DNA from: Capnocytophaga bilenii | GTDB taxonomy: Bacteria > Bacteroidota > Bacteroidia > Flavobacteriales > Flavobacteriaceae | NCBI RefSeq assembly: GCF_017565765.1 | Contig: NZ_JAGDYP010000005.1 | Location: 1-64,000, forward strand | Direction: 5' to 3' | DNA length: 64,000 nt | Shown: piece after piece, positions 1-64,000 of the stretch | How the letters are laid out: every line of letters begins with the position of its first letter | How positions within the stretch are numbered: position 1 is the first letter of the stretch | Position numbers and translations under genes: made by a program | Notes under the pieces: generated by a model | Database searches by the model: none | Seen by the model: only the letters and a program-made list of their open reading frames with translations | What the model was told of the DNA's origin: nothing

Positions 1-461
1 CTACTGCTGGAACACTATTTCATAGACTAAAATTTGGGTTACGTAAAGCATTTTTTATATGTTTTGAAATGACAACTACAACTAAAGGGTTATCAGCCTC
101 ACAAGTTGCTCGTCGTTATGAAATTAGCCGACAAACAGTACATTATTTTATGCAAAAACTTCGTGAAGCTATGAAATCCAGTGAGTCACAGAAAATGGAT
201 GATAGCGTTTAGGTTGATGAATTTACCATAGGAGGAAAAGAGGAAGGAAAACAAGGTAGAAGCTATGACACAAAGAAAAAGAAAGTTCTTTGTGCAATGG
301 AACTTACTGACCGAGGCAAAGTAAAGCGCTTTTACGCACTAAAAATACCTGATTTTTCCTCAAAATCATTACGAACAATATTTGATAAACACATTGATAA
401 GACAGCTTATATAACGACTGATGAATGGAAAGGCTATAAACCAAATATTATAACAAAATGA
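1..461 (+). pseudogene. IS1595-family (ISXO2-like) transposase remnant
   Basis: A frame open from base 3 reads like the middle of an ISXO2-type DDE transposase: a helix-turn-helix stretch (SASQVARRYEISRQTVHYF), then VDEFTIGGKEEG with the first catalytic Asp, then TDEWKGY with the second. An in-frame TAG at 210-212 sits just before VDE, where family members usually have Glu, so one G-to-T change would explain it. The frame ends at TGA 459-461, before the region expected to hold the last catalytic residue. The 5' end lies outside the window. It is therefore dead in at least two ways. The family call rests on motif memory; no terminal inverted repeat is visible here. Confidence 0.75.
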
Positions 462-1123
462 ACAAACTTATCATATTTTTTTGTTGCTCAATTACTTTAT
501 TACGCAGTTGTATAACATTAGATAAAGAAGATACTAATATTATAAAGGTAGATAATTACAAAACTGAAAAAATTAAAATAAAAACTATTAATTCCCGAAA
601 TAAAAAAATAGAATGGCAAGATATTACTAAAGATCATAATGAGGATAAAATGTTTAGTAATTATGTAGAGATAGACTCTCTAAGTATATTGCTAAGATTT
701 GATAATAATACAAAAACAATTTTAAAAGATAATATAGGAGAACCTTATGATGAAGATAGAGTTCATTATACTTACAAGGGTTATTCAAAAAATATTAATT
801 CTTTTATTGTAGAGTCTAATGCTTATGAAGATCGTAGTTTTTTTCTCTATAGTAAAGAAACTGGAGTACAAAAAGAAATAGATAATATTCCTCATATCTC
901 TACCAAAGGGCAACTTTTATTTACCTATGTTCATACTCCCTTTGCTGAGAATGACTCACTTCCTAATGTATATCTTTATCTTGTAAACAAGAATATAGAA
1001 CTAATAGCAAAAATTACCACAAAAAAAGAAATAAAAGAATATTTTTGGAAAGACGAACATACCATATTTTTTAAATTTTTTGATCATCAAGTTAATGGAA
1101 TAAAAATAATAACACAAAGGTAA
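458..1123 (+). CDS. Putative lipoprotein, unknown function
   Basis: This 221-residue protein begins with a short basic start, a hydrophobic stretch and a Cys near residue 18 (LLRSC), a weak lipobox that suggests export and lipid anchoring. The rest is Lys/Asn/Asp-rich with no motif I recognise. Its ATG overlaps the stop of the transposase remnant upstream, so expression may depend on a promoter inside that debris. The next gene is also a lipoprotein and is followed by a broken gene, so an immunity-protein role is possible, but that is inference from position. Base use is very AT-rich compared with the core genes to the right. Confidence 0.55.
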   Translation: MNKLIIFFCCSITLLRSCITLDKEDTNIIKVDNYKTEKIKIKTINSRNKKIEWQDITKDHNEDKMFSNYVEIDSLSILLRFDNNTKTILKDNIGEPYDEDRVHYTYKGYSKNINSFIVESNAYEDRSFFLYSKETGVQKEIDNIPHISTKGQLLFTYVHTPFAENDSLPNVYLYLVNKNIELIAKITTKKEIKEYFWKDEHTIFFKFFDHQVNGIKIITQR

Positions 1124-1160
1124 ATTCTATTTTATATTGCATAAATATCTTAAAAAACAA

Positions 1161-1676
1161 ATGAAAAAACAAAAAATGAAATTATTACTTATTAGTTTAT
1201 TTTTAATAGGGACAGTGAGTTCTTGTGAAAATGTTGTTAATAATAACACTGAAAAAGATCCACTAAATGAATCATTAAGTATCGAATCTGATACCAAAAT
1301 AAACAATCCACTAGCGAACAAAAAGTTTTATTATTTATATAAAGATGAAGATGATGGAGAACTCTTTCTTGCTGTATACCCATATCTTGAAGACGATTAT
1401 GATATGGCTAAAATTATTTTTACTGACTCAATGCTTATTGATGGTTGGAATATTATGGAACCATATGAGTGGAAAATAGAAAGGGTTTCCCAACAAGATT
1501 CTCTTTTAATCTATCACTTACAAATGATGTATCCAGAAACTCAAGATACTTTTTATTTTAATTATAATGAAAAAAAAGGTATTTTATATAGAAAGGATAG
1601 AGATACGACTTATATTTTAATAGATTCTTTAAAGAGTAATAGTGTGAGAAAAGTAAAAGCAGAGTGGATACTATGA
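1161..1676 (+). CDS. Putative lipoprotein, unknown function
   Basis: I chose the ATG at 1161 over an upstream TTG at 1137 because it places a normal signal peptide at the N-terminus: MKKQKMKLLL, a hydrophobic core and a lipobox-like VSSC. The mature part of about 150 residues is acidic, with several Asp/Glu/Tyr-rich strands (for example YPYLEDDYDMAK), and matches no family I know. It is directly followed by the first copy of a 120-base segment shared with the broken gene further on. Such small exported proteins beside C-terminal gene fragments are typical of immunity proteins for periplasmic toxins. That is inference only. Confidence 0.55.
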   Translation: MKKQKMKLLLISLFLIGTVSSCENVVNNNTEKDPLNESLSIESDTKINNPLANKKFYYLYKDEDDGELFLAVYPYLEDDYDMAKIIFTDSMLIDGWNIMEPYEWKIERVSQQDSLLIYHLQMMYPETQDTFYFNYNEKKGILYRKDRDTTYILIDSLKSNSVRKVKAEWIL

Positions 1677-1679
1677 TTT

Positions 1680-2057
1680 ATATCTCAGTTATGTTCTAAA
1701 AAAAAAAAGATAACAGAAACCCTATTTAAGAAAGGAATAGATTTAAATTATTTAGACCCTGATGCAAAAACACAAAACTATTATATAAAGGTAGAAGCCT
1801 ATGCAGGTAAGAAAGAATCGGGTGCTTTTGAACTTAGTTTTGAAAGTAAGCAAATTGAAGTGAGTAAAAGCCCTGTAAAAGTAGAGGTTGGAGAAGGGAA
1901 GAAAGAAGAACCATTAGAAGAAGGGGCTTGCCCATATTGTCGTAAAAAGCATATTGATTTGACAAGTAAGATGACTTTTCAAAATCAAAAAGATAGTACG
2001 GGATGTGCAAGAACTTCAAAAGCGATAATTAATGGAAGGATTAATAACATTAGATAA
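1680..2057 (+). pseudogene. Truncated gene, conserved segment A with a Cys-containing C-terminus
   Basis: This open frame has no plausible start after a run of eleven A (1698-1708), so it looks like the 3' end of a longer gene. It reads through NYYIKVEAYAGKKESG and FELSFES (segment A), then a charged linker, then ACPYCRKKHIDL and a short tail ending at 2057. Segment A recurs with the same length in the broken gene at 2610. The CPYC pair could bind metal, but I do not recognise the domain. Conserved segments joined to different C-termini are seen in polymorphic toxins and secreted effectors, so this may be a decayed effector end. The 5' part is missing. Confidence 0.5.
1761..1880 (+). repeat. 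120-base segment, copy A
   Basis: This segment aligns without gaps to 2610-2729 and encodes nearly the same residues (D-x-x-TQNYYIKVEAYAGKKESG-x-FELSFES). Many differences are third-position changes, so the two copies diverged while still under protein-level selection. Confidence 0.8.
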
Positions 2058-2069
2058 ACTAAAGAAACT

Positions 2070-2603
2070 ATGAAAAGAATTATAATACTATTTGTTGCAA
2101 TCTCAATAATATCTTGTAAAAACAGAGTAAATTATGATAGTTCAACTTACTTAACAGAAGAAGATACAATAAGAGAACCATATAAAAGTCCTATACCTCA
2201 AAAAACTAAGTATAACTTAACAAAGTTGTATTATCGTGTTCTCTTTAATGAAGATTGTAGAAGTTTTGAAATAGATACTCTTACTTATGTAGAGATTAAA
2301 GATAGTCTTTTAATAGATAAAATATCTATGGATTGGTTTCTTTTAAAAATTAATAAAATAGATACAGTTTCAGGAGTAATAAATATATACATAGGAGAAG
2401 AATCTGATTATGAAGATGACCCTATACTATATAAATTTGGTAAGATATATAGTAATAGACATATTTATTATATCAAAAGAAAAGGCAAGTATTTATCTAT
2501 AACAAATGATGCAATACCAGATAATTCAGATGTTTATATTGAAAAAGAAAAAGTAAAAGATTCAGGATTAAAGTATTATACCTATGAAGATCAAGTGGAT
2601 TAA
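2070..2603 (+). CDS. Putative lipoprotein, unknown function
   Basis: This 177-residue protein starts MKRIIILFVAISIISC, a compact signal peptide with a Cys at residue 16 in a lipobox-like setting, so outer- or inner-membrane anchoring is likely. The mature part is rich in Tyr, Ile and acidic residues with no known motif. It sits between two broken genes that share a conserved segment: the end of copy A lies 12 bases upstream, and copy B starts right after its stop. This order (C-terminal gene end, then small exported protein) fits an effector/immunity pair, and this protein would be the immunity partner of the CPYC-containing tail. That role is not shown by the sequence. Confidence 0.6.
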   Translation: MKRIIILFVAISIISCKNRVNYDSSTYLTEEDTIREPYKSPIPQKTKYNLTKLYYRVLFNEDCRSFEIDTLTYVEIKDSLLIDKISMDWFLLKINKIDTVSGVINIYIGEESDYEDDPILYKFGKIYSNRHIYYIKRKGKYLSITNDAIPDNSDVYIEKEKVKDSGLKYYTYEDQVD

Positions 2604-2609
2604 AAAGAA

Positions 2610-2729
2610 GATTCAGAAACACAAAATTATTACATAAAAGTAGAAGCCTACGCAGGCAAGAAAGAATCGGGTACTTTTGAACTTAGCTTTGAAAGTATGC
2701 AATTTGAAGTCGGCAACAGCCCTGTAAAA
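2610..2729 (+). repeat. 120-base segment, copy B
   Basis: Second copy of the segment at 1761-1880, same length and no gaps, starting immediately after the stop of the lipoprotein gene. It forms the beginning of what remains of the DUF5675-like gene. Confidence 0.8.
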
Positions 2730-3260
2730 ATAGGTGATAGTAAAAGAAAAGAAGAGGAAAAGAAAATTGAAGCTGATAAAGAGTTTTTACCTTTGATCAT
2801 TTAGAAGGATATATATGTGAACCTTCTGGTCCTGATGAAACAAGGAAGGAACTCGATAAACGTATTCCAGAAGGAACATATAAATTAGTCTGGCACATAA
2901 GTGATAATTTTCCTAAATATAAATATAGTCCAAAAATACTCAAAAATGGATTCCCAAAGCTATATAATAAGAATGTCCCTGAAACGAGAGGAATTTTAAT
3001 ACATTCTGGCACTGTTGGAAAACATTCTGTGGGATGTATTTTTGCCTGGAACAAGTGTGGTAAAAAATAAAGAGAATAAGATAATATCTCTGGTTAATAG
3101 TAGGTCTATGTTTTTCAAATTTATTGATAAAAAAATAGAAATAAAAGGTATAGAAAAAATAAATGTAACCTTCAAAAATCAAATTGAAGATACATATGAT
3201 ATTGAGTTTGTAGAAAGTATTGAAAACCCATTACCTCCTAAACCTAAGAAAAAGAATTAA
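2610..3260 (+). pseudogene. DUF5675-like gene with conserved segment B, two frameshifts
   Basis: Three adjacent frames join into one sensible protein. The first runs from segment B to KEF. The second runs from TFDHLEGYICEPSG through IPEGTYKLVWHISDN and RGILIHSGTVGKHSVGCIF. The third runs from PGTSVVKNKENK to a Pro/Lys-rich tail at 3260. The middle pattern (an IPxGxY segment followed by GIxIHxG and a GC motif) is what I recall for DUF5675. Both junctions lie in runs of five T (2784-2788 and 3039-3043), and one extra T at each restores a continuous frame. No start is present. It may be a decayed effector, or an intact gene hit by homopolymer sequencing errors. The short secreted protein that follows would be its partner. 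Confidence 0.6.
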
Positions 3261-3286
3261 GAATTTAATGATTGAAAATAAATATT

Positions 3287-3637
3287 ATGGACAAACGTGT
3301 GTATATTTTTTTTACCCTATTTATTATAACTATAATCTCTCACTCTCAGGAGAAATGTGATTTTGACAGTTTTATTAAAAATGAATTTCCCGCAAAAGAA
3401 AAAGATTTTATGGAGGGGAAACTAAATTTAAAAAACATCAATATAGGTTTTATTTTCTTTAAACCTATTCGTTATTTAGGTTTTATAGATTCAAAGATTA
3501 AAAGAAGAATAGATGTTAAATTTTTAAAAATATCTAAATCAGAAATAAATGATAGTATTTACTTAGCAAAAGGTAAAACTATAGTAGGAAAGAATACAAG
3601 ACTTTTTGAAGGAAAAATTCAAGGAGCAAAAAGATAA
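3287..3637 (+). CDS. Small secreted protein, unknown function
   Basis: From the ATG at 3287 the product is 116 residues: MDKRVYIFFTLF, a hydrophobic core, then SHSQEKCDFD, which looks like a signal peptide cleaved near the Gln. An upstream TTG at 3272 adds only five residues and was not chosen. The mature part is basic and Lys/Ile-rich, with a short FFKPIRYLGF strand, and belongs to no family I can name. It follows the broken DUF5675-like gene by 26 bases, as an immunity gene would follow a periplasmic toxin. That reading is inference. It is the last accessory gene before the core gene rlmH. Confidence 0.5.
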   Translation: MDKRVYIFFTLFIITIISHSQEKCDFDSFIKNEFPAKEKDFMEGKLNLKNINIGFIFFKPIRYLGFIDSKIKRRIDVKFLKISKSEINDSIYLAKGKTIVGKNTRLFEGKIQGAKR

Positions 3638-3682
3638 GAAAGCTAGTAATGAATAGTAATAAAAAAATATTAGAAAAATTAA

Positions 3683-4156
3683 ATGAATATTAAGCTTATA
3701 GCTATAGGAAAAACCGATAGTGCTGCATTACAGCAGCTTATTAGTACTTACGAAAAAAGATTGGTTCGCTATATTAATTTTGAACTACAGTTACTCCCTG
3801 ATATTAAAAATAGTAAATCGCTCACTGAGGAGCTGCAAAAAATAAAAGAGGGGGAGCTCATTCTTAGTAATGTAGAGTCTTCTCACTACCTAATTCTTTT
3901 AGATGAGCGTGGTAAAGAATATACGTCAGTAACTTTTGCTGATGAACTTCAGAAGAAAATGAATACAAGTATTAAACAGCTTACTTTTGTTATTGGGGGT
4001 CCTTATGGTTTTTCTCAGGAGGTATATAATAGGGCTAATGGTAAGTTATCGCTTTCTAAACTTACTTTTTCACACCAAATGATACGGCTCTTTTTTATAG
4101 AGCAATTGTATCGTGCTTTTACTATTTTGAGGAATGAGCCTTATCATCATCAATAA
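3683..4156 (+). CDS. rlmH: 23S rRNA pseudouridine-1915 N3-methyltransferase RlmH
   Basis: RlmH is a SPOUT-class methyltransferase that uses S-adenosylmethionine to methylate pseudouridine 1915 in helix 69 of 23S rRNA, acting on assembled ribosomes. The 157-residue length is normal for the family. The SAM-binding knot is visible at FVIGGPYGF (residues 102-110), followed by LSKLTFSHQMIRL and the characteristic C-terminal RNEPYHH (150-156). The start at 3683 gives the usual MNIKLIAIGKT N-terminus. It marks the return to core genes after the accessory region. The following MFS gene starts 34 bases after its stop. Confidence 0.95.
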   Translation: MNIKLIAIGKTDSAALQQLISTYEKRLVRYINFELQLLPDIKNSKSLTEELQKIKEGELILSNVESSHYLILLDERGKEYTSVTFADELQKKMNTSIKQLTFVIGGPYGFSQEVYNRANGKLSLSKLTFSHQMIRLFFIEQLYRAFTILRNEPYHHQ

Positions 4157-4162
4157 TTTTTG

Positions 4163-4170
4163 TATTTTTG
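4163..4170 (+). promoter_or_regulatory. Probable -7 element (TATTTTTG)
   Basis: This matches the Bacteroidota TAnnTTTG element just downstream of rlmH and 20 bases before the MFS start. No convincing -33 TTG lies at the usual spacing, so the promoter may be weak or misjudged. Confidence 0.4.
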
Positions 4171-4190
4171 CCCGCTTAAAAATAAAAACA

Positions 4191-5336
4191 ATGATAAAAA
4201 AATTGTGGCCTTTAGCTATAGGAGGCTTAGCTTTAGGAGCTACCGAGTTTCTAATTATGGGTTTATTGCGTGTAATAGGTGAAGATATGAGCTTGACGGA
4301 TGCTATTACGGGGAGGTTTATTTCGGCATATGCTATAGGGGTAGTGGTAGGGGCTCCTACGCTCATTGCACTGGCTGCTTCGTACAACCCTAAGAAGATA
4401 CTATTATTGTTTATGATACTCTTTACACTCTTCAATGGGGTTTCAGCCTTTTCTACCAATTACATTACTTTGTTATTAGCTCGTTTCTTTTCGGGCTTGC
4501 CTCACGGTGCTTTCTTTGGGGTGGGGGCTATTGTTGCCAAGCAATTAGCTCCTAAGGGTAAAGAGGCTTTTGCTATCTCAATTATGTTTGCAGGACTTAC
4601 GGTTGCCAATTTGGTAATGGTGCCGTTACTCACTTATGTGGGTGCTATAATAGGCTGGCGTATGGCGATGGGCTGTGTTTCGGCTTTAGGGCTGCTTACG
4701 ATGTTGTCTATATTTTTCTTCTTACCTAATGTAGAGCATAAAAGAGATATTGGTGTGAAACGTGAAGTACGTTTGTTCTTTAATCCGAGGTCTTTATTGG
4801 TGTTGGCTATTACGGCTTTTGGTTGCGGTGGTCTTTTTGCGTGGTTTAGTTATATACAGCCTTTGATGTTGGAGACGGCTCATATAAGCTCTGATATGAA
4901 ATCGGTAGTGATGATTGTAGCTGGAGCGGGAATGGTGGTAGGTAACCTATTGGGAGGGTGGCTTACCGACCGCTTATCGCCTATCAAAGCTACTATTTAT
5001 ATCTCGTTATTGCTTATTAGTGTTTTGTTGTTGGTTTTCTTTTTTTCGCATATACAGCCTATAGCGTGGGTACTTACGTTTGTATGTGGTGCAATGTCGA
5101 TGTCATTAGGTTCGCCGCTTAATATGCTTATTTTTCGCTGCGCACCACAATCAGAGATGATGGGTGCCGCTTTTATGCAAGCAGGCTTTAATACGGCTAA
5201 TTCTGTTGGTGCTTATGTGGGCGGACTGCCGTTGCTTTATGGGCTTAGTACTAACTATCCTTCACTGATGGGTGCTGGCTTGGCTACTATAGGATTATTG
5301 CTTACTTTCTACTTGTGGCGCGTTATTAGGTTCTAA
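4191..5336 (+). CDS. MFS transporter, AraJ/DHA1-like efflux protein
   Basis: This is a 381-residue major facilitator with about twelve hydrophobic segments and no large soluble domain. I placed the start at 4191 (MIKKLWPLAIGGLALG); an in-frame upstream start at 4134 lies inside rlmH and would add a non-hydrophobic tail. After the first helix, EFLIMGLL and then a loop with GRFISAYAIG match sugar-efflux/AraJ-type exporters, and the loop WLTDRLSPIKA is the second-half counterpart of the MFS signature. The substrate cannot be read from sequence; drugs, sugars or purines are all possible. Its last 42 bases overlap the convergent acyltransferase gene. Confidence 0.85.
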   Translation: MIKKLWPLAIGGLALGATEFLIMGLLRVIGEDMSLTDAITGRFISAYAIGVVVGAPTLIALAASYNPKKILLLFMILFTLFNGVSAFSTNYITLLLARFFSGLPHGAFFGVGAIVAKQLAPKGKEAFAISIMFAGLTVANLVMVPLLTYVGAIIGWRMAMGCVSALGLLTMLSIFFFLPNVEHKRDIGVKREVRLFFNPRSLLVLAITAFGCGGLFAWFSYIQPLMLETAHISSDMKSVVMIVAGAGMVVGNLLGGWLTDRLSPIKATIYISLLLISVLLLVFFFSHIQPIAWVLTFVCGAMSMSLGSPLNMLIFRCAPQSEMMGAAFMQAGFNTANSVGAYVGGLPLLYGLSTNYPSLMGAGLATIGLLLTFYLWRVIRF

Positions 5337-6083
5337 TTTTTTTACTTTTAAGAATGATTCGTGTTGTTCTATAGCTATTTCTATTTTAGTAACGATTTCT
5401 TCTACGGTATCATTTTCATAATCTATCTGTAAAGGAGGTTTAATAATCATAGATTGTTGAACCCCTTTCTTTTTTATATTGATGCCTTTTTTATCAAACG
5501 AACGCCTAAACCCATCAATCACTATAGGCACTACTATGGGTTTGTATTGTTTGATGAGGTGCGCAGTACCTTTGCGGATAGGTTTCCAAGGAGAGGTAGT
5601 ACCTTGTGGGAAAGTAATCACCCAGCCGTCAGCTAATGCAATGCCTATGTTTTCTACATCGCTTTGGCGTACCTCACGATGTATTTCTTTACCTTTTTCA
5701 CGCCACGTTCTATTCACAGGAATAGCGCCTGCATAGCCTAATATTTTGGGTAATATCCCCGATTTCATCGTTTCAGAAGCGGCTACGTAATAGATGTTTA
5801 GCTTCGGATTCCATAAATAAAACATATTATCAAGGGTATCTTTGCGTCCTTTTAGGCTTGCGTTGAACACGTGATACATAGCGGTAACATCGGCAAAGTA
5901 TGTTTGGTGATTTGATATAAACATTACGTTCTGAGGGGGTAAAGCACGTATAATGTCCGACCCCTCAATCTTTAGCTGATTGAAACCATCATAACGACTA
6001 TGGGTTATAATTCCAAATATGCGTATAAGCCATTTTTTAACGAAGAGGAAATGCCCAAAAGGGTCTTTTTTGAATAAAACCAT
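5295..6083 (-). CDS. 1-acyl-glycerol-3-phosphate acyltransferase (PlsC-like)
   Basis: This is a lysophospholipid acyltransferase-type protein of about 262 residues. The four blocks are present in variant form: SNHQTYFAD (His-x5-Asp, one residue longer than the usual His-x4-Asp), AGAIPVNR, FPQGTTSPW (Gln where FPEGT is usual), and VVPIVIDGF. It would acylate lysophosphatidate or a related lipid at the inner membrane. I chose ATG 6083 (MVLFKKDPFG) because a frame start at 6143 lies beyond the hairpin that terminates ppa. It overlaps the 3' end of the MFS gene by 42 bases. The substrate is uncertain because of the variant motifs. Confidence 0.8.
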   Translation of the reverse strand: MVLFKKDPFGHFLFVKKWLIRIFGIITHSRYDGFNQLKIEGSDIIRALPPQNVMFISNHQTYFADVTAMYHVFNASLKGRKDTLDNMFYLWNPKLNIYYVAASETMKSGILPKILGYAGAIPVNRTWREKGKEIHREVRQSDVENIGIALADGWVITFPQGTTSPWKPIRKGTAHLIKQYKPIVVPIVIDGFRRSFDKKGINIKKKGVQQSMIIKPPLQIDYENDTVEEIVTKIEIAIEQHESFLKVKKLEPNNAPQVESKQ

Positions 6084-6113
6084 CTGAAGTATCCTTATTA
6101 TATTAATAAAAAT

Positions 6114-6141
6114 GCCAATGCACATATTTTTGTACATTGGC
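6114..6141 (-). terminator. Hairpin terminator of ppa
   Basis: Arms GCCAATGCAC (6114-6123) and GTACATTGGC (6132-6141) pair with one mismatch. On the minus strand the stem is followed by ATTTTTATTA. It lies 13 bases after the ppa stop and argues against an acyltransferase start at 6143. Confidence 0.7.
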
Positions 6142-6154
6142 AACTTTACTGTTT

Positions 6155-6673
6155 TTAGTTAATTGAGAAGTTTTTACGGCTACCAATATAGCGTTCTTTA
6201 CACTCGTGGTATATTTTTATTGCTTCTTCAGCATTACCCCAACCGTGTATAGCTACCTTTTTCTTTTCTAAGTCTTTGTATACACTAAAGAAGTGTTCAA
6301 TTTCCTTGATAAGGTGCGGGTTTAGGTCGCTAAGGTCGTTCATTTTGTTCCAAATAGGGTCTGATACGGGCACACATATTACCTTTTCATCAGGTCCTTT
6401 TTCGTCTGCCATATGGAATACGCCTATAGGCTTTACTTCCATCACACAGCCTGGGAAGGTGGGTTCGGTAACCAAGACCAACACGTCTAACGGGTCGGAG
6501 TCTAAAGCTAATGATTCTGGTACAAAACCATAATCGGCTGGGTACATCATTGAAGAGAATATCATACGATCGTAACGCACTTTGCGCAAGATAAAATCGT
6601 ACTCATACTTGTTTCTACTTCCTTTGGGAATCTCAATCAAAACATCAAATGATAGTTCTTTTTTGTCTGACAT
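6155..6673 (-). CDS. ppa: Inorganic pyrophosphatase (family I)
   Basis: Soluble enzyme that hydrolyses pyrophosphate to phosphate and so drives biosynthetic reactions in the cytoplasm. At 172 residues it has the usual bacterial family I length. Visible active-site landmarks are IPKGSRNKYEYD (16-26), YPADYGFVPE (44-53) and DSDPLDVLV (58-66), which carries the Asp residues that bind Mg2+. Upstream on the minus strand is a full Bacteroidota promoter (6701-6730) and downstream a hairpin terminator, so it seems to be transcribed alone. Confidence 0.95.
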   Translation of the reverse strand: MSDKKELSFDVLIEIPKGSRNKYEYDFILRKVRYDRMIFSSMMYPADYGFVPESLALDSDPLDVLVLVTEPTFPGCVMEVKPIGVFHMADEKGPDEKVICVPVSDPIWNKMNDLSDLNPHLIKEIEHFFSVYKDLEKKKVAIHGWGNAEEAIKIYHECKERYIGSRKNFSIN

Positions 6674-6700
6674 TTTATTCTTAATTAGTGTTTATTGCTG

Positions 6701-6730
6701 CAAAAATACAAAATTATTAGCAATTAACAA
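6701..6730 (-). promoter_or_regulatory. Promoter of ppa
   Basis: On the minus strand TTG (6728-6730), 19 bases, then TATTTTTG (6701-6708) matches the Bacteroidota -33/-7 pattern, ending 27 bases upstream of the ppa start. Confidence 0.75.
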
Positions 6731-6749
6731 TTATTATAATGTTTTTTTA

Positions 6750-8072
6750 TTATTGAGCTGACCATTCTACCTTGCGTGATACGTACATCACTGTTGCCAA
6801 AATAGCGAATAGCCCAATGCTTCCTACTAATAAGGCATAATTTTCAAGCTGAATAATCACGTAAATAAAACCGTATAGCGCTGCCAATGATGCAAATATA
6901 AAAGTGGGGAACTTCTTATTCTTCAGTATTGAAATGGAGTACAAACTAATAAGCCCTACAGTCATCAAAGAAGATATAAAGTAAGCAAATGAAAAGCTAC
7001 TATGTTCAGTAATTGAAATAAGGAGTGTATAGAACAGCACAAGTGCTAAGCCTATCATCGTATACTGAAAAATATGTATTTTTATTTTGCTGATAGATTG
7101 TATTAAGAAGAAGATTAAGAAAGTGAGAAATATCACCAAATAACCATATTTAGCAACACGTTCGTTTTGTTGATACTCATCTACAGGGATGATAAAATCT
7201 ACATCGTAAGTGTATGGTGCTATACTGGGTAACGTGCCAAAGGATTGTTGTGCAAATGGTCGGTTGATGTGCAACACGCGCCACGAAGCGGTAAAACCAT
7301 TGGCATTAATTTGCTTATCATAAGGCAAGAAATTGCCCATAAAGCTTGGGTTTGCCCAGTTAGAGCTAAGGGTACTCTCGGTAGTCTTTCCTATAGGTAC
7401 TATTGCTATTTTTTTGCTTCCATCGTATTGTATTGAAAATTCAAATGAAGGATTGGCTAAGAACTCTTGGAAGTTGATAAATCCTGTTTCTAAGGATGCT
7501 ACATCGTCATTATTATCATCGTAATAGCGCTCATCATTATTGCGTTGTTCGTAAATAGGTTCAAAGGGGTAGTCTTTGCCACCTAATTTGATAGTAACAC
7601 CATTTTTAATACTTGCCAAGTTGGTAGTTCTGATAAGAATAGTTGCTTTGTTCCACTCAATATGCTCATTAGCGATTCCTTTAGTGCTAAAATCGGGGGC
7701 TATATAATTACCCGAAAAATCCATAGTAGCATTAAAAACTACTGTTTCATAGTTGTTGCGCTTTTTTGTTTCAGTTTTTACGTTTGATGTATTTTTTAGT
7801 ACTTCGGGAAAGAAATAAGCATATCTTATTTCAAATGTGTTATTATCATATACTTTATAAGGGATTTTTAAGATAGGACCATAGAAGAAAACCTCGCCTC
7901 CCCATTTATTAGCAATTTCATTCACTACCGATTCTTGCCTTTCTTTGCGTTCGCTTACTAAGTTCTGTACGAATAAAAGCGGAATAAGCAATACTAAGGT
8001 TAATAAGCCTATAAGTATCAGTCTAAAGGTATTAGACTGGAATAAATTGTTTGTTGTTTTATCTGTATCCAT
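6750..8072 (-). CDS. creD: Inner membrane protein CreD
   Basis: CreD is an inner-membrane protein of poorly known function, linked in other bacteria to envelope stress and the CreBC regulon. This 440-residue copy has the family layout: a short cytoplasmic start, one membrane helix near residues 15-35, a periplasmic region of about 270 residues beginning with KWGGEVFFYGPILKIPY, and four or five membrane helices from about residue 305 to the end. No CreB or CreC is nearby, so it is an orphan here. It lies downstream of the cyclophilin-FKBP gene but is separated from it by a hairpin. Confidence 0.88.
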   Translation of the reverse strand: MDTDKTTNNLFQSNTFRLILIGLLTLVLLIPLLFVQNLVSERKERQESVVNEIANKWGGEVFFYGPILKIPYKVYDNNTFEIRYAYFFPEVLKNTSNVKTETKKRNNYETVVFNATMDFSGNYIAPDFSTKGIANEHIEWNKATILIRTTNLASIKNGVTIKLGGKDYPFEPIYEQRNNDERYYDDNNDDVASLETGFINFQEFLANPSFEFSIQYDGSKKIAIVPIGKTTESTLSSNWANPSFMGNFLPYDKQINANGFTASWRVLHINRPFAQQSFGTLPSIAPYTYDVDFIIPVDEYQQNERVAKYGYLVIFLTFLIFFLIQSISKIKIHIFQYTMIGLALVLFYTLLISITEHSSFSFAYFISSLMTVGLISLYSISILKNKKFPTFIFASLAALYGFIYVIIQLENYALLVGSIGLFAILATVMYVSRKVEWSAQ

Positions 8073-8093
8073 AATATGAAGAATTAAAATTAT

Positions 8094-8126
8094 AAGAGGC
8101 TGTCAATACAAAACCAACAGCCTCTT
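8094..8126 (-). terminator. Hairpin between the PPIase gene and creD
   Basis: Perfect 10-base arms AAGAGGCTGT (8094-8103) and ACAGCCTCTT (8117-8126) around a 13-base loop, just after the PPIase stop on the minus strand. The following bases are AT-rich without a long T run, so termination may be partial. Confidence 0.65.
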
Positions 8127-8132
8127 GGTAGA

Positions 8133-9251
8133 TTATTTTGCAATATCAGTAATTTCTATATCAAATACTAAGTTGCTATTAGGAGGGATAACACCATCTG
8201 CCCCTGCTTCGCCATAACCTAAAGATGATGGAATAAATACACGTATTTTATCACCTACTTTCATTGTGAGAAGTGCTTCTTTAAAGCCTGGTATAAGTCC
8301 TGCTGATGGAGTGTAAGGGAATGGTATAGGTTTGTAACCATTTTGTCTGTCACGCAATGCGTTGTATTTACCAAATTGTTCTTCAACTTCTTTGATATTC
8401 GAATCAAAAAGAGTACCATTTTGCAAATACCCAGCATAATTTACTAAAACTAATTGGTTTTTTTGTGGTTTTTCACCACTGCCTTGTACTACACTTAGTA
8501 TTTTGATTCCTGAAGGCAACGCTTTTAGTTCGGCTTCTTGTTTTTTAAACTCTTCATTAAGTATTTTTGCAGCCTCAATACCTTTTGATTTTCGTACCTC
8601 TATGATTTTAAAGTAGTTGTTAAACACTTCTACAGCATTAAACGCTTTAGCGTCTTTACCATTTGCTATAATAGTAATTTTTTTGATTTTAATGTCTTTT
8701 TTAGGACGATTTCTTTCATCGCGAGGAGCTTTAGCAATAATATCTATCACCTCATCGCCTTTTACAGTTTCTCCAAAAACAGCGTGTCTACCATCTAAGT
8801 GTGGGGTAGGTACTTGGGTAATGAAAAACTGGCTACCATTAGTGTCAGCTCCAGAATTAGCCATAGATAAAATCCCCTTTTTGCTGTGTTTTAAGTTAGG
8901 GTCAAACTCATCTTCAAAACGATAACCAGGATCGCCCATACCTGTACCTGTAGGGTCGCCACCTTGTATCATAAAGCCGTCTATCACACGGTGGAAGATA
9001 GTACCTTCATAAAAAGGTTTCCCTTTGTATTCCTTTTTTACGAAGTTGTTTTTGCCTTCGGCTAAAGTTACAAAATTTGCCACTGTTACAGGAACTTCTT
9101 TGTAATTTAGTTTTACTACTATGTTTCCTTCAGTAGTTTCTATATCAGCAAAAAGCCCATCACCTAAGTCTTTGTATGCTTTTTTCTGCGAACTACAACT
9201 AAAAAACACAAACATTGCTGATAGCAATGCAATAAAATTCATTCTTCTCAT
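8133..9251 (-). CDS. Cyclophilin-FKBP fusion peptidyl-prolyl isomerase, lipoprotein
   Basis: This 372-residue protein carries two unrelated prolyl isomerase domains. After a lipoprotein signal with Cys19 (FVFFSCSSQ), a cyclophilin domain spans about residues 35-190, with [17 protein letters not shown] and NGSQFFITQ as catalytic landmarks. A helical linker of about 50 residues follows, then an FKBP domain (about 255-370) with [14 protein letters not shown] and the typical [13 protein letters not shown] end. It should help fold proteins in the periplasm or at the outer membrane. It lies 21 bases after gldI, so the two isomerase genes are likely co-transcribed and may serve the gliding/type IX apparatus. 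Confidence 0.9.
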
Positions 9252-9272
9252 ATGCTTATTTTTAATTATTAC

Positions 9273-9845
9273 TTATTCAGGCCGGGGGAGTACTTTCTCT
9301 TGGTTCTTTTCTATCTTAAATACCTCTATTTTGGCTATGATAGGCTGATTATAACTAATTTTATCTTTATCGCCACGATAACCATATGCCACACTAGAAG
9401 GAAAAAAGAAAACACCACTTTCTTGTTCTTTCAGCAATTTTAATGCCGAACGCAAACCTTGAAAGAGTTCTTCTTTATCTACATAGTATTTATATTCTCC
9501 ATCTGGTTTTTCCTGATACAACTCATTACCTTCCAAATCAGAAAGGCTATAGTCATAAGTAACTATGTCACCAAACTGTGCTGTATAAGTAGCAGTTGCA
9601 TTTTTGGTAAGGTAATAGAACTTAAAACCGTGTTGTGAATCTATAAAAGTATGTATGGTATCTTTAGCTATAATAGCCTCTATTTGAGCTTGTTCTGATG
9701 CCAATAAGGCTTTGTTTTTAGCTGCCGATTCCTTCAAAAAAGTACTTGTCTTTTTTGTTATGGGGTGTCGTGCTTGATGATCACCACAAGCACTCAGTGC
9801 GAGGGTAACTACACTTCCTAAGATGATTTTTTTTAATATATTCAT
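9273..9845 (-). CDS. gldI: Gliding motility-associated FKBP-type isomerase GldI
   Basis: GldI is an FKBP-type prolyl isomerase lipoprotein needed for gliding in Flavobacterium, probably folding components of the motility/type IX machinery. This copy is 190 residues with a clear lipobox (LALSAC, Cys20), a helical segment, and an FKBP domain from about residue 80 (FGDIVTYDYSLSDLEGNELY) to VAYGYRGDKDKISYNQPIIA. Its start overlaps the stop of the DHH phosphoesterase gene by four bases, a flavobacterial gene order I know from gliding species. The domain lacks some canonical FKBP active-site aromatics, as is common in GldI. Confidence 0.88.
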   Translation of the reverse strand: MNILKKIILGSVVTLALSACGDHQARHPITKKTSTFLKESAAKNKALLASEQAQIEAIIAKDTIHTFIDSQHGFKFYYLTKNATATYTAQFGDIVTYDYSLSDLEGNELYQEKPDGEYKYYVDKEELFQGLRSALKLLKEQESGVFFFPSSVAYGYRGDKDKISYNQPIIAKIEVFKIEKNQEKVLPRPE

Positions 9846-10840
9846 TTAATAAACTGTGGTAATACGTTTCTAAAATAAGCTACTGCCTCAGCCATATTGC
9901 CGTCATATCTACCGCCTGCAGCATTCTGATGCCCACCTCCATTGAAGTGTTCACGCGCCAAAATATTTACATCTACATCTCCTTTAGAACGCAATGACAT
10001 CTTTACGTAGTTTCCTTCCTGAATAAAGATAACAGCCAATACTGCATCTTTAATAGTAAGTCCGTAATTTACAAACCCTTCTGTATCACCTTTCCTAAAG
10101 TTATGCTGTTGTAATTCGTCAGCTGTAAGGGTTATATAGGCTGTGTGATATTCAGGCAAATAAATCAAATTCTTCAGTGCTACACTTAATAGCTGTAAAC
10201 GATCATAAGAGTTGGTATCATATACATTAGTATTTATAAGGCTGTTATCAGCTCCTTTATCTACAAGGGCAGCCGCTACTCTTAGAGTTTCGCTGGTAGT
10301 AGTGGGATATTTAAAATTACCTGTATCGGTCATCAAGCCTGTATATAGGCAAGTAGCTATATTACTGTCAATAAGTTCTTTATCACCCATAGCTTCTATA
10401 AAAGCATAAACCATTGCACAAGTAGAACTTTCTTCAGGAGATGAAAAAGTTACTTGCGCGTAGTCATCGGGCTCTAAGTGGTGATCTATCATTACAAAAG
10501 CAGCCTTGTGCTCTTCTAACAAAGGTGTAAGCCCATCAGCACGTTTTAGATTATTAAAGTCGAGTGTAAAGATAAGTGAGCTGCTTTGTAATTGTTGCTG
10601 TGCCTTTTCGGGGGTACTGTCATACACTACAATTTCTTGAGCTGCAGGTAACCACTTCAAAAAGTTTGGAAAATCATTAGGAGATACTACAGTAGCATCA
10701 TATCCCTTGTTTTTTAGGTAAATACAAAGCCCCAAACAACTCCCTATGGCATCACCATCGGGGTTTTTATGAGGAATAATGCTTATTTTAGGTTGAGCCT
10801 GTAAGAGTGTTTTTACAGCAGCTATTTTAGTAGAGTTCAT
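9842..10840 (-). CDS. DHH-family phosphoesterase (NrnA-like)
   Basis: Probable NrnA-type enzyme that degrades oligoribonucleotides of two to five bases and/or dephosphorylates 3',5'-pAp. The 332-residue protein has HKNPDGDAIGS (24-34) and the DHH triad (119-121) for the metal-bound active site. The C-terminal DHHA1 domain holds GGGHQNAAGG near residue 305 for substrate binding. It sits between etfA and gldI with overlaps of one and four bases, so these genes form one operon with the PPIase gene. Which substrate dominates cannot be told from sequence. Confidence 0.88.
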   Translation of the reverse strand: MNSTKIAAVKTLLQAQPKISIIPHKNPDGDAIGSCLGLCIYLKNKGYDATVVSPNDFPNFLKWLPAAQEIVVYDSTPEKAQQQLQSSSLIFTLDFNNLKRADGLTPLLEEHKAAFVMIDHHLEPDDYAQVTFSSPEESSTCAMVYAFIEAMGDKELIDSNIATCLYTGLMTDTGNFKYPTTTSETLRVAAALVDKGADNSLINTNVYDTNSYDRLQLLSVALKNLIYLPEYHTAYITLTADELQQHNFRKGDTEGFVNYGLTIKDAVLAVIFIQEGNYVKMSLRSKGDVDVNILAREHFNGGGHQNAAGGRYDGNMAEAVAYFRNVLPQFIK

Positions 10841-11787
10841 TATAATTTAGCTTTTAATTTTTCTATTAGTTTGGGTACTATTTCAAAAGCATCACCTACA
10901 ACACCATAGTCGGCAGCTTTAAAGAAAGGAGCTTCAGGGTCGGTATTGATAACCAATTTCACTTTAGAAGCGTTTACTCCTGCTAAGTGCTGAATGGCTC
11001 CTGAAATACCTACTGCAATATACAAATTAGGAGCAATAGGCTTTCCTGTTTGTCCCACGTGCTCAGAATGAGGTCTCCAGCCCATATCAGCTACGGGTTT
11101 AGAGCAAGCTGTAGCTGCTGCTAATGTTTGTGCCAACTCTTCTATCATTTTCCAGTTTTCAGCTCCTTTTAGTCCACGACCTCCTGATACTACTACTTGC
11201 GCATCGTCTAATGATATTTTATTGCCCAACTTTTCGGTAGCAATAACTTCTATATCAAAATCCTCTGCTGTAAGGGTAGGAGCAAAGGGTACTACCGTAG
11301 CTTCAGCAGTATTTTGCTGGGGAGCAAAAGCATTGTTGGCAAGACTTATGATTTTTATAGGTGTTGTAATTTTTTCAAGTGTGATGGCTTTATTGCTAAA
11401 AGCGTTACACTTCAGTACAAAGTTACTATCGGGTAGTGAAATTACATTATTGGCATACCCAGCTTGTAGCCTGATAGCCAATAGCGGTGCAATGCTTTTA
11501 GCGGCTAACGAACTACTGAATATCACCGTTGTAGCCTGTGTTTGTTCAATAGCTTGGGTAAGTATATGCGCTATGGCTTTAGCCGAAAAGTGTACCAAAC
11601 GTGGCTCCTTTACTGCAAATATTTTATCTACTCCATAGTTGCCTAATATTTCAGTATCATTAGCATTGATAGTTATGGCAGCTACTGTTGTATTTTGCTC
11701 AGTAGCGAGTGTTTTGGCATAAGTAGCTACCTCATAGGCAGTTTTTTTTATCTTCCCCTCTTCTGTATCTATATATATAAGAATCAT
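10840..11787 (-). CDS. etfA: Electron transfer flavoprotein, alpha subunit
   Basis: EtfA pairs with EtfB to carry electrons from acyl-CoA and other dehydrogenases to the quinone pool. At 315 residues it has normal length. The C-terminal FAD-binding domain is clear: VVSGGRGLKGAENW, then MGWRPHSEHVGQTGK and IAVGISGAIQHLAG. The N-terminal half is the adenine-nucleotide alpha-hydrolase-like fold shared with EtfB. It lies 25 bases downstream of etfB in one operon and overlaps the DHH phosphoesterase gene by one base. No ETF:quinone oxidoreductase is in the window. Confidence 0.93.
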   Translation of the reverse strand: MILIYIDTEEGKIKKTAYEVATYAKTLATEQNTTVAAITINANDTEILGNYGVDKIFAVKEPRLVHFSAKAIAHILTQAIEQTQATTVIFSSSLAAKSIAPLLAIRLQAGYANNVISLPDSNFVLKCNAFSNKAITLEKITTPIKIISLANNAFAPQQNTAEATVVPFAPTLTAEDFDIEVIATEKLGNKISLDDAQVVVSGGRGLKGAENWKMIEELAQTLAAATACSKPVADMGWRPHSEHVGQTGKPIAPNLYIAVGISGAIQHLAGVNASKVKLVINTDPEAPFFKAADYGVVGDAFEIVPKLIEKLKAKL

Positions 11788-11812
11788 CTTTTCTATTTTT
11801 GAATGTTGTTAA

Positions 11813-12550
11813 TTATCTGTTGCTCAAAATTACTTCTGCCAAAGTATCTATATCATTAGCATCAATCATTTTGATAGCTTGTTTGGCTGGTAGTTTTTCA
11901 AAACCTTCAGTTGTTACACGCTCTGGAGCACTTTCGGCAGGTAGTACATTAATCACCTTAGTGCGGGCAGCCATTAGGTTACGCATATTAGGAATGCGAA
12001 GGTCGCGCTCAAGGGTAATCCCTTTTTGTCCGCCAACTACCAGCGGTAGGGCTGCTTTTATCTTTTCTTTACCACCATCTATTTCGCGTTCGGCAGTGGC
12101 AGTGTTGCCTTCTATTTCCAATCCTACACATTGGTTAATAAATGGATAATTTAGCAAAGCTGCTATATACCCACCTACTTTACCACCATTGTAATCAATA
12201 GACTCTTTTCCTGCCAAAACAAGGTCATAATTACCCTCTTTGGCTATTTTTGCCAATTGGGTAGCCACCATAAGAGCATCGGTGGGTGAGGCATCTACGC
12301 GTATAATATCGTCAGCACCCACTGCTGAGGCTTTGCGCAATACAGGTTCGGTTTCTGCAGTACCTACATTGGCTATAGTTACGCTACCGCCTAATTTTTC
12401 TTTTAGTAAGATTGCCTTTGTAAGGCAAAACTCATCATTGGGGTTGATGACAAATTGTACCCCAGACGGGTCAAACTTGCGTAAATCACTTGTAAAGTTT
12501 ATTTTAGAAGTAGTATCGGGGACACTACTGATGCATACTAATATTTTCAT
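11813..12550 (-). CDS. etfB: Electron transfer flavoprotein, beta subunit
   Basis: First gene of the operon etfB-etfA-DHH-gldI-PPIase. This 245-residue protein begins MKILVCISSVPDTTSKI and contains the AMP-binding signature (LVLAGKESIDYNGGKVG) and VGGQKGITLERDLRIP, standard for EtfB. Together with EtfA it forms the soluble flavoprotein that receives electrons from flavin dehydrogenases. It is transcribed divergently from the methyltransferase at 12672. A minus-strand promoter probably lies in the 121-base gap, but I could not place it with confidence. Confidence 0.93.
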   Translation of the reverse strand: MKILVCISSVPDTTSKINFTSDLRKFDPSGVQFVINPNDEFCLTKAILLKEKLGGSVTIANVGTAETEPVLRKASAVGADDIIRVDASPTDALMVATQLAKIAKEGNYDLVLAGKESIDYNGGKVGGYIAALLNYPFINQCVGLEIEGNTATAEREIDGGKEKIKAALPLVVGGQKGITLERDLRIPNMRNLMAARTKVINVLPAESAPERVTTEGFEKLPAKQAIKMIDANDIDTLAEVILSNR

Positions 12551-12630
12551 ATGTTATAATACTACTAGTTTTGAACGGGTAAAATTACAGCTTTTTGCGC
12601 TAATGAACAAACTATTTTATAAAAAAAATG

Positions 12631-12638
12631 TATCTTTG
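12631..12638 (+). promoter_or_regulatory. Probable -7 element (TATCTTTG)
   Basis: A TAnnTTTG match 33 bases before the methyltransferase start. No TTG is found at the usual upstream distance, so only the -7 part is supported. Confidence 0.5.
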
Positions 12639-12671
12639 CAGCCTAACTAATTGAAAATCTAATATAAAGCA

Positions 12672-13331
12672 ATGAACCCTCCTGTTGATGATATGCGCCT
12701 TTTAGGGCAATTATTGCGATGCCCTATAGGCGAAAAAGCGCAAGAAGTGGGCGATTATCTCTTCGCCTCTAATAGCCAAATGATTTATACTACTATTGAT
12801 AGTTTGATTCTTCATCCTAATATAAAGCTGCTCGAAATAGGTTTTGGCAATGGCAAACACTTGCCTTATTTGTTTGCTAAAGAAGCTGATTTACAATATT
12901 TAGGGGTTGAGATTTCGGTAGCTATGGTAGCTGAAGCTATTGCTAATAATCGCCAAAGGATGGAAGAGGGGCGTGTTTCTTTTTGTCAAACTGCTCCTGA
13001 TGAACTACCTATGCAGGAAGCTCCTTTTGAGTTGTGTTTTTCAGTAAATACAATTTACTTTATTGATGATTTGCTGAGCTATTGTGCGGATATTTATCAA
13101 CTGCTTGCTGTTGGGGGTAGAATAACATTTACTTTTATTGATAAAGCTGTATTAGAGAAAGCCCCTTTTGCTAAAGAAGGTTTTCGGCTATATACTCCTG
13201 AAGAAATAGCTCAATTATTTATGCAAGTGGGTTTTAAGGTTGTTACTCAAAAATCTTTTCAGGAAGTGTTACCTACCAAAAGCGGTAAAGAAATCACCCG
13301 CTACTATTGGGTAGTAACGGGTGATAAATAA
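12672..13331 (+). CDS. Class I SAM-dependent methyltransferase, substrate unknown
   Basis: This 219-residue protein has the Rossmann SAM-binding motif LLEIGFGNGKHLPYL near residues 53-67, followed by an acidic strand end (YLGVEIS) and a motif IV-like FSVNTIYFIDD. It looks like a small-molecule or quinone-type methyltransferase, but no family-specific motif fixes the substrate. It is a single gene, divergent from etfB and convergent with the TonB-dependent receptor three bases away. The start at 12672 follows a -7 element by 33 bases. Confidence 0.75.
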   Translation: MNPPVDDMRLLGQLLRCPIGEKAQEVGDYLFASNSQMIYTTIDSLILHPNIKLLEIGFGNGKHLPYLFAKEADLQYLGVEISVAMVAEAIANNRQRMEEGRVSFCQTAPDELPMQEAPFELCFSVNTIYFIDDLLSYCADIYQLLAVGGRITFTFIDKAVLEKAPFAKEGFRLYTPEEIAQLFMQVGFKVVTQKSFQEVLPTKSGKEITRYYWVVTGDK

Positions 13332-13334
13332 ATC

Positions 13335-15851
13335 TTACCAAGTGTAAGTAATACCTCCTACAAAATTACGCCCTACACCGGGAATAAAGTTTGTTTTATC
13401 AGCAATTGTAGGGCGTGGATTGAATACTCGCATTCCCATACGTGCTGGAGGTGGTGTAACTTGGTCTTGTATCAGGTAGCTTGAGGCATATACCTTGTCT
13501 AATAAGTTATTGGCTTGGAAAAACAGTGTCCAATTACCTCTCTTAAGTCCTATTTTAGCCCCTAATAGCTCATAAGGGTCTTGATAGTAAGTATTTTTAT
13601 GGTCTGTAGGAGTTTTGGTGGGCAGTGCTTCTACATTCACTTCGGCAAAAAAGCCTGTAGGGTGCTTATAGTCTAACGCTCCATAAAGGTAGTGGGTGGG
13701 GATACCTGCTATTTGGTTTCCTTTTAGGGCTCCTCCGTCAAAAATGAAATCACTATAGTTATAATTTACAAAAAGCGTAAAGCTATCGCCTTTGCTGCTA
13801 AATATGTTTTTCGCAAAGGTAGATTGCAGAGCAGCTTCTACCCCTCGGTGTACTGTACCATAAGGAGCATTTACGGTAATACCATTAATGCCTATTTCAC
13901 CATCGGTAAGGGTGAATATTTCATCTTTCACCCAAGAATAATATGCACTCACATTCCACACAAAAACATCTGTAATATTACCTTTAGTGCCTATTTCGGC
14001 AGTTTGTGCTTTTTGTGCTTTTAGCTCAAAAGCTCCTATGTCTTTAGCACTTGAGTTGGCATTGCTACTATTAGGGAAGAGCACACGGGTACCGCTCATT
14101 GTTGCTCCCCCTGTGAGGCGAATGATTTCTAAGAATGTAGGAGGTTCATAACTCCAGCTGTAATTGCCATACACTTGTGCATTTTCGCTAAATTTGTAAA
14201 TAATACCTGCCTTGGGGTTTACTGCACTATATTTATATTTGTTATCTAATTTTCTTACAGGTGCCGGACTTTGCACGCGGCGTAGGTTATTCCCTGCAAA
14301 AAACGACATAGGGCGTGAAGAGGCGTCGTATAGGTCTTCTATTTTGCGTGTATCATAGCTAGCTTGTACTCCTGCATTTACCCAAAACTTATCAGTAATG
14401 CGATATACATCTGAAAGATGTGCTACAGCGTGGTCTGACAAAAGGTCTTGTTTAGCAAACAAAGCCCCAAAATTGCCTTGCTCATTGATGTTGCGCAGCT
14501 GGTGCATTTTTCCCTGACTAAGATGTACGCCCACTGATAAGTCATTTTTAGATGTATTGTATTCGTAGGTAAGGCGAATACCATAATCGTTGTTGTAATC
14601 GTGGCGTATATTGGTAGCTATAGGGTACACAAAAGCGTCATCGGCGTATTGATAGTATAAGGTGGCTGTGAGCAAGCTGTTAGGACTAAAACGATAAGCC
14701 GATTTGCTGCCAAATCTCGCTATTTTACTACTGCGGTTGGGTTTGTCGCGTACCACATTAGGTCCAAAAGCATAAGGAGCAGTGAGTTTAGGTGCTGCGT
14801 TTATTTGTCGACTATTGCTCTCGTATTGTTGGCGAGTAAGTGGACCTGGTATATCAAAATACAAATCGGTGAATGAGGCGTATAAACGGCTTTCAAACTT
14901 TTGGGTAAATTGTCGTCCTACGTTTAGCAAAGCATTAAATCGCTTAGAACTATTGTAGGTGCGATAACCATTGCTTTTGCTGTAAGAAGTAGATACAAAA
15001 CCGTCATTCTTGCCCGATGTAAAACCTGATGACAAGCTACTATTGAAGTAATTGAAGCTACCAGCTTCCATTTTTACACTTAGTGGTGAAGCGTTATAGC
15101 CGTTTTTGGTTACGAAGTTCATAGCCCCTCCAAGCGTAGCCCCTCCGTATTCCATAGCATTAGCTCCTCGATACACTTCCACCAAATTAGAAGCTTGAGG
15201 CTCTAATACGCCTATAATGTACGAACCATCGGCAAAGTTGATAGGAATACCATCTTGGTATAAGGCTACCCCTCTTGATTGTGGGTTACTTTGTATTCCT
15301 GACCCTCTGATGTTAAGGCGTGGCTGGTCGTTACCGCCAAAAAACTCTTGTATAATAACCCCTGGCTGACGTACTAAGGCATCTTTAAGGGTTTGCGAAC
15401 GCTTTTCTGATAAATCTTTCAGGTTGGCAATGTTAGTACCTCCAGGTACTTTGTCTAATTTTTTGCGCGAAAGAGCTTCCGAATTGGCTATCAAGCTAGG
15501 ATTGTCGCTCACTACCACTTCATCAAGGGTGATGGCTTCTTTGGGTAACGACAAATCTACATAGGTAATGCGGTTTTCATTGTTCTGAAGCACTACTTTT
15601 ACCGTCTGCTTCTCAAAACCTTCTTTGATGATTTCCAATATCACCTCTTTTCCTTCGGGAGTAAAACTCAATGAGTAGGCACCTTGCTCATTGGTATAAG
15701 CCGTAATGTTGGGCTGCTGTTGCAAGCGTACTATTACCCCTGCAACTGCAAATTTGGTTTCATCGGTTACCATTCCTTTTATCTTGTGCTGTTGCCCAAA
15801 TAACAAAGGACTTATCACAAGCATAACCATTAATGATAATTTTTTAAACAT
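13335..15851 (-). CDS. TonB-dependent outer membrane receptor with carboxypeptidase-like domain
   Basis: Outer-membrane importer of about 838 residues driven by TonB. From the N-terminus: signal peptide (MFKKLSLMVMLVISPLLFGQ), a carboxypeptidase-regulatory-like domain (about 20-105), a plug domain with RQPGVIIQEF and RLNIRGSGIQ (about 145-270), and a 22-strand-type beta barrel ending in GGITYTW with a terminal aromatic. I chose 15851 over an in-frame start at 15893 because it begins the signal peptide and follows a full promoter. The plug resembles FecA-like ferric siderophore receptors, but the ligand is unknown and no SusD partner is adjacent. Confidence 0.88.
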   Translation of the reverse strand: MFKKLSLMVMLVISPLLFGQQHKIKGMVTDETKFAVAGVIVRLQQQPNITAYTNEQGAYSLSFTPEGKEVILEIIKEGFEKQTVKVVLQNNENRITYVDLSLPKEAITLDEVVVSDNPSLIANSEALSRKKLDKVPGGTNIANLKDLSEKRSQTLKDALVRQPGVIIQEFFGGNDQPRLNIRGSGIQSNPQSRGVALYQDGIPINFADGSYIIGVLEPQASNLVEVYRGANAMEYGGATLGGAMNFVTKNGYNASPLSVKMEAGSFNYFNSSLSSGFTSGKNDGFVSTSYSKSNGYRTYNSSKRFNALLNVGRQFTQKFESRLYASFTDLYFDIPGPLTRQQYESNSRQINAAPKLTAPYAFGPNVVRDKPNRSSKIARFGSKSAYRFSPNSLLTATLYYQYADDAFVYPIATNIRHDYNNDYGIRLTYEYNTSKNDLSVGVHLSQGKMHQLRNINEQGNFGALFAKQDLLSDHAVAHLSDVYRITDKFWVNAGVQASYDTRKIEDLYDASSRPMSFFAGNNLRRVQSPAPVRKLDNKYKYSAVNPKAGIIYKFSENAQVYGNYSWSYEPPTFLEIIRLTGGATMSGTRVLFPNSSNANSSAKDIGAFELKAQKAQTAEIGTKGNITDVFVWNVSAYYSWVKDEIFTLTDGEIGINGITVNAPYGTVHRGVEAALQSTFAKNIFSSKGDSFTLFVNYNYSDFIFDGGALKGNQIAGIPTHYLYGALDYKHPTGFFAEVNVEALPTKTPTDHKNTYYQDPYELLGAKIGLKRGNWTLFFQANNLLDKVYASSYLIQDQVTPPPARMGMRVFNPRPTIADKTNFIPGVGRNFVGGITYTW

Positions 15852-15881
15852 AAGATTGTAATTTGTTAATTTAGAATGGTG

Positions 15882-15911
15882 CAAAATTAACAATTTAATT
15901 TGAATCTACAA
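15882..15911 (-). promoter_or_regulatory. Promoter of the TonB-dependent receptor gene
   Basis: On the minus strand TTG (15909-15911), 19 bases, TAATTTTG (15882-15889): a good match to the Bacteroidota consensus, 30 bases upstream of the chosen start. Confidence 0.75.
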
Positions 15912-15926
15912 GTTGAAAAGATTTTT

Positions 15927-18098
15927 TTATTTTATTTTTTGAACCAGCTCCAGCTCGTCTATGGCTACTGTAGTGGTAAACATTCCGTAGTTTAGCAAGG
16001 CTTTTCCTTTTTCTATTTTATCTATAGTCCCTACACTCTTGCTGTCCTTTATGCGTACGCGGTCGCCAACGGCAAGGGCACGCTGTAGTTTTTCTTTGCT
16101 GGCGCGCTCTTGGGCAAGACGCTCTTTCTTTTCTTCCTTGCGCTGCTGCCTGATAGTTTCCATTTGCTGATGCACTTCTTTTTCAGTAGCCTTTTTTTCT
16201 TCTTTTTGTTGGGTGCGTTGTTCTTTGTCCACCGCTTTTCGTTTAGCATTTTCGGTTTCTATCAAGCGTAATATTTCGGCTATTAGCGGTCGGCGTTTGC
16301 CATCGTAAAAATATCGTTCGGCTAACTGGTCTACTTTGTTACCTAGTGTAATCATACGTTGGCTTTGGTCGTATAACTCTTGATAATTGATGAGCTTGTT
16401 TTTTACTTTGCTATTGAGCTCTTCTAATCGTTTGGCTTCTTCGCGTGCTTTAACTTCTTCATCTTTGAGGGTTTCGGCTGTTTTTTCCATACGAGAGCGT
16501 TCCTTTTGTAGCTTGGCAATAGTGGCATCAAAACGCACTTTGCTTTTTTCTATTTTCTTTTTAGCTCGGTTGATAAGCGCATAAGGAATACCATTTTTCT
16601 GTGCTACTTCAAAGGTGAACGAGCTACCCGCTTCACCTATGATAAGCTTGTAAATAGGCTCTAAAGTTTTGTCGTTGAAGAGCATATTGGCATTAGAAGC
16701 GTGAGGAAGTTCATCGGCAAGTATTTTCAGATTGGTGTAATGGGTTGTAATTACGCCAAAAGCCTTGCGGTCGTAAAATTCTTCTAAAAATATTTCGGCT
16801 AAAGCACCACCTAATTCGGGGTCGCTACCTGTACCAAACTCATCTATCAAAAATAGAGTACGATTGTTGCACTTTTTCAAAAAGTAGTTCATATTTTTTA
16901 GTCGGTAGCTATAAGTACTGAGGTGATTTTCAATAGACTGGTTGTCGCCTATATCGGTGAGTACGTATTGGAATAAACACATTTTGGAGCGATAATGTAC
17001 GGGTACTAACATTCCGCTTTGCAACATTAGCTGCAATAGCCCAATTGTCTTCAGGGTGATACTCTTTCCACCTGCATTAGGTCCTGAAATTACGATGATG
17101 CGATTTTCATCGTTCAAGCGAATGGTTTGTGGGTAAGTAGTAGCTCCTTTTTTGGCATTGCTAAGGTATAGCAAAGGGTGGTAGGCATCACGTAATACAA
17201 GTTCACGTTCTTGAGTGATTTCGGGCAAAATAGCGTGCATTTGGTGAGCGTATTTTGCTTTGGCATAGATAATATCAATAGCTGTGATATAGCGTTGATA
17301 GTCCTTTAACACTTGTGTAAAGCCACTTAAGAAAGCCGTAAGTTCTTGTAGAATGCGTTGCACTTCTTGATGCTCATCATACAACAAGTTTGATAATTCG
17401 CGTGAATAGTGTTCCGTTTGTTGAGGCTCTATATATACAATACTTCCCGTTTTTGAGCTCCCCAATAGTGTACCTTGCACTTTACGGCGGTACATAGCTT
17501 TTACAGCTAGAACGCGCTTGTTATCTACTATAGTTTCGCGTATATCATCAAGATAATCAGCGGCGTTGTATTCGGCTAAAGCACGATTAAAGCTGTCGTT
17601 TATTTTACCTTTCAACACGCTCAGACTATGGCGTATCTCGGTAAGAGCTGGTGAAGCATCATTTTTTATTTCGCCGTATTTATCTATTATTTTTTCAATA
17701 GCTTCGGTAATTTCGGGGGCGTACTGAATGCTATCAGAAGTTTCCCATAGGGTAGGGTATAGGTCATCAAACCTACGGAAAAAAGTGATATGAGTGTGAG
17801 TTACCTCGCTAATGCGGTGTATTCTTTGGATAGCTTGAGTTTCGAGGATAGCGTTTTCTATAGCTAATAGTTTGATTTCGTTGATGATACTCTCTGCGTA
17901 ATGTGAGGGTATGGTATTGTTATTTTCAAACGAAGAAGCATACTCATTAGTTTGATCAAGGGCAAGGAGCAGAGCATCTTCGTCATCAAAAGGCTGAATG
18001 CGCAAGGCGTATTTTTTACCAAGTGAGGTAGTGCAAAGTTCGGCTATTTGTGAGAGTACTGTGTTGAATTCTAAATCTTCGTATGTTTTTTTATTCAT
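15927..18098 (-). CDS. mutS2: MutS2-family DNA-binding ATPase without Smr domain
   Basis: MutS2 proteins are ABC-type ATPases that bind branched DNA or stalled ribosomes; the exact role varies by species. This 723-residue copy has the MutS2 core, Walker A GPNAGGKSITLKT, Walker B LFLIDEFGTGSDPE and the following switch TTHYTNLK. A long Lys/Glu-rich coiled coil follows, then a small KOW-like end (VGDRVRIKDSKSVGTIDKI). The C-terminal Smr nuclease domain of Bacillus MutS2 is absent, so nuclease activity is not expected. The start at 18098 (MNKKTYEDLEFN) was preferred to 18122, which overlaps the -7 element. Confidence 0.88.
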   Translation of the reverse strand: MNKKTYEDLEFNTVLSQIAELCTTSLGKKYALRIQPFDDEDALLLALDQTNEYASSFENNNTIPSHYAESIINEIKLLAIENAILETQAIQRIHRISEVTHTHITFFRRFDDLYPTLWETSDSIQYAPEITEAIEKIIDKYGEIKNDASPALTEIRHSLSVLKGKINDSFNRALAEYNAADYLDDIRETIVDNKRVLAVKAMYRRKVQGTLLGSSKTGSIVYIEPQQTEHYSRELSNLLYDEHQEVQRILQELTAFLSGFTQVLKDYQRYITAIDIIYAKAKYAHQMHAILPEITQERELVLRDAYHPLLYLSNAKKGATTYPQTIRLNDENRIIVISGPNAGGKSITLKTIGLLQLMLQSGMLVPVHYRSKMCLFQYVLTDIGDNQSIENHLSTYSYRLKNMNYFLKKCNNRTLFLIDEFGTGSDPELGGALAEIFLEEFYDRKAFGVITTHYTNLKILADELPHASNANMLFNDKTLEPIYKLIIGEAGSSFTFEVAQKNGIPYALINRAKKKIEKSKVRFDATIAKLQKERSRMEKTAETLKDEEVKAREEAKRLEELNSKVKNKLINYQELYDQSQRMITLGNKVDQLAERYFYDGKRRPLIAEILRLIETENAKRKAVDKEQRTQQKEEKKATEKEVHQQMETIRQQRKEEKKERLAQERASKEKLQRALAVGDRVRIKDSKSVGTIDKIEKGKALLNYGMFTTTVAIDELELVQKIK

Positions 18099-18119
18099 TT
18101 TATAGTCAAATTTGGGCTG

Positions 18120-18127
18120 CAAAGATA
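18120..18127 (-). promoter_or_regulatory. Probable -7 element of mutS2
   Basis: Minus-strand TATCTTTG 21 bases upstream of the mutS2 start. No TTG at the usual -33 distance. Confidence 0.45.
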
Positions 18128-18148
18128 TAAAATAATGTTTAATTTTAT

Positions 18149-18194
18149 CCTTCGCTCAACCTTCGCTCATCCTTCGCTCATCCTTCGCTGAAGG
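18149..18194 (+). repeat. Tandem 11-base repeats ending in a small palindrome
   Basis: Three direct units (CCTTCGCTCAA, CCTTCGCTCAT, CCTTCGCTCAT) with exact 11-base period are followed by CCTTCGCTGAAGG, which folds on itself. The same units and the same ending occur at 44199-44244. Confidence 0.8.
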
Positions 18195-18239
18195 TTCGGT
18201 AGAGAACAATTGGAAAAATTGTGAATTATGAAATTTGAA

Positions 18240-18272
18240 TTGGCGGTCATTTGTTATTATTTTGTATCTTTG
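18240..18272 (+). promoter_or_regulatory. Promoter of bshA
   Basis: TTG (18240-18242), 22 bases, TATCTTTG (18265-18272). The -7 element is strong and lies 18 bases before the bshA start; the spacer is slightly long. Confidence 0.55.
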
Positions 18273-18290
18273 CCGAAAAAATATTAAACG

Positions 18291-19421
18291 ATGAATATAG
18301 CCATTGTATGTTATCCTACCTTTGGGGGAAGTGGTGTAGTAGCTACCGAATTGGGGCTTGCCTTAGCCCGCAAAGGACATCAAGTACATTTTATTACTTA
18401 TAGTTATCCTGTGCGGTTGGATTTTTTGGAGGTGAATATTCACTTTCACGAGGTACACGTAGAGGAATATCCTCTGTTTCACTATCAACCCTATGAGTTG
18501 GCGCTCTCTACGAAAATGGTATATGTAGTAAAAACTTATAACATAGATATATTGCACGTACATTATGCTATTCCGCACGCTTATGCTGGCTATATGGCAA
18601 AACAGATGCTGAAGCGGGAGGGGATTGAACTTCCGATGATAACTACGCTTCACGGTACAGATATTACTTTGGTGGGTAGTCACCCCAATTACAAAGAAGC
18701 GGTAACGTTTAGTATTAACGAATCTGATGGAGTAACTGCAGTATCGGAAAGTTTGAAGCGTGATACGCTTAGGTTGTTCAATATAGATAGGGAGATAGAT
18801 GTTATCCCAAATTTTATTAGTTTGAAGAAACATACAGAGCCTAAAGAGTGTAAACGTTCGGTAATGGCACACCCTGATGAGCGTATTATTACTCATATTA
18901 GTAATTTTAGAAAGGTGAAGCGAGTGGAGGATGTGGTGCGTGTATTTGCTAAAATACAAGAAAAAATACCTGCTAAACTCATAATGGTGGGTGATGGGCC
19001 TGATCGTGAAATAGCAGACCAATTGTGTAAGAATTTGGGGATTAAGAAACGTGTATTGTTTTTGGGTAATACTTCGGATATAGAGCAAATATTGTGTTTT
19101 TCTGATTTGTTTCTGTTACCCTCAATGTCGGAGAGCTTTGGTTTGTCGGCTTTAGAGGCTATGGTAGCAGGGGTGCCAGTGGTATCGAGTAATGCAGGGG
19201 GTATCCCCGAAGTGAATGAAGAGGGAGTATCGGGCTTTTTGTGCGAGGTGGGTGATATAGATACAATGGCAGCACGAGCTTTGTATATACTTGAAGATGA
19301 AGCGCGTTTGAAGGAGTTTAAAAAAGGAGCTCTTGAGGTAGCAAAACGTTTTGATGAGGAAAAGATTGTTCCGATGTATGAGGCATTGTATTTTGATGTT
19401 ATACATAAAAAGATACAATAG
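18291..19421 (+). CDS. bshA: N-acetyl-alpha-D-glucosaminyl L-malate synthase BshA
   Basis: First enzyme of bacillithiol synthesis: transfers GlcNAc from UDP-GlcNAc to L-malate. The 376-residue GT4 glycosyltransferase starts MNIAIVCYPTFGGSGVVATE, the characteristic BshA N-terminus. It contains LHVHYAIPHAYAGYMA and TTLHGTDITLVGSHPNY, then the nucleotide-sugar site SMSESFGLSALEAM near residue 288. Its presence implies the cell uses bacillithiol as its low-molecular-weight thiol, as in other Flavobacteriaceae. The other bsh genes are not in the window. It is transcribed alone, divergent from mutS2. Confidence 0.93.
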   Translation: MNIAIVCYPTFGGSGVVATELGLALARKGHQVHFITYSYPVRLDFLEVNIHFHEVHVEEYPLFHYQPYELALSTKMVYVVKTYNIDILHVHYAIPHAYAGYMAKQMLKREGIELPMITTLHGTDITLVGSHPNYKEAVTFSINESDGVTAVSESLKRDTLRLFNIDREIDVIPNFISLKKHTEPKECKRSVMAHPDERIITHISNFRKVKRVEDVVRVFAKIQEKIPAKLIMVGDGPDREIADQLCKNLGIKKRVLFLGNTSDIEQILCFSDLFLLPSMSESFGLSALEAMVAGVPVVSSNAGGIPEVNEEGVSGFLCEVGDIDTMAARALYILEDEARLKEFKKGALEVAKRFDEEKIVPMYEALYFDVIHKKIQ

Positions 19422-19514
19422 TATTATAAATATTATATATTATTGATAATCAAATGTATAAAAAATAGCTTATTAAAAAAATCAATTTTTATTTCTCTTT
19501 TTTTCGTTTTTATT

Positions 19515-19544
19515 TTTGAGAATAAAAAAAAGTTAATACATTTG
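19515..19544 (+). promoter_or_regulatory. Promoter of the narK pair
   Basis: TTTG (19515-19518), 18 bases, TACATTTG (19537-19544), ending 32 bases before the first narK start. A good Bacteroidota-type match. Confidence 0.7.
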
Positions 19545-19576
19545 CCTGAAAATTCAATTTTAAAATATAATAAATA

Positions 19577-21058
19577 ATGAGTTCTGAGACATCACTGCGT
19601 ACGTCACATTTTGTACTTACGCTAAACACATTAGCTTTTGCCATTTGCTTTGCCTGTTGGACACTTAATGGAGTGTTGGTTACCTATTTGGTAGATAATG
19701 GTATTTTTAATTGGAGTGTAGTAGAAACAGGTTGGCTATTGGGCTTACCTATTTTATCAGGATCTATATTCCGTCCTTTAATGGGAATGCTAACAGATAA
19801 ATACGGTGGAAAACCTGTATTTAGTACATTGCTTATTTTCTGTGCAATTCCTTTCTTTTTAATGTACTTCGTAAATTCCTATTGGATGTACTTTATTTTG
19901 AGTATTCTTTTTGGTATGGTGGGTACAGGTTTTGCAGTAGGGGTAGCTTTCACCTCAGTATGGTATCCTAAAAACTGGCAAGGGCGTGCATTGGGTATTT
20001 TTGGTATGGGTAATGCTGGTGCTGCACTTACTACTTTTTTGGCACCTACACTTTTAAAGTGGCTTACAGATAATAATGAGAATTTAGAAGGGTGGCGCTG
20101 GCTACCTATAATTTATGGTATTGTAATTTTGGTAATGGGCTTGGCTTTTTTACTTTTTACTAAGAATAAGAAGGCAGCACAAGCTCCTAAATCTGTACAT
20201 CAGATGCTTACACCACTTAAATCAACAAGGGTATGGCGATTTGGGTTGTACTATTTCTTGGTATTTGGTTTGTTTGTAGCTTTCTCACAATGGTTGTTAC
20301 CTTATTATATCAATGTATACAGTACTTCTTTGATATTAGGAGGTATGCTTGCTTCTGCATTTAGTTTGCCAAGTGGGGTGATTAGAGCTTTAGGAGGTTA
20401 CTTATCAGATAAATTTGGGGCACGTGCAGTAATGCATTGGGTACTGCTTTCATCTCTTGTTATTGGAGGCTTGTTGATGCTTCCCAAGATGGAGATTCTA
20501 ACTCCAGGTAAGGGGGTTGCTTCGCCTAAAAATACGACAGTAGAAAAAGTAGAAAACAATAGTATTACCTTACAAGGGGTGGATAAACCTTTTGTTTTAA
20601 AAGAAAAGCCCGAAATACGCGATGAGAATAATATATTTCCTAAATCATACTCTTGGCAAGAAGCTTTGGTGAAAGATAACCAAGCGGTGAAGAAAAAAGA
20701 GGTGATAGCGCAAGGGGTTACACTTATTAAATTTGAGGCTCATATATGGGTATATACTATTTTGGTAATCCTCATTGGTATTATGTGGGGAATAGGTAAA
20801 GCGGCTGTATACAAATATATACCAGAATACTTCCCTAATGAGGTAGGTATCGTAGGAGGTATGGTAGGCCTGATAGGGGGTCTTGGAGGATTCATAGGAC
20901 CTATTTTGTTTGGTTACTTGCTTGATTTCTCTGGCTTATGGACAAGCTCTTGGATATTTGTATTCCTTACTTCGGCAGCGTGCTTGTATTGGATGCACCG
21001 TACAATTAACAAACTAAATAAGAAAGCAGCCCCAGAGTTGCAAGATAAGATAGAATAA
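19577..21058 (+). CDS. narK: Nitrate/nitrite transporter, NarK family (first copy)
   Basis: MFS transporter of 493 residues, about twelve helices. The two substrate-binding Arg residues appear in SGSIFRPLMGM (helix 2) and SGVIRALGGYLSDKFG (helix 8). Glycine-rich nitrate signatures appear as GMGNAGAALTTFLAP and in GGMVGLIGGLGGFIGP. An extra soluble stretch of about 85 residues sits between helices 9 and 10 (about 305-390), a loop expected to face the periplasm. It likely exchanges nitrate for nitrite or imports nitrate with protons; two narK genes together suggest both modes. The second copy starts 32 bases on, so the pair is one operon. Confidence 0.88.
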   Translation: MSSETSLRTSHFVLTLNTLAFAICFACWTLNGVLVTYLVDNGIFNWSVVETGWLLGLPILSGSIFRPLMGMLTDKYGGKPVFSTLLIFCAIPFFLMYFVNSYWMYFILSILFGMVGTGFAVGVAFTSVWYPKNWQGRALGIFGMGNAGAALTTFLAPTLLKWLTDNNENLEGWRWLPIIYGIVILVMGLAFLLFTKNKKAAQAPKSVHQMLTPLKSTRVWRFGLYYFLVFGLFVAFSQWLLPYYINVYSTSLILGGMLASAFSLPSGVIRALGGYLSDKFGARAVMHWVLLSSLVIGGLLMLPKMEILTPGKGVASPKNTTVEKVENNSITLQGVDKPFVLKEKPEIRDENNIFPKSYSWQEALVKDNQAVKKKEVIAQGVTLIKFEAHIWVYTILVILIGIMWGIGKAAVYKYIPEYFPNEVGIVGGMVGLIGGLGGFIGPILFGYLLDFSGLWTSSWIFVFLTSAACLYWMHRTINKLNKKAAPELQDKIE

Positions 21059-21090
21059 TTAAAGACTAAATAATTAATAATTGATTACAA

Positions 21091-22416
21091 ATGAGTAAAT
21101 GGTTAGAAAAATGGGAGCCTGAAAACGAAGAGTTTTGGCATTCTACAGGTAAAAAAATAGCAAATAATACGCTTACGATTACGACAATAGCACTTACACT
21201 TTCATTTGCGTGCTGGTTTTTGTATAGTGCAGTGGTTATTAAATTGCCTCAAATAGGTTTTAATTTTAATGAAGACCAATTGTTTTGGTTGGCTGCTATG
21301 CCAGGTTTGGCAGGTGGGCTTTTGCGTATATTGAATACTTTTTTGATTCCTATTTTTGGGACACAAAAGGTAGTATCTATTAGTGCTCTATTGAAGATTA
21401 TTCCGTTGTTGATGCTTGGATTTGCGGTAATGGATCCTTCATCATCTTATGGATATTTTATGGTGATAGGTTTCTTGCTTGGTATTGGTGGTGGTGATTT
21501 CTCATCATATATGCCTTCTACATCATTGTTTTTCCCTAAACGTTTGTCGGGGACGGCTTTGGGTATTCAAGCAGGGGTAGGTAACTTTGGGGTGAGTTTG
21601 GTACAATTGCTTTCGCCTATTGTTATTAGTTTGAGTATTTTTTCTTTTATGGGCGGAGGCGAGATTGTAGCGCAAGCTGGTAAAACTATCTACTTAGAGA
21701 ATGTGGCTTTTATTTATGTATTACCACTTTTCTTGGTGGGTATTTGGGCGTGGTTTTCACTGAAGAGTATTCCTGTAAAAGCGTCTTTTAAAGAGCAATT
21801 GGATATTTTTAGTGATAAACACACTTGGTACTGCACGATTACTTATATTATGACTTTTGGTATTTTTGCGGGTCTTTCAGCTTCTTTTCCGTTGCTGATT
21901 AGAGGTTTGTACAGTAAGCTTGATAGTAGTATCGACCCATTGCATTACGCTTTCTTGGGGCCGATGATAAGTTCAGGAATGCGAGTGCTTTTTGGTAAAG
22001 TAGCTGATAAATTTGGAGGTGCTATTCTTACACATATTACAGGTATTGCAATGACAATACTATTTGCAGTACTTATATTAGGAGGTTATTTGACACCTAC
22101 TTCGGCGGATCAATTTCCAATGTTCCTTGCTATAATGTTGACTATATTCTTCTTTACAGGGGTTGGTAATGCAGCAACCTTTAAGCAATATCCTACGATT
22201 TTTGCGGCTTCGCCTCGTAAGTCGGCAGGAGTAATAGGTTGGACAGCTGCAGTGGCTGCTTTTGGGCCTTTTATATTTAGTGTTCTTATCAGTCAATCAA
22301 ACCAACTTACAGGTAATTCTAATGCATTCTTTTGGAGTGTATTTGCATTATGTATAGTTGCTACTTGGATAAATTGGTACTTCTATACACGCAAAGGATG
22401 TGAACGCCCAAGCTAG
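21091..22416 (+). CDS. narK: Nitrate/nitrite transporter, NarK family (second copy)
   Basis: A second, divergent NarK of 441 residues. The conserved Arg residues are in AGGLLRILNTF and SSGMRVLFGKVADKFG, and nitrate signatures in GVGNFGVSLVQLLSP and AGVIGWTAAVAAFGPF. An N-terminal soluble stretch of about 25 residues (KWLEKWEPENEEFWHSTG) precedes the first helix. In some denitrifiers two such halves are fused as NarK1-NarK2; here they are separate neighbours. One probably works as nitrate/proton symporter and the other as nitrate/nitrite antiporter, but sequence alone does not tell which. A hairpin follows 24 bases after the stop. Confidence 0.87.
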   Translation: MSKWLEKWEPENEEFWHSTGKKIANNTLTITTIALTLSFACWFLYSAVVIKLPQIGFNFNEDQLFWLAAMPGLAGGLLRILNTFLIPIFGTQKVVSISALLKIIPLLMLGFAVMDPSSSYGYFMVIGFLLGIGGGDFSSYMPSTSLFFPKRLSGTALGIQAGVGNFGVSLVQLLSPIVISLSIFSFMGGGEIVAQAGKTIYLENVAFIYVLPLFLVGIWAWFSLKSIPVKASFKEQLDIFSDKHTWYCTITYIMTFGIFAGLSASFPLLIRGLYSKLDSSIDPLHYAFLGPMISSGMRVLFGKVADKFGGAILTHITGIAMTILFAVLILGGYLTPTSADQFPMFLAIMLTIFFFTGVGNAATFKQYPTIFAASPRKSAGVIGWTAAVAAFGPFIFSVLISQSNQLTGNSNAFFWSVFALCIVATWINWYFYTRKGCERPS

Positions 22417-22440
22417 TAAAAAATTAGAAAGAAACTAATC

Positions 22441-22456
22441 AAGGCATAAAAGCCTT
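22441..22456 (+). terminator. Hairpin after the narK pair
   Basis: Perfect arms AAGGC and GCCTT around a six-base loop, followed by ATATTTC. Short, so probably a weak terminator. Confidence 0.45.
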
Positions 22457-22480
22457 ATATTTCAATAGGTTTAAGAAAAT

Positions 22481-22532
22481 AAGTGAATTACGAAACGTTC
22501 TAAATTACATTAAGAACTTTTGTAATTCACTT
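22481..22532 (+). promoter_or_regulatory. Long palindrome, probable operator of the nitrate reductase operon
   Basis: Arms at 22481-22501 and 22513-22532 form an inverted repeat: eleven outer bases (AAGTGAATTAC / GTAATTCACTT) pair perfectly, the middle has mismatches, and TTCT/AGAA closes it. The right arm covers the TTTG of the -33 element, so a dimeric regulator bound here would compete with or contact RNA polymerase. A terminator role for the upstream narK2 is possible but the arms lack a T run. Confidence 0.6.
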
Positions 22533-22548
22533 TTTAGTTGTAAATTTG
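22519..22548 (+). promoter_or_regulatory. Promoter of the nitrate reductase operon
   Basis: TTTG (22519-22522), 18 bases, TAAATTTG (22541-22548), 20 bases before the first start codon of the operon. The -33 box lies within the right arm of the palindrome. Confidence 0.75.
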
Positions 22549-22568
22549 CAGCGAGTAAAACAAATATT

Positions 22569-23624
22569 ATGTTCAGAATTTTCACCAGAATAAACAAGAA
22601 AGCATTTCGTAATGCAGTTATAGCCACTTTGGGGGTTATAGCTATTACTGTGATAGGTTCTGTAAATCTGCAGAACTATGATGCTGCACTGATGATTTAC
22701 TTTTTTGGTACCATCAGTATGACTTTTGGTATAGCCTATCGACACACGATGTGGCTACAACGCCCACCTACCAAAAAGTATTGGCAACGTACTTGGCAAT
22801 TGTTACGCAGCAAGGATTATTGGAACCAATTGAAGGACTACGGGCGATTAACATTTAAAAATCTTTTACTTCAGAAGTTTTTAATGCCACGTAGTAAGAT
22901 GCGTTGGCTAGGGCACTTTTTGCTCTCTGTAGGTTGCTTAATATCTTTTGGGGTAACCTTTGGGCTTACTTTTGGATGGATGCACTTTACTTTGGTTCCT
23001 GGTACTACGGATACTTATGAAACTCATATGATGGGATTCAATGTGATGGAATTTAAATTAGGTACTATTGTAGCATTATTTTTATTTCATATACTTGTAT
23101 GGACAGCTATAATGGTAATCATAGGTAGTGCAATAATGATGCACAGACGAATGATAGACGAGGGACAGTTGGCAACCCAATGGTTTGAACGCGACTGGAT
23201 TCCACTAATATTACTTATTGTAGTTTCGGTAACAGGATTGGGTATTTGGTTTGACTATTCATTTTTGGAAGGTAAAATGAGTCAGTTTATGGCTATTACG
23301 CACGCTATAGCAGTAGCGATGTTCCTTATGTGGATACCTTTTGGTAAATTCTTCCATATCTTTCAACGCCCTGCCCAAATAGGAGCAAATGTATATCGTA
23401 TACAAGGTGCTAAAGAAGGAATGCAAGTGTGCCCACACACAGAAGAGGAATATGCTACTAAAATGCAAATTAATGACCTTAAGGAGGTAACCAAAGAGCT
23501 TGGTTTTAAACTTGAAAATAGTGAAGGAATGAGCTATTTGGAGTACAGTCCTGAAGGGAAACGCTGTATGCTTGCTAAAGCACACTTAAAGGCAAGACAA
23601 GCGGATGGACGTTACTTTGGTTAA
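22569..23624 (+). CDS. Membrane cytochrome-b-like subunit of the nitrate reductase complex
   Basis: 351-residue integral membrane protein with two N-terminal helices (about 13-50) and further helices from about residue 115 to 270, then a soluble C-terminal part of about 80 residues. His residues lie within or at the ends of helices: MRWLGHFLLSVG, FLFHILVWTA, SAIMMHRRMI, AITHAIAVAMF and GKFFHIFQRP. This resembles the NarI/DsrM type of di-heme quinol-oxidising subunit. As first gene of the operon with the molybdoenzyme, ferredoxin and Rieske genes, its likely job is to oxidise menaquinol. The heme count and family placement are inference. It is not similar to any NarK. Confidence 0.65.
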   Translation: MFRIFTRINKKAFRNAVIATLGVIAITVIGSVNLQNYDAALMIYFFGTISMTFGIAYRHTMWLQRPPTKKYWQRTWQLLRSKDYWNQLKDYGRLTFKNLLLQKFLMPRSKMRWLGHFLLSVGCLISFGVTFGLTFGWMHFTLVPGTTDTYETHMMGFNVMEFKLGTIVALFLFHILVWTAIMVIIGSAIMMHRRMIDEGQLATQWFERDWIPLILLIVVSVTGLGIWFDYSFLEGKMSQFMAITHAIAVAMFLMWIPFGKFFHIFQRPAQIGANVYRIQGAKEGMQVCPHTEEEYATKMQINDLKEVTKELGFKLENSEGMSYLEYSPEGKRCMLAKAHLKARQADGRYFG

Positions 23625-23692
23625 TAAAAAAAATTTTACTTAAAGTAACTTAATAATATATTCAACAACTAAAAAAGATAACTCGTAATATT

Positions 23693-25957
23693 ATGGCAAC
23701 GTTACCCGTACCCGTAGATGAGATTATAGCAAAGTGGGGGCCGCATAAGCACTATATGACAAAAGAAACTGCTAAAGCGCGTGCTTCACAGACACCAGAT
23801 GAACTAGTGAAAACCCACTGCTGCTTTTGTGGTTTGCAGTGTGGTATCAAACTGAAAATAAAGAATAAGAAAGTAGTAGGTTTTGAACCTTGGCGTGAGT
23901 TTCCTTTCAATGAAGGTCGTTTGTGCCCTAAAGGAGTACAACGTTATATGCAAGATAACCACCCAGACCGCCTATTACAACCTATTAAACGTGTAGAAGG
24001 TGTAGGCTTTGTGCCTATAGAATGGGAAGAAGCCTACAGCACTGTAGTAAGCGAAATTAAACGCATACAAGAGACTTATGGTAGAAATGCCTTTGCAATG
24101 CTTTCGGGCGTATCACTTTCTACTGAAAAGAGTTACTTGGTAGGTAAATTTGCTCGCGTAGCACTAAAAACTGCTAACTTAGACTATAACGGTAGGTTAT
24201 GTATGGTGAGCGCTGGTGCTGGTAATAAGAAAGCATTTGGTATGGATAGGTCGTCTAACTCGTGGGCTGATTTGGCTCACGCTGAAGTGATTATCATTAC
24301 AGGAGCTAACGTATCGGAATGTTTTCCTGTGCTTACCTATAGAGTTTGGGAAGCACGTGATAATGGTGCAAAACTGATTGTAATTGACCCACGTGTAACC
24401 CCTATAGCACGTACTGCCGATATTCACTTGCCTATGCGCTCAGGAACTGATACGGCACTAATGAGTACTATGCTAAAGGTGCTTATTGATAATGATTGGC
24501 TTGATCACGACTTTATAAATAACTATACTTCGGGCTGGGAAGAAACTGCCAAAGAAGTGGAACACTGCACCCTTGAATGGGGTGAGAAAATCACAGGTGT
24601 ACCTAAAGAACTGATTTATAAAGCTGCCGAAATGTGGGGCAAGGCTAAAACATCGTTCTTGATGCACGCTCGTGGTATAGAACAACACCGCAAAGGAGTG
24701 ATGAACGTACTGAGCTGTATCAACTTGGTGTTGGCTACAGGACGTATAGGAAAACCTTACTGCGGTTATGGTACTATTACCGGACAAGGTAACGGACAAG
24801 GAGGACGTGAACACGGACATAAATGCGACCAGCTACCTGGTAACCGTGATATAGAAAACCCAGAACACCGTAAAATAGTAGCTGATTTTTGGGGTATTAC
24901 AGAAGAAGAGCTACCAAGAAAAGGACTAAGTGCCTATGAAATTATTGACGCTATCAATAAAGGGGAAATAAAAGGTTTGCTCTCTATCTGCTTTAATCCT
25001 ATAGTTTCATTGCCTAATAACAAATATGTAAAAAGTGCTTTAGAAAAATTGGAGTTTTATGCAGGTATAGATTTCTTCTTATCTGAAACGCTACGTCACG
25101 CAAATATTGTATTGGCAGGGTCGCTACAAGAAGAAGAAGAAGGTACAACAACAACTTCGGAAGGGCGAGTAGTGCGTATTTCGGGGGCTGTAAATCCTCC
25201 AGGGAAAGCAAAAAGCGATATAGAAATCCTTAAAGAATTGGCAAAACGTCTTGGGCAAGAGGATAAATTTACCTACTCTTGCAGTGAGGATATTTTTAAC
25301 GAAATTCGTCATATATCTAAGGGTTCATATGCTGATTATTACGGTATTACTTACGAAAAAGTAGAAAAGAATATGGGAGTATTTTGGCCTTGTCCAAGTT
25401 TGGATCACCCAGGAACCCCACGCCTATGGGAAGATAGGAAATTCAAAACGAATGACGGCAAAGCACACTTTAACCCAACCCCTTATATTCCACCAGTAGA
25501 AGAACCAGATGAAGATTATCCTATAGTGCTCACTACAGGACGTGTGGTAAGCCAATACTTGAGTGGTACACAAACAAGGCGTATTGGAAAGCTTATAGAT
25601 ATATATCCAGAACCTTTGATGGAAATACACCCAGAGTTGGCAGCCAAATACGGTATAAAAGAAGGTGATTTGGTGCGTGTTATTACTCGTCGCAATAATG
25701 CAGTATTTCCTGCTAATGTGGTAGAGACCATACGTAAAGACTCTATATTTATTCCTTATCACTGGGGTGGTGTAAATGCGGCAAACCAATTGACAGTAGG
25801 TTTGGATGGTCTTGACCCTATATCAAAAATGCCTGAATTTAAGGTATGTGCTTGTAAAATAGAAAAAACAGGCGAGAGAAAGGCAAAAGATTCGGCAGAG
25901 TACGCTTACAGAAGCCGTGATGTATTGTACAAAGATGGTGATACTGTAGTGGAATAA
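23693..25957 (+). CDS. Molybdopterin nitrate reductase, catalytic subunit (NasC/NarB/NapA-like)
   Basis: Catalytic subunit of 754 residues that should reduce nitrate to nitrite with a bis-MGD molybdenum centre. Cys43, Cys46, Cys50 and Cys78 bind a [4Fe-4S] cluster (HCCFCGLQC and RLCPKG). NGRLCMVSAGAG places Cys170 as the molybdenum ligand, as in NapA and assimilatory enzymes, unlike Asp-ligated NarG. GQGNGQGGREHGHK and TTGRVVSQYLSGTQTRR match cofactor-binding parts of the NasC/NarB group. There is no Tat signal, so it should work in the cytoplasm. The partner genes downstream (ferredoxin, Rieske, small membrane protein) and the absence of a nitrite ammonifier argue for respiratory rather than assimilatory use. 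Confidence 0.85.
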   Translation: MATLPVPVDEIIAKWGPHKHYMTKETAKARASQTPDELVKTHCCFCGLQCGIKLKIKNKKVVGFEPWREFPFNEGRLCPKGVQRYMQDNHPDRLLQPIKRVEGVGFVPIEWEEAYSTVVSEIKRIQETYGRNAFAMLSGVSLSTEKSYLVGKFARVALKTANLDYNGRLCMVSAGAGNKKAFGMDRSSNSWADLAHAEVIIITGANVSECFPVLTYRVWEARDNGAKLIVIDPRVTPIARTADIHLPMRSGTDTALMSTMLKVLIDNDWLDHDFINNYTSGWEETAKEVEHCTLEWGEKITGVPKELIYKAAEMWGKAKTSFLMHARGIEQHRKGVMNVLSCINLVLATGRIGKPYCGYGTITGQGNGQGGREHGHKCDQLPGNRDIENPEHRKIVADFWGITEEELPRKGLSAYEIIDAINKGEIKGLLSICFNPIVSLPNNKYVKSALEKLEFYAGIDFFLSETLRHANIVLAGSLQEEEEGTTTTSEGRVVRISGAVNPPGKAKSDIEILKELAKRLGQEDKFTYSCSEDIFNEIRHISKGSYADYYGITYEKVEKNMGVFWPCPSLDHPGTPRLWEDRKFKTNDGKAHFNPTPYIPPVEEPDEDYPIVLTTGRVVSQYLSGTQTRRIGKLIDIYPEPLMEIHPELAAKYGIKEGDLVRVITRRNNAVFPANVVETIRKDSIFIPYHWGGVNAANQLTVGLDGLDPISKMPEFKVCACKIEKTGERKAKDSAEYAYRSRDVLYKDGDTVVE

Positions 25958-26017
25958 CTAGTATTACTGATACTAACAACAAAATTACTAAGAGTAAAAT
26001 AAAAAGAGTAAAACAAA

Positions 26018-26593
26018 ATGGCAGAACAATTTGAGAAATTCAATGATATGGAGTTTTTCTTGGATATGCAGCGCTGTATAGGCTGTCACTCATGCGAGAT
26101 GGCGTGTGCAGAGTGTGAAACCAACGGAGAAACGACAATGATTCATATTCACTATATAGACAGACGGGAGACTGTACAAACTACTGTACAAGTGTGTATG
26201 CACTGTGATGATCCTATTTGTGCGAATGTGTGTCCTGCAGATGCTATAGTGAAAGACGAATATGGTATTGTACATTCAGCAGATGTATCTAAATGTATAG
26301 GTTGTGCAAACTGTGTGCTTAGCTGCCCATTTGGGGTGCCTAAAATACCAGACCAAAATGCACTATTGATGCAAAAATGTAATATGTGCTACGACCGTAC
26401 AAGCGTAGGGTTAAAGCCTATGTGTGCTACTGTTTGCCCAAGTGGAGCTTTGACTTTTGATACAAAAGAAAATGTGGCTAAAAAACGACCTAATAGTACA
26501 CCTATTAAGAAGTTTATATTTGGCGAAGAGGTAGTTACTACTAAAGTAAACCTGATGATGCCAAAAGGTAGCGAAGAGATAAAGGTATTTTAA
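26018..26593 (+). CDS. Four-cluster ferredoxin subunit (NrfC/DmsB-like)
   Basis: Electron-transfer subunit of 191 residues. Sixteen Cys in four groups can hold four [4Fe-4S] clusters: 20/23/26/30, 60/63/68/72, 93/96/99/103 and 121/124/136/140, the classical DmsB/NrfC/PhsB arrangement. It has no export signal and so should sit on the cytoplasmic side, wiring the membrane quinol oxidase to the molybdoenzyme encoded 60 bases upstream. The Rieske gene follows 31 bases downstream. The C-terminal 45 residues are basic and may touch the membrane subunit. Confidence 0.88.
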   Translation: MAEQFEKFNDMEFFLDMQRCIGCHSCEMACAECETNGETTMIHIHYIDRRETVQTTVQVCMHCDDPICANVCPADAIVKDEYGIVHSADVSKCIGCANCVLSCPFGVPKIPDQNALLMQKCNMCYDRTSVGLKPMCATVCPSGALTFDTKENVAKKRPNSTPIKKFIFGEEVVTTKVNLMMPKGSEEIKVF

Positions 26594-26624
26594 AAGCTAA
26601 AAACACTAAAAAGACTAACAACAA

Positions 26625-27155
26625 ATGGCAGACAGATATAAAGATATTCCTGATTGGAAAGCAGATTTTCCAATTAAAAGGACAGAGGCAGGTTATGTAG
26701 CAAGGCGTGATTTTTTGAAAGTGATTACACTTTTTTCGGGAATTATGGCTGTAGCTAACGTTTTTATACCGGTTTTTAATTTTTTTCATAAAAGAAAAAC
26801 AATTAAAGATTACTTTGTGTGCAATGTTTCGGACATAAAGATAGGTACGCAAAAAACGTTTTATGTGGATGGAGATCATCGTAATCCTTATATGCTCATA
26901 AGGATGGGTGAGAATGATTGGCGCGTATATGAGCAAAAATGTACGCACTTATCTTGTGCTGTGATTTACGATCACGAACATCAGATGATAGAGTGTCCTT
27001 GTCATCACGGTTTTTTTGATGCTAAGGATGGGAAGGTGTTACAAGGACCACCACCACGCCCATTACCACGATTGAATGTGATTGTGAAAGACGACAAAAT
27101 ATACGTGGAAGACTATACTTATGAAAAGCAAATTAATCATAAGGCACACTCATAA
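26625..27155 (+). CDS. Rieske [2Fe-2S] protein with Tat-type anchor
   Basis: 176-residue Rieske protein. RRDFLK (27-32) followed by a hydrophobic helix (about 33-54) is a twin-arginine signal-anchor, so the Rieske domain should be exported and remain membrane-tethered. Cluster ligands are C106-T-H108 with C111, and C124-x-x-H127 in CPCHHG. A Rieske subunit is not part of Nar, Nap or known Nas enzymes. Here it lies between the ferredoxin and small membrane protein genes of the nitrate reductase operon, so it probably takes part in quinol oxidation as in bc-type complexes. That role is inference from position. Confidence 0.85.
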   Translation: MADRYKDIPDWKADFPIKRTEAGYVARRDFLKVITLFSGIMAVANVFIPVFNFFHKRKTIKDYFVCNVSDIKIGTQKTFYVDGDHRNPYMLIRMGENDWRVYEQKCTHLSCAVIYDHEHQMIECPCHHGFFDAKDGKVLQGPPPRPLPRLNVIVKDDKIYVEDYTYEKQINHKAHS

Positions 27156-27171
27156 TTAAAAAAATGGAATT

Positions 27172-27471
27172 ATGGCAATAAGAAAAAAACCACTTCAGAA
27201 AGTAACCTCACGTATCAATGATATGTTGGGATTTATTATAGCGATCTATATAATGTTTACAGGTATGCAAATGTGGCTACTATTTGGTACTATCAATAAG
27301 GCATTGTACTTGTATAATACGGAAATTGATGTACAAAATTTTGCTACATGGTCGGCTATAGGTTCAGTAGTCATTTTTGGCTGCTTGTTATTCTTTCTTC
27401 GTTATATCCCGATGATTAAAACAGGTAAGATTTTGAAAGGAGACGAAAAAGAAGAAGAATATGAGTACTAA
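27172..27471 (+). CDS. Small two-helix membrane protein of the nitrate reductase operon
   Basis: 99-residue protein with two hydrophobic helices (about 17-44 and 58-80), a basic N-terminus (MAIRKKPLQKV) and an acidic tail (GDEKEEEYEY). The charge pattern suggests both ends are cytoplasmic. I do not recognise a family with confidence. Its position after the Rieske gene and its 11-base overlap with moaA suggest a small structural subunit or assembly factor of the membrane complex. No heme- or metal-binding motif is visible; there is no His or Cys in a typical ligand pattern. Confidence 0.7.
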   Translation: MAIRKKPLQKVTSRINDMLGFIIAIYIMFTGMQMWLLFGTINKALYLYNTEIDVQNFATWSAIGSVVIFGCLLFFLRYIPMIKTGKILKGDEKEEEYEY

Positions 27472-28453
27472 TTTAATCGATTCATTCGGACGAAAACATA
27501 CATATTTGCGGCTATCTATTACAGATAGCTGCAATTTTCGTTGTTTATATTGTATGCCAGATGAACCTTTTGGCAGTACCCCTAATGCCAAATTGATGAA
27601 TAGTGATGAAATCTTTGGCATCTCGAAGGTATTTGTAGATAATTACGGTATTGAGAAAATACGTATTACGGGGGGAGAACCTTTAGTAAGACACGATTTT
27701 GCTGAGATTATTAAGAAATTGGCTACACTTGATGTGTCGTTGGGCGTGACGAGCAATGGGGTATTGTTAGACAAATATTTCACGTTATTTAAAGATAATG
27801 GGGTTCAGAATTTGAATATCAGTATAGACTCATTGGATAATGAGCGTTTTAAACAAATTACTAAACGCGACTTGCTACCCAAAGTATGGGAAAATATACA
27901 ACGCAGTATAGATGAAGGATTTAAGGTGAAACTAAACGCTGTGATAATGCGAGGCGTGAATGATGATGAGCTATTGCAATTGGTAGGCTTATCGCACAGC
28001 TATCCTATTGAGATGCGTTTTATTGAATTTATGCCTTTTTACGGTAATGCGTGGGAACGTAACAAAGTAATTTCTATAAATGAGATGCTTTTGGAGATTC
28101 AGAAATCATATAGCTGCATAAAACTTAATGACGAAAAACACGATACCTCGCGAAAATATAAATTGAGCGAAGAGAGTAGGGGAATTTTTGGGTTTATATC
28201 TACAATGAGTAATGCTTTTTGCGGGGGGTGTAACCGTATACGACTCACTTCGGATGGGAAGATGAAAAATTGTCTTTTTGGAGCTGAAGAGTTTGACTTG
28301 TTATCTCTGTACCGAAAAGGAGAAGATTTGACAGCTCTTATAAAAGAAGGTATATGGCGAAAACATAAAGAAAAAGGAGGACAGTTCTCTGAAATGAATA
28401 CTGTTGATAATAATAAATTGGTAAATAGGAGTATGATAAAAATAGGAGGGTAA
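27461..28453 (+). CDS. moaA: GTP 3',8-cyclase MoaA
   Basis: Radical SAM enzyme that rearranges GTP as the first step of molybdenum cofactor synthesis. The 330-residue protein has the SAM cluster motif C24-x3-C28-x2-C31 (SCNFRCLYCMP), the GGEP motif (ITGGEPLVR) and the second cluster region CGGCNRIRLTSDGKMKNC. It also has the C-terminal Gly-Gly pair (IKIGG), which in MoaA enters the active site. It overlaps the upstream gene by 11 bases, so cofactor synthesis is coupled to the reductase operon. moaC, moeA, mogA and the other Moco genes are not in the window and must be elsewhere. Confidence 0.95.
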   Translation: MSTNLIDSFGRKHTYLRLSITDSCNFRCLYCMPDEPFGSTPNAKLMNSDEIFGISKVFVDNYGIEKIRITGGEPLVRHDFAEIIKKLATLDVSLGVTSNGVLLDKYFTLFKDNGVQNLNISIDSLDNERFKQITKRDLLPKVWENIQRSIDEGFKVKLNAVIMRGVNDDELLQLVGLSHSYPIEMRFIEFMPFYGNAWERNKVISINEMLLEIQKSYSCIKLNDEKHDTSRKYKLSEESRGIFGFISTMSNAFCGGCNRIRLTSDGKMKNCLFGAEEFDLLSLYRKGEDLTALIKEGIWRKHKEKGGQFSEMNTVDNNKLVNRSMIKIGG

Positions 28454-28481
28454 AAAAATTAAAACTTTTTTAAGAAAATGT

Positions 28482-28511
28482 TTTGTATGTTATTTTTTTT
28501 TAATAATTTTG
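28482..28511 (+). promoter_or_regulatory. Promoter of the porin-mod operon
   Basis: TTTG (28482-28485), 18 bases, TAATTTTG (28504-28511), about 105 bases before the porin-like gene, leaving a leader that contains a hairpin. Confidence 0.7.
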
Positions 28512-28539
28512 CACCCAATTTTAGAGAATTATTTAGAGG

Positions 28540-28571
28540 CACATAAGTAGCCTTTTTTTAGGCTTATCGTG
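28540..28571 (+). promoter_or_regulatory. Hairpin in the leader of the porin-mod operon
   Basis: CAC-ATAAG-CCT on the left pairs with AGG-CTTAT-GTG on the right, with small bulges and a T-rich loop, 45 bases before the porin-like start and downstream of the promoter. It could be an mRNA structure or a protein site. No known riboswitch class is recognised. Confidence 0.4.
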
Positions 28572-28615
28572 TAGTAATAATTATCATAACGAAATTTATT
28601 AATAATTCAATTTAT

Positions 28616-29773
28616 ATGAATAAACATTTTTTATTATTAGCTGGAGGAGTATTAGGGCTCTTCTCTACTGCTTCGGCGCAAGTTTCATTTACAAGTGGTG
28701 ATATAAAAGCAACTATAGGGATGCGTTTTATGGCTGATGCTGCTTATTACGTAGATGATGTTACACCACTAACTTCAGGTACAAAAATTACTGAAGCACG
28801 TGCTCGTTTTGGTTTTAAGACAGGCAACTGGGATGCGTATGCAGATTTTGATTTTGCAGCGCCTTCAGGAGCTAATCGCACACGTGACCTTTGGGTACGT
28901 TACACTCATAAAAATGAAGAGGGGGTGTACAAAGCTACTCGTTTTGGCTACCAATGGGAACCTTTTGGAATGACAACCAATACAGGACGTATGGCGTATC
29001 ACTTTATACAACGTCCTAATTTTCACAATACATTGGGTGGGGCACGTCTTTTAGGTGTTACTTACTACTATGTAAATCCTAAATTTTTCACTCACACAGG
29101 TATATTTAGTGAGCGTCCTTATAACGACCAAGCTTCAGGAGATTCTGGTGTTGTTTTATCAGGACGTTACCTTTTCAAAGCAATAGCTAATGAGACAAGC
29201 ACTTTCCAATTTGGTACTAGCCAACGATTTGCTTACATCAGAACTTATCCTACATTGACCATTAGCAGTCCGCTAGAAACTAACATAAATCCAAAAGCTG
29301 CAGCTTTGGGTGCAGAAATGACAATAGAAAACCCTAGAAGTAGTTATCGTTTTGGGGTAGAAAGTATGTTCCATAACGAAAACTTCTTTGTTCGTGGTGA
29401 ATATATGAAAACTTTTGTAAATAAAAAGACTTCGGGTACAGGTACTTATCAAGCAGGATACGTAGAAGCAGGATATGCCTTTAACGGAGCTACTTATAAG
29501 TATGATGCACAAAAAGCTGTACTAAAAGGGCTTAGCAAAGCAGGTAACTGGGAAGCAGTAGCACGAGCAAGCTGGGCAGACCTTTACAATGGTGAAAACA
29601 TAGCAGGTGTAAAAAAAGGAGTGCAAATGCGCAGCTATACTTTAGGAGCTAACTATGTAGTGAATAAACACGCTCAACTAATGCTTTCATATACACACAC
29701 TAATCTTACTAGTAAAGTTAAAAACGACAAAAACATAGGTATACTACAAGGGCGTGTAATGATTAACTTTTAA
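28616..29773 (+). CDS. Outer membrane porin-like protein (OprO/OprP type)
   Basis: 385-residue predicted beta-barrel. It has a cleavable signal peptide (MNKHFLLLAGGVLGLFSTASA) and then alternating aromatic strands from start to end, finishing RVMINF with the terminal Phe expected for outer-membrane insertion. The strand pattern with KITEARARFGFKTGNWDAY and YGYQWEPFG-like stretches resembles Bacteroidota phosphate-selective (OprO/OprP) porins. Lying directly before modA and after the nitrate reductase operon, it could admit nitrate, nitrite or molybdate, all small oxyanions. That is inference. It has its own promoter and is followed by modA after 26 bases. Confidence 0.75.
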   Translation: MNKHFLLLAGGVLGLFSTASAQVSFTSGDIKATIGMRFMADAAYYVDDVTPLTSGTKITEARARFGFKTGNWDAYADFDFAAPSGANRTRDLWVRYTHKNEEGVYKATRFGYQWEPFGMTTNTGRMAYHFIQRPNFHNTLGGARLLGVTYYYVNPKFFTHTGIFSERPYNDQASGDSGVVLSGRYLFKAIANETSTFQFGTSQRFAYIRTYPTLTISSPLETNINPKAAALGAEMTIENPRSSYRFGVESMFHNENFFVRGEYMKTFVNKKTSGTGTYQAGYVEAGYAFNGATYKYDAQKAVLKGLSKAGNWEAVARASWADLYNGENIAGVKKGVQMRSYTLGANYVVNKHAQLMLSYTHTNLTSKVKNDKNIGILQGRVMINF

Positions 29774-29799
29774 AAAAACTGAAAAATAACGATTATCAT

Positions 29800-30558
29800 A
29801 TGAGAAAAATATTTAAATTTGTGCTTGTTGTAGCTTTAATGCTTACAAGTGGTTTCAGCTTTGCAGCAGATAAAATAACAATTGCTGCTGCGGCTAACTT
29901 ACGTTATGTATTGGAAGAACTAAAACAACAATACCTTAAAGAAAATAAGGGTGCAGAAATAGAGATAGTATTTGGAGCTTCGGGAACGCTTACACAACAA
30001 ATTGTGAATGGAGCTAATTTTGACCTTTTCTTGGCTGCTAATACTAAATTTCCTGAAGAAGTGATTGCTAAAGGTTTTGGTGAAGGTAGCTCAGTAGTAT
30101 ACTGCTATGGCAAAGTAGCTTTGTGGAGTATGAGTATTGATGTGAAAAAAGGCATAAAAGCTACCCTATCTAACCCTAAAGTGAATCGTATAGCTGTTGC
30201 TAATCCTAAATTGGCACCTTATGGTAAAAATGCAGTAGAAACACTTCAAAGATTGGGCTTATATGAGACAGTAGAGCCTAAAATTGTATGGGGTGAGAAC
30301 ATCAACCAAACAGCACAGTTTGTATCGACAGGGAATGCACAAGTGGGATTTGTAGCACTTTCAACTATTTTGGCACCTGAAATGAAAGGTAAACAAGGTA
30401 AGTACTACGTTTTGAAAAATGAAGAATGCCAACCTATAGCTCAGGCAGGCGTGGTAATAAAAGGTAAGAATACGGCTGCCGCTGATAAGTTTTTTAAATA
30501 TATTACTAGTAGCAAGGCTACCGCTATTTGGAAAAAACACGGATATGAAGTAAAATAA
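29800..30558 (+). CDS. modA: Molybdate ABC transporter, binding protein ModA
   Basis: Periplasmic molybdate-binding protein of 252 residues: signal peptide (MRKIFKFVLVVALMLTSGFSFA), then ITIAAAANLRYVLEEL, the ModA N-terminus, with the ligand-binding FGASGTLTQQI and DLFLAANTKFPEEV following. It delivers molybdate to ModBC. Its stop codon overlaps the modB start by one base, giving a tight modABC operon that feeds the molybdoenzyme encoded just upstream. Tungstate binding cannot be excluded. Confidence 0.93.
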   Translation: MRKIFKFVLVVALMLTSGFSFAADKITIAAAANLRYVLEELKQQYLKENKGAEIEIVFGASGTLTQQIVNGANFDLFLAANTKFPEEVIAKGFGEGSSVVYCYGKVALWSMSIDVKKGIKATLSNPKVNRIAVANPKLAPYGKNAVETLQRLGLYETVEPKIVWGENINQTAQFVSTGNAQVGFVALSTILAPEMKGKQGKYYVLKNEECQPIAQAGVVIKGKNTAAADKFFKYITSSKATAIWKKHGYEVK

Positions 30559-31232
30559 TGGAAAGTTTCGTAAATACCTTATTACTTACAGGCAAGATGG
30601 CAGTAATTACAACTGCCGTCTTGTTTGTATTAAGTTTGCCAATAGCCTATTGGTTGGCTTACTCAAAATTTAAGCTAAAAGTAATTTTTGAAGCCTTATT
30701 GTGTATGCCAATGGTACTTCCTCCAACAGTAATGGGATACTACTTTTTGTTGCTTATCAGTCCGACACGCGGTTTTGGTGCATTTTTGAGTGAACATTTT
30801 GATATACAATTAGCTTTTACTTTTGAGGGAGTAGTATTGGTGAGTATTATAGCAAATTTGCCTTTTATGATTCAGCCGTTACAAAACGGTTTTATGGCGT
30901 TGCCCAAGAGTTTTAGAGAGGCGGCTTACACTTTGGGAAAGAGCCGATGGACGACCTTTTGGCGTGTGTTGTTGCCTAATATCAAACCATCTGTAATTAC
31001 AGGAATTGCACTTACTTTTGCCCATTGTATAGGTGAATTTGGCGTTGTACTGATGATAGGAGGAAGCATTCCTAACGAGACAAGAGTGGCATCAATTGAA
31101 CTATATGACCAAGTGCAGGCTTTGAATTACGATCTTGCTAACCAATATGCTTTTATACTTTTTGCTATTTCGTTTCTTATTCTGCTAATTATTTTCAGTG
31201 TAAATAAAAAAAATAAAATTCTTAATTCATAA
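30558..31232 (+). CDS. modB: Molybdate ABC transporter, permease ModB
   Basis: Inner-membrane permease of 224 residues with about five helices. The region EAAYTLGKSRWTTFWRV (about residues 118-134) is the EAA loop that docks ModC, and LPPTVMGYYFLLL and LTFAHCIGEFGVVLMIGG are typical of ModB. It forms the channel through which molybdate from ModA is moved at the cost of ATP. It starts one base inside the modA stop and is followed by modC after eight bases. Confidence 0.93.
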   Translation: MESFVNTLLLTGKMAVITTAVLFVLSLPIAYWLAYSKFKLKVIFEALLCMPMVLPPTVMGYYFLLLISPTRGFGAFLSEHFDIQLAFTFEGVVLVSIIANLPFMIQPLQNGFMALPKSFREAAYTLGKSRWTTFWRVLLPNIKPSVITGIALTFAHCIGEFGVVLMIGGSIPNETRVASIELYDQVQALNYDLANQYAFILFAISFLILLIIFSVNKKNKILNS

Positions 31233-31240
31233 AATCTTTT

Positions 31241-31879
31241 TTGATGATTATAAAACTATCACATACTATTTTTACATCGGAAGGTGAGCGCAAATTGGAA
31301 GTAAATGAAACAGTTGCTGATGGAGCCTTGGTGTGTTTGTATGGTCCTTCTGGCATTGGAAAAACTACTCTTTTTAGGGTAATAGCAGGACTTATCACTC
31401 CTGAACGAGCTTACATAAACGCAAATGATAAGGTTTTTATCGATACTCAACAGCGTATTAATTTGCCTCCACAACAGCGTAATGTGGCTTTTATGTTTCA
31501 GGATTATGCTTTGTTTCCTAATATGACGGTGTGGGGCAATATTGCTTTTGCTCAAAAGGAAAAAGATGATGCATACATACAACAATTGCTAAAAGCCTTT
31601 GATATGGAGCAACTTAAAAATAGAAAAGTAACTCAACTTTCTGGAGGACAGCAACAAAGGGTAGCTTTGGCACGTACTTTGGCACAAAAAGCTCCTATTA
31701 TATTGCTTGATGAGCCACTATCATCGGTAGATGCTACAATGAAAAATGTGATGAAAGAGGTAATTTTAAAACATCAGGAGGCAACGAAAGCTACAGTATT
31801 TATTATAAGTCATACCCCCGAAGATTTTAGAGAAGAAGCCACTCAAATCATCAATGTAACAGGAGCTTTATATACCTAA
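31241..31879 (+). CDS. modC: Molybdate ABC transporter, ATPase ModC (short form)
   Basis: ATPase of 212 residues with Walker A (GPSGIGKTTLFR), Q-loop (FQDYALFPNMTVWGN), signature LSGGQQQRVALAR and Walker B (IILLDEPLSS). It powers ModAB. The protein ends right after the H-loop region (IISHTPEDF), so the C-terminal MOP/TOBE domain that lets E. coli ModC bind regulatory molybdate is missing. Feedback inhibition by molybdate through that domain is therefore unlikely here. I see no frame disruption at the end, so the short form appears native. Confidence 0.92.
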   Translation: MMIIKLSHTIFTSEGERKLEVNETVADGALVCLYGPSGIGKTTLFRVIAGLITPERAYINANDKVFIDTQQRINLPPQQRNVAFMFQDYALFPNMTVWGNIAFAQKEKDDAYIQQLLKAFDMEQLKNRKVTQLSGGQQQRVALARTLAQKAPIILLDEPLSSVDATMKNVMKEVILKHQEATKATVFIISHTPEDFREEATQIINVTGALYT

Positions 31880-31887
31880 AAAAGAAT

Positions 31888-31908
31888 TAAGATAAAATTA
31901 TCATCTTA
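31888..31908 (+). terminator. Hairpin after modC
   Basis: Arms TAAGAT and ATCTTA around a nine-base loop, nine bases after the modC stop, followed by TTATT. It lies just upstream of the nirK promoter, so it may end the mod transcript or bind a regulator. Confidence 0.4.
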
Positions 31909-31911
31909 TTA

Positions 31912-31941
31912 TTGTGCTTATTATATTTTTTTGTACTTTTG
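31912..31941 (+). promoter_or_regulatory. Promoter of nirK
   Basis: TTG (31912-31914), 19 bases, TACTTTTG (31934-31941), 25 bases before the nirK start. Full consensus match. Confidence 0.75.
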
Positions 31942-31966
31942 TACCAACTAAAAACGACTACCTAAG

Positions 31967-33403
31967 ATGAAAAAGCACATTACAAAACTCTTTTCTTTTG
32001 CTTTATTTACTTCATTTATAGCTACTTCTTGTAGCAACAACAGTACTTCTATCCCTGCTACTGATATTGTAGTAGAAGGTGAAATGGAAGCAGAACTTAC
32101 TTCACCTCCTAAAGTTCCTGCACCTATAGGCAATCGTAAAGCAACGCGTCTTTACGTAACCTTAGATATTATTGAAAAAGAAGGCGAAATAGTAGACGGT
32201 ACTAAATATTTATTTTGGACATTTGGAGGGACAGTACCTGGTAGCTTTATACGAGCTCGTGTGGGTGATGAAGTAGTTTTTACGCTTAAAAATCATCCTG
32301 ATAATAAACTGCCACATAATATTGATTTGCACGCTGTTACAGGAACAGGGGGCGGTGCAGCAGTATCATTGGTAGCTCCTGGACAACAACGTACTTTTAC
32401 TTTCAAATGTCTTAATCCTGGATTATTTGTTTATCATTGCGCTCAGTCGCCTGTGCCATTGCATATTGCCAATGGTATGTACGGGCTTATACTAGTAGAA
32501 CCCGAAGGAGGGTTACCCCCTGTAGATAGGGAATATTACGTAATGCAAGGTGATTTCTATACTGTTGAAGGGCATGGTGCTGGAGGTACTCAGGCATTTA
32601 GCCAAGAAAAAGCTTTGGCAGAAACTCCAGATTATGTAGTTTTTAATGGTAAAGTAGGAGCACTTACTAATGAAAGAGCTTTGGTAGCCAACCCAGGTGA
32701 AACAGTGAGACTTTTTGTAGGGAATGGGGGTCCTAATTTGGTGTCATCATTCCACGTGATAGGTGAGATTTTTGACAGAGTGCGGGTAGAAGGCGGTTCG
32801 CTCATCAATGAAAATGTACAAACTACAATGATACCTGCGGGAGGAGCTGCTATTGTTGAATTTAAGGTGGAAGTGCCTGGTGTATATGTGCTTGTAGATC
32901 ATTCTATTTTTAGAGCTTTCAACAAAGGTGCTTTAGGATTATTAGTAGCACAAGGAATGGAAAACCCTACTATTTTTGGAGGAGAAGCACCTAAACCTTA
33001 TCAAGCTACTGATGTGAAAGTACAAAAGACAGAACCTAACACCCCACAAACTGCTAAAAATAAAACTTTAGCAGAACAATTAGAAGACGGACAGAAAGTA
33101 TATCGCCGAACTTGTGTAGCTTGTCATCAGGTACAAGGACAAGGACTTACGGGAGCTTATCCGCCTCTTGCCAAAGCCGATTACCTAAATGCCAATGTGA
33201 ATAGAGCTATAGAATTTGTAGTAAAAGGGCATTCTGGAGGGATTACCGTAAATGGACAAAGCTACAATGGTGTAATGCCACCACAACAACTTAATGATGA
33301 ACAAATAGCCGATGTACTTACCTATGTGTATAACAATTGGGACAACAATAAAACAATCGTAACGCAAGAACAAGTACGGAAGGTAAAGTCTCAGAAAAAA
33401 TAA
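31967..33403 (+). CDS. nirK: Copper nitrite reductase fused to cytochrome c (NirK-Cyt c), lipoprotein
   Basis: Reduces nitrite to nitric oxide outside the inner membrane. The 478-residue protein is lipid-anchored (Cys22 in FIATSC). The two cupredoxin domains keep every copper and catalytic residue: type 1 His117, Cys158, His166, Met171; type 2 His122, His157, His312; proton-relay Asp120 and His263. A C-terminal cytochrome c (CVACH, Cys383/Cys386/His387; Met437 in GVMPP) would feed electrons to the type 1 copper without a separate donor. It has its own promoter after modC. No nitric oxide reductase or nitrous oxide reductase gene is in the window. Confidence 0.95.
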   Translation: MKKHITKLFSFALFTSFIATSCSNNSTSIPATDIVVEGEMEAELTSPPKVPAPIGNRKATRLYVTLDIIEKEGEIVDGTKYLFWTFGGTVPGSFIRARVGDEVVFTLKNHPDNKLPHNIDLHAVTGTGGGAAVSLVAPGQQRTFTFKCLNPGLFVYHCAQSPVPLHIANGMYGLILVEPEGGLPPVDREYYVMQGDFYTVEGHGAGGTQAFSQEKALAETPDYVVFNGKVGALTNERALVANPGETVRLFVGNGGPNLVSSFHVIGEIFDRVRVEGGSLINENVQTTMIPAGGAAIVEFKVEVPGVYVLVDHSIFRAFNKGALGLLVAQGMENPTIFGGEAPKPYQATDVKVQKTEPNTPQTAKNKTLAEQLEDGQKVYRRTCVACHQVQGQGLTGAYPPLAKADYLNANVNRAIEFVVKGHSGGITVNGQSYNGVMPPQQLNDEQIADVLTYVYNNWDNNKTIVTQEQVRKVKSQKK

Positions 33404-33421
33404 ACTAACTATCAAAAAAAT

Positions 33422-33454
33422 ATACGGAATATTACAAAATATTTCGTATATTTG
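33422..33454 (+). promoter_or_regulatory. Palindrome overlapping a -7 element before the ABC-F gene
   Basis: Arms ATACGGAATATT (33422-33433) and AATATTTCGTAT (33438-33449) pair with one G-T wobble. The right arm runs into TATATTTG (33447-33454), a -7 element 38 bases before the ABC-F start. It may act as nirK terminator, operator or both. Confidence 0.5.
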
Positions 33455-33462
33455 CATTTTAA

Positions 33463-35112
<1,650 letters not shown>

Positions 35113-35122
35113 TGACTAATAG

Positions 35123-35167
35123 CACTTTGGCAAAGGTCATTTGATTAAAATGAGCTTTGCCAGAGTG
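35123..35167 (+). terminator. Terminator of the ABC-F gene
   Basis: Arms of 20 bases at 35123-35142 and 35148-35167 pair except for two positions (core TTTGGCAAAG), followed by TTTTAAG. The stem is related in sequence to the terminator at 42381-42427. Confidence 0.8.
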
Positions 35168-35202
35168 TTTTAAGAATCTTTTTAGAAAAACAAATTGTAA
35201 TT

Positions 35203-36240
35203 ATGGCTAAAAATCCTAAGATAGAGTTTTTTATTATAAACATAAACTCTTACAAGAAAGAAAAACCTACATTTAGAGACTTATTTACTGAGCTATATAG
35301 TATTAAAAAAAGTAAGAATACGAGAGATAATATAGACAATAGTATCTTAATGAATACTTTCTTACAATATATTTTTGATAAAATCAGTGGTAAGTATAAG
35401 GTTGATAATGAAAAGAAGAAAGCTTTTTATATTGAGAAAGAAAAAAAGAAGAATTTAAATAAAAATATTAAGTTTCTATCTGAAAAACATATTATTCATG
35501 GACTAATTAAAGGAGGAGAATATGATACTGGAAAAGAAGAAGGAGATTTGAAAAATCCTGATAAGAAAAACAAACTTTCAAATACATCTGTACTTTTAGA
35601 TGATTTTTACTTTTTACTTTTTACTCCTTTAGATAAGAGTAAAGGTATTCTTATTTTACAAAATTATACGTCAGATCAAATTTCGGATGTTTTCTTACCT
35701 TTTATTCGGGACTTATTCAAAATTGATAACTTATCTTTGAAAGCTATTCTTAAATCTTTTATGCCGATTGAAATGCAAAAAGAAATCAAAAAGAATGGTA
35801 TAATTGAAAAGTTTACTTTTTCTAATGAATATTTAATAGATGATTTAGATAGAGATACACATTCCTCCGAAAACTTTATAATTGAGGTAAATATACTTTC
35901 TAAGAGTAAAAATATAAATCTTCTTTCTCTATCTTTTTGGAAGAAAAAAATTAAAGATTTTAAAATAATAAATTCTAAAGGAGAAGCACGATCTTTAGAT
36001 ACATTCAATAAACAATATGGTTATATAAGGAAAGGAGGAAGTACCTTATCTACTCCTACTCGATTTGTTTTAGATGATGATTCAATAAAAATAAAACCTA
36101 CTATATTTTTACAGAATTATATAAGATTAGAAGAAAACTATACTCCAATATGGAAAGATTTGGAAGATTTTGCATTAAAAACATTGGAAGAAATTGTAAT
36201 ACCTGAAGTATATCCTGAAGATTTTATAGATGAAGATTAG
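35203..36240 (+). CDS. Unknown protein, first gene of an AT-rich two-gene unit
   Basis: 345-residue soluble-looking protein, very rich in Lys, Asn, Ile and Asp. It has no signal peptide or membrane helix. Visible pieces are a basic coil-forming stretch (about 65-90), a hydrophobic strand LLDDFYFLLFTPLDKSKGIL near 135, and an acidic C-terminus (PEVYPEDFIDED). I recognise no domain. Its last 11 bases overlap the start of a membrane protein gene, so the two are translationally coupled. Composition unlike the neighbouring core genes, and a setting next to GyrI-like, Fic and McrBC genes, suggest a transferred, possibly defence-related unit. That is inference. Confidence 0.6.
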   Translation: MAKNPKIEFFIININSYKKEKPTFRDLFTELYSIKKSKNTRDNIDNSILMNTFLQYIFDKISGKYKVDNEKKKAFYIEKEKKKNLNKNIKFLSEKHIIHGLIKGGEYDTGKEEGDLKNPDKKNKLSNTSVLLDDFYFLLFTPLDKSKGILILQNYTSDQISDVFLPFIRDLFKIDNLSLKAILKSFMPIEMQKEIKKNGIIEKFTFSNEYLIDDLDRDTHSSENFIIEVNILSKSKNINLLSLSFWKKKIKDFKIINSKGEARSLDTFNKQYGYIRKGGSTLSTPTRFVLDDDSIKIKPTIFLQNYIRLEENYTPIWKDLEDFALKTLEEIVIPEVYPEDFIDED

Positions 36241-36867
36241 AAAGAATATAATCCTAATTTTGAAAGAAAGTTTTAAATGGCGAAATAGAAACCTATTAGA
36301 AAAAGAAAACAATAATCCTCTAGAATTAACTTTCAAAAATATTTTTAAGTCAAATGTTTACTATATAATATTTGCTATTATTATTTCTCTTTTTGTAAAG
36401 AACTTATTCAAGGATGAAAAAATAAGTACTTTTCTTATAACTCTGTTTTCTATTCTGATTTGTTTTATAGTCCCAGCATTGACTTTAATATTTGATAAAT
36501 TCTTAGGAAAAATATTGAAAATAAAGAAAATAGAATTAGTAATAAAGATGAGTTTATTAGAACTAAAAATTTTAGTAGAAAGTTTATTTTTATTCTATTA
36601 GAATCATTATTAATATGTTTTACTCTAATTGTTCTACTATTACTTATAGTAATGTTTAATGATTTTTTTATAATTGATATAATGAAATATAGATTTGTAA
36701 CAATTAGTAAGAATAGTATTTTAATAGGAGTAAAGAATTTCTTTATAATCACATTTAAAATTATAATAATAACTTTAGTTATTCGCTTATTTGTCTTCAT
36801 TTTTTATTTATTAGGTGCATTAGGAGAATATATGAAAGGAGTATTAGATGGTAAGACAAAATTATAA
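36230..36867 (+). pseudogene. Membrane protein gene with a frameshift, partner of the upstream gene
   Basis: The first frame (36230-36601) gives 123 residues with two membrane helices (VYYIIFAIIISLFV and FLITLFSILICFIVPALTL) and ends abruptly at SLFLFY. A second frame continues as FILLESLLICFTLIVLLLL, adds two further helices and ends at 36867. One extra T in the run at 36587-36591 joins them into a protein of about 210 residues with four helices. It starts inside the stop of the preceding unknown gene. As with the frameshifts near 2784 and 3039, either decay or a homopolymer error could explain it. Function unknown. Confidence 0.6.
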
Positions 36868-36899
36868 TTTCACTAATTAATACTTATAACTAAAATTAA

Positions 36900-36986
36900 T
36901 TATACAACAATAAGCACTACAGCGAGAAATCTCAACAAGGCGATACCTCCGTAGATATTTTTATAACTATAAAAGAGAAAAAATAA
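36900..36986 (+). pseudogene. Remnant of a second GyrI-like gene, C-terminal end only
   Basis: A short frame reading LYNNKHYSEKSQQGDTS then VDIFITIKEKK and a stop. It matches the end of the intact GyrI-like protein just downstream (LYDYERYTEKSQQGDASE, VDIFIGIKD) with one codon missing. It is the tail of a tandem copy whose front has been lost, presumably by recombination with the neighbouring insertion. Confidence 0.75.
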
Positions 36987-37061
36987 CCCCAACTTTTAGA
37001 AAGTATTGCAAGTTTGTAACGAATTAGAGGAGATTTTTTGAAGAATAAAAACATATAGAAA

Positions 37062-37502
37062 ATGAAAATAATAGGAATCAGCGTGCGCACTACCAATCAG
37101 AATGGACAAGCGATGCAAGACATCGGAAACCTTTGGGAACGCTTTTTTAGTGAGCAACTTTTGGCAAAAATACCCAATAAGGTAAGCGATGCTATTTATA
37201 GCATTTACACTGATTACCAAAAGGACTATACCGAGCCTTACACTTGTATCATAGGAGTGGAAGTTACCACGCTCAGCACAATTCCCAATGGCTTAGAAGG
37301 TAGGGAATTTCCTGAACAAACCTTTCAAAAGTTTGTAGCCAAGGGTGCAATGCCTCAGGCAGTAGGGGCGATGTGGCAATATATTTGGGACAACGACACC
37401 ACGCTCAATCGCACTTATCTATATGACTATGAACGCTACACAGAGAAGTCGCAGCAAGGAGATGCTTCCGAAGTAGATATTTTTATAGGCATAAAGGATT
37501 AA
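37062..37502 (+). CDS. GyrI-like/effector-binding domain protein
   Basis: 146-residue protein with the AraC-effector-binding (GyrI-like, SOUL-related) fold. It shows a start MKIIGISVRTTN, helix with IGNLWERFF, the strand CIIGVEVT, and the FVAKGAMPQAVGAMWQYIW segment that is typical of the group, ending with VDIFIGIKD. Such free-standing domains bind small hydrophobic molecules or protect gyrase, but the ligand here is unknown. A degraded copy of its C-terminus lies directly upstream. The Fic gene starts 14 bases downstream, so co-transcription is likely. Confidence 0.8.
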   Translation: MKIIGISVRTTNQNGQAMQDIGNLWERFFSEQLLAKIPNKVSDAIYSIYTDYQKDYTEPYTCIIGVEVTTLSTIPNGLEGREFPEQTFQKFVAKGAMPQAVGAMWQYIWDNDTTLNRTYLYDYERYTEKSQQGDASEVDIFIGIKD

Positions 37503-37516
37503 TAAAAAGTAGTACA

Positions 37517-38575
37517 ATGAATGACTTTGAGCAATATATAAGGGAAACTGAACCTCATCGGCGTGAAAAAGGCGAGGCGTGGCAGACGGCTATTGGCTTG
37601 CAGGCGGTAGACGGACTGAAACCTTCAGCTTATCTTGTTCAAACGGCTAAACAACATATTGAGGGGGATATTACCATTGAAGAGGCTAAACATCTCATTG
37701 ATAGTTACTACCAATCCAAAACCTTACGCCTTGACAATACAGAAGAACGCACTGAAGAAGCCGACAAAGTCTCTGCACGCATCACTGAACTACTTACCGA
37801 ATCGGCTTTTAGCTTTTCCCCAGTAGCATATATAGGTATTCATAGGAAGTTATTTACAGGTATTTATAAGTTTGCAGGCAATTTACGCGATTACAATATT
37901 ACCAAGAAGGAGTGGGTACTGAGTGGAGATACAGTCCTCTACGCTAGTGCGCACAATTTACGTGAGACTTTGGACTATGATTTTGAGCAGGAAAAGCGTT
38001 TTTCTTATCAAGGATTGCAGGTAGAGGAAGCGATTAAGCATATAGCTAAATTTGTGTCAGGTTTGTGGCAAATACACCCTTTTGGTGAGAGGAATACACG
38101 TACAACAGCAGTTTTTACAATTCAATATTTGCGTACTTTTGGCTTTGCAATGAGCAATGAAGCCTTTGCCTATCATTCTTGGTATTTTCGTAACGCCTTA
38201 GTACGTGCCAACTACAACAATCTTGCTAAAGGAATAACAGCAACTACCGAATATATAGAACGCTTCTTTAGAAACCTAATTTTAGGTGAAGAAAATGAGC
38301 TTAAAAATAGGTATTTATTAGTAGGTGAAGAAATTCAAAGTGCAAAAGAGAAAATTCCAAAGGGTAAAATTTGCACTTTGAATTGCACTTTGGAAGAAAT
38401 GGCAGTGCTACAATACTTACAACAATACCCTACCGCTACCCAAAAGGTAATAGCCAATCATATAGGGAAATCGGAACGCACTGTAAAGTCTATTACTGCA
38501 AATTTGGTAGAAAAAGGACTTATTGAGCGCAAAAATGGAAAACGTAATGGTTTCTGGGAAGTGAAAACAAATTAA
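37517..38575 (+). CDS. Fic-family protein with N-terminal VbhA-like antitoxin segment and C-terminal HTH
   Basis: Fic enzymes usually transfer AMP to target proteins. Three parts are visible in the 352 residues. Residues 30-66 (VDGLKPSAYLVQTAKQHIEG and on) look like a fused VbhA-type antitoxin helix pair. The Fic core (about 100-240) carries HPFGERNTR at 187-195. A winged-helix end (about 295-350, VIANHIGKSERTVKSI) follows. The Fic loop departs from the common HPFxxGNGR: Arg at the third variable position and Thr for the second Gly. The inhibitory Glu of VbhA seems replaced by Asp32. Activity is therefore uncertain. Confidence 0.82.
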   Translation: MNDFEQYIRETEPHRREKGEAWQTAIGLQAVDGLKPSAYLVQTAKQHIEGDITIEEAKHLIDSYYQSKTLRLDNTEERTEEADKVSARITELLTESAFSFSPVAYIGIHRKLFTGIYKFAGNLRDYNITKKEWVLSGDTVLYASAHNLRETLDYDFEQEKRFSYQGLQVEEAIKHIAKFVSGLWQIHPFGERNTRTTAVFTIQYLRTFGFAMSNEAFAYHSWYFRNALVRANYNNLAKGITATTEYIERFFRNLILGEENELKNRYLLVGEEIQSAKEKIPKGKICTLNCTLEEMAVLQYLQQYPTATQKVIANHIGKSERTVKSITANLVEKGLIERKNGKRNGFWEVKTN

Positions 38576-38589
38576 AAAACAATAAAACA

Positions 38590-39183
38590 ATGAAAACTAC
38601 AGATTTAACGAACTGGAACAACTACAAAGAAACTAAAGAGGCAAAAAAAATTATAAAGATATTTGAAGAGGGGAGTATGAATAGTATTCTTGCAGCTTTT
38701 GTAAAAGAAGAAGCTGCAGCCCAATTTCCTGCCTATATACACATTATCACTAATGTATTTGAAAATTCACTAATTCCTTATGATGTGCCTATAAAAGATC
38801 TTTTTAACTATATACTTGATAGAGGACTGAAAGGGTATATAGTAGAGTGTAAGCTTGATTTTGATATTTTTTATCCTGAAAATTATGATTTTCTTATACC
38901 ACGTATGATTCCTCTTTCTATTGCACTTTATGGCTTGGATAGAGTAGAGGATAACGATTGCTACATTCCTTATCTTTTTTACCGCAATTTTAAAAAATTA
39001 AAGAAAATAGCAGAGACTTTTGGCGTAGAAATGCCTCCTTTACCCTCAAGAGAGGACGTAAAAGAACGGGTATTGTATTATTTGGAGTTTTGCCGTGTGT
39101 GGAATGACTTCCGTATTGAAAACGACCTTACTATGGCTGAAGTATGTGCTTTTATCTATGATTTTGCCCCTAAATATATTTAG
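38590..39183 (+). CDS. Unknown protein downstream of the Fic gene
   Basis: 197-residue soluble protein with no signal peptide. It is predominantly helical, with aromatic-rich segments such as VFENSLIPYDVPIKDLFNYIL (about 55-75, shortened here by eye) and an end that reads like a helical bundle (VLYYLEFCRVWNDF, LTMAEVCAFIYDF). I recognise no family. It starts 14 bases after the fic stop, so the two are probably co-transcribed and it could be a target, partner or inhibitor. It is convergent with mcrC, four bases away. Confidence 0.6.
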   Translation: MKTTDLTNWNNYKETKEAKKIIKIFEEGSMNSILAAFVKEEAAAQFPAYIHIITNVFENSLIPYDVPIKDLFNYILDRGLKGYIVECKLDFDIFYPENYDFLIPRMIPLSIALYGLDRVEDNDCYIPYLFYRNFKKLKKIAETFGVEMPPLPSREDVKERVLYYLEFCRVWNDFRIENDLTMAEVCAFIYDFAPKYI

Positions 39184-39186
39184 GAA

Positions 39187-40455
39187 TCAAATGATTAATG
39201 GTAATGAAACGCCTAGTTTATAGAGATTTTTATATTCAGAAATTTCTTCTTTATCTTCTATACTGAAATTGTCACTATTCACTAAAGAAGGGTAAATAAT
39301 AAGGCAATCTATCAATCTATCATCATCTATTTTTAATGTTTTATAAACATTTTTTAAGCGGGCATAACCACTTATTTGGCGAATATCGTCTATTACTTTT
39401 CCTTCTTTATAAATGGTTTTGTACTTAGCATCGATGACCATTTTGTATTTAGGGCTGTTGAGTAAGAAATCTAATTCGGTATAATCGGCGGTGAAGTGAT
39501 AAAATATTTCTTGCTTAGAAAATATTTCTTGTAATTTTTTATATACATATAACTCAAAAAGTTTAGGCATATCTATCCAAAAAGGAGGAATAGCTACTTT
39601 TTGCTGTGATGTTTGGGTTATATTATAAGAAAAACGTTTCAATATATGATTTCCGATACGAATGGCTTCTTCATATTCTTTAAAAAATGGATTTGTAGCT
39701 ATATTTTTAAGTGTTTTATAGGGTATTTCATCTGATATCAACTCAAAGTAGGGAATACAATGGTTAATAAGCTGTTGTATATCTCTATCATTTTCAGCAA
39801 AGTAATTAGGATGGGTATTCTTAAAGCTGATAACAAACTGCAATACTTTCTTCAGAAAACGATTTTCAAGATTATCAATTCCAAATTCTTGGTATTGACA
39901 TAAATGTGTAGTATACTTGTTTTTAAAGATATTTTGCTTGAGCTGTTTACTAAGTTGTATTTTCCCTTTAATACGATTATTGAAATCTTTCTCTACTATG
40001 TAGTAAGATTTTTTTAGTCCTTTACGTACAATATGTTTTAGTAATAATAAAAACTGTATTATTAGAAAAGGTGTGAGCCTATCTTTCTGTTGTTCAATAG
40101 TTATTAGAGGCTCCTCCCAATAGATTTTGATAAGATTCTGAGTGTATTTGGGATCTATATTAGCAGCGTAAATATCAAATAGCATTTTTTGGAAGTTAAT
40201 TTCTAGTTCCTGCTCTTGATAGTTCATTTTGGGTTCAACATATACAAATTCTTGTCCTGCAAGCCAATCAATACCTATATAGTAATCGGCTTTTAGAGTA
40301 ACTGAATTTTCATTCACTATCAAAGAAAAAGGATAAATAGTTTGTCCTCTTTCTGTTTTGAATACTCTTACAGACTTTGTTTTGAGCATTTCAAAAAGAG
40401 GATTATTTTCTGTATTGACGATGTAATCTTTATGTTCGGATAGAAGGATAGGCAT
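39187..40455 (-). CDS. mcrC: McrC, nuclease subunit of a McrBC-type restriction system
   Basis: McrC supplies the nuclease and stimulates the McrB GTPase in modification-dependent restriction. The 422-residue protein has an N-terminal beta-rich region (about 1-110) and a C-terminal PD-(D/E)xK nuclease domain, seen as TELDFLLN followed by MVIDAKYKTIYKEG near residues 313-345. The ATG at 40453-40455 immediately follows the mcrB stop, as is usual for this pair. Together they should cleave DNA carrying methylated or otherwise modified cytosines, for instance from phage. Confidence 0.9.
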   Translation of the reverse strand: MPILLSEHKDYIVNTENNPLFEMLKTKSVRVFKTERGQTIYPFSLIVNENSVTLKADYYIGIDWLAGQEFVYVEPKMNYQEQELEINFQKMLFDIYAANIDPKYTQNLIKIYWEEPLITIEQQKDRLTPFLIIQFLLLLKHIVRKGLKKSYYIVEKDFNNRIKGKIQLSKQLKQNIFKNKYTTHLCQYQEFGIDNLENRFLKKVLQFVISFKNTHPNYFAENDRDIQQLINHCIPYFELISDEIPYKTLKNIATNPFFKEYEEAIRIGNHILKRFSYNITQTSQQKVAIPPFWIDMPKLFELYVYKKLQEIFSKQEIFYHFTADYTELDFLLNSPKYKMVIDAKYKTIYKEGKVIDDIRQISGYARLKNVYKTLKIDDDRLIDCLIIYPSLVNSDNFSIEDKEEISEYKNLYKLGVSLPLII

Positions 40456-42156
40456 TTAAAGAGGTTTTAAATCATTTATTTTGTCTTCAATATCTTGTCC
40501 TATGAGTACGCCATCTTTCACATATTCAAGTAAAATAGGCTTAATTTCGTACTCCCAACGGATGTTAATAGGCGTATGTTTTGTAATGAAATAAGAGTGT
40601 CCTAATTGTACCTCTTCTTTCTTAAATTCAGGAGATAAATTATCCTTAAATAAGTTGGCTACACTATCAAATAGGCTTTTGGCAAAGTTATTACCTAATT
40701 CATTAGTAAGGTCTTTAGGTAGGATATTTACAAAGGCAAAGCGGCGGCGGATAGCGTAGTCTATATGCCCTACTGAGCGATCGGCGGTATTCATTGTACC
40801 TATAATGTAGAGGTTTGGGGGTAGGGTAAGGGAGCTGTCGCCTTCGATAGCGTACATACTTTGAACGGCTTCGCCTCGATATTCTAAAGCATAGATAAGT
40901 TCGCCTAGTACAGCTGATAGGTTTGCACGATTGATTTCATCGATGATAAGGACATAGTTTTTAAGCGGTATTTTATCAGCTACTATAGGTTTATAAGAAT
41001 TTTTAAACTCATAGTATTTTTCTACAATTCTAATAAAATAAGAAGCATGTCGTCTTGCTTGACCGCCTATAGTTGTTAGTTTGGTAACCCCTTGTCTGTC
41101 TTTTACGCCTGAACTAATAATACTTTTAATTTCAGCATAGTTCATATTTAAACCTTTGTTGTGAACTTCCCAATTATCACCTTTGTACTTGAATCGTTTG
41201 TCATCAGCATCAAAAAGATAAACAGCTTCAGTAAGAGGGTATTTGTAATCTTCACTTTTGGCTAACTCATCTTTTATGTGTTCTATAAAAGCTTTAAAAA
41301 TCTCTTCTTCCTTTAAAGTTTGAGTGCTTTGTTGGGCTTTATGCCAATTATCTAATGCTTCTTTAGCAAAAGTTCCTAATATTTTGTTTTCAGCAGTATA
41401 AACAATGCCATCTCCCTCTTCATTAGGTTCAGCCACAATACCTCTTACAAAATCTTCATAGGAATAACTGGGGTGAAACTGAATAAGTTTGAATTGCTCA
41501 TTGTTGTTTAAAGTATCATTTTCTCCTAAACCTAATAATGCTTTGGCAATGCGTTTGGCTTCGCGGGTTTTACCTGTACCCGGAGGTCCTTGTAGGATAA
41601 TTTGAGGTTTGTATTTTAAAAGTTTAATAACGAGGTTGTCCTCTTGAGCTTGTGTATTTCCGTTCATAATATTTAGTAAGTATTTAGCATATTTAATTCC
41701 TTCAATATCAGAGTTATAAGTAGTGACATCAGTAAGTGTTTTAATCGGTAGATTATTATTAGCATCCCATACTCCTTTTTTTAGCCATTTAACTTCACGA
41801 CAATGCTTGTATGCAGCTCTTTCTTCATCAAAATAATAATCAGAGATTACTTTGCCATAGCCTAATAAAGTATTTTTTCCTTTTTTAGCAATGACAATAT
41901 CGCCTATATTTATTTTATTTTCTCCGCTGCAAAAATCATCAAGAGCAGAAACGTTATTACGTTGGTCTTTTCCTCCTCCATAATTGTTTCTTAGGGCTTT
42001 AAGAATAGATTTTCTATCCGTGTAATTTTCCAAATCTCCCAATTTGTCCCAGCCAATAGCCATAATATCTTCGTTATAAAACTCCTCCCATTTAACAGCT
42101 TGTTCACCAGGACTATACAACCAATAATGTTTAGTATCTTCATTTTCTTTATTCAT
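40456..42156 (-). CDS. mcrB: McrB-like AAA+ GTPase with N-terminal recognition domain
   Basis: Motor subunit of about 566 residues from ATG 42156 (MNKENEDTKHYWL); a start at 42174 is possible. Residues 10-130 look like an EVE/YTH-type modified-base reader (HYWLYSPGEQAVKWEEF, IGDIVIAKKGKN). The AAA+ core has Walker A GPPGTGKT near 195, Walker B YVLIIDEINRANL near 415 and IGTMNTADRSVGHID, the McrB signature linked to GTP specificity. An EVE-like reader differs from the E. coli McrB N-terminal domain, so the recognised modification may differ too. A -7 element lies 32 bases upstream. Confidence 0.87.
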   Translation of the reverse strand: MNKENEDTKHYWLYSPGEQAVKWEEFYNEDIMAIGWDKLGDLENYTDRKSILKALRNNYGGGKDQRNNVSALDDFCSGENKINIGDIVIAKKGKNTLLGYGKVISDYYFDEERAAYKHCREVKWLKKGVWDANNNLPIKTLTDVTTYNSDIEGIKYAKYLLNIMNGNTQAQEDNLVIKLLKYKPQIILQGPPGTGKTREAKRIAKALLGLGENDTLNNNEQFKLIQFHPSYSYEDFVRGIVAEPNEEGDGIVYTAENKILGTFAKEALDNWHKAQQSTQTLKEEEIFKAFIEHIKDELAKSEDYKYPLTEAVYLFDADDKRFKYKGDNWEVHNKGLNMNYAEIKSIISSGVKDRQGVTKLTTIGGQARRHASYFIRIVEKYYEFKNSYKPIVADKIPLKNYVLIIDEINRANLSAVLGELIYALEYRGEAVQSMYAIEGDSSLTLPPNLYIIGTMNTADRSVGHIDYAIRRRFAFVNILPKDLTNELGNNFAKSLFDSVANLFKDNLSPEFKKEEVQLGHSYFITKHTPINIRWEYEIKPILLEYVKDGVLIGQDIEDKINDLKPL

Positions 42157-42187
42157 ATTTTGATAGACTATCATATTTTTAAAGCAA

Positions 42188-42195
42188 CAAAGGTA
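42188..42195 (-). promoter_or_regulatory. Probable -7 element of mcrBC
   Basis: Minus-strand TACCTTTG, 32 bases before the mcrB start; the -33 box is not clear. Confidence 0.45.
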
Positions 42196-42235
42196 GCGAT
42201 TTATTTTAGAATATACAAAAAAAAGACGCTTACCC

Positions 42236-42306
42236 TTCGTTTATTGTTCGTCACATACTCGGCTGCGCCAGCTCGCCGACTTTCTTTCGGTCATCCTTCG
42301 CTCTTC
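42236..42306 (+). repeat. Dispersed intergenic repeat, mcrB side
   Basis: A GC-richer stretch with CCTTCGTTTATTGTTCGTCA, then CATACTCGGCTGCGCCAGCTCG and CATCCTTCGCTCTTCC. The part 42247-42275 matches 44148-44176 at all but one of 29 bases, and the CCTTCGCT unit recurs at 18149-18194. Confidence 0.8.
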
Positions 42307-42380
42307 CTGTATCCATTCTATATCCATCTTATATCGAATGTAAAGAGTAAGTAAGCAGGAGAAAAATGTCTGTACAAAAA

Positions 42381-42427
42381 AAACACTTTGCCAAAAGTCA
42401 TAAATTACGACCTCTGGCAAAGTGTTT
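42381..42427 (-). terminator. Terminator of the Lrp-family regulator gene
   Basis: Arms of 23 bases (42381-42403, 42405-42427) pair with three mismatches around a single loop base, core CACTTTGCCA/TGGCAAAGTG. On the minus strand it follows the regulator stop by 20 bases and runs into a T-rich tract. Confidence 0.8.
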
Positions 42428-42446
42428 AAATATGATTCAAAAAAAC

Positions 42447-42926
42447 TTACAATTCGCGGAAGGCTTTGTGCAATAAACGGCGTTTGTCGTTGATAGCTTC
42501 TTCCATAGAGATCATTGTTTCGGAACGCGATACGCCTTGTATCTCGTCTATCATATAAATAACCTCTTTGGCGTGTTTGGTATCTTTGGCGCGTATTTTA
42601 CAAAATATATTGTATTTGCCTGAAGTGATATGTGCTACTGTTACAAAAGGTATTTCTTCTAATCGTTCCAACACAAACTGCGCCTGATGATTACGCTCTA
42701 AAAATATACCTACATAGGCTATAAATGTATAACCTAAGCGATCATAATCTACGGTGAGGGTAGAGCCTTTGATAATGCCTATTTCTTCCATTTTTCGTAC
42801 ACGTACGTGTACAGTTCCGGCTGAGATATCAAGCTGCTTAGCAATATCGGTGAAAGGGGTACGGGTGTTATCAATCAGTAAATCTAAGATTTGGTGGTCG
42901 ATTTCGTCTAACTTATATTTTGCCAT
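42447..42926 (-). CDS. Lrp/AsnC-family transcriptional regulator
   Basis: 159-residue regulator with an N-terminal winged helix-turn-helix (DIAKQLDISAGTVHVRVRKM, about 25-44) and a C-terminal RAM/ligand-binding domain (AYVGIFLERNHQAQFVLERL and on). Members bind DNA as octamers and sense amino acids. It is a single gene with its own strong terminator. Its targets cannot be read from sequence; the downstream mcrBC genes are separated from it by the terminator and a repeat, and the upstream peptidase gene by 98 bases. Confidence 0.88.
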   Translation of the reverse strand: MAKYKLDEIDHQILDLLIDNTRTPFTDIAKQLDISAGTVHVRVRKMEEIGIIKGSTLTVDYDRLGYTFIAYVGIFLERNHQAQFVLERLEEIPFVTVAHITSGKYNIFCKIRAKDTKHAKEVIYMIDEIQGVSRSETMISMEEAINDKRRLLHKAFREL

Positions 42927-43024
42927 AATGGTATTGTTTTTATTATTTGGGTGGCAAAGTAACTATTTTTTTTTGAATATTCCAAATAAAATGGATAAAT
43001 CTTTAAAAATATTTTATCAATATT

Positions 43025-44092
43025 TTATATATACTTCATTTTATTTAAATCTAAGGTACTTTCTATTAAGTCCTTGCTATAGGGTGGGGTAAGAAAATGA
43101 GACAATTTATCTTCTTGGTGTCCGAATTTGTGTGACAAATCACCTATTTCGGCTATATAGGGCTGGAAATTGATATGGTTGTCTTGCAATACTTCTTGGT
43201 ATAAAATACCTACATCGTTGCCGCTGTGCGTATCATCACGCAAGAGGATATCATAAAAGAGTTTGTCGTTTTCGGGAATATTGAAATAATCTTTATAATT
43301 TACACTTGTAACTTCTTCTAAAGCGATGTATTCTAAAGCTGTACTTATAGCTGTAGCAATACAATTGCGCGTCTGTTCACGATTGTAATCATTAGGAAAA
43401 TGCCCTGCTTCAAACAAAATTGTAGGTGTACCAGCTGCAGTATAATAGTCGCCTGTGCAATTGATGTTGAAACTATCATCAAAACGAGCTATTTGGTTAG
43501 GTATATACAATTGTAACTTTCGATACATTACAACAATAACTTCCATAGCACGCTTACGAACCTCATTGATAGTACGCTCTTCGTTATAAGAAGGAGCTAA
43601 AAATGATACTGTAGCAGGGTGAGCTGCTTTTCCTGCACTAAAAATAGAACGCTGATCGTGTAAATTGAAGCAATAATCAGGATTTACGAGTTCGTAGGCT
43701 TTACGCAAACAGAGGCTTTCGGGTTGTGTGAGTTGAAAAGCATCACGATTAAGGTCGGTTTGGTTGTGATTTACACGTGTAAACACATTGGCACCATCGG
43801 GGTTGAGCATAGGAATGCAATAAAGAGAGAGTTTGCTAAGCAAGGGGCTACCTTTTAATGAGTTTAGCACATCAAAGAGTGCCTTGGTAGTAGTAGATTC
43901 ATTGCCGTGCATTTGCGACCATAGGAGTATTTTTTTTTTGCCTTTTCCTATTCTGTAAAGATTGATAGGTGTTTGTAATACAGAATGCCCTAATGGTATT
44001 ATTTCATCAAAATAATAAGTAGTTAATAGGGGTGCTATCATATCGTAATTGATATAACGCCCGCTTAATGTAGGTTCTTTTATTATTGTCAT
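43025..44092 (-). CDS. M14-family zinc carboxypeptidase
   Basis: 355-residue metallopeptidase-like protein of the M14 group. Zinc ligands His62 and Glu65 are in SQMHGNEST, the third His in NLHDQRS, the substrate Arg motif in NPDGANVFTRVNHNQTDLNRD, and the catalytic Glu in LFEAGHFPND. No signal peptide is visible, so it probably works in the cytoplasm on peptides or modified amino-acid conjugates. The exact substrate is unknown. It is separated from the Lrp gene by 98 bases and faces a repeat-rich gap upstream. Confidence 0.85.
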   Translation of the reverse strand: MTIIKEPTLSGRYINYDMIAPLLTTYYFDEIIPLGHSVLQTPINLYRIGKGKKKILLWSQMHGNESTTTKALFDVLNSLKGSPLLSKLSLYCIPMLNPDGANVFTRVNHNQTDLNRDAFQLTQPESLCLRKAYELVNPDYCFNLHDQRSIFSAGKAAHPATVSFLAPSYNEERTINEVRKRAMEVIVVMYRKLQLYIPNQIARFDDSFNINCTGDYYTAAGTPTILFEAGHFPNDYNREQTRNCIATAISTALEYIALEEVTSVNYKDYFNIPENDKLFYDILLRDDTHSGNDVGILYQEVLQDNHINFQPYIAEIGDLSHKFGHQEDKLSHFLTPPYSKDLIESTLDLNKMKYI

Positions 44093-44133
44093 ATTTGTTA
44101 TTATTTATCTTTCGGTGTGAGCCGGGTCTTTAT

Positions 44134-44244
44134 CCTTCGCTTATCCTTCGTCACATACTCGGCTGCGGCAGCTCGGTGCGAGCCGCACGTGCTTTTATCC
44201 TTCGCTCAAGGTTCGCTTATCCTTCGCTCATCCTTCGCTGAAGG
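44134..44244 (+). repeat. Dispersed intergenic repeat, largest copy
   Basis: CCTTCGCTTAT units (44134-44144), then a 29-base stretch shared with 42247-42275 (44148-44176), a CG-rich palindromic part (CGGCT ... AGCCG), and a second tandem block 44199-44231 ending in CCTTCGCTGAAGG (44232-44244), the same ending as at 18182-18194. Confidence 0.8.
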
Positions 44245-44559
44245 TATACAATAGACTGATGGTGCAAAGATAATAAAATATAATGATAAACGACAAGGTG
44301 TAAATAATAATAGTCATAGTCAATTTACAAAAGTAACAACCAAATCCAATAGGTTACAAAAGTGAAAAATCTACAAGTATCTATTTTATGCTGTTACAGA
44401 TGTTTTATTGCGTTTTTATTGTTTTTATTTGTAATAATACTGATTTTTTATTGGTATAATCAAAATTTATAGTGAATTATATATGATTGATTCTTAGATG
44501 ATTGTTATTATAATATTCAATATAAACTTTATTACTTATAAAAATAGTTGTGTTTAGAG

Positions 44560-44590
44560 TTGTGTATATAAGAAATAATGATTACATTTG
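44560..44590 (+). promoter_or_regulatory. Promoter of the XRE-family regulator
   Basis: TTG (44560-44562), 20 bases, TACATTTG (44583-44590), 31 bases before the start codon. Confidence 0.65.
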
Positions 44591-44621
44591 TGCTGTATTA
44601 ATAATTTAATTAGAAGTTACA

Positions 44622-45113
44622 ATGTTAAACACATCTGATTTTACACAACGCCTGCAACAGGTGATGGATTATTACGGTATGAATGCTACGGCTTTTGCTG
44701 ATGCTTTAGAAATTCAGCGTTCGGGGATTTCACATTTGTTATCGGAACGCAATAAACCAAGTTTGGATTTTATACTGAAACTGATTGAAAAATTTCCAGA
44801 AGTGGATATGTATTGGATTACGCAAGGCAAGGGTAGTTTTCCTAAAAAGGATGAAAAAACACCCAAAGCAAGAGTACAGCCTGATTTATTCAGTGAAGTG
44901 CCTGAAATTGATATTACGCCTGCTGTAGCACCACAAAAAACTGTGAACACAACAGCAACAGCGGCTGATATGGCTGTACTGACAGCTACAACCATTGCTG
45001 AAACAACAAAGGCTGCGGAAAGAACTATAACAGGGAATACCGAACGAAAAATTAGACGTATTATCTTTTTTTATGAAGATAATCATTTTGAGGTTTTTGA
45101 CAATGATAAATAA
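44622..45113 (+). CDS. XRE-family transcriptional regulator
   Basis: 163-residue protein. An N-terminal helix-turn-helix of the Cro/CI type (FADALEIQRSGISHLLSERN, about 28-47) is followed by VDMYWITQGKGSF, a continuation I know from flavobacterial regulators. A Thr/Ala-rich linker (about 100-140) and a short basic strand end (RKIRRIIFFYEDNHFEVF) follow. It may bind its own promoter. It precedes the UvrD-type helicase gene, which has its own promoter. Confidence 0.85.
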   Translation: MLNTSDFTQRLQQVMDYYGMNATAFADALEIQRSGISHLLSERNKPSLDFILKLIEKFPEVDMYWITQGKGSFPKKDEKTPKARVQPDLFSEVPEIDITPAVAPQKTVNTTATAADMAVLTATTIAETTKAAERTITGNTERKIRRIIFFYEDNHFEVFDNDK

Positions 45114-45144
45114 TGGTTTGGCTAAAGAATTTGTAGGAGTATGG

Positions 45145-45174
45145 TTGTTAATTATGGTGAGTTTTGTATCTTTG
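45145..45174 (+). promoter_or_regulatory. Promoter of the UvrD-type helicase gene
   Basis: TTG (45145-45147), 19 bases, TATCTTTG (45167-45174), 25 bases before the ATG at 45200. Full consensus match, which also supports the chosen start. Confidence 0.75.
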
Positions 45175-45199
45175 TACCCTTAAAAAAAATAGCTACATA

Positions 45200-47542
45200 A
45201 TGGATATATTTTTACAAGATCTTGCCAAACTTAATGAACCGCAGCGTGCTGCAGTGCTTCAGAAGGAGGGTCCTATCATTGTAATAGCGGGGGCTGGCTC
45301 GGGAAAAACGCGTGTGCTAACTTATCGTATTGCTAACCTTATGCGTGAGGGGGTAGATGCGTTTCATATTTTGGCACTTACCTTTACCAATAAGGCGGCT
45401 AATGAGATGAAAAAACGTATTACGGAACTTGTGGGCAATGAGGGTAAAAATTTGTGGATGGGTACTTTTCATTCGGTTTTTGCTAAATTGTTGCGTGTAG
45501 AAGCTGATAAATTAGGCTATCCGCAAAATTTTACGATTTACGATACACAGGATTCACAACGGCTGGTGAGTGCTATTATCAAAGAAAAGGATTTGGACAA
45601 AGATGTGTATAAATACAAGCAAATACACCAACGCATTTCATCTCTAAAAAATAACCTTATAACAGTAAGGGCATACTTTAGCAATCCTGAATTGATAGAG
45701 ATAGATGCTGTACGCCGCCAGCCTCGTTTTGGAGAAATTTATCAGGAGTACGTAGACCGTTGTTTTAAAGCAGGAGCAATGGATTTTGACGATTTATTGC
45801 TTCGCACCAACGAGTTGCTAAATGTATACCCAGATGTGTTAGCTAAATACCAAAATAGATTTCAGTATATATTGGTAGATGAGTATCAGGATACAAACCA
45901 CTCTCAGTATCTGATAGTTAAGGCTTTGGCAGACCGCTTTCAGAATATATGCGTAGTGGGAGATGATGCACAAAGTATCTATGCTTTTAGAGGAGCTAAT
46001 ATCAATAATATACTAAATTTCAGGAGTGATTATCGTAATGCCAAAGAATATAAACTAGAACAGAATTACCGTTCTACCAAAAACATAGTAGAGGCAGCAA
46101 ATAGTGTGATTGAACACAATAAGGTGCGCTTAGACAAGGTGGTTTTTACTGAAAATGAATTGGGAGAGCCTATAAAAGTGCATAGAAGTGCTACCGATGC
46201 TGATGAAGGGCGCTTTGTGGCGGGGTCTATTTTTGAAAATAAGATGCAACACCAATTGCCTAATGGAGATTTTGCAGTACTGTATCGTACTAACTCACAA
46301 TCGCGTGCTATAGAAGATGCTTTGCGCAAGCGGGACATTCCATATCGCATTTATGGAGGACTTTCGTTCTACCAACGTAAAGAGGTAAAAGATATGCTTG
46401 CTTATCTCAGGTTATTGGTAAACCCTAACGATGAAGAAGCTTTGATGCGCGTGATAAACTTTCCTGCACGCGGCATTGGTGATACTACAATGGAAAAACT
46501 TACTTTGGCAGCTAACCAATATAAAAAATCGGTATTTGAGGTGATGTATAACCTGAACAACTTGCCCGATTTGCACATCAATAAGACTACCAAGCAAAAA
46601 CTCTCAGATTTTGTATTGATGATTTTGAATTTACAGGTATTGAGCAAGGAACTTGATGCTTATGAAATAGCAGAACGGGTGGTGAAACGCACTGGCTTAC
46701 TACAAGAATACAAGAAAGATGCAACACCAGAAGGAATTGCAAAAATAGAAAATATAGAAGAGTTGCTAAACGGTATGAAGGATTTTGTGAAGGGGCAAGA
46801 AGATGTAGCCGATAGCAAGGGTAGCCTAACGGAGTATTTGGAAGATGTATCGCTGGCTACGGATATGGATAAAGACATAGGCGATGATGATCGTGTAGCA
46901 CTGATGACGATTCACCTATCAAAAGGATTGGAATTTCCTTATGTGTATATAGTGGGTATGGAGGAAGACCTTTTCCCTTCGGCAAAGAGTATACAAACAC
47001 GTGAAGAACTTGAGGAAGAACGCCGCTTGTTTTACGTAGCACTTACCCGTGCTGAAAAACAAGCATACCTAACTTATGCTGAACAGCGTTATCGTTTTGG
47101 TAGTTCGCAAGATACTGAACCGAGTAGATTTATAGAAGAGATAAAAGAAGCACACTTAAAGTATCTTACCCCTATACAATCACAGCTTAACTATCGTTAT
47201 AAGCCTTTGATAGATAGAGATATATTTGGTGAAGTGGACAAAAGCAAACTGCGATTACAAAAGCCTATTAGCGGTACGCCGCCAGCTAAGAATACGCCTA
47301 CAGCAGATGAGTTGCCAAAATTGCGCAAGCTAAAACCTATAAATGCAATGCCTGCCGCTAATGATAAAAGTTTGTATAACGAACTGAGAGTGGGGGCGAG
47401 GGTGCAACACGAGCGTTTTGGGCAAGGAGTGGTAATAGCCTTAGAAGGCGCGGGGAATGACAAAAAGGCGCAGGTAAACTTTGATACAGGGGGCTTGAAG
47501 AATATATTATTGCGTTTTGCAAAGCTGACTTTAATAGATTGA
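45200..47542 (+). CDS. UvrD/PcrA-type DNA helicase
   Basis: Superfamily 1A helicase of 780 residues that unwinds DNA 3'-5' in repair and replication restart. Motif I is IAGAGSGKTRVLTYR, motif II VDEYQDTN, motif III VVGDDAQSIYAFRGA, motif IV QNYRST, motif V LMTIHLSKGLEFPYV, and motif VI LFYVALTRAEKQ. The C-terminus has GARVQHERFGQGVV, the RNA-polymerase-contacting Tudor-like end found in PcrA/UvrD. The ATG at 45200 was chosen over 45164 because the latter overlaps the -7 element. It is transcribed alone. Confidence 0.95.
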   Translation: MDIFLQDLAKLNEPQRAAVLQKEGPIIVIAGAGSGKTRVLTYRIANLMREGVDAFHILALTFTNKAANEMKKRITELVGNEGKNLWMGTFHSVFAKLLRVEADKLGYPQNFTIYDTQDSQRLVSAIIKEKDLDKDVYKYKQIHQRISSLKNNLITVRAYFSNPELIEIDAVRRQPRFGEIYQEYVDRCFKAGAMDFDDLLLRTNELLNVYPDVLAKYQNRFQYILVDEYQDTNHSQYLIVKALADRFQNICVVGDDAQSIYAFRGANINNILNFRSDYRNAKEYKLEQNYRSTKNIVEAANSVIEHNKVRLDKVVFTENELGEPIKVHRSATDADEGRFVAGSIFENKMQHQLPNGDFAVLYRTNSQSRAIEDALRKRDIPYRIYGGLSFYQRKEVKDMLAYLRLLVNPNDEEALMRVINFPARGIGDTTMEKLTLAANQYKKSVFEVMYNLNNLPDLHINKTTKQKLSDFVLMILNLQVLSKELDAYEIAERVVKRTGLLQEYKKDATPEGIAKIENIEELLNGMKDFVKGQEDVADSKGSLTEYLEDVSLATDMDKDIGDDDRVALMTIHLSKGLEFPYVYIVGMEEDLFPSAKSIQTREELEEERRLFYVALTRAEKQAYLTYAEQRYRFGSSQDTEPSRFIEEIKEAHLKYLTPIQSQLNYRYKPLIDRDIFGEVDKSKLRLQKPISGTPPAKNTPTADELPKLRKLKPINAMPAANDKSLYNELRVGARVQHERFGQGVVIALEGAGNDKKAQVNFDTGGLKNILLRFAKLTLID

Positions 47543-47592
47543 TATTCAATAGGTTATATTTCATAAATTAAAGAACAAGATATAAAAATACG

Positions 47593-48942
47593 ATGTTTTT
47601 AGAAGATAACGAAGAGAACTATGCTGTAAGCAAATTTGAACTGATGCTGCGGGAGAATAATACGCTTTTTTTTGATGTAGATGAATTTGAAGATATTGTA
47701 GAATATTATATAGAGAACGGGCGTACGCATAAGGCAAAACGAGCTTTAGAGCTGGGACTATCACAGCACCCTACAGCAGTTTCGCTTAAATTACTTTATG
47801 CAGAACAGTTAGTTTTTGAAGACCAGCTGAATGAGGCTACTCAGCTATTAGAGGAGCTCACTCATACAGAGCCTCTGAATGCAGAAGTATATGTACAAAA
47901 AGCAAACTTGTATTCAAAACTCAACAAACACCGCCGCGCTATTGAATTATTAGAATATGCCATAACACTCACAGATGATGTACCGAGTATTTTTGCACTT
48001 ATAGGTATGGAGTACTTGCTCATAGATGAGTATGCCAACGCACGTACTTATTTTAGAAAAAGTGTGGAAAAAGACCCGCAAGACTATACTTCACTACAAC
48101 AATTGTTGTATTGCTATGAGGTTTTGGACGAAACGCAAGAAGCTATGAGCTTTTTGAATGACTATTTAGACCAAAATCCTTATTGTGAGGTGGCTTGGTA
48201 CTATCTTGGACGATTGTACTTATCAGAAAATGACAGTAAAAATGCGATTCGTTGTTTTGATTTTGCAATTGTAAGTGATGATACTTTTACAGGTGCTTAC
48301 TTTGAAAAAGCAAGGGTACTTGAAACGATAGGCGACTATGAAAGAGCTATTGAAAATTATAAAATTACTCTTACCCTAGATGACCCTTCCGCATTGGTAT
48401 ATCTTCATATAGGGCGTTGCTATGAGAAGATGCTAAACGATGAAAAAGCTGAGATTTACTACTTTAAAGCCATACACGAAGACCCACAATTAGACAAAGC
48501 GTGGATTACCTTAGCTGACTTTTACTATTTGCGGCGAAATCATACTAAAGCACTTAAATATATACAAAAAGTACTTACATTAGAGCCTAATGAGCCTTAT
48601 TATTGGCGTAGATATGCTGAAATTAATTATTTTCAGTTGCATAATCTTGAAGAAGCAGAATATGGCTACCGAAAGGCAGTACAAAATGGTGATTATTCGT
48701 ATACAGCTCTTATAGATTGGGTAGATTTGATGTTTTTGACACGACAATATGGAGATGCATTGCCTATTATTATTGATATAGTAGATATTTTTCCGTATGA
48801 GTTATGTAATTACTATAGGCTTGCCCTAGCATATCACGGTTTGGGAAAAGAAGAATTAGCCTATAAATATTATCAGCTGGGGGTACAGCAAGTACCAGAA
48901 TGGCAGTCTTTTTTTGAAAGCAAGTTTAATTTTAAGATGTAG
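47593..48942 (+). CDS. Tetratricopeptide-repeat protein
   Basis: 449-residue soluble protein made almost wholly of helical TPR units, for example AEVYVQKANLYSKLNKHRRA, CEVAWYYLGRLYLSEND and EPYYWRRYAEINY. About ten repeats can be counted by eye. No signal peptide or enzymatic domain is visible, so it is likely a cytoplasmic scaffold. Homologues are widespread in Flavobacteriaceae without a known role. It is followed after five bases by the flippase gene, so the two are one transcript. Confidence 0.85.
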   Translation: MFLEDNEENYAVSKFELMLRENNTLFFDVDEFEDIVEYYIENGRTHKAKRALELGLSQHPTAVSLKLLYAEQLVFEDQLNEATQLLEELTHTEPLNAEVYVQKANLYSKLNKHRRAIELLEYAITLTDDVPSIFALIGMEYLLIDEYANARTYFRKSVEKDPQDYTSLQQLLYCYEVLDETQEAMSFLNDYLDQNPYCEVAWYYLGRLYLSENDSKNAIRCFDFAIVSDDTFTGAYFEKARVLETIGDYERAIENYKITLTLDDPSALVYLHIGRCYEKMLNDEKAEIYYFKAIHEDPQLDKAWITLADFYYLRRNHTKALKYIQKVLTLEPNEPYYWRRYAEINYFQLHNLEEAEYGYRKAVQNGDYSYTALIDWVDLMFLTRQYGDALPIIIDIVDIFPYELCNYYRLALAYHGLGKEELAYKYYQLGVQQVPEWQSFFESKFNFKM

Positions 48943-48947
48943 TCATT

Positions 48948-50402
48948 ATGGGTATCGTACTCCGACAATCGTTTAAGAATGTAGTGGCTACTTATTTTGG
49001 GTTTGCCATAGGGGCTCTGAATACCCTTTTCTTATTTACTTACTTCCTCTCTAAAGCACAATACGGCTTGGTAAGTTATGTTACTTCCACCGCTACTATT
49101 CTTTCTCCGTTTATTTCGTTTGGTGTACATAATACTTGGGTGCGCTATTACTCTGCTTACACCGATAGGCAGGAACAAGGCAAACTCAACCTAATGCTTT
49201 GTCTTTTGCCGCTACTGGTGATTCTCCCTGCTACTCTTTTGGGGAGTATGGCATATGAGCAAATTGTTCAGTGGCTTTCGGCAAAGAATGCAGAAGTGCG
49301 TCCGTATGTGTGGCTTATCTTTCTTACAGCGGTAGCAATGGCTTATTTTGAGATAGCTTATGCGTGGATGCGGGTACAACTCAAAACGGTCTTTGGCAAT
49401 TTTCTAAAAGAAGTATTTCATAGGGTAGGGGTGATGCTTTTATTAGTAGCCATTTACTTTGGTGTTATTGATTTTCATCAGCTAATGTGGGGAGTGTTCT
49501 GGGTGTATGCCTTGCGTATGCTCTTGATGACGGTTACCGCTTTCTATGTGAGGCGACCTACCTTTGTATGGGGATTGCCACAAGGTAAAAAGGAAGTCTT
49601 TTTGTACAGTTTATTTATTATTTTATCAGGCTCGGTAGCTTCGTTGTTGATGGATATTGATAAGTTTATGCTGAACCAATATCTGCCTATTGGTGAAATT
49701 GCTGTGTATAATGTGGCTATTTTTACGGCTACTGTGATTGCCATACCTTACCGAAGTATGTATCAGATTGTAAGTCCGCTCACAGCACAATTTATGAATC
49801 AAGGTAAGGCAGAGGAGCTATCGGACTTATACAAACGCAGTACAATAAATACTTATTTTGTGAGTATGGTTATTTGTGTACTTATCATTGTGAATGCCCA
49901 GCAGTGTTATGCCTTATTGCCTGATAAAGATTACAGCACAGGGCTTGGGGTGCTCATCATCATATCGGTAGTAAAACTCTCTGACGCTTTAGTGGGATTT
50001 AACAATGCGGTATTACTCAATTCGCCTTACTATCGTACCGTACTATTTTTGGGCGTTTTTTTGGTTATAGGCACTGTTTTGATGAATATGTGGCTCATTC
50101 CCCTTTATGGCATTAATGGGGCGGGAATAGCGACTCTAATTGCTTTTAGTTCGTACAATCTACTCAAGTCAGGATTTGTGTATCGCAAATACAGCTTACA
50201 GCCTTTTTATAAGGAAACGTTACAGACTACTCTCTTTGGTATCGTAGCGATAGGAGTTTTTTTCTTTTGGGATTTTCCATTTCACCCTATTGTAAATATC
50301 AGCTTAAAATCATTACTAGTAGGGGGGCTGAGTGTTTTTTTTCTCCTAAGATGGAAACTATCAAAGGAATTAATAAAATTAATCGGCAAATTTAGAAATT
50401 AG
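48948..50402 (+). CDS. Polysaccharide flippase-like membrane protein (MOP superfamily)
   Basis: 484-residue integral membrane protein with about twelve to fourteen helices, of the Wzx/MATE-related polysaccharide transporter type: FKNVVATYFGFAIGALNTLF at the start, a central LMDIDKFMLNQYLPIGEIAVYNVA, and the second-half repeat ISVVKLSDALVGFNNAVLLN. It should move lipid-linked sugars across the inner membrane. No glycosyltransferase cluster is adjacent, so the substrate is unknown. It starts five bases after the TPR gene. Confidence 0.82.
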   Translation: MGIVLRQSFKNVVATYFGFAIGALNTLFLFTYFLSKAQYGLVSYVTSTATILSPFISFGVHNTWVRYYSAYTDRQEQGKLNLMLCLLPLLVILPATLLGSMAYEQIVQWLSAKNAEVRPYVWLIFLTAVAMAYFEIAYAWMRVQLKTVFGNFLKEVFHRVGVMLLLVAIYFGVIDFHQLMWGVFWVYALRMLLMTVTAFYVRRPTFVWGLPQGKKEVFLYSLFIILSGSVASLLMDIDKFMLNQYLPIGEIAVYNVAIFTATVIAIPYRSMYQIVSPLTAQFMNQGKAEELSDLYKRSTINTYFVSMVICVLIIVNAQQCYALLPDKDYSTGLGVLIIISVVKLSDALVGFNNAVLLNSPYYRTVLFLGVFLVIGTVLMNMWLIPLYGINGAGIATLIAFSSYNLLKSGFVYRKYSLQPFYKETLQTTLFGIVAIGVFFFWDFPFHPIVNISLKSLLVGGLSVFFLLRWKLSKELIKLIGKFRN

Positions 50403-50440
50403 CAACGTAATAAAATGGCGTCAGAAAAGAAATAAAATTG

Positions 50441-50448
50441 TATATTTG
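50441..50448 (+). promoter_or_regulatory. Probable -7 element (TATATTTG)
   Basis: TAnnTTTG match 17 bases before the SDR start; no TTG at the usual -33 distance. Confidence 0.5.
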
Positions 50449-50465
50449 CACATCTTTTAAAAGCA

Positions 50466-51146
50466 ATGAAGAATATCATCATAACAGGTACCAGCCGAGG
50501 GATAGGCTTTGAACTGGTACAACAGTTGGCATCGCAAGGGCATAACATCTTGGCCCTTTCACGGCATAGTGCTACTATAGACGCACTTAATCTGCCTAAT
50601 GTACATTGTATTCCTTTTGATATTACCCTTGAAACTGATAGAGAGGCAGTTGCTCACTTTGTGAAAGAGCAATGGGAACAAGTGGATATACTAATTCACA
50701 ATGCAGGAAGACTCATCAATAAACCTTTTGAGGAGCTTACTGAAGAGGACTTTTGGGAAGTTTATAAGGTAAATGTATTTGGGGTAGCACACCTCACACA
50801 ACAACTATTGTCTTTTATGGAGAAGGGCGCACACGTGGTGAGCATCAGTAGTATGGGAGGTATACAAGGTAGTTTGAAGTTTGGCGGTTTGGCAGCTTAT
50901 AGTTCCTCTAAAGGCGCTCTTATTACCTTATCGGAGCTTTTGGCAGAAGAATATAAAGAACGAGGTATTATTTTTAATACTTTAGCTTTAGGAGCGGTAC
51001 AGACGGAAATGCTTGCTGAGGCTTTCCCAGATTATAAAGCAAATATTAGTCCGCAGCAAATGGCGCGTTATATTGCTGATTTTGCGCTTAATGGTAGTAA
51101 AGTATTTAATGGAAAGGTGCTACAAGTCGCTAATACAACACCGTAA
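50466..51146 (+). CDS. Short-chain dehydrogenase/reductase
   Basis: 226-residue SDR oxidoreductase with the cofactor motif TGTSRGIGFEL (residues 7-17), NAG (HNAGRL) and the catalytic Ser plus YSSSK (Y-x3-K) pair. It uses NAD(H) or NADP(H); the substrate is unknown. The short length and lack of extra insertions fit a classical SDR. The YciI gene follows 22 bases later, so they are likely co-transcribed. Confidence 0.88.
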   Translation: MKNIIITGTSRGIGFELVQQLASQGHNILALSRHSATIDALNLPNVHCIPFDITLETDREAVAHFVKEQWEQVDILIHNAGRLINKPFEELTEEDFWEVYKVNVFGVAHLTQQLLSFMEKGAHVVSISSMGGIQGSLKFGGLAAYSSSKGALITLSELLAEEYKERGIIFNTLALGAVQTEMLAEAFPDYKANISPQQMARYIADFALNGSKVFNGKVLQVANTTP

Positions 51147-51168
51147 AATAACTAAAAACTAATAAAAT

Positions 51169-51456
51169 ATGTACATCATTATTTTAACGTATCAGAAAGA
51201 GCTTTCAGAAGTTGAAAAACACTTAGAAGCACATCGCACTTATTTAGATAAGCATTACGCTTCAGGACATTTTATTGCATCAGGCGCACAAGTACCTCGC
51301 AAGGGTGGGGTGATTTTGTGTAAAGCTAATAGTAGGGGAGAGGTAGAGACAGTCATTGCTCAAGACCCTTTTCACGAACACCAGATAGCAACCTATCAGA
51401 TTATTGAATTTGTTCCTACGAAATATTCTGAGGAGTTTGGTAAAGTATTTTTATAA
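51169..51456 (+). CDS. YciI-family protein
   Basis: 95-residue protein of the YciI fold: MYIIILTYQKELSEVEKH, then RTYLDKHYASGHFIASGAQ with the His/Asp pair typical of the family, and DPFHEHQIATYQIIEF at the end. Members are ferredoxin-like dimers of mostly unknown function, some acting as dehalogenases or muconolactone-like enzymes. It follows the SDR gene and may share its pathway. After it come 262 bases of AT-rich DNA with no gene. Confidence 0.85.
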   Translation: MYIIILTYQKELSEVEKHLEAHRTYLDKHYASGHFIASGAQVPRKGGVILCKANSRGEVETVIAQDPFHEHQIATYQIIEFVPTKYSEEFGKVFL

Positions 51457-51718
51457 ATGTATTATACTGAAATAAAATATTTTACAATAGAAAATATAAA
51501 GTATTTATTTAATAATATATTTGTTTATAGCCTTTATTCTGTAGTAAAAATAATTCAATTACATTGATAATCAAATATTTATATACTATTTTTAAGAAAA
51601 CGAAAGCACTATAAATAAAGATTACCAAGTATTTCGTATGGGTTTCGTTATTTATATTATCACTTTAAAATATTTATATAAATGTTTTATAATCAGTATT
51701 TTAATACAATAATAATAT

Positions 51719-52807
51719 ATGGGTAAAAATATTACTGCTGCTACTAAGAAAAAACGCAGAGCCAATCGTGCAAAGAAGGTGGGGTTACCTGCTGGAAGTT
51801 TGGTATATTTTGGCAATAAAGAGAAAGAAATTCATATAGATATTATCACTTATAGCGAGGGGTTCTGTCAGGTGAAAAAAGTGGGTACGGCAGAAGAGGC
51901 TATTGCTTGTATAGGTGAAAATCATCTTACTTGGATAAATATCAACGGACTGAACAATATAGCTGAAATTAAAAAGATTGGAGCTTATACCCAACTGAAC
52001 GACTTACTATTAGAAGATATATTAGACACGGAACATCGCCCAAAAGTAGAGCTTTTGGAAGATAGTTTATTAGTAATTATCAAGATGTTATACTATAGCA
52101 AAGAGGAATTGGTATTAGAACATTTAGCCTTATTACTCGGTAGAAATTACTTAATTTCTTTTCAAGAAAGTGAAGGTGATGATGTATTTGAACCTGTACG
52201 CAAACGATTGCAGTTTGCTGATAGTAGTCTGCGAAAAAAGAAGGTAGACTATCTGTTATTCAGTTTGTTAGATAGTATAATAGACAATTATTTAGTAGTG
52301 TCGGACAGTGTAAGTGATAAAATAGAAGCATTGGAAGACGAGATTATCACCCACCCACGTGAGGAGATGATATCAGAAATACAAGATTTGAAGAAGAAGT
52401 CTATTGTATTTTTGCAACGGACTATGATTCCAGCAAGAGAGGTAGTAAATCGGATAGAGAAAACGCCTCATCATCTTATTGAGGCTGATACTAAGCATTA
52501 TTTTAGAGACCTACACGACCATACTGTGCAAATAGTGGATACTCTCAGCACTTATCGTGATATACTTTGGGGGCTTACGGATACCTATATGGGGGCAATG
52601 AGTAATAAGATGAACAATATTATGCGTTTGCTAACCTTGATTTCTACTATTTTTATTCCGCTTACCTTTATTGTGGGTGTATATGGTATGAATTTTAAGT
52701 ATATGCCCGAATTAGAGTTGTGGTGGGCATACCCTGTGGTATGGGTGGTGATGCTTGCTATTTCGGTAGCAATGATAATTTATTTCAGAAGAAAAAAATG
52801 GCTTTGA
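51719..52807 (+). CDS. corA: Magnesium/cobalt transporter CorA
   Basis: Pentameric Mg2+/Co2+ channel of 362 residues. The long cytoplasmic N-terminus (to about 300) ends in two C-terminal helices (LISTIFIPLTFIVGVYGMNF and LWWAYPVVWVVMLAISVAMI). The selectivity motif YGMN and the following MPE loop are intact. The basic start (KKKRRANRAKKVG) is typical of Bacteroidota CorA. It is read alone; the next promoter overlaps its stop codon. Confidence 0.93.
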   Translation: MGKNITAATKKKRRANRAKKVGLPAGSLVYFGNKEKEIHIDIITYSEGFCQVKKVGTAEEAIACIGENHLTWININGLNNIAEIKKIGAYTQLNDLLLEDILDTEHRPKVELLEDSLLVIIKMLYYSKEELVLEHLALLLGRNYLISFQESEGDDVFEPVRKRLQFADSSLRKKKVDYLLFSLLDSIIDNYLVVSDSVSDKIEALEDEIITHPREEMISEIQDLKKKSIVFLQRTMIPAREVVNRIEKTPHHLIEADTKHYFRDLHDHTVQIVDTLSTYRDILWGLTDTYMGAMSNKMNNIMRLLTLISTIFIPLTFIVGVYGMNFKYMPELELWWAYPVVWVVMLAISVAMIIYFRRKKWL

Positions 52808-52833
52808 TATATACAGAAAGTTTACTATTTTTG
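52804..52833 (+). promoter_or_regulatory. Promoter of the PG_1098-like gene
   Basis: TTG (52804-52806, inside the corA stop region), 19 bases, TATTTTTG (52826-52833), eight bases before the start codon. A full consensus match, with a very short leader. Confidence 0.65.
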
Positions 52834-52841
52834 CACCCTGA

Positions 52842-53999
52842 ATGGATTTACAATACAAAGAAATACAAGCATTTATAAAAGAGCATTTGGATATAGATAC
52901 TACCCAATTGCTACTAAAGAAGCCTATTTTTGCTACAATAAGCAATAGTGTGCTGGCTCAACAAATTGAAGGATATAAGGTAGCCCAAAGGAAGTTTCCT
53001 TCATTATTAGCTGAGGGGATACAGTTTCCTAAAAAACTAAATTTGGAACAAACATCATCGGAGGCTACAGCAACCTACAAAGCTAAATTGTTACAAGGGA
53101 AAAACTTTTTAGACCTTACGGCAGGATTTGGTATTGATGCTTACTTTCTTTCGCAATCGTTTGAAGAGGTTACTTTGGTGGAACAAGATGCTGAATTACT
53201 ACAATTGGTAACCCAAAACTGGAAAGTATTAGGGCGAAAGGCTACTTTTGTAGATAGCGATGCAGAAAGCTTTTTGCAAGCGACTACTGCTCATTACGAT
53301 GTGATTTATATAGACCCTGCGCGTAGGGATCATCAGCTGCAAAAGAAGTTCTTGTTGGAGGATTTATCGCCTAATATATTGGAATTGCAGGAGTTATTAT
53401 TGAAGAAATCGGCTAAGGTGATTACAAAACTTTCTCCTTTGATTGATATACATTATTTACTACATACTCTTAATAATATAACACATATTGAGATTATAGC
53501 TTTACGCAATGAGGTAAAAGAGGTTTTGGTGATACAAGAAGCAGCGAGTAGCCTTGAGGATGTAGAAATACGTTGTGTAAACTTACAAAGTAAAGACCCT
53601 ATTTTATCATTCAACGCTAAAGAACTGCAAGGGACACAAGCTACTTATGGTACTCCAGGGCGATATTTGTATATTCCTAATAATGCTTTGCTAAAATCGG
53701 GGGCATTTAACTATATAGCTACTTATTACGGGCTGAAAAAGTTGGAGGTGAATACGCATCTTTATACTTCGGACGAACTTATTGATAATTTTGCGGGACG
53801 AATATTGGAAGTAGCACAAACACATCCTAAGCAAATAAAGAAAAAGACACATTATAATATTATCACGAAGAATTATCCGCTTTCGGTAGCAGAAGTCAAA
53901 AAAAAATACCACCTTGAGGAAGGTGGTACTGAATATTTGATATTTACCCGTTCTGTTTCGGGAATGGAGCTACTTTTAGGGCGGGAAATCGAGAAATAA
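52842..53999 (+). CDS. PG_1098-like class I methyltransferase with THUMP-like end
   Basis: 385-residue protein of a Bacteroidota group named after Porphyromonas PG_1098. The SAM motif FLDLTAGFGIDAYFLS (about 88-103), acidic EQDAELL, and IYIDPARRD (an NPPY-like DPARR motif IV) are clear, and the C-terminal part from about 290 resembles the THUMP-like domain that binds RNA. So an RNA methyltransferase is likely, but the target base is unknown. It precedes rsmG by 16 bases and the two are probably one operon. Confidence 0.85.
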   Translation: MDLQYKEIQAFIKEHLDIDTTQLLLKKPIFATISNSVLAQQIEGYKVAQRKFPSLLAEGIQFPKKLNLEQTSSEATATYKAKLLQGKNFLDLTAGFGIDAYFLSQSFEEVTLVEQDAELLQLVTQNWKVLGRKATFVDSDAESFLQATTAHYDVIYIDPARRDHQLQKKFLLEDLSPNILELQELLLKKSAKVITKLSPLIDIHYLLHTLNNITHIEIIALRNEVKEVLVIQEAASSLEDVEIRCVNLQSKDPILSFNAKELQGTQATYGTPGRYLYIPNNALLKSGAFNYIATYYGLKKLEVNTHLYTSDELIDNFAGRILEVAQTHPKQIKKKTHYNIITKNYPLSVAEVKKKYHLEEGGTEYLIFTRSVSGMELLLGREIEK

Positions 54000-54015
54000 T
54001 ACAATTTTAGTAACT

Positions 54016-54636
54016 ATGAAAATCATACATAAATACTTTACAGAATTGAGTGAAGAACAGCAACAGCAATTTAGTGAGCTAAAGCCTCTTTATGAGGAAT
54101 GGAATGCTAAAATAAACGTTATTTCGCGCAAGGATATGGGTGATTTTTATGAAAGACACGTACTACACAGCTTGGCGATAGCTAAACGGATTACTTTTGC
54201 TAAAGGTACTGAAATATTGGATGTGGGTACAGGAGGAGGTTTCCCAGGTATTCCTTTGGCTGTATATTTTCCTAAATGTAGTTTTACTTTGGTAGATTCG
54301 ATAGGAAAAAAGATAAAAGTAGTGCAAGAAGTAGTGAATGCCTTAGGACTAAAAAATGTAATTACAAAGCAAATAAGAGCTGAGGAGCTGAAAGGTAATT
54401 ACGATTTTGTAGTAAGTAGGGCAGTTACACAGATGAAGGATTTTGTACCTTGGGTGAGAGGAAAGTTTAAAAAACAATCGCATAATGAATTGGCTAATGG
54501 GATACTTTACCTAAAAGGAGGAGATTTGACGGAAGAATTGGTATCTTTTGAGCGGGCAGTAGTAACAGATATTAGTAAATATTTTGAGGAGTCTTTTTTT
54601 GAAACGAAGAAAATAGTCTATTTATCAAACAGTTAG
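54016..54636 (+). CDS. rsmG: 16S rRNA (guanine-527-N7)-methyltransferase RsmG
   Basis: Methylates G527 of 16S rRNA; its loss gives low-level streptomycin resistance in other bacteria. The 206-residue protein has WNAKINVISRKD, the SAM motif ILDVGTGGGFPGIPLAV, and VDSIGKKIKVVQEV, all standard for RsmG, then VSRAVTQMKDFVPW. It follows the PG_1098-like gene closely. rplS has its own promoter downstream. Confidence 0.95.
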   Translation: MKIIHKYFTELSEEQQQQFSELKPLYEEWNAKINVISRKDMGDFYERHVLHSLAIAKRITFAKGTEILDVGTGGGFPGIPLAVYFPKCSFTLVDSIGKKIKVVQEVVNALGLKNVITKQIRAEELKGNYDFVVSRAVTQMKDFVPWVRGKFKKQSHNELANGILYLKGGDLTEELVSFERAVVTDISKYFEESFFETKKIVYLSNS

Positions 54637-54689
54637 TAATTAGTAGCTGGCAAAAAGTATATTTTTTGGAATATTTTTTATTTATTATT

Positions 54690-54719
54690 TTGTTAGTATA
54701 AGAAAAAGTATTAATTTTG
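54690..54719 (+). promoter_or_regulatory. Promoter of rplS
   Basis: TTG (54690-54692), 19 bases, TAATTTTG (54712-54719), a full Bacteroidota consensus 72 bases before the rplS start. Confidence 0.75.
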
Positions 54720-54791
54720 CCACCGATTTGGAGTAACCTCTGACGAGAGTCGTGTATGTTGCCCATTGATAACATAATTATTTATTTTTTT
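54720..54791 (+). ncRNA. Structured leader of rplS (L19 leader candidate)
   Basis: The leader can fold into two hairpins: CTCT/AGAG (54738-54741 with 54746-54749) and TATGTT/AACATA (54755-54760 with 54771-54776), followed by a single-stranded T-rich tract and the start codon. I recall a published Flavobacteria-specific L19 leader family in which L19 is thought to repress its own mRNA. Position and structure fit, but I could not check the covariance model. Confidence 0.5.
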
Positions 54792-55139
54792 ATGGAACCA
54801 TTATTAAAATACGTACAGGACAACTTTATTGAGAAGAAAGAATTTCCTGAGTTTTCGGCAGGTGATACTATCACCGTGTATTACGAAATTAAAGAAGGGG
54901 ACAAAAAGCGTACTCAGTTTTTCAAGGGTGTTGTAATACAACGCAAAGGACACGGAGTGACTGCTACTTTTACAATTCGTAAAATGTCGGGGACAGTAGG
55001 AGTAGAGCGTATATTCCCTGTGAATATGCCTGCACTTCAAAAAATTGAAGTAAATAAGAAAGGTAAAGTAAGACGTGCGCGTATTTACTATTTTAGAGGA
55101 CTTACAGGTAAGAAAGCTCGTATCAAAGAAGTTCGCTAA
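54792..55139 (+). CDS. rplS: Ribosomal protein bL19
   Basis: 115-residue large-subunit protein located at the subunit interface. Starting at 54792 (MEPLLKYVQDNFIEKKEFPE), it has the L19 core FSAGDTITVYYEIKEGDKKR, the KGVVIQRKGHG stretch and the C-terminal RRARIYYFRGLTGKKARIKE. An upstream frame start at 54756 would lie inside the leader hairpins, so it was rejected. It is a single-gene transcript between its own promoter and a strong terminator. Confidence 0.97.
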   Translation: MEPLLKYVQDNFIEKKEFPEFSAGDTITVYYEIKEGDKKRTQFFKGVVIQRKGHGVTATFTIRKMSGTVGVERIFPVNMPALQKIEVNKKGKVRRARIYYFRGLTGKKARIKEVR

Positions 55140-55158
55140 TTCAGTTAAACAATTTCAT

Positions 55159-55196
55159 AAAAGCAAAGAGTTGAGTTATCTTATCTCTTTGCTTTT
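55159..55196 (+). terminator. Terminator of rplS
   Basis: Perfect 12-base arms AAAAGCAAAGAG (55159-55170) and CTCTTTGCTTTT (55185-55196), running directly into more T. A textbook intrinsic terminator. Confidence 0.9.
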
Positions 55197-55215
55197 TTAA
55201 TTATCATTTACTAAA

Positions 55216-56337
55216 TTGTACGCAATCATCGACATAGAAACTACAGGTGGAAAATACGATGAAGAGGGTATTACAGAAATTGCTATCTACCGTTTTGATG
55301 GGCACGAGGTAACAGACCAATTCATTTCGCTTATTAACCCTGAACGACCTATACAGGATTTTGTTGTTAAACTTACAGGTATTAATAACCGTATGTTGCG
55401 CAACGCACCTAAATTCTACGAAGTAGCCAAAAGAATTGTTGAAATTACTGAGGGCTGTATTATAGTTGCTCATAATGCAAGTTTTGACTACAGAATACTG
55501 CAAACAGAATTCAGACGCTTGGGGTATGACTTTGTAAAGACAACTTTATGTACAGTGGAATTAGCAAAGCAATTACTACCAGAACGTGAAACTTATAGTT
55601 TGGGTAAATTGGTACATTCGTTGGGTATTCCTATGAGTGAGCGGCATAGAGCTTCGGGAGATGCCTTGGCTACGCTCCATTTGTTTAAATATTTACTTGA
55701 AAAAGATACTCAAAAGAATATTATTATTACTTCTGTAAAAAATGATACTCGTATAGAGACAGCCTCTCGCCATTTGAAAATACTTGATGAACTTCCTGAA
55801 AAATTAGGCGTTTTCTATATGCATAATGAAGAGGGAAAAATTATCTTTGTAGGAAAACACAAGAATATAAAACAACACGTAAATAAGATATTTACTACAA
55901 ACGCAAAACAAGAACGTTATTTGCAAAGGCATACTCATAGGGTTACTTATGAAGAAACAGGAAATATGCTTATTGCTAACTTGAAATATTCGGAATTTAT
56001 TTACTTACACCAGCCTAAGTGTAATAGTAGACCTTTAAAAGATAACGAAATAGGAGAACCAGCCACTTATCGCTGGCAGCAGCAGAGCATAGCACTTATT
56101 GGAAAGGGTAGGCGTGTGGGTGAAAAGAGTGTAGTTTTGATTATAGATGGAGATATTAAGGGATATGGCTTTGTAAGTTTGAACTTTCAATTTACAAAAT
56201 TGATGTTTTTAGAGAACTTGATTACTCCTATATGTAATACAGCTGCTAATAGACGTATTATATCGGACTATTGGTTGTTGCATCCTTACTTAAAAGTATT
56301 AAACTTGAATGAACAAAAACCTTTTAACAATGAATAA
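55216..56337 (+). CDS. DnaQ-type 3'-5' exonuclease with GIY-YIG-like second half
   Basis: 373-residue protein starting at a TTG codon (MYAIIDIETTGG); no ATG would keep the DIET motif. The exonuclease domain (about 1-165) has DIETTGGKYDEEG, HNASFDYRIL and HRASGDALATL, the ExoI, II and III sites of DEDD enzymes. The second half (about 195-290) has VFYMHNEEGKIIFVGKHKN, similar to the GIY-YIG end that UvrC-like nucleases use. This combination is common in Bacteroidota and is often annotated as DNA polymerase III epsilon, although repair is also plausible. Translation from TTG would be weak. Confidence 0.88.
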   Translation: MYAIIDIETTGGKYDEEGITEIAIYRFDGHEVTDQFISLINPERPIQDFVVKLTGINNRMLRNAPKFYEVAKRIVEITEGCIIVAHNASFDYRILQTEFRRLGYDFVKTTLCTVELAKQLLPERETYSLGKLVHSLGIPMSERHRASGDALATLHLFKYLLEKDTQKNIIITSVKNDTRIETASRHLKILDELPEKLGVFYMHNEEGKIIFVGKHKNIKQHVNKIFTTNAKQERYLQRHTHRVTYEETGNMLIANLKYSEFIYLHQPKCNSRPLKDNEIGEPATYRWQQQSIALIGKGRRVGEKSVVLIIDGDIKGYGFVSLNFQFTKLMFLENLITPICNTAANRRIISDYWLLHPYLKVLNLNEQKPFNNE

Positions 56338-56791
56338 GTATATTTTTATTACCTTGCTTTGTAGTACCCTTACTATAAGTTGCCAGCAGCATCAACAGTC
56401 TGTAGAAATAGCTAATGATACTGCCAAAACTATCGCCAAACTTACTGACTCTATAACATCACTTACAACACAGCGTGATGAAGCTTTAAGTTTTAGTCTT
56501 GAAAGTAATGAATTATCGCAGTTGTTTTTTGAAGAACTGAAAATTAATAACCCTACACAAATAGTTACTAATGCCTTAATGGAAAGTAACCTACAAGAAA
56601 AAAATCCTTATATAAAAGCAGAAACAAACGAAAAATTTTTGATTAATAAAATTAGGATACTAAATGAGAAATGGGTAATTTGTGAATTTACAGACGGGAA
56701 AGTTTGGGGCGACTTACTTCTACAATACCACATAGATGGCAACCAAAATCCTGTATTTATCCCTTTAGATGAAGTCATCCACCCTAAATAA
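56330..56791 (+). CDS. Small lipoprotein, unknown function
   Basis: 153-residue protein from ATG 56330: MNKYIFITLLCSTLTISC, a lipobox-like signal with the Cys at residue 18, then a helical Thr/Asp/Ser-rich segment that could form a short coiled coil (AKTIAKLTDSITSLTTQRDE) and a beta-rich end (WVICEFTDGKVWGDLLLQYH). No family is recognised. It starts eight bases before the exonuclease stop, so it is translationally coupled. Its last 27 bases overlap the convergent hemW gene. Confidence 0.7.
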   Translation: MNKYIFITLLCSTLTISCQQHQQSVEIANDTAKTIAKLTDSITSLTTQRDEALSFSLESNELSQLFFEELKINNPTQIVTNALMESNLQEKNPYIKAETNEKFLINKIRILNEKWVICEFTDGKVWGDLLLQYHIDGNQNPVFIPLDEVIHPK

Positions 56792-57916
56792 ATCGGAGGC
56801 TATACCATCTGAAAGAAACTTTCCTTTGCGAGTAACTTTCAGGTGGTTTTTTGTTATTTGTAATAGTCCCTCATCTAAGTATTTATGTGCTTGTTGTAAT
56901 AGATACTTTTGATAATCAGTGCCAAAACGTACCGCTACTTCTTCTATATCAATTCCTACCATTGTTCTGATACGTGTAATTATCAACTCATTATACTGAT
57001 TATTTACTGTAAGTACTTCTTCTTCATTAGGTAATACTCCTCGCTCTATTTCTTTGATATATTTAATATTATGCGCTATATTCCAGCTACGAATACTACC
57101 ATTAAAACTATGTGCTGAAGGTCCTATTCCCATATAAGGTTTTCCAAACCAATAAGCTGTATTGTTCTTACTAAAATATCCTTCCTTACCAAAATTAGAA
57201 AACTCATATTGCACAAACCCCTCTCGTTCTAATCTATCAATAAGTAGCTGGAAATGGGTATATGATAATTGGTCATCTATAGGAGGGATTTTACCAACAC
57301 TAATAAACCTATGCAAAGCTGTTTTTTCTTCAACCGTTAAAGCATAAGCTGAAATATGAGGTATTCCAAAACTAAGTGCTTTTTCTATATTTTGTAGCCA
57401 TTGTTCATTACTCATAGTAGGGATACCATAAATCAAGTCGATAGTGATATTATCAAAATATGAAGAAGCAAGAGGTAGCAATTGCTCTACTTGTAATGCT
57501 GTATGTATACGATTCATCAGTTGTAAATCTTCTTCAAAAAAAGATTGTACCCCTATACTCAATCTATTGATTCCTAAAGATTGTAATTGTGCTAAAAATA
57601 CTTCGGGTTCTCTATCTTTAAAAAAATCATCAGGATTAGCTTCAATAGTGATTTCGGCAGTAGCACTTACATTATAACAACGATGAATTGTATTGAAGAG
57701 CTGTTGTAATTCATCAAACGAAAGCACTGTAGGAGTTCCACCTCCTAAGTAAATAGTTTGTAGTGTACTACCTTTAGCCTCATTCTGGCGTAAAAAAAGC
57801 TCACTACATATTGCATTTATCATCTCACCTTTACGCCGTAACGTAGTTGAAAAATGAAAATCACAATAGTGGCAAGCTCGCCTACAAAAAGGAATATGAA
57901 TATATAAACTATACAA
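56765..57916 (-). CDS. hemW: HemW, radical SAM heme chaperone
   Basis: HemW binds heme and hands it to respiratory proteins; it was long misannotated as coproporphyrinogen oxidase. The protein of about 383 residues opens SLYIHIPFCRRACHYCDFHF with the radical SAM Cys triad (C-x3-C-x2-C) and contains YLGGGTPTVLS. I chose the TTG codon at 57914-57916, four bases after the ruvC stop, because it gives the usual short N-terminus; a longer frame to 58000 runs through ruvC. It overlaps the convergent lipoprotein by 27 bases. It may serve the nitrate reductase heme proteins. Confidence 0.88.
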   Translation of the reverse strand: MYSLYIHIPFCRRACHYCDFHFSTTLRRKGEMINAICSELFLRQNEAKGSTLQTIYLGGGTPTVLSFDELQQLFNTIHRCYNVSATAEITIEANPDDFFKDREPEVFLAQLQSLGINRLSIGVQSFFEEDLQLMNRIHTALQVEQLLPLASSYFDNITIDLIYGIPTMSNEQWLQNIEKALSFGIPHISAYALTVEEKTALHRFISVGKIPPIDDQLSYTHFQLLIDRLEREGFVQYEFSNFGKEGYFSKNNTAYWFGKPYMGIGPSAHSFNGSIRSWNIAHNIKYIKEIERGVLPNEEEVLTVNNQYNELIITRIRTMVGIDIEEVAVRFGTDYQKYLLQQAHKYLDEGLLQITKNHLKVTRKGKFLSDGIASDLFRVDDFI

Positions 57917-57920
57917 AATA

Positions 57921-58466
57921 TTAAGCCAATCGCTCCTGATTTTGAGTGATAAAAGCCTCCCAACCACTATAATGTTGTTGTTTTTGAGCTCTACCACCAT
58001 TAAAATAATGACATACAGCCACTGCTAATCCATCAGTAGCATCAAAATGCTTGGGCAACTCTTTAATATCTAATAACTGTTGTAGCATCTTAGCTACTTG
58101 TTCTTTAGAAGCACTTCCATTACCTGTTATAGCCATTTTCACTTTCTTAGGTTCATACTCAGTAATAGGTATTTCACGTGAAAGTGCTGCAGCCATAGCA
58201 ACTCCTTGTGCGCGCCCCAATTTAAGCATAGATTGTACATTTTTCCCAAAAAAAGGAGCTTCAATAGCCAACTCATCGGGTTTATAGGTTTCTATAAGCT
58301 CAATTGTGCGGTTAAATATAACCCCCAATTTCAGATAATGATTACTATATTTGCTTAATTGTAATTCATTTAGCTGTAGTAGTTTCATCTGGTCTTTTTC
58401 TATACCTATTAGTCCAAAACCCATAATAGTAGTACCAGGATCTACTCCTAAAATAATACGCTCCAC
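57921..58466 (-). CDS. ruvC: Holliday junction endonuclease RuvC
   Basis: Resolves Holliday junctions in recombination with RuvAB. The 181-residue protein has the catalytic acidic residues in LGVDPGTTIMGFGL, AIEAPFFGKN, and HFDATDGLAVAVCHY, the last with the DAxDA-like pair. It lies eight bases after a small lipoprotein gene and just before hemW, on the minus strand, so the three are one operon. ruvA and ruvB are not in the window. Confidence 0.95.
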   Translation of the reverse strand: MERIILGVDPGTTIMGFGLIGIEKDQMKLLQLNELQLSKYSNHYLKLGVIFNRTIELIETYKPDELAIEAPFFGKNVQSMLKLGRAQGVAMAAALSREIPITEYEPKKVKMAITGNGSASKEQVAKMLQQLLDIKELPKHFDATDGLAVAVCHYFNGGRAQKQQHYSGWEAFITQNQERLA

Positions 58467-58474
58467 GAAGTGCT

Positions 58475-59011
58475 TTATTTTACGTTTATTTCTATAGGAA
58501 GCTCAAACTGTGTACTCACATTCTGTCCATTTTTCTTTGCGGGTTCTATACTATCATTATCTGATAATTCAGAAAGATTAGCACGCAAAGCATCTTCAAA
58601 ACTTTCACTTTCAGTAGCCAGCAACTCTTTTGTCTTATCATCGGCTTTCATATCCAAGAGTACTATTTTTCCCGTATTATCTACTTTAATATTTAAGAAA
58701 ATACGATCTGTAACGGGTTCTGTAACCTCATAGTGCCCTTTTTTAAGACGCTCCTGAAACTGAGCAGCAAATGTCTTCTCAAAACATTCTCTCTGTCCTA
58801 CTTTGGTAGTAGCTGTATCACACACCCCTTTAAATATAGGATACGAATCCACCTCTTCTTTCACTACCTCTAAAAACTTTATATTTGCAAGCGAATCTAA
58901 TTGTTGTTGCAATTTAGCTTCTTTTTGCTCCGCAGTAAGCTCATTCGTGTTTTTTTTGCAGGCTACAAGTGCCAATGCTAACCCTAAAAAACAAAAATAA
59001 ATTTTCATCAT
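58475..59011 (-). CDS. Lipoprotein with TonB C-terminal-like domain
   Basis: 178-residue lipoprotein: MMKIYFCFLGLALALVAC gives a Cys at residue 18, then an Ala/Glu-rich coil and a domain with YPIFKGVCDTATTKVGQREC and VTDRIFLNIKVDNTGKIVLL. The latter resembles flavobacterial TonB C-terminal-like domains, which also have a PxFxGC start. It does not have a TonB membrane anchor, so an energy-coupling role is doubtful; it could bind an outer-membrane partner. It is the first gene of the operon with ruvC and hemW and has its own promoter. Confidence 0.7.
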   Translation of the reverse strand: MMKIYFCFLGLALALVACKKNTNELTAEQKEAKLQQQLDSLANIKFLEVVKEEVDSYPIFKGVCDTATTKVGQRECFEKTFAAQFQERLKKGHYEVTEPVTDRIFLNIKVDNTGKIVLLDMKADDKTKELLATESESFEDALRANLSELSDNDSIEPAKKNGQNVSTQFELPIEINVK

Positions 59012-59037
59012 TATTGTTACTATTATGTTTTACGGCT

Positions 59038-59066
59038 CAAAAGTACTACAAAAAAATGATTTACAA
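59038..59066 (-). promoter_or_regulatory. Promoter of the lipoprotein-ruvC-hemW operon
   Basis: On the minus strand TTG (59064-59066), 18 bases, TACTTTTG (59038-59045), 26 bases before the start codon. Confidence 0.7.
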
Positions 59067-59191
59067 AAATATAATTATCTTTTTTTTGTATTTCATTTTT
59101 ATAATAACAATAAGCCTAAATTACTAATTATATCCTAAAGTAATGATTATTAATACTTAACGACTATTAATTTAATCCTCTACTTCTCTTT

Positions 59192-60154
59192 TTATAGCAA
59201 ACCTTCTTGTATTAAATTATGTAGATGTATCACCCCTTCATAACGCCCATTATGAGTTACAAGCAACTGCGTAATCTTATTTTTTTCCATCAAACTAAGT
59301 GCATCTATAGCCAAACAATCTCTATCAATAGTTTTAGGGTTTAGGCTCATAATATCTTTCGCAGTAAGTCCCCTGATATCATCTGTCTTGCTCAGCATTC
59401 GCCTAATATCTCCATCAGTTACAATTCCTACAATATTCCCGTTGTCAATTACAGCTGTTGCCCCAAGCATCTTAGCCGATATTTCTACTATTACCTGTTT
59501 CACTTCGGTTTGGATACTCACTTCGGGTTTTTGATTATTACCTACAATATCCGAAACCTTCAAATAAAGTCGCTTACCAAGTGCCCCTCCTGGGTGGTAC
59601 TTAGCAAAATCCTCACTCCCAAAGTGCTTCATTTCCAATAAGCAAACTGCCAAAGCATCTCCTAAAACCAGCTGTGCAGTAGTACTTGTAGTAGGTGCTA
59701 AATTATTAGGGCAAGCCTCCTTTTCCACATAGGCATAAAGCAGACTATCCGCAGCTTGTGCTAAAACCGAATTTTTATTGGAAGTAATTGCTATCAATTT
59801 ATTATTACCGCGTTTTAACAAAGGTACCAATACCTTTATTTCGGGCGTATTTCCACTTTTTGAAATACAAATCACTACATCATCAGCCTGAATAATTCCT
59901 AAATCACCGTGAATAGCATCTGCAGCGTGCATAAAAATTGCAGGCGTACCTGTAGAGTTCATCGTAGCTACAATTTTATTGGCTATAATAGCACTCTTAC
60001 CTATACCCGTAATCACTACACGCCCCTTGCTATTAATAATGTAAGTAACTGCTGTTACAAACTCATCATCTATATATCCAGCAAGTTGAGCCACCGTTTC
60101 GGCTTCTTTAGCTATCGTTTGCCGTGCTGTGTTAATAATCTCTTCTCTGTTCAT
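59192..60154 (-). CDS. kdsD: Arabinose-5-phosphate isomerase (KdsD/KpsF)
   Basis: Converts ribulose-5-phosphate to arabinose-5-phosphate, the first step toward Kdo for lipopolysaccharide. The 320-residue protein has an N-terminal SIS domain (VVITGIGKSAIIANKIVATM, ICISKSGNTPEIK) and two C-terminal CBS domains (about 200-318), with TDGDIRRML and VTHNGRYEGVIHLHNL. The length and order match KdsD. It follows the Ppx/GppA gene by 28 bases in the operon pdxA-ppx-kdsD. Confidence 0.92.
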   Translation of the reverse strand: MNREEIINTARQTIAKEAETVAQLAGYIDDEFVTAVTYIINSKGRVVITGIGKSAIIANKIVATMNSTGTPAIFMHAADAIHGDLGIIQADDVVICISKSGNTPEIKVLVPLLKRGNNKLIAITSNKNSVLAQAADSLLYAYVEKEACPNNLAPTTSTTAQLVLGDALAVCLLEMKHFGSEDFAKYHPGGALGKRLYLKVSDIVGNNQKPEVSIQTEVKQVIVEISAKMLGATAVIDNGNIVGIVTDGDIRRMLSKTDDIRGLTAKDIMSLNPKTIDRDCLAIDALSLMEKNKITQLLVTHNGRYEGVIHLHNLIQEGLL

Positions 60155-60182
60155 TATCTATATGATTATAGCCCTATAATAA

Positions 60183-61070
60183 CTATAATCCTTTTTTATA
60201 AATACTCCTTACAATACCATCTGCTAAACCTATACGAGGCACGTGCACAATCTTTGCTCCCGACCATTTCATCGCATTGATGAAAACCGTAAGTGCATAT
60301 AAAATTACATCGGCACGATCAGGATTAAAGCCAAGCAATTTAATTCGCTCATCATAGGTAAAGCCCGATACATAGTTGTAATAATCAGTTAAATATTCAT
60401 ACGTAAGAGGTGCATTTTCTAATACATTCGCATTCTTATGGATTTTATTGATGTTACCTCCAGAACCAATCGCTTCTATATGAGGACAATCTTTCGTATG
60501 TTTTTCAATCCATTGTTTTACCTCTTCCCACATTTCATCACTCACTTTATTATCAAGCAAGCGTACCGTACCTATTGGGAAAGAACGCGATTTTTTCTGT
60601 TTTCCATTAGAAAATACCGTAAATTCAGTACTACCTCCTCCTACATCTATATACAAATAATTTTTATCTGTCCCAATAAGTGTAGAAATATCAGTAGAAG
60701 CAATAATATTAGCTTCCTCACTACCATCAATAATTTCAATAGCCACTCCTGTACGTTTCAGCACTTCTGCCGCTACCTCATTACCATTAAGCGACTCTCG
60801 CATAGCCGAAGTAGCACAAGCCCGATAAGCCTCCACCTGATATACTTTCATCAGCAAACTAAAAGCTTGCATTGCCTCCGCCAGCCGATTTGTATTTTCT
60901 TCTGAAATACGCCCGTTTAAGAACACATCAGCTCCCAAGCGTATAGGCACACGCACCAAACTTGCTTTTGTAAACTTAGCAGGTTCTCCTTCTGTCTCCA
61001 ATACATTCGATATTAGTAACCGAACCCCGTTAGAGCCTATGTCAATAGCGCCTAATTTTTTGATTTCCAT
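60183..61070 (-). CDS. Ppx/GppA-family phosphatase
   Basis: 295-residue protein of the exopolyphosphatase/pppGpp hydrolase group. The ATP-binding-like phosphate motif AIDIGSNGVRLL (residues 9-20) and YIDVGGGSTEFT are present, with IGSGGNINKIH completing the actin-like core. It is the short, single-domain form common in Bacteroidota, without the extra C-terminal domain of E. coli Ppx. Substrate may be polyphosphate or (p)ppGpp. It lies between pdxA and kdsD in one operon. Confidence 0.9.
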   Translation of the reverse strand: MEIKKLGAIDIGSNGVRLLISNVLETEGEPAKFTKASLVRVPIRLGADVFLNGRISEENTNRLAEAMQAFSLLMKVYQVEAYRACATSAMRESLNGNEVAAEVLKRTGVAIEIIDGSEEANIIASTDISTLIGTDKNYLYIDVGGGSTEFTVFSNGKQKKSRSFPIGTVRLLDNKVSDEMWEEVKQWIEKHTKDCPHIEAIGSGGNINKIHKNANVLENAPLTYEYLTDYYNYVSGFTYDERIKLLGFNPDRADVILYALTVFINAMKWSGAKIVHVPRIGLADGIVRSIYKKGL

Positions 61071-61076
61071 AATAGT

Positions 61077-62135
61077 TTATTTTTCTTTATCCAATTCCAA
61101 AGTACGAATTTTCAGAGGATTCTTCGTCAATTCTACATACTCTTCTCGGTTTCTAAAAATATCTATAGCCATAAAAATAGCGTGTCTAAACGATTCAGGG
61201 TCTGCAATACCTTTGCCAGCTATTTCGTAAGCCGTACCGTGATCGGGTGAGGTGCGTACCTTGTTAAGTCCTGCTGTATAATTAACCCCACTACCAAAAG
61301 CAAGTGTTTTGAAAGCTATCAACCCCTGATCGTGATAAGGAGCCAGCACCGCATCGTAATTGCGATAAGCTTGTGAACCGAAGAAACTATCGGCAGCAAA
61401 AGGACCAAATACTAATATATTTTCATCAAAATACAGCTTTTTAAGTGCAGGTCGCAATACATCTTCATCTTCTTTGCCTATAACTCCTTTATCACCACAA
61501 TGTGGATTGATACCCAATACTGCTATTTTAGGACGTTGCAAGCGAAAATCTTTTATAAGCGACTCATTCATCAAGCGTGCCTTTTGCATCATAAGCTCTT
61601 CTGTAATAGTAGTTGCCACTTCTTTTAGCGGAATATGGTCGGTCATTAAGCCAACTTTTAAGTCTTCACTCACCATAAACATCAGGCTATTACCTTCCAG
61701 CTGTTGTGCTAAATAATCTGTATGACCAGGAAAATGAAATTCGTCCGATTGTATATTGTTTTTGTTAATAGGTGCTGTTACCAATACATCTATCTCATTG
61801 TTTTTGAGAGCCTCAACAGCTTTTTGCAGTGATAAGAAAGCATATCTTCCTCCTTCTTCAGTTTCTTGTCCAAAGGCAACTGTAGGTGTTTCTTTCCAAC
61901 AGTTTAGCACATTTAGCTTCCCGTCAATAGCTGCATTTAATGTATCTATACCCTGAAAATTAGTAGTTATATTGAAGTGTTTTCTTTGGAAAGAAACCAA
62001 TTTGTTTGAGGCAAATATAATAGGTGTGCAAAGTTCTAATATCTGATGTTCCTCAAAGGTTTTCAAGATAATCTCAAGCCCCACACCATTGATGTCTCCC
62101 ACCGAGATACCCACTTTTATCATTTTTTCTTTCAT
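61077..62135 (-). CDS. pdxA: 4-hydroxythreonine-4-phosphate dehydrogenase PdxA
   Basis: Vitamin B6 synthesis enzyme that oxidises 4-phosphohydroxy-threonine with NAD(P). The 352-residue protein has the PdxA start VGISVGDINGVGLEIILKTF, substrate and metal-binding His residues in FPGHTDYLAQ, INPHCGDKG and APYHDQGLIAFK, and the end TSPDHGTAYEIAGKG. Starts at 62135 and four codons downstream are both plausible; the first was kept. Its promoter lies between it and the divergent GHMP kinase gene. Confidence 0.95.
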   Translation of the reverse strand: MKEKMIKVGISVGDINGVGLEIILKTFEEHQILELCTPIIFASNKLVSFQRKHFNITTNFQGIDTLNAAIDGKLNVLNCWKETPTVAFGQETEEGGRYAFLSLQKAVEALKNNEIDVLVTAPINKNNIQSDEFHFPGHTDYLAQQLEGNSLMFMVSEDLKVGLMTDHIPLKEVATTITEELMMQKARLMNESLIKDFRLQRPKIAVLGINPHCGDKGVIGKEDEDVLRPALKKLYFDENILVFGPFAADSFFGSQAYRNYDAVLAPYHDQGLIAFKTLAFGSGVNYTAGLNKVRTSPDHGTAYEIAGKGIADPESFRHAIFMAIDIFRNREEYVELTKNPLKIRTLELDKEK

Positions 62136-62164
62136 AAAATAGATTACTAAATAGTAAAAATTCT

Positions 62165-62193
62165 TACTTTTGTCCTTTCAAAACGCAAAGGTA
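62165..62193. promoter_or_regulatory. Divergent promoter region between pdxA and the GHMP kinase gene
   Basis: Plus-strand TACTTTTG (62165-62172) reads toward the kinase gene and minus-strand TACCTTTG (62186-62193) toward pdxA. The minus element is weakly supported by a TTG 22 bases upstream inside the kinase gene; the plus element has no clear -33. Confidence 0.55.
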
Positions 62194-62203
62194 TAAAAAA
62201 AAT

Positions 62204-63118
62204 ATGAATTTCACACAATCTACAAACTATTATAGTAACGGAAAATTATTAATTACAGGTGAATACGCCGTCTTAAATGGGGCACTTAGCCTAGCACTCC
62301 CTTCCTCATTAGGACAAAAATTAATCGTACAACCCTCACAAAATGCCTTTTCTTGGGAAGCCTTTGATGCTGATGGAAAGTGCTGGTTCAGTAGCTTATC
62401 TATCAATAGTAGAGAAGATGAAAAAGTACTACATACGTTACAAAATATACTCTCTACTGCCGCTACTCTCAACCCTCACTTTGCTAGTTTATATCCGCAT
62501 TGTGCTGTGCAAACCTTGCTTACTTTTCCTCGCCACTGGGGATTAGGTACTTCTTCCACACTTATTAATAATATTGCCCAATGGGCTGAAGTAAATCCTT
62601 ACGAACTACTTTTTAAAAGTTTTGGTGGTAGTGGTTATGATATAGCTTGTGCCAAAACTAATACGCCATTACTATATCGATTAAAAGATGGTAAGCCAGA
62701 AACCTTCCCTTTACGATTCCTTTTTCCACATACCGATAGCATTTATTTTGTATACCTAAACAACAAGCAAAATAGTAAGGAAGGGATAACACACTACCGC
62801 AGTATACAAAAAAGCAAACAGAAGTTAGCTGATAGTATTACACGTATCACCGAACGACTTGTATTAGTGTACACTATCGATGATTTTTGCTATCTTTTGG
62901 AGCAACACGAGCAACTCATCGGTGATTATTTGGGTATTTCTCCTGTAAAAGAACATTTATTCCCCGATTTTAATGGTACTATAAAAAGTTTAGGAGCTTG
63001 GGGAGGCGATTTTGTTTTAGCTATTTCAGAATATGAAGATATTCCTTCTTATTTTAACAAAAAAGGATACAATACTTGTATCCCCTATAAAGAATTAATA
63101 ATCACTCCTAAAAAATAA
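62204..63118 (+). CDS. GYDIA-type GHMP kinase (mevalonate-pathway-like)
   Basis: 304-residue kinase of the galactokinase-homoserine-mevalonate-phosphomevalonate group. Motif 1 is GKLLITGEYAVLNG, motif 2 the glycine/serine loop HWGLGTSSTLINN, and the third motif FGGSGYDIACAKTN gives the subgroup its name. In flavobacteria such genes sit with mevalonate-pathway enzymes, so a role in isoprenoid supply is likely, but the substrate is not proven. It converges on the glycosyltransferase gene six bases away. Confidence 0.85.
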   Translation: MNFTQSTNYYSNGKLLITGEYAVLNGALSLALPSSLGQKLIVQPSQNAFSWEAFDADGKCWFSSLSINSREDEKVLHTLQNILSTAATLNPHFASLYPHCAVQTLLTFPRHWGLGTSSTLINNIAQWAEVNPYELLFKSFGGSGYDIACAKTNTPLLYRLKDGKPETFPLRFLFPHTDSIYFVYLNNKQNSKEGITHYRSIQKSKQKLADSITRITERLVLVYTIDDFCYLLEQHEQLIGDYLGISPVKEHLFPDFNGTIKSLGAWGGDFVLAISEYEDIPSYFNKKGYNTCIPYKELIITPKK

Positions 63119-63124
63119 ATAGTA

Positions 63125-63976
63125 CTACGCAAAAAACTTTTTACATATACCCTTCCAACGATAATTACGAGCATATTTACCTTCTTCTACTGATAAAAGA
63201 TAAGGTTTATGTGCTCTTTTTGCTTGCCAATACCCCTTTAAATAACTTATCAATAGCTTAAAATTTCGTTTTTTAACAGCAAGTTTGCCCGCAGCAAGTA
63301 GTGTAAGTATAAATCCATAACGCAGAGTATAAAACACCCCCCCTTGTAGATTATGTGCTTTGTTGTTATAACCTGCCCCTGTAGGGCGTAAATGTTTTAC
63401 TTGTAACGTTTCATCTGTCAGTACCTTCCAACCATAATAGCGGCAGAGTAGTTCATCAGCTGTATCCCACCCCATAGCCTCTTTTAGTCCGCCGATAGCC
63501 TCAAAACAAGCCTTTCTATACGATTTTACAGCTCCGCGCAAATGATCTTTATTAGTAAGATTTTCCAGCACCCACTGTCCATTCTTCTCTATGTAACAAA
63601 ATCCTCCAAACATTCCCAAAGTAGGATTGTTACTATACTGATGATTCATTACTTCTAAGTATTGGGGAGGAAAGATAAGATCGGCATCATATTTACAAAT
63701 AACTTCTACTTCAGGTTTTAAATAGGGTAATCCTGTATTAAAAGTCTGCACAACTTTAGCACCAGGTAAGTGTACCCCTTTTTTATGTCGTTGCACCAAA
63801 TGTACTATAGAATTTTTAGCAGCTATTTGTTGTACTTTCAACGCAGTATCATCAGTAGAACCATCATCTACTACTATTATTTGATAAGGAAGATAAGTTT
63901 GGTTAAGCAGGGATTCAAGAGTGAGGGTAATGCTATCAGCCTCGTTATAAGCAGGTATGATGATTCCAAAATTCAT
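63125..63976 (-). CDS. Family 2 glycosyltransferase
   Basis: 283-residue GT-A glycosyltransferase. The N-terminal nucleotide-sugar domain opens FGIIIPAYNEADSITLTLES and has IIVVDDGSTDDT, then the DxD-like CKYDADLIFPPQYLE. The acceptor part ends with a basic, membrane-associating region (AGKLAVKKRNFKLLISYLKG). It is similar to GTs of lipopolysaccharide or exopolysaccharide synthesis. The donor and acceptor are unknown, and the upstream context lies beyond the window edge. Confidence 0.88.
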   Translation of the reverse strand: MNFGIIIPAYNEADSITLTLESLLNQTYLPYQIIVVDDGSTDDTALKVQQIAAKNSIVHLVQRHKKGVHLPGAKVVQTFNTGLPYLKPEVEVICKYDADLIFPPQYLEVMNHQYSNNPTLGMFGGFCYIEKNGQWVLENLTNKDHLRGAVKSYRKACFEAIGGLKEAMGWDTADELLCRYYGWKVLTDETLQVKHLRPTGAGYNNKAHNLQGGVFYTLRYGFILTLLAAGKLAVKKRNFKLLISYLKGYWQAKRAHKPYLLSVEEGKYARNYRWKGICKKFFA

Positions 63977-64000
63977 TGTTTGTTGTCAGTTTCTATAAGT

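Follow-up and report, generated by a model that had tools for sequence, protein, structure and literature searches.

A conserved gene set in Capnocytophaga and its relatives for a predicted membrane-bound nitrate reductase and an associated Rieske protein

A set of five genes in a Capnocytophaga sp., here called CYB, MO, FES, RSK, and TM2, probably encodes a respiratory menaquinol:nitrate oxidoreductase that is bound to the membrane and has its active site in the cytoplasm. We put the probability of this reading at roughly 0.64. The set occupies positions 22569–27471 of the window (the whole stretch of 64,000 nucleotides that was analyzed) and is followed by moaA, with two narK genes upstream and modABC and nirK downstream, all closely packed on one strand. 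The sequence-only reading of this DNA had proposed that a Rieske protein is linked to a membrane-bound nitrate reductase whose catalytic subunit faces the cytoplasm, and that proposal is probable: the linkage holds in relatives, and the function is predicted from the genes.

Organization of the locus

Genes, motifs, gene order, co-inheritance, and genome context can be observed directly. The locus, read on the plus strand, begins with two NarK-type MFS transporter genes (19577..21058 and 21091..22416), which score 171 and 258 bits with TIGR00886, below its cut-off of 311.7. CYB (22569..23624) is assigned by hydropathy, a PDB match, and hhalign as a NarI/QmoC-like cytochrome b with six transmembrane segments and a conserved C-terminal tail. 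MO (23693..25957) is a Mo-bisPGD catalytic subunit with a [4Fe-4S] domain (PF00384, PF01568, and PF04879) and a Cys170-Met171 pair. FES (26018..26593), an electron-transfer subunit of the FDH-beta/DmsB/NrfC type for four [4Fe-4S] clusters, has 17 invariant cysteines, one of which is missed by the earlier description of a sixteen-Cys ferredoxin. RSK (26625..27155) is a Rieske [2Fe-2S] protein (PF00355, 51.4 bits) with a Tat-type RR-x-F-x-K N terminus and one transmembrane helix, and TM2 (27172..27471) is a membrane protein with two helices by hydropathy. In Pfam, TM2 is DUF6755-like; the window copy scores 14.6 bits, below the cut-off of 27, and a homologue in one relative (L072) scores above it. 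No paper on DUF6755 was found in the open-access literature. Neither MO nor FES has a transmembrane segment by hydropathy.

Intergenic gaps are 68 nt between CYB and MO, 60 nt between MO and FES, 31 nt between FES and RSK, and 16 nt between RSK and TM2, and TM2 overlaps moaA by 11 nt. The supporting gene moaA (27461..28453) belongs to Moco synthesis (TIGR02666, 335 bits, above cut-off). Beyond it lie modABC for a molybdate ABC transporter (29800..31879; modA and modB above their NCBIfam cut-offs, modC at 148 bits below 285) and nirK (31967..33403), for a copper nitrite reductase (TIGR02376, 332 bits, above cut-off) that ends in a cytochrome c domain (PF00034) fused at the C terminus. All genes named in the sequence-only reading are present, the flanking narK, modABC, and nirK genes among them, and to these must be added an outer-membrane porin gene of the Porin_O_P family (28616..29773) between moaA and modA.

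Recurrence of the gene set

CYB relatives occur in at least 570 stretches of the genome collection, a count in which one gene may match both search patterns; 80 of these stretches were kept and, with nine loci from genomes, make up the 89 relatives' loci considered here. Because three locus pairs (L017/L064, L028/L029, and L044/L045) share identical CYB DNA, the 89 loci correspond to 86 distinct sequences. The order CYB-MO-FES-RSK on one strand is kept in 88 of the 89, the remaining locus (L061) being cut by a contig end. This recurrence is more than chance, and the linkage of Rieske and membrane genes in relatives, which had been set as a test, held. TM2 is found in 86/89 loci (74 relatives in the ORF cluster, with tblastn matches and 11 recognized by eye making up the rest); the other three are L061, L078, and L083. 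With the window included, the ORF clusters hold 89 MO, 87 CYB, 85 RSK, 75 FES, and 75 TM2 sequences, and the ORFs missing from them were removed by length, overlap, or similarity filters. Two loci (L041 and L049) each have MO as two tblastn pieces.

The gene set, Rieske gene included, recurs across several bacterial phyla. A Deinococcus plasmid carries CYB, MO, FES, and RSK in the same order, flanked by two NarK genes, with identities to the window of 37% for CYB, 55% for FES, and 32% for RSK; its small protein gave no match to TM2. In a draw of 395 genomes, MO at 70% identity or more was present in eight, CYB at E<1e-100 was present in the identical eight, and the next full-length MO matches were at most 40% identical. 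In the neighborhood, a NarK or SLAC1 gene lies in 74/89 loci and at least one Moco gene in 55/89; L061, cut by its contig end, is the single locus that lacks both.

Membrane and Rieske subunits and the predicted electron path

The sequence-only reading described a bc-like cytochrome b. A bc1-type cytochrome b is rejected for CYB, which has no Pfam match at E<=0.1; as judged from its sequence, CYB weakly resembles NarI instead. Among PDB sequences it matches E. coli NarI best, at a weak E of 0.0066, and hhalign aligns H245 and H263 with NarI H187 and H205 (P 3.6e-4, probability 36.8%), with the NrfD and NapH controls not significant. His116, His245, and His263 are present in 87/87 CYB ORFs and His174 in 81/87; the replacement of His174, the proposed distal-heme ligand, in six ORFs counts against the model. 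A predicted CYB structure (pLDDT 83.8) has EtfD as its best Foldseek match (E 0.039, TMq 0.42), with nothing at E<=0.001 and mostly GPCRs among the best 50 after EtfD. In RSK, the Cys and His residues of both loops of the Rieske motif (CxHxxC...CxCH) are present in 85/85 ORFs, and the positions of the bc1 Ser and Tyr are Gly129 and Phe131 in 85/85, which points to a lower potential, as suggested by what is described in PMC3758308. For RSK, a potential under the +300 mV of bc1 is predicted.

The substrate, the quinone type, and the role of RSK are predictions, as are complex formation, topology, heme pairing, and the electron path. NarK would import nitrate and let nitrite leave. The NarI-like CYB would oxidize menaquinol close to its periplasmic face, and electrons would cross CYB by way of a distal heme (H174/H245) and then a proximal heme (H116/H263) before passing through the four FES [4Fe-4S] clusters and the MO [4Fe-4S] cluster to the Cys-ligated Mo. 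The Tat-anchored RSK would be periplasmic, and TM2 might keep it in place. Its most likely role would be that of a one-electron relay, taking electrons from menaquinol at the interface with CYB and passing them to the distal heme. Nitrite would go on to periplasmic NirK. Counted in favor of the menaquinol:nitrate reading are the conserved order, the Deinococcus plasmid, the eight-genome co-occurrence, the NarK, SLAC1, and Moco neighbors, the genome content, the Cys-Met pair, the CYB-NarI match, and the RSK ligands. Counted against it are the weakness of that NarI match, the Foldseek result, and the lack of an E. coli NarJ or NapD match in the 89 loci. A further point against the model is that the haloarchaeal Rieske protein NarB is reported to be lost from NarGH on purification (PMC7754194).

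It is possible, though unlikely, that RSK serves as an entry port, taking electrons from cytochrome c or an alternative complex III and passing them through CYB to nitrate in place of direct menaquinol oxidation. The host genome has no PF00355 match other than RSK, so no separate bc1 Rieske protein is detected; c-type carriers are to be expected because nirK carries a fused cytochrome c; and a Streptomyces Nar is described as relying on a bcc-aa3 supercomplex (PMC7931247). However, CYB resembles the quinol-oxidizing NarI, the ligand-loop changes in RSK suggest a low potential, and no cytochrome c family was found among the 19 neighbor-cluster representatives scanned besides TM2 (45 clusters listed).

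We are more doubtful that RSK is an outlet. A NarI-like diheme CYB and RSK would then share one menaquinol site at which quinol oxidation bifurcates, one electron going to cytoplasmic nitrate and the other leaving by way of RSK for periplasmic acceptors, of which NirK would be an example. The pairing of a periplasmic Rieske protein with a b-type cytochrome would fit such a scheme, as would the nirK downstream in the window and a nirK of 54–76% identity in 6/89 relatives' loci. Yet 83/89 loci lack such a nirK within up to ~9 kb per side (three of them have a weak match of 23–33%), and the bc1 type is rejected for CYB. We judge it improbable that a class of respiratory nitrate reductases as widespread as this one bifurcates electrons in a Q-cycle-like manner with no bc1 cytochrome b.

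Identity of the catalytic subunit

The menaquinol:nitrate reading also depends on what MO is. Cys170-Met171 is invariant in 89/89 MO ORFs, the window's included, and together with a score of 55 bits against 1084 for TIGR01580 (NarG) the invariant Cys rules out a NarG of the NarGHI type. Nap is ruled out as well: by eye and by hydropathy no export signal or transmembrane segment is seen in MO, and E. coli NapB, NapC, and NapD have no match in the 89 loci. Among NCBIfam models, NasC scores highest for MO (821 bits, below the cut-off of 1100), and MO is nearer to the cut-off of the FDH alpha model (619 bits of 666). In our tree, MO is a separate clade (100/100) from the sampled Nas (three rows), Nap, and FDH (four rows), and lies on the FDH side of a midpoint root with long branches. 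The Mo-site pair is Cys-Met in the Nas and Nap rows, Cys/Sec-His in three of the four FDH rows, and Cys-Gln in FDH_Pantoea.

MO could act on a different oxyanion, or on formate as a formate dehydrogenase does. The alpha score, the side of the tree, and a PDB search in which the top five sequence matches are formate dehydrogenases and NapA is sixth are sequence features that count against the nitrate reading. As a family for MO, FDH is rejected on the Cys-Met pair in place of Cys/Sec-His, with an alpha score close to its cut-off but below it. The Cys-Met pair, the NarK and SLAC1 neighbors, and the downstream nirK also speak against another substrate, which we consider improbable.

An ordinary Nas is ruled out for MO by its NasC score, its separate clade, and the lack of sirohaem nitrite reductase genes, with no PF01077 (NIR_SIR) match in the host genome and no NirB or NirD match in the 89 loci. 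NasC is the nearest named family, yet the same observations leave the earlier label of an assimilatory-type subunit unsupported. The idea of an assimilatory NasC-type enzyme attached to the membrane by happenstance, which could draw on the NasC model match and on a SUMT-type methylase gene near 13/89 loci, is very improbable given also that four genomes (G127, G360, G391, and G502) hold both MO and a separate homologue of 37–40% identity in a frame of 1180–1201 codons, and that a Hymenobacter NasC adjoins nirD and cobA. The host genome has a single PF00384 match, and TatC is present.

Comparison with known systems

The predicted enzyme shares with NarGHI a cytoplasm-facing Mo subunit, a subunit with four [4Fe-4S] clusters, a cytochrome b that weakly resembles NarI and has a His pair in the last helix, and an adjoining NarK. 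It differs in having a Cys-Met Mo site in a Nas/Nap/FDH-type subunit, whereas NarG is Asp-ligated, and in its six-helix CYB with a C-terminal tail, its Rieske and TM2 genes, and the lack of an E. coli NarJ match. With assimilatory NasC/NasA it has in common a Cys-Met enzyme with no export signal seen; the separate clade, the lack of a nirBD match, and the dedicated membrane, FeS, and Rieske genes set it apart.

The statement in the sequence-only reading that none of Nar, Nap, and Nas has a Rieske subunit does not stand. Paracoccus NasG is described as Rieske-type, and Bacillus bataviensis nasC as linked to a gene for a Rieske-type protein (PMC3475470). Haloarchaeal nar operons are reported to encode the Rieske protein NarB beside the cytochrome b NarC, next to the respiratory nitrate reductase genes narGH (PMC2483277, PMC7754194). 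In contrast to the orientation predicted here, the catalytic side of haloarchaeal pNar is reported to face outside (PMC7754194), and NarC has its homologue in bc1 cytochrome b (PMC8301774), not in NarI. The Caldithrix abyssi Nap locus is likewise reported to include Rieske/cyt b genes (PMC5317091). Unlike the present set, Caldithrix has a periplasmic NapA, a multihaem NapM, and a bc-type cytochrome b.

Arsenite oxidase AioAB is an oxidase of another catalytic family and is not known to have a membrane cytochrome b. It resembles the present set in joining a Mo enzyme to a small Rieske subunit, in which Phe is described at the bc1 Tyr position (PMC3758308). Overall, Rieske genes beside nitrate reductases are already known, and the CYB-MO-FES-RSK-TM2 combination is a variant. 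In titles and abstract openings of the open-access literature, to which the search was confined, no description of the five-gene unit was found.

Implications

Given at least 570 stretches with CYB relatives, this type of nitrate reductase may be common among Bacteroidota and certain other bacteria, and surveys based on narG or napA would overlook it. Better anaerobic growth with nitrate has been reported for Flavobacterium columnare (PMC5395568). For Capnocytophaga the literature is in conflict: a 2026 pangenome paper reports nitrate reductase genes as absent from all species (PMC13228040), whereas a 2026 review describes three of the species as active in nitrate reduction (PMC13413776), and C. 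ochracea and C. gingivalis appear in a table of oral isolates that produce nitrite (PMC7538880). The cluster is present in C. sputigena and C. leadbetteri. MO is present in 4/20 Capnocytophaga species genomes, and this distribution of the locus may explain part of the conflict over nitrate reduction in the genus, where oral nitrate reduction is relevant to human nitric oxide supply.

Organization and conservation of the gene cluster

The core of the cluster consists of CYB (six-transmembrane, NarI-like protein, 22569–23624), MO (Mo-bisPGD catalytic subunit, 23693–25957), FES (protein with four [4Fe-4S] clusters, 26018–26593), RSK (Rieske protein, 26625–27155), and TM2 (DUF6755-like protein, 27172–27471). 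The full order, all on the + strand of the window, which belongs to a 2.73-Mb genome, is narK, narK, CYB, MO, FES, RSK, TM2, moaA, a porin gene, modABC, and nirK. The spacings are 68 nt (CYB–MO), 60 nt (MO–FES), 31 nt (FES–RSK), and 16 nt (RSK–TM2), while the TM2 and moaA reading frames share 11 nt. The gene inventory of the sequence-only reading, which had proposed a nitrate respiration island, is borne out, with the named genes present on one strand, and its class of architecture is probably right too. A scan of genome contigs with a CYB alignment gave at least 570 confirming stretches, of which the best 80 were taken on and joined by 9 further loci; three pairs among these 89 loci have identical CYB DNA. 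In 88 of the 89, CYB, MO, FES, and RSK follow one another in this order on a single strand, the exception being L061, where the sequence stops within MO; TM2-like proteins occur in 86.

These loci take in Bacteroidota, two Ignavibacteria (L047, L094), five Verrucomicrobiota (L070, L073, L078, L079, L083), and the cut Vicinamibacteraceae contig (L061). The TM2 proteins of L070, L073, and L079, encoded downstream of RSK, have 164–167 residues with a C-terminal extension, compared with about 85. On the Ignavibacteriales contig L047, the locus also has a NarG-like stretch at its end (18578–19030; 52% identical to Escherichia coli NarG over 151 residues), so that two nitrate reductases possibly lie near each other there. 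On a Deinococcus plasmid, reached via MO (56.7% identity), two NarK genes enclose matches to CYB (an "MFS transporter"; 37%, E = 2.7e-73), to FES (a 4Fe-4S protein; 55%), and to RSK (a Rieske protein; 32%), along with a gene for a small protein that gave no TM2 match.

CYB matches were present in 12/395 genomes of a phylum draw (8 strong at E < 1e-100, 4 weak at E = 4e-6 to 3e-4) and in 4/199 of a family draw, the window's genome counted in both. Because the MO family is broad, some MO match at E ≤ 0.001 was found in 240 of the 395 genomes. Identity of at least 70% was reached in only 8, exactly those with strong CYB, and the next full-length matches were at most 40% identical. Four genomes (G127, G360, G391, G502) hold this MO and a separate 37–40% identical homologue in a frame of 1180–1201 codons. 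A Hymenobacter homologue of like size (1171 residues, 35.5% identical to MO) sits with nirD and cobA, which suggests that MO and the long homologue do different work.

The catalytic subunit and its probable substrate

The best model for MO is NasC (821 bits, cut-off 1100), followed by the formate dehydrogenase (FDH) alpha subunit (619 bits, cut-off 666). Among PDB matches, formate dehydrogenases take the first five places and a periplasmic nitrate reductase comes sixth. A 32-row tree groups the 23 MO rows into a single clade (100/100) that excludes Nas (3), Nap (2), and FDH (4). The midpoint root sets MO on the FDH side, a placement we do not rely on, given the program's warning of long branches. 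Cys170-Met171 is invariant across the 89 MO open reading frames; the Nas and Nap references likewise have Cys-Met, whereas the FDH references have Cys/Sec-His in three of four and Cys-Gln in one (FDH_Pantoea). NarK or SLAC1 genes are found in 74/89 loci and at least one Moco gene in 55/89, and every locus except L061 has one kind or the other. From the Cys-Met pair and this gene context, we infer nitrate as the substrate of MO. A SLAC1 anion-channel family gene lies near the cluster in 20 loci (L016, L017, L048, L049, L051, L054, L060, L062, L064–L066, L068, L072, L080, L081, L085–L088, L101), where it perhaps stands in for NarK.

The membrane and Rieske proteins

CYB had been called a bc-like cytochrome b, a misnomer: it has no Pfam match, and its top PDB match by profile is E. 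coli NarI (E = 0.0066). In hhalign, the comparison with NarI reaches P = 3.6e-4, yet its probability is just 36.8%; the alignment pairs H245 with H187 of NarI and H263 with H205, both of them heme ligands in NarI. The NrfD and NapH controls gave 0.21 and 0.31, which is not significant. NCBIfam matches to QmoC, TcuB, and TmcC are weak, each under its cut-off. The structure model is good (pLDDT 83.8); Foldseek returned nothing for it at E ≤ 0.001, the top match being mycobacterial EtfD (E = 0.039, TMq 0.42). Six transmembrane segments are predicted, with positive loops placing both termini inside. H116, H245, and H263 are invariant (87/87), H174 is present in 81/87 (Lys in L042–L045, Gly in L024, Asn in L074), and H139 in 74/87. 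In a pairing suggested by topology, H116 and H263 would ligate a cytoplasmic-side heme, and H174 and H245 a periplasmic-side heme.

RSK has one transmembrane helix and the full cluster motif in 85/85 sequences, with R27 in all 85 and R28 in 73 (Lys in the other 12). In the PDB, it comes closest to a b6f subunit (8hn2) and to the bc-type Rieske proteins 3fou and 1nyk, both from Thermus. Gly129 and Phe131 (85/85) occupy, by our own mapping, the positions of the potential-raising Ser and Tyr of bc1. One source reports that Tyr-to-Phe and Ser-to-Thr changes reduce the bc1 Rieske potential and that Phe-to-Tyr in AioB is without effect (PMC3758308). Given the bc1 effects, a low-potential RSK fit for menaquinol is plausible.

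The sequence-only reading overstated the novelty of the Rieske partner. Rieske genes next to those of nitrate reductases are already known, as several papers describe: haloarchaeal nar operons with genes for a Rieske protein and cytochrome b (PMC2483277, PMC7754194), where NarB is lost early in purification and NarC retained (PMC7754194); Caldithrix Nap with Rieske/cytochrome b genes (PMC5317091); Paracoccus NasG, which is of Rieske type, and a gene of the same type linked to nasC in Bacillus bataviensis (PMC3475470); and a Nap study in which a Rieske protein was one of the operon partners used to retain NapA sequences (PMC12769810). We found no description in the open literature of the combination of NarI-like CYB, NasC-like MO, FES, RSK, and DUF6755-like TM2.

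Other features of the window

A McrBC-type restriction pair (39187–42174, − strand) comprises a PF10117 McrC and an McrB-like protein matching PRK11331 under the cut-off. A gene for a member of the Fic/DOC family that also has a winged-helix domain (37517–38575, +) adjoins open reading frames 35203–36240 and 38590–39183, neither of which has a Pfam match. Of the Rfam models, only the L19-Flavobacteria ribosomal leader RF03130 (54734–54761, +) reaches its gathering threshold anywhere in the window.

Nitrate and Capnocytophaga

Profile searches of the whole genome, which can miss divergent family members, gave one match each for PF00384, PF00355, the COX1 family, and TatC. No other PF00384-family Mo enzyme (e.g. 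NarG or NapA) was detected, though divergent members could escape such a search, and PF00355 revealed no second Rieske protein. PF01077 had no match, and thus no sirohaem nitrite or sulfite reductase was detected, so this genome seems unlikely to support assimilation of nitrate through the usual pathway.

One paper describes all Capnocytophaga as being without nitrate reductase genes (PMC13228040), another calls three species active nitrate reducers (PMC13413776), and in a third the nitrite-producing isolates listed include C. ochracea and C. gingivalis (PMC7538880). We find MO in 4/20 Capnocytophaga species genomes, the window's counted; the copy in one of these species genomes (G599:C11:127748-130006) has one internal TGA, and that locus is therefore possibly decaying. 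Among the matches listed, the named species with the closest CYB relatives are C. leadbetteri, at 92%, and C. sputigena, at 90%, which points to Capnocytophaga as the genus of the window's genome; the cluster is present in both species. The cluster is real and conserved, and it probably encodes a respiratory nitrate reductase of unusual make-up.
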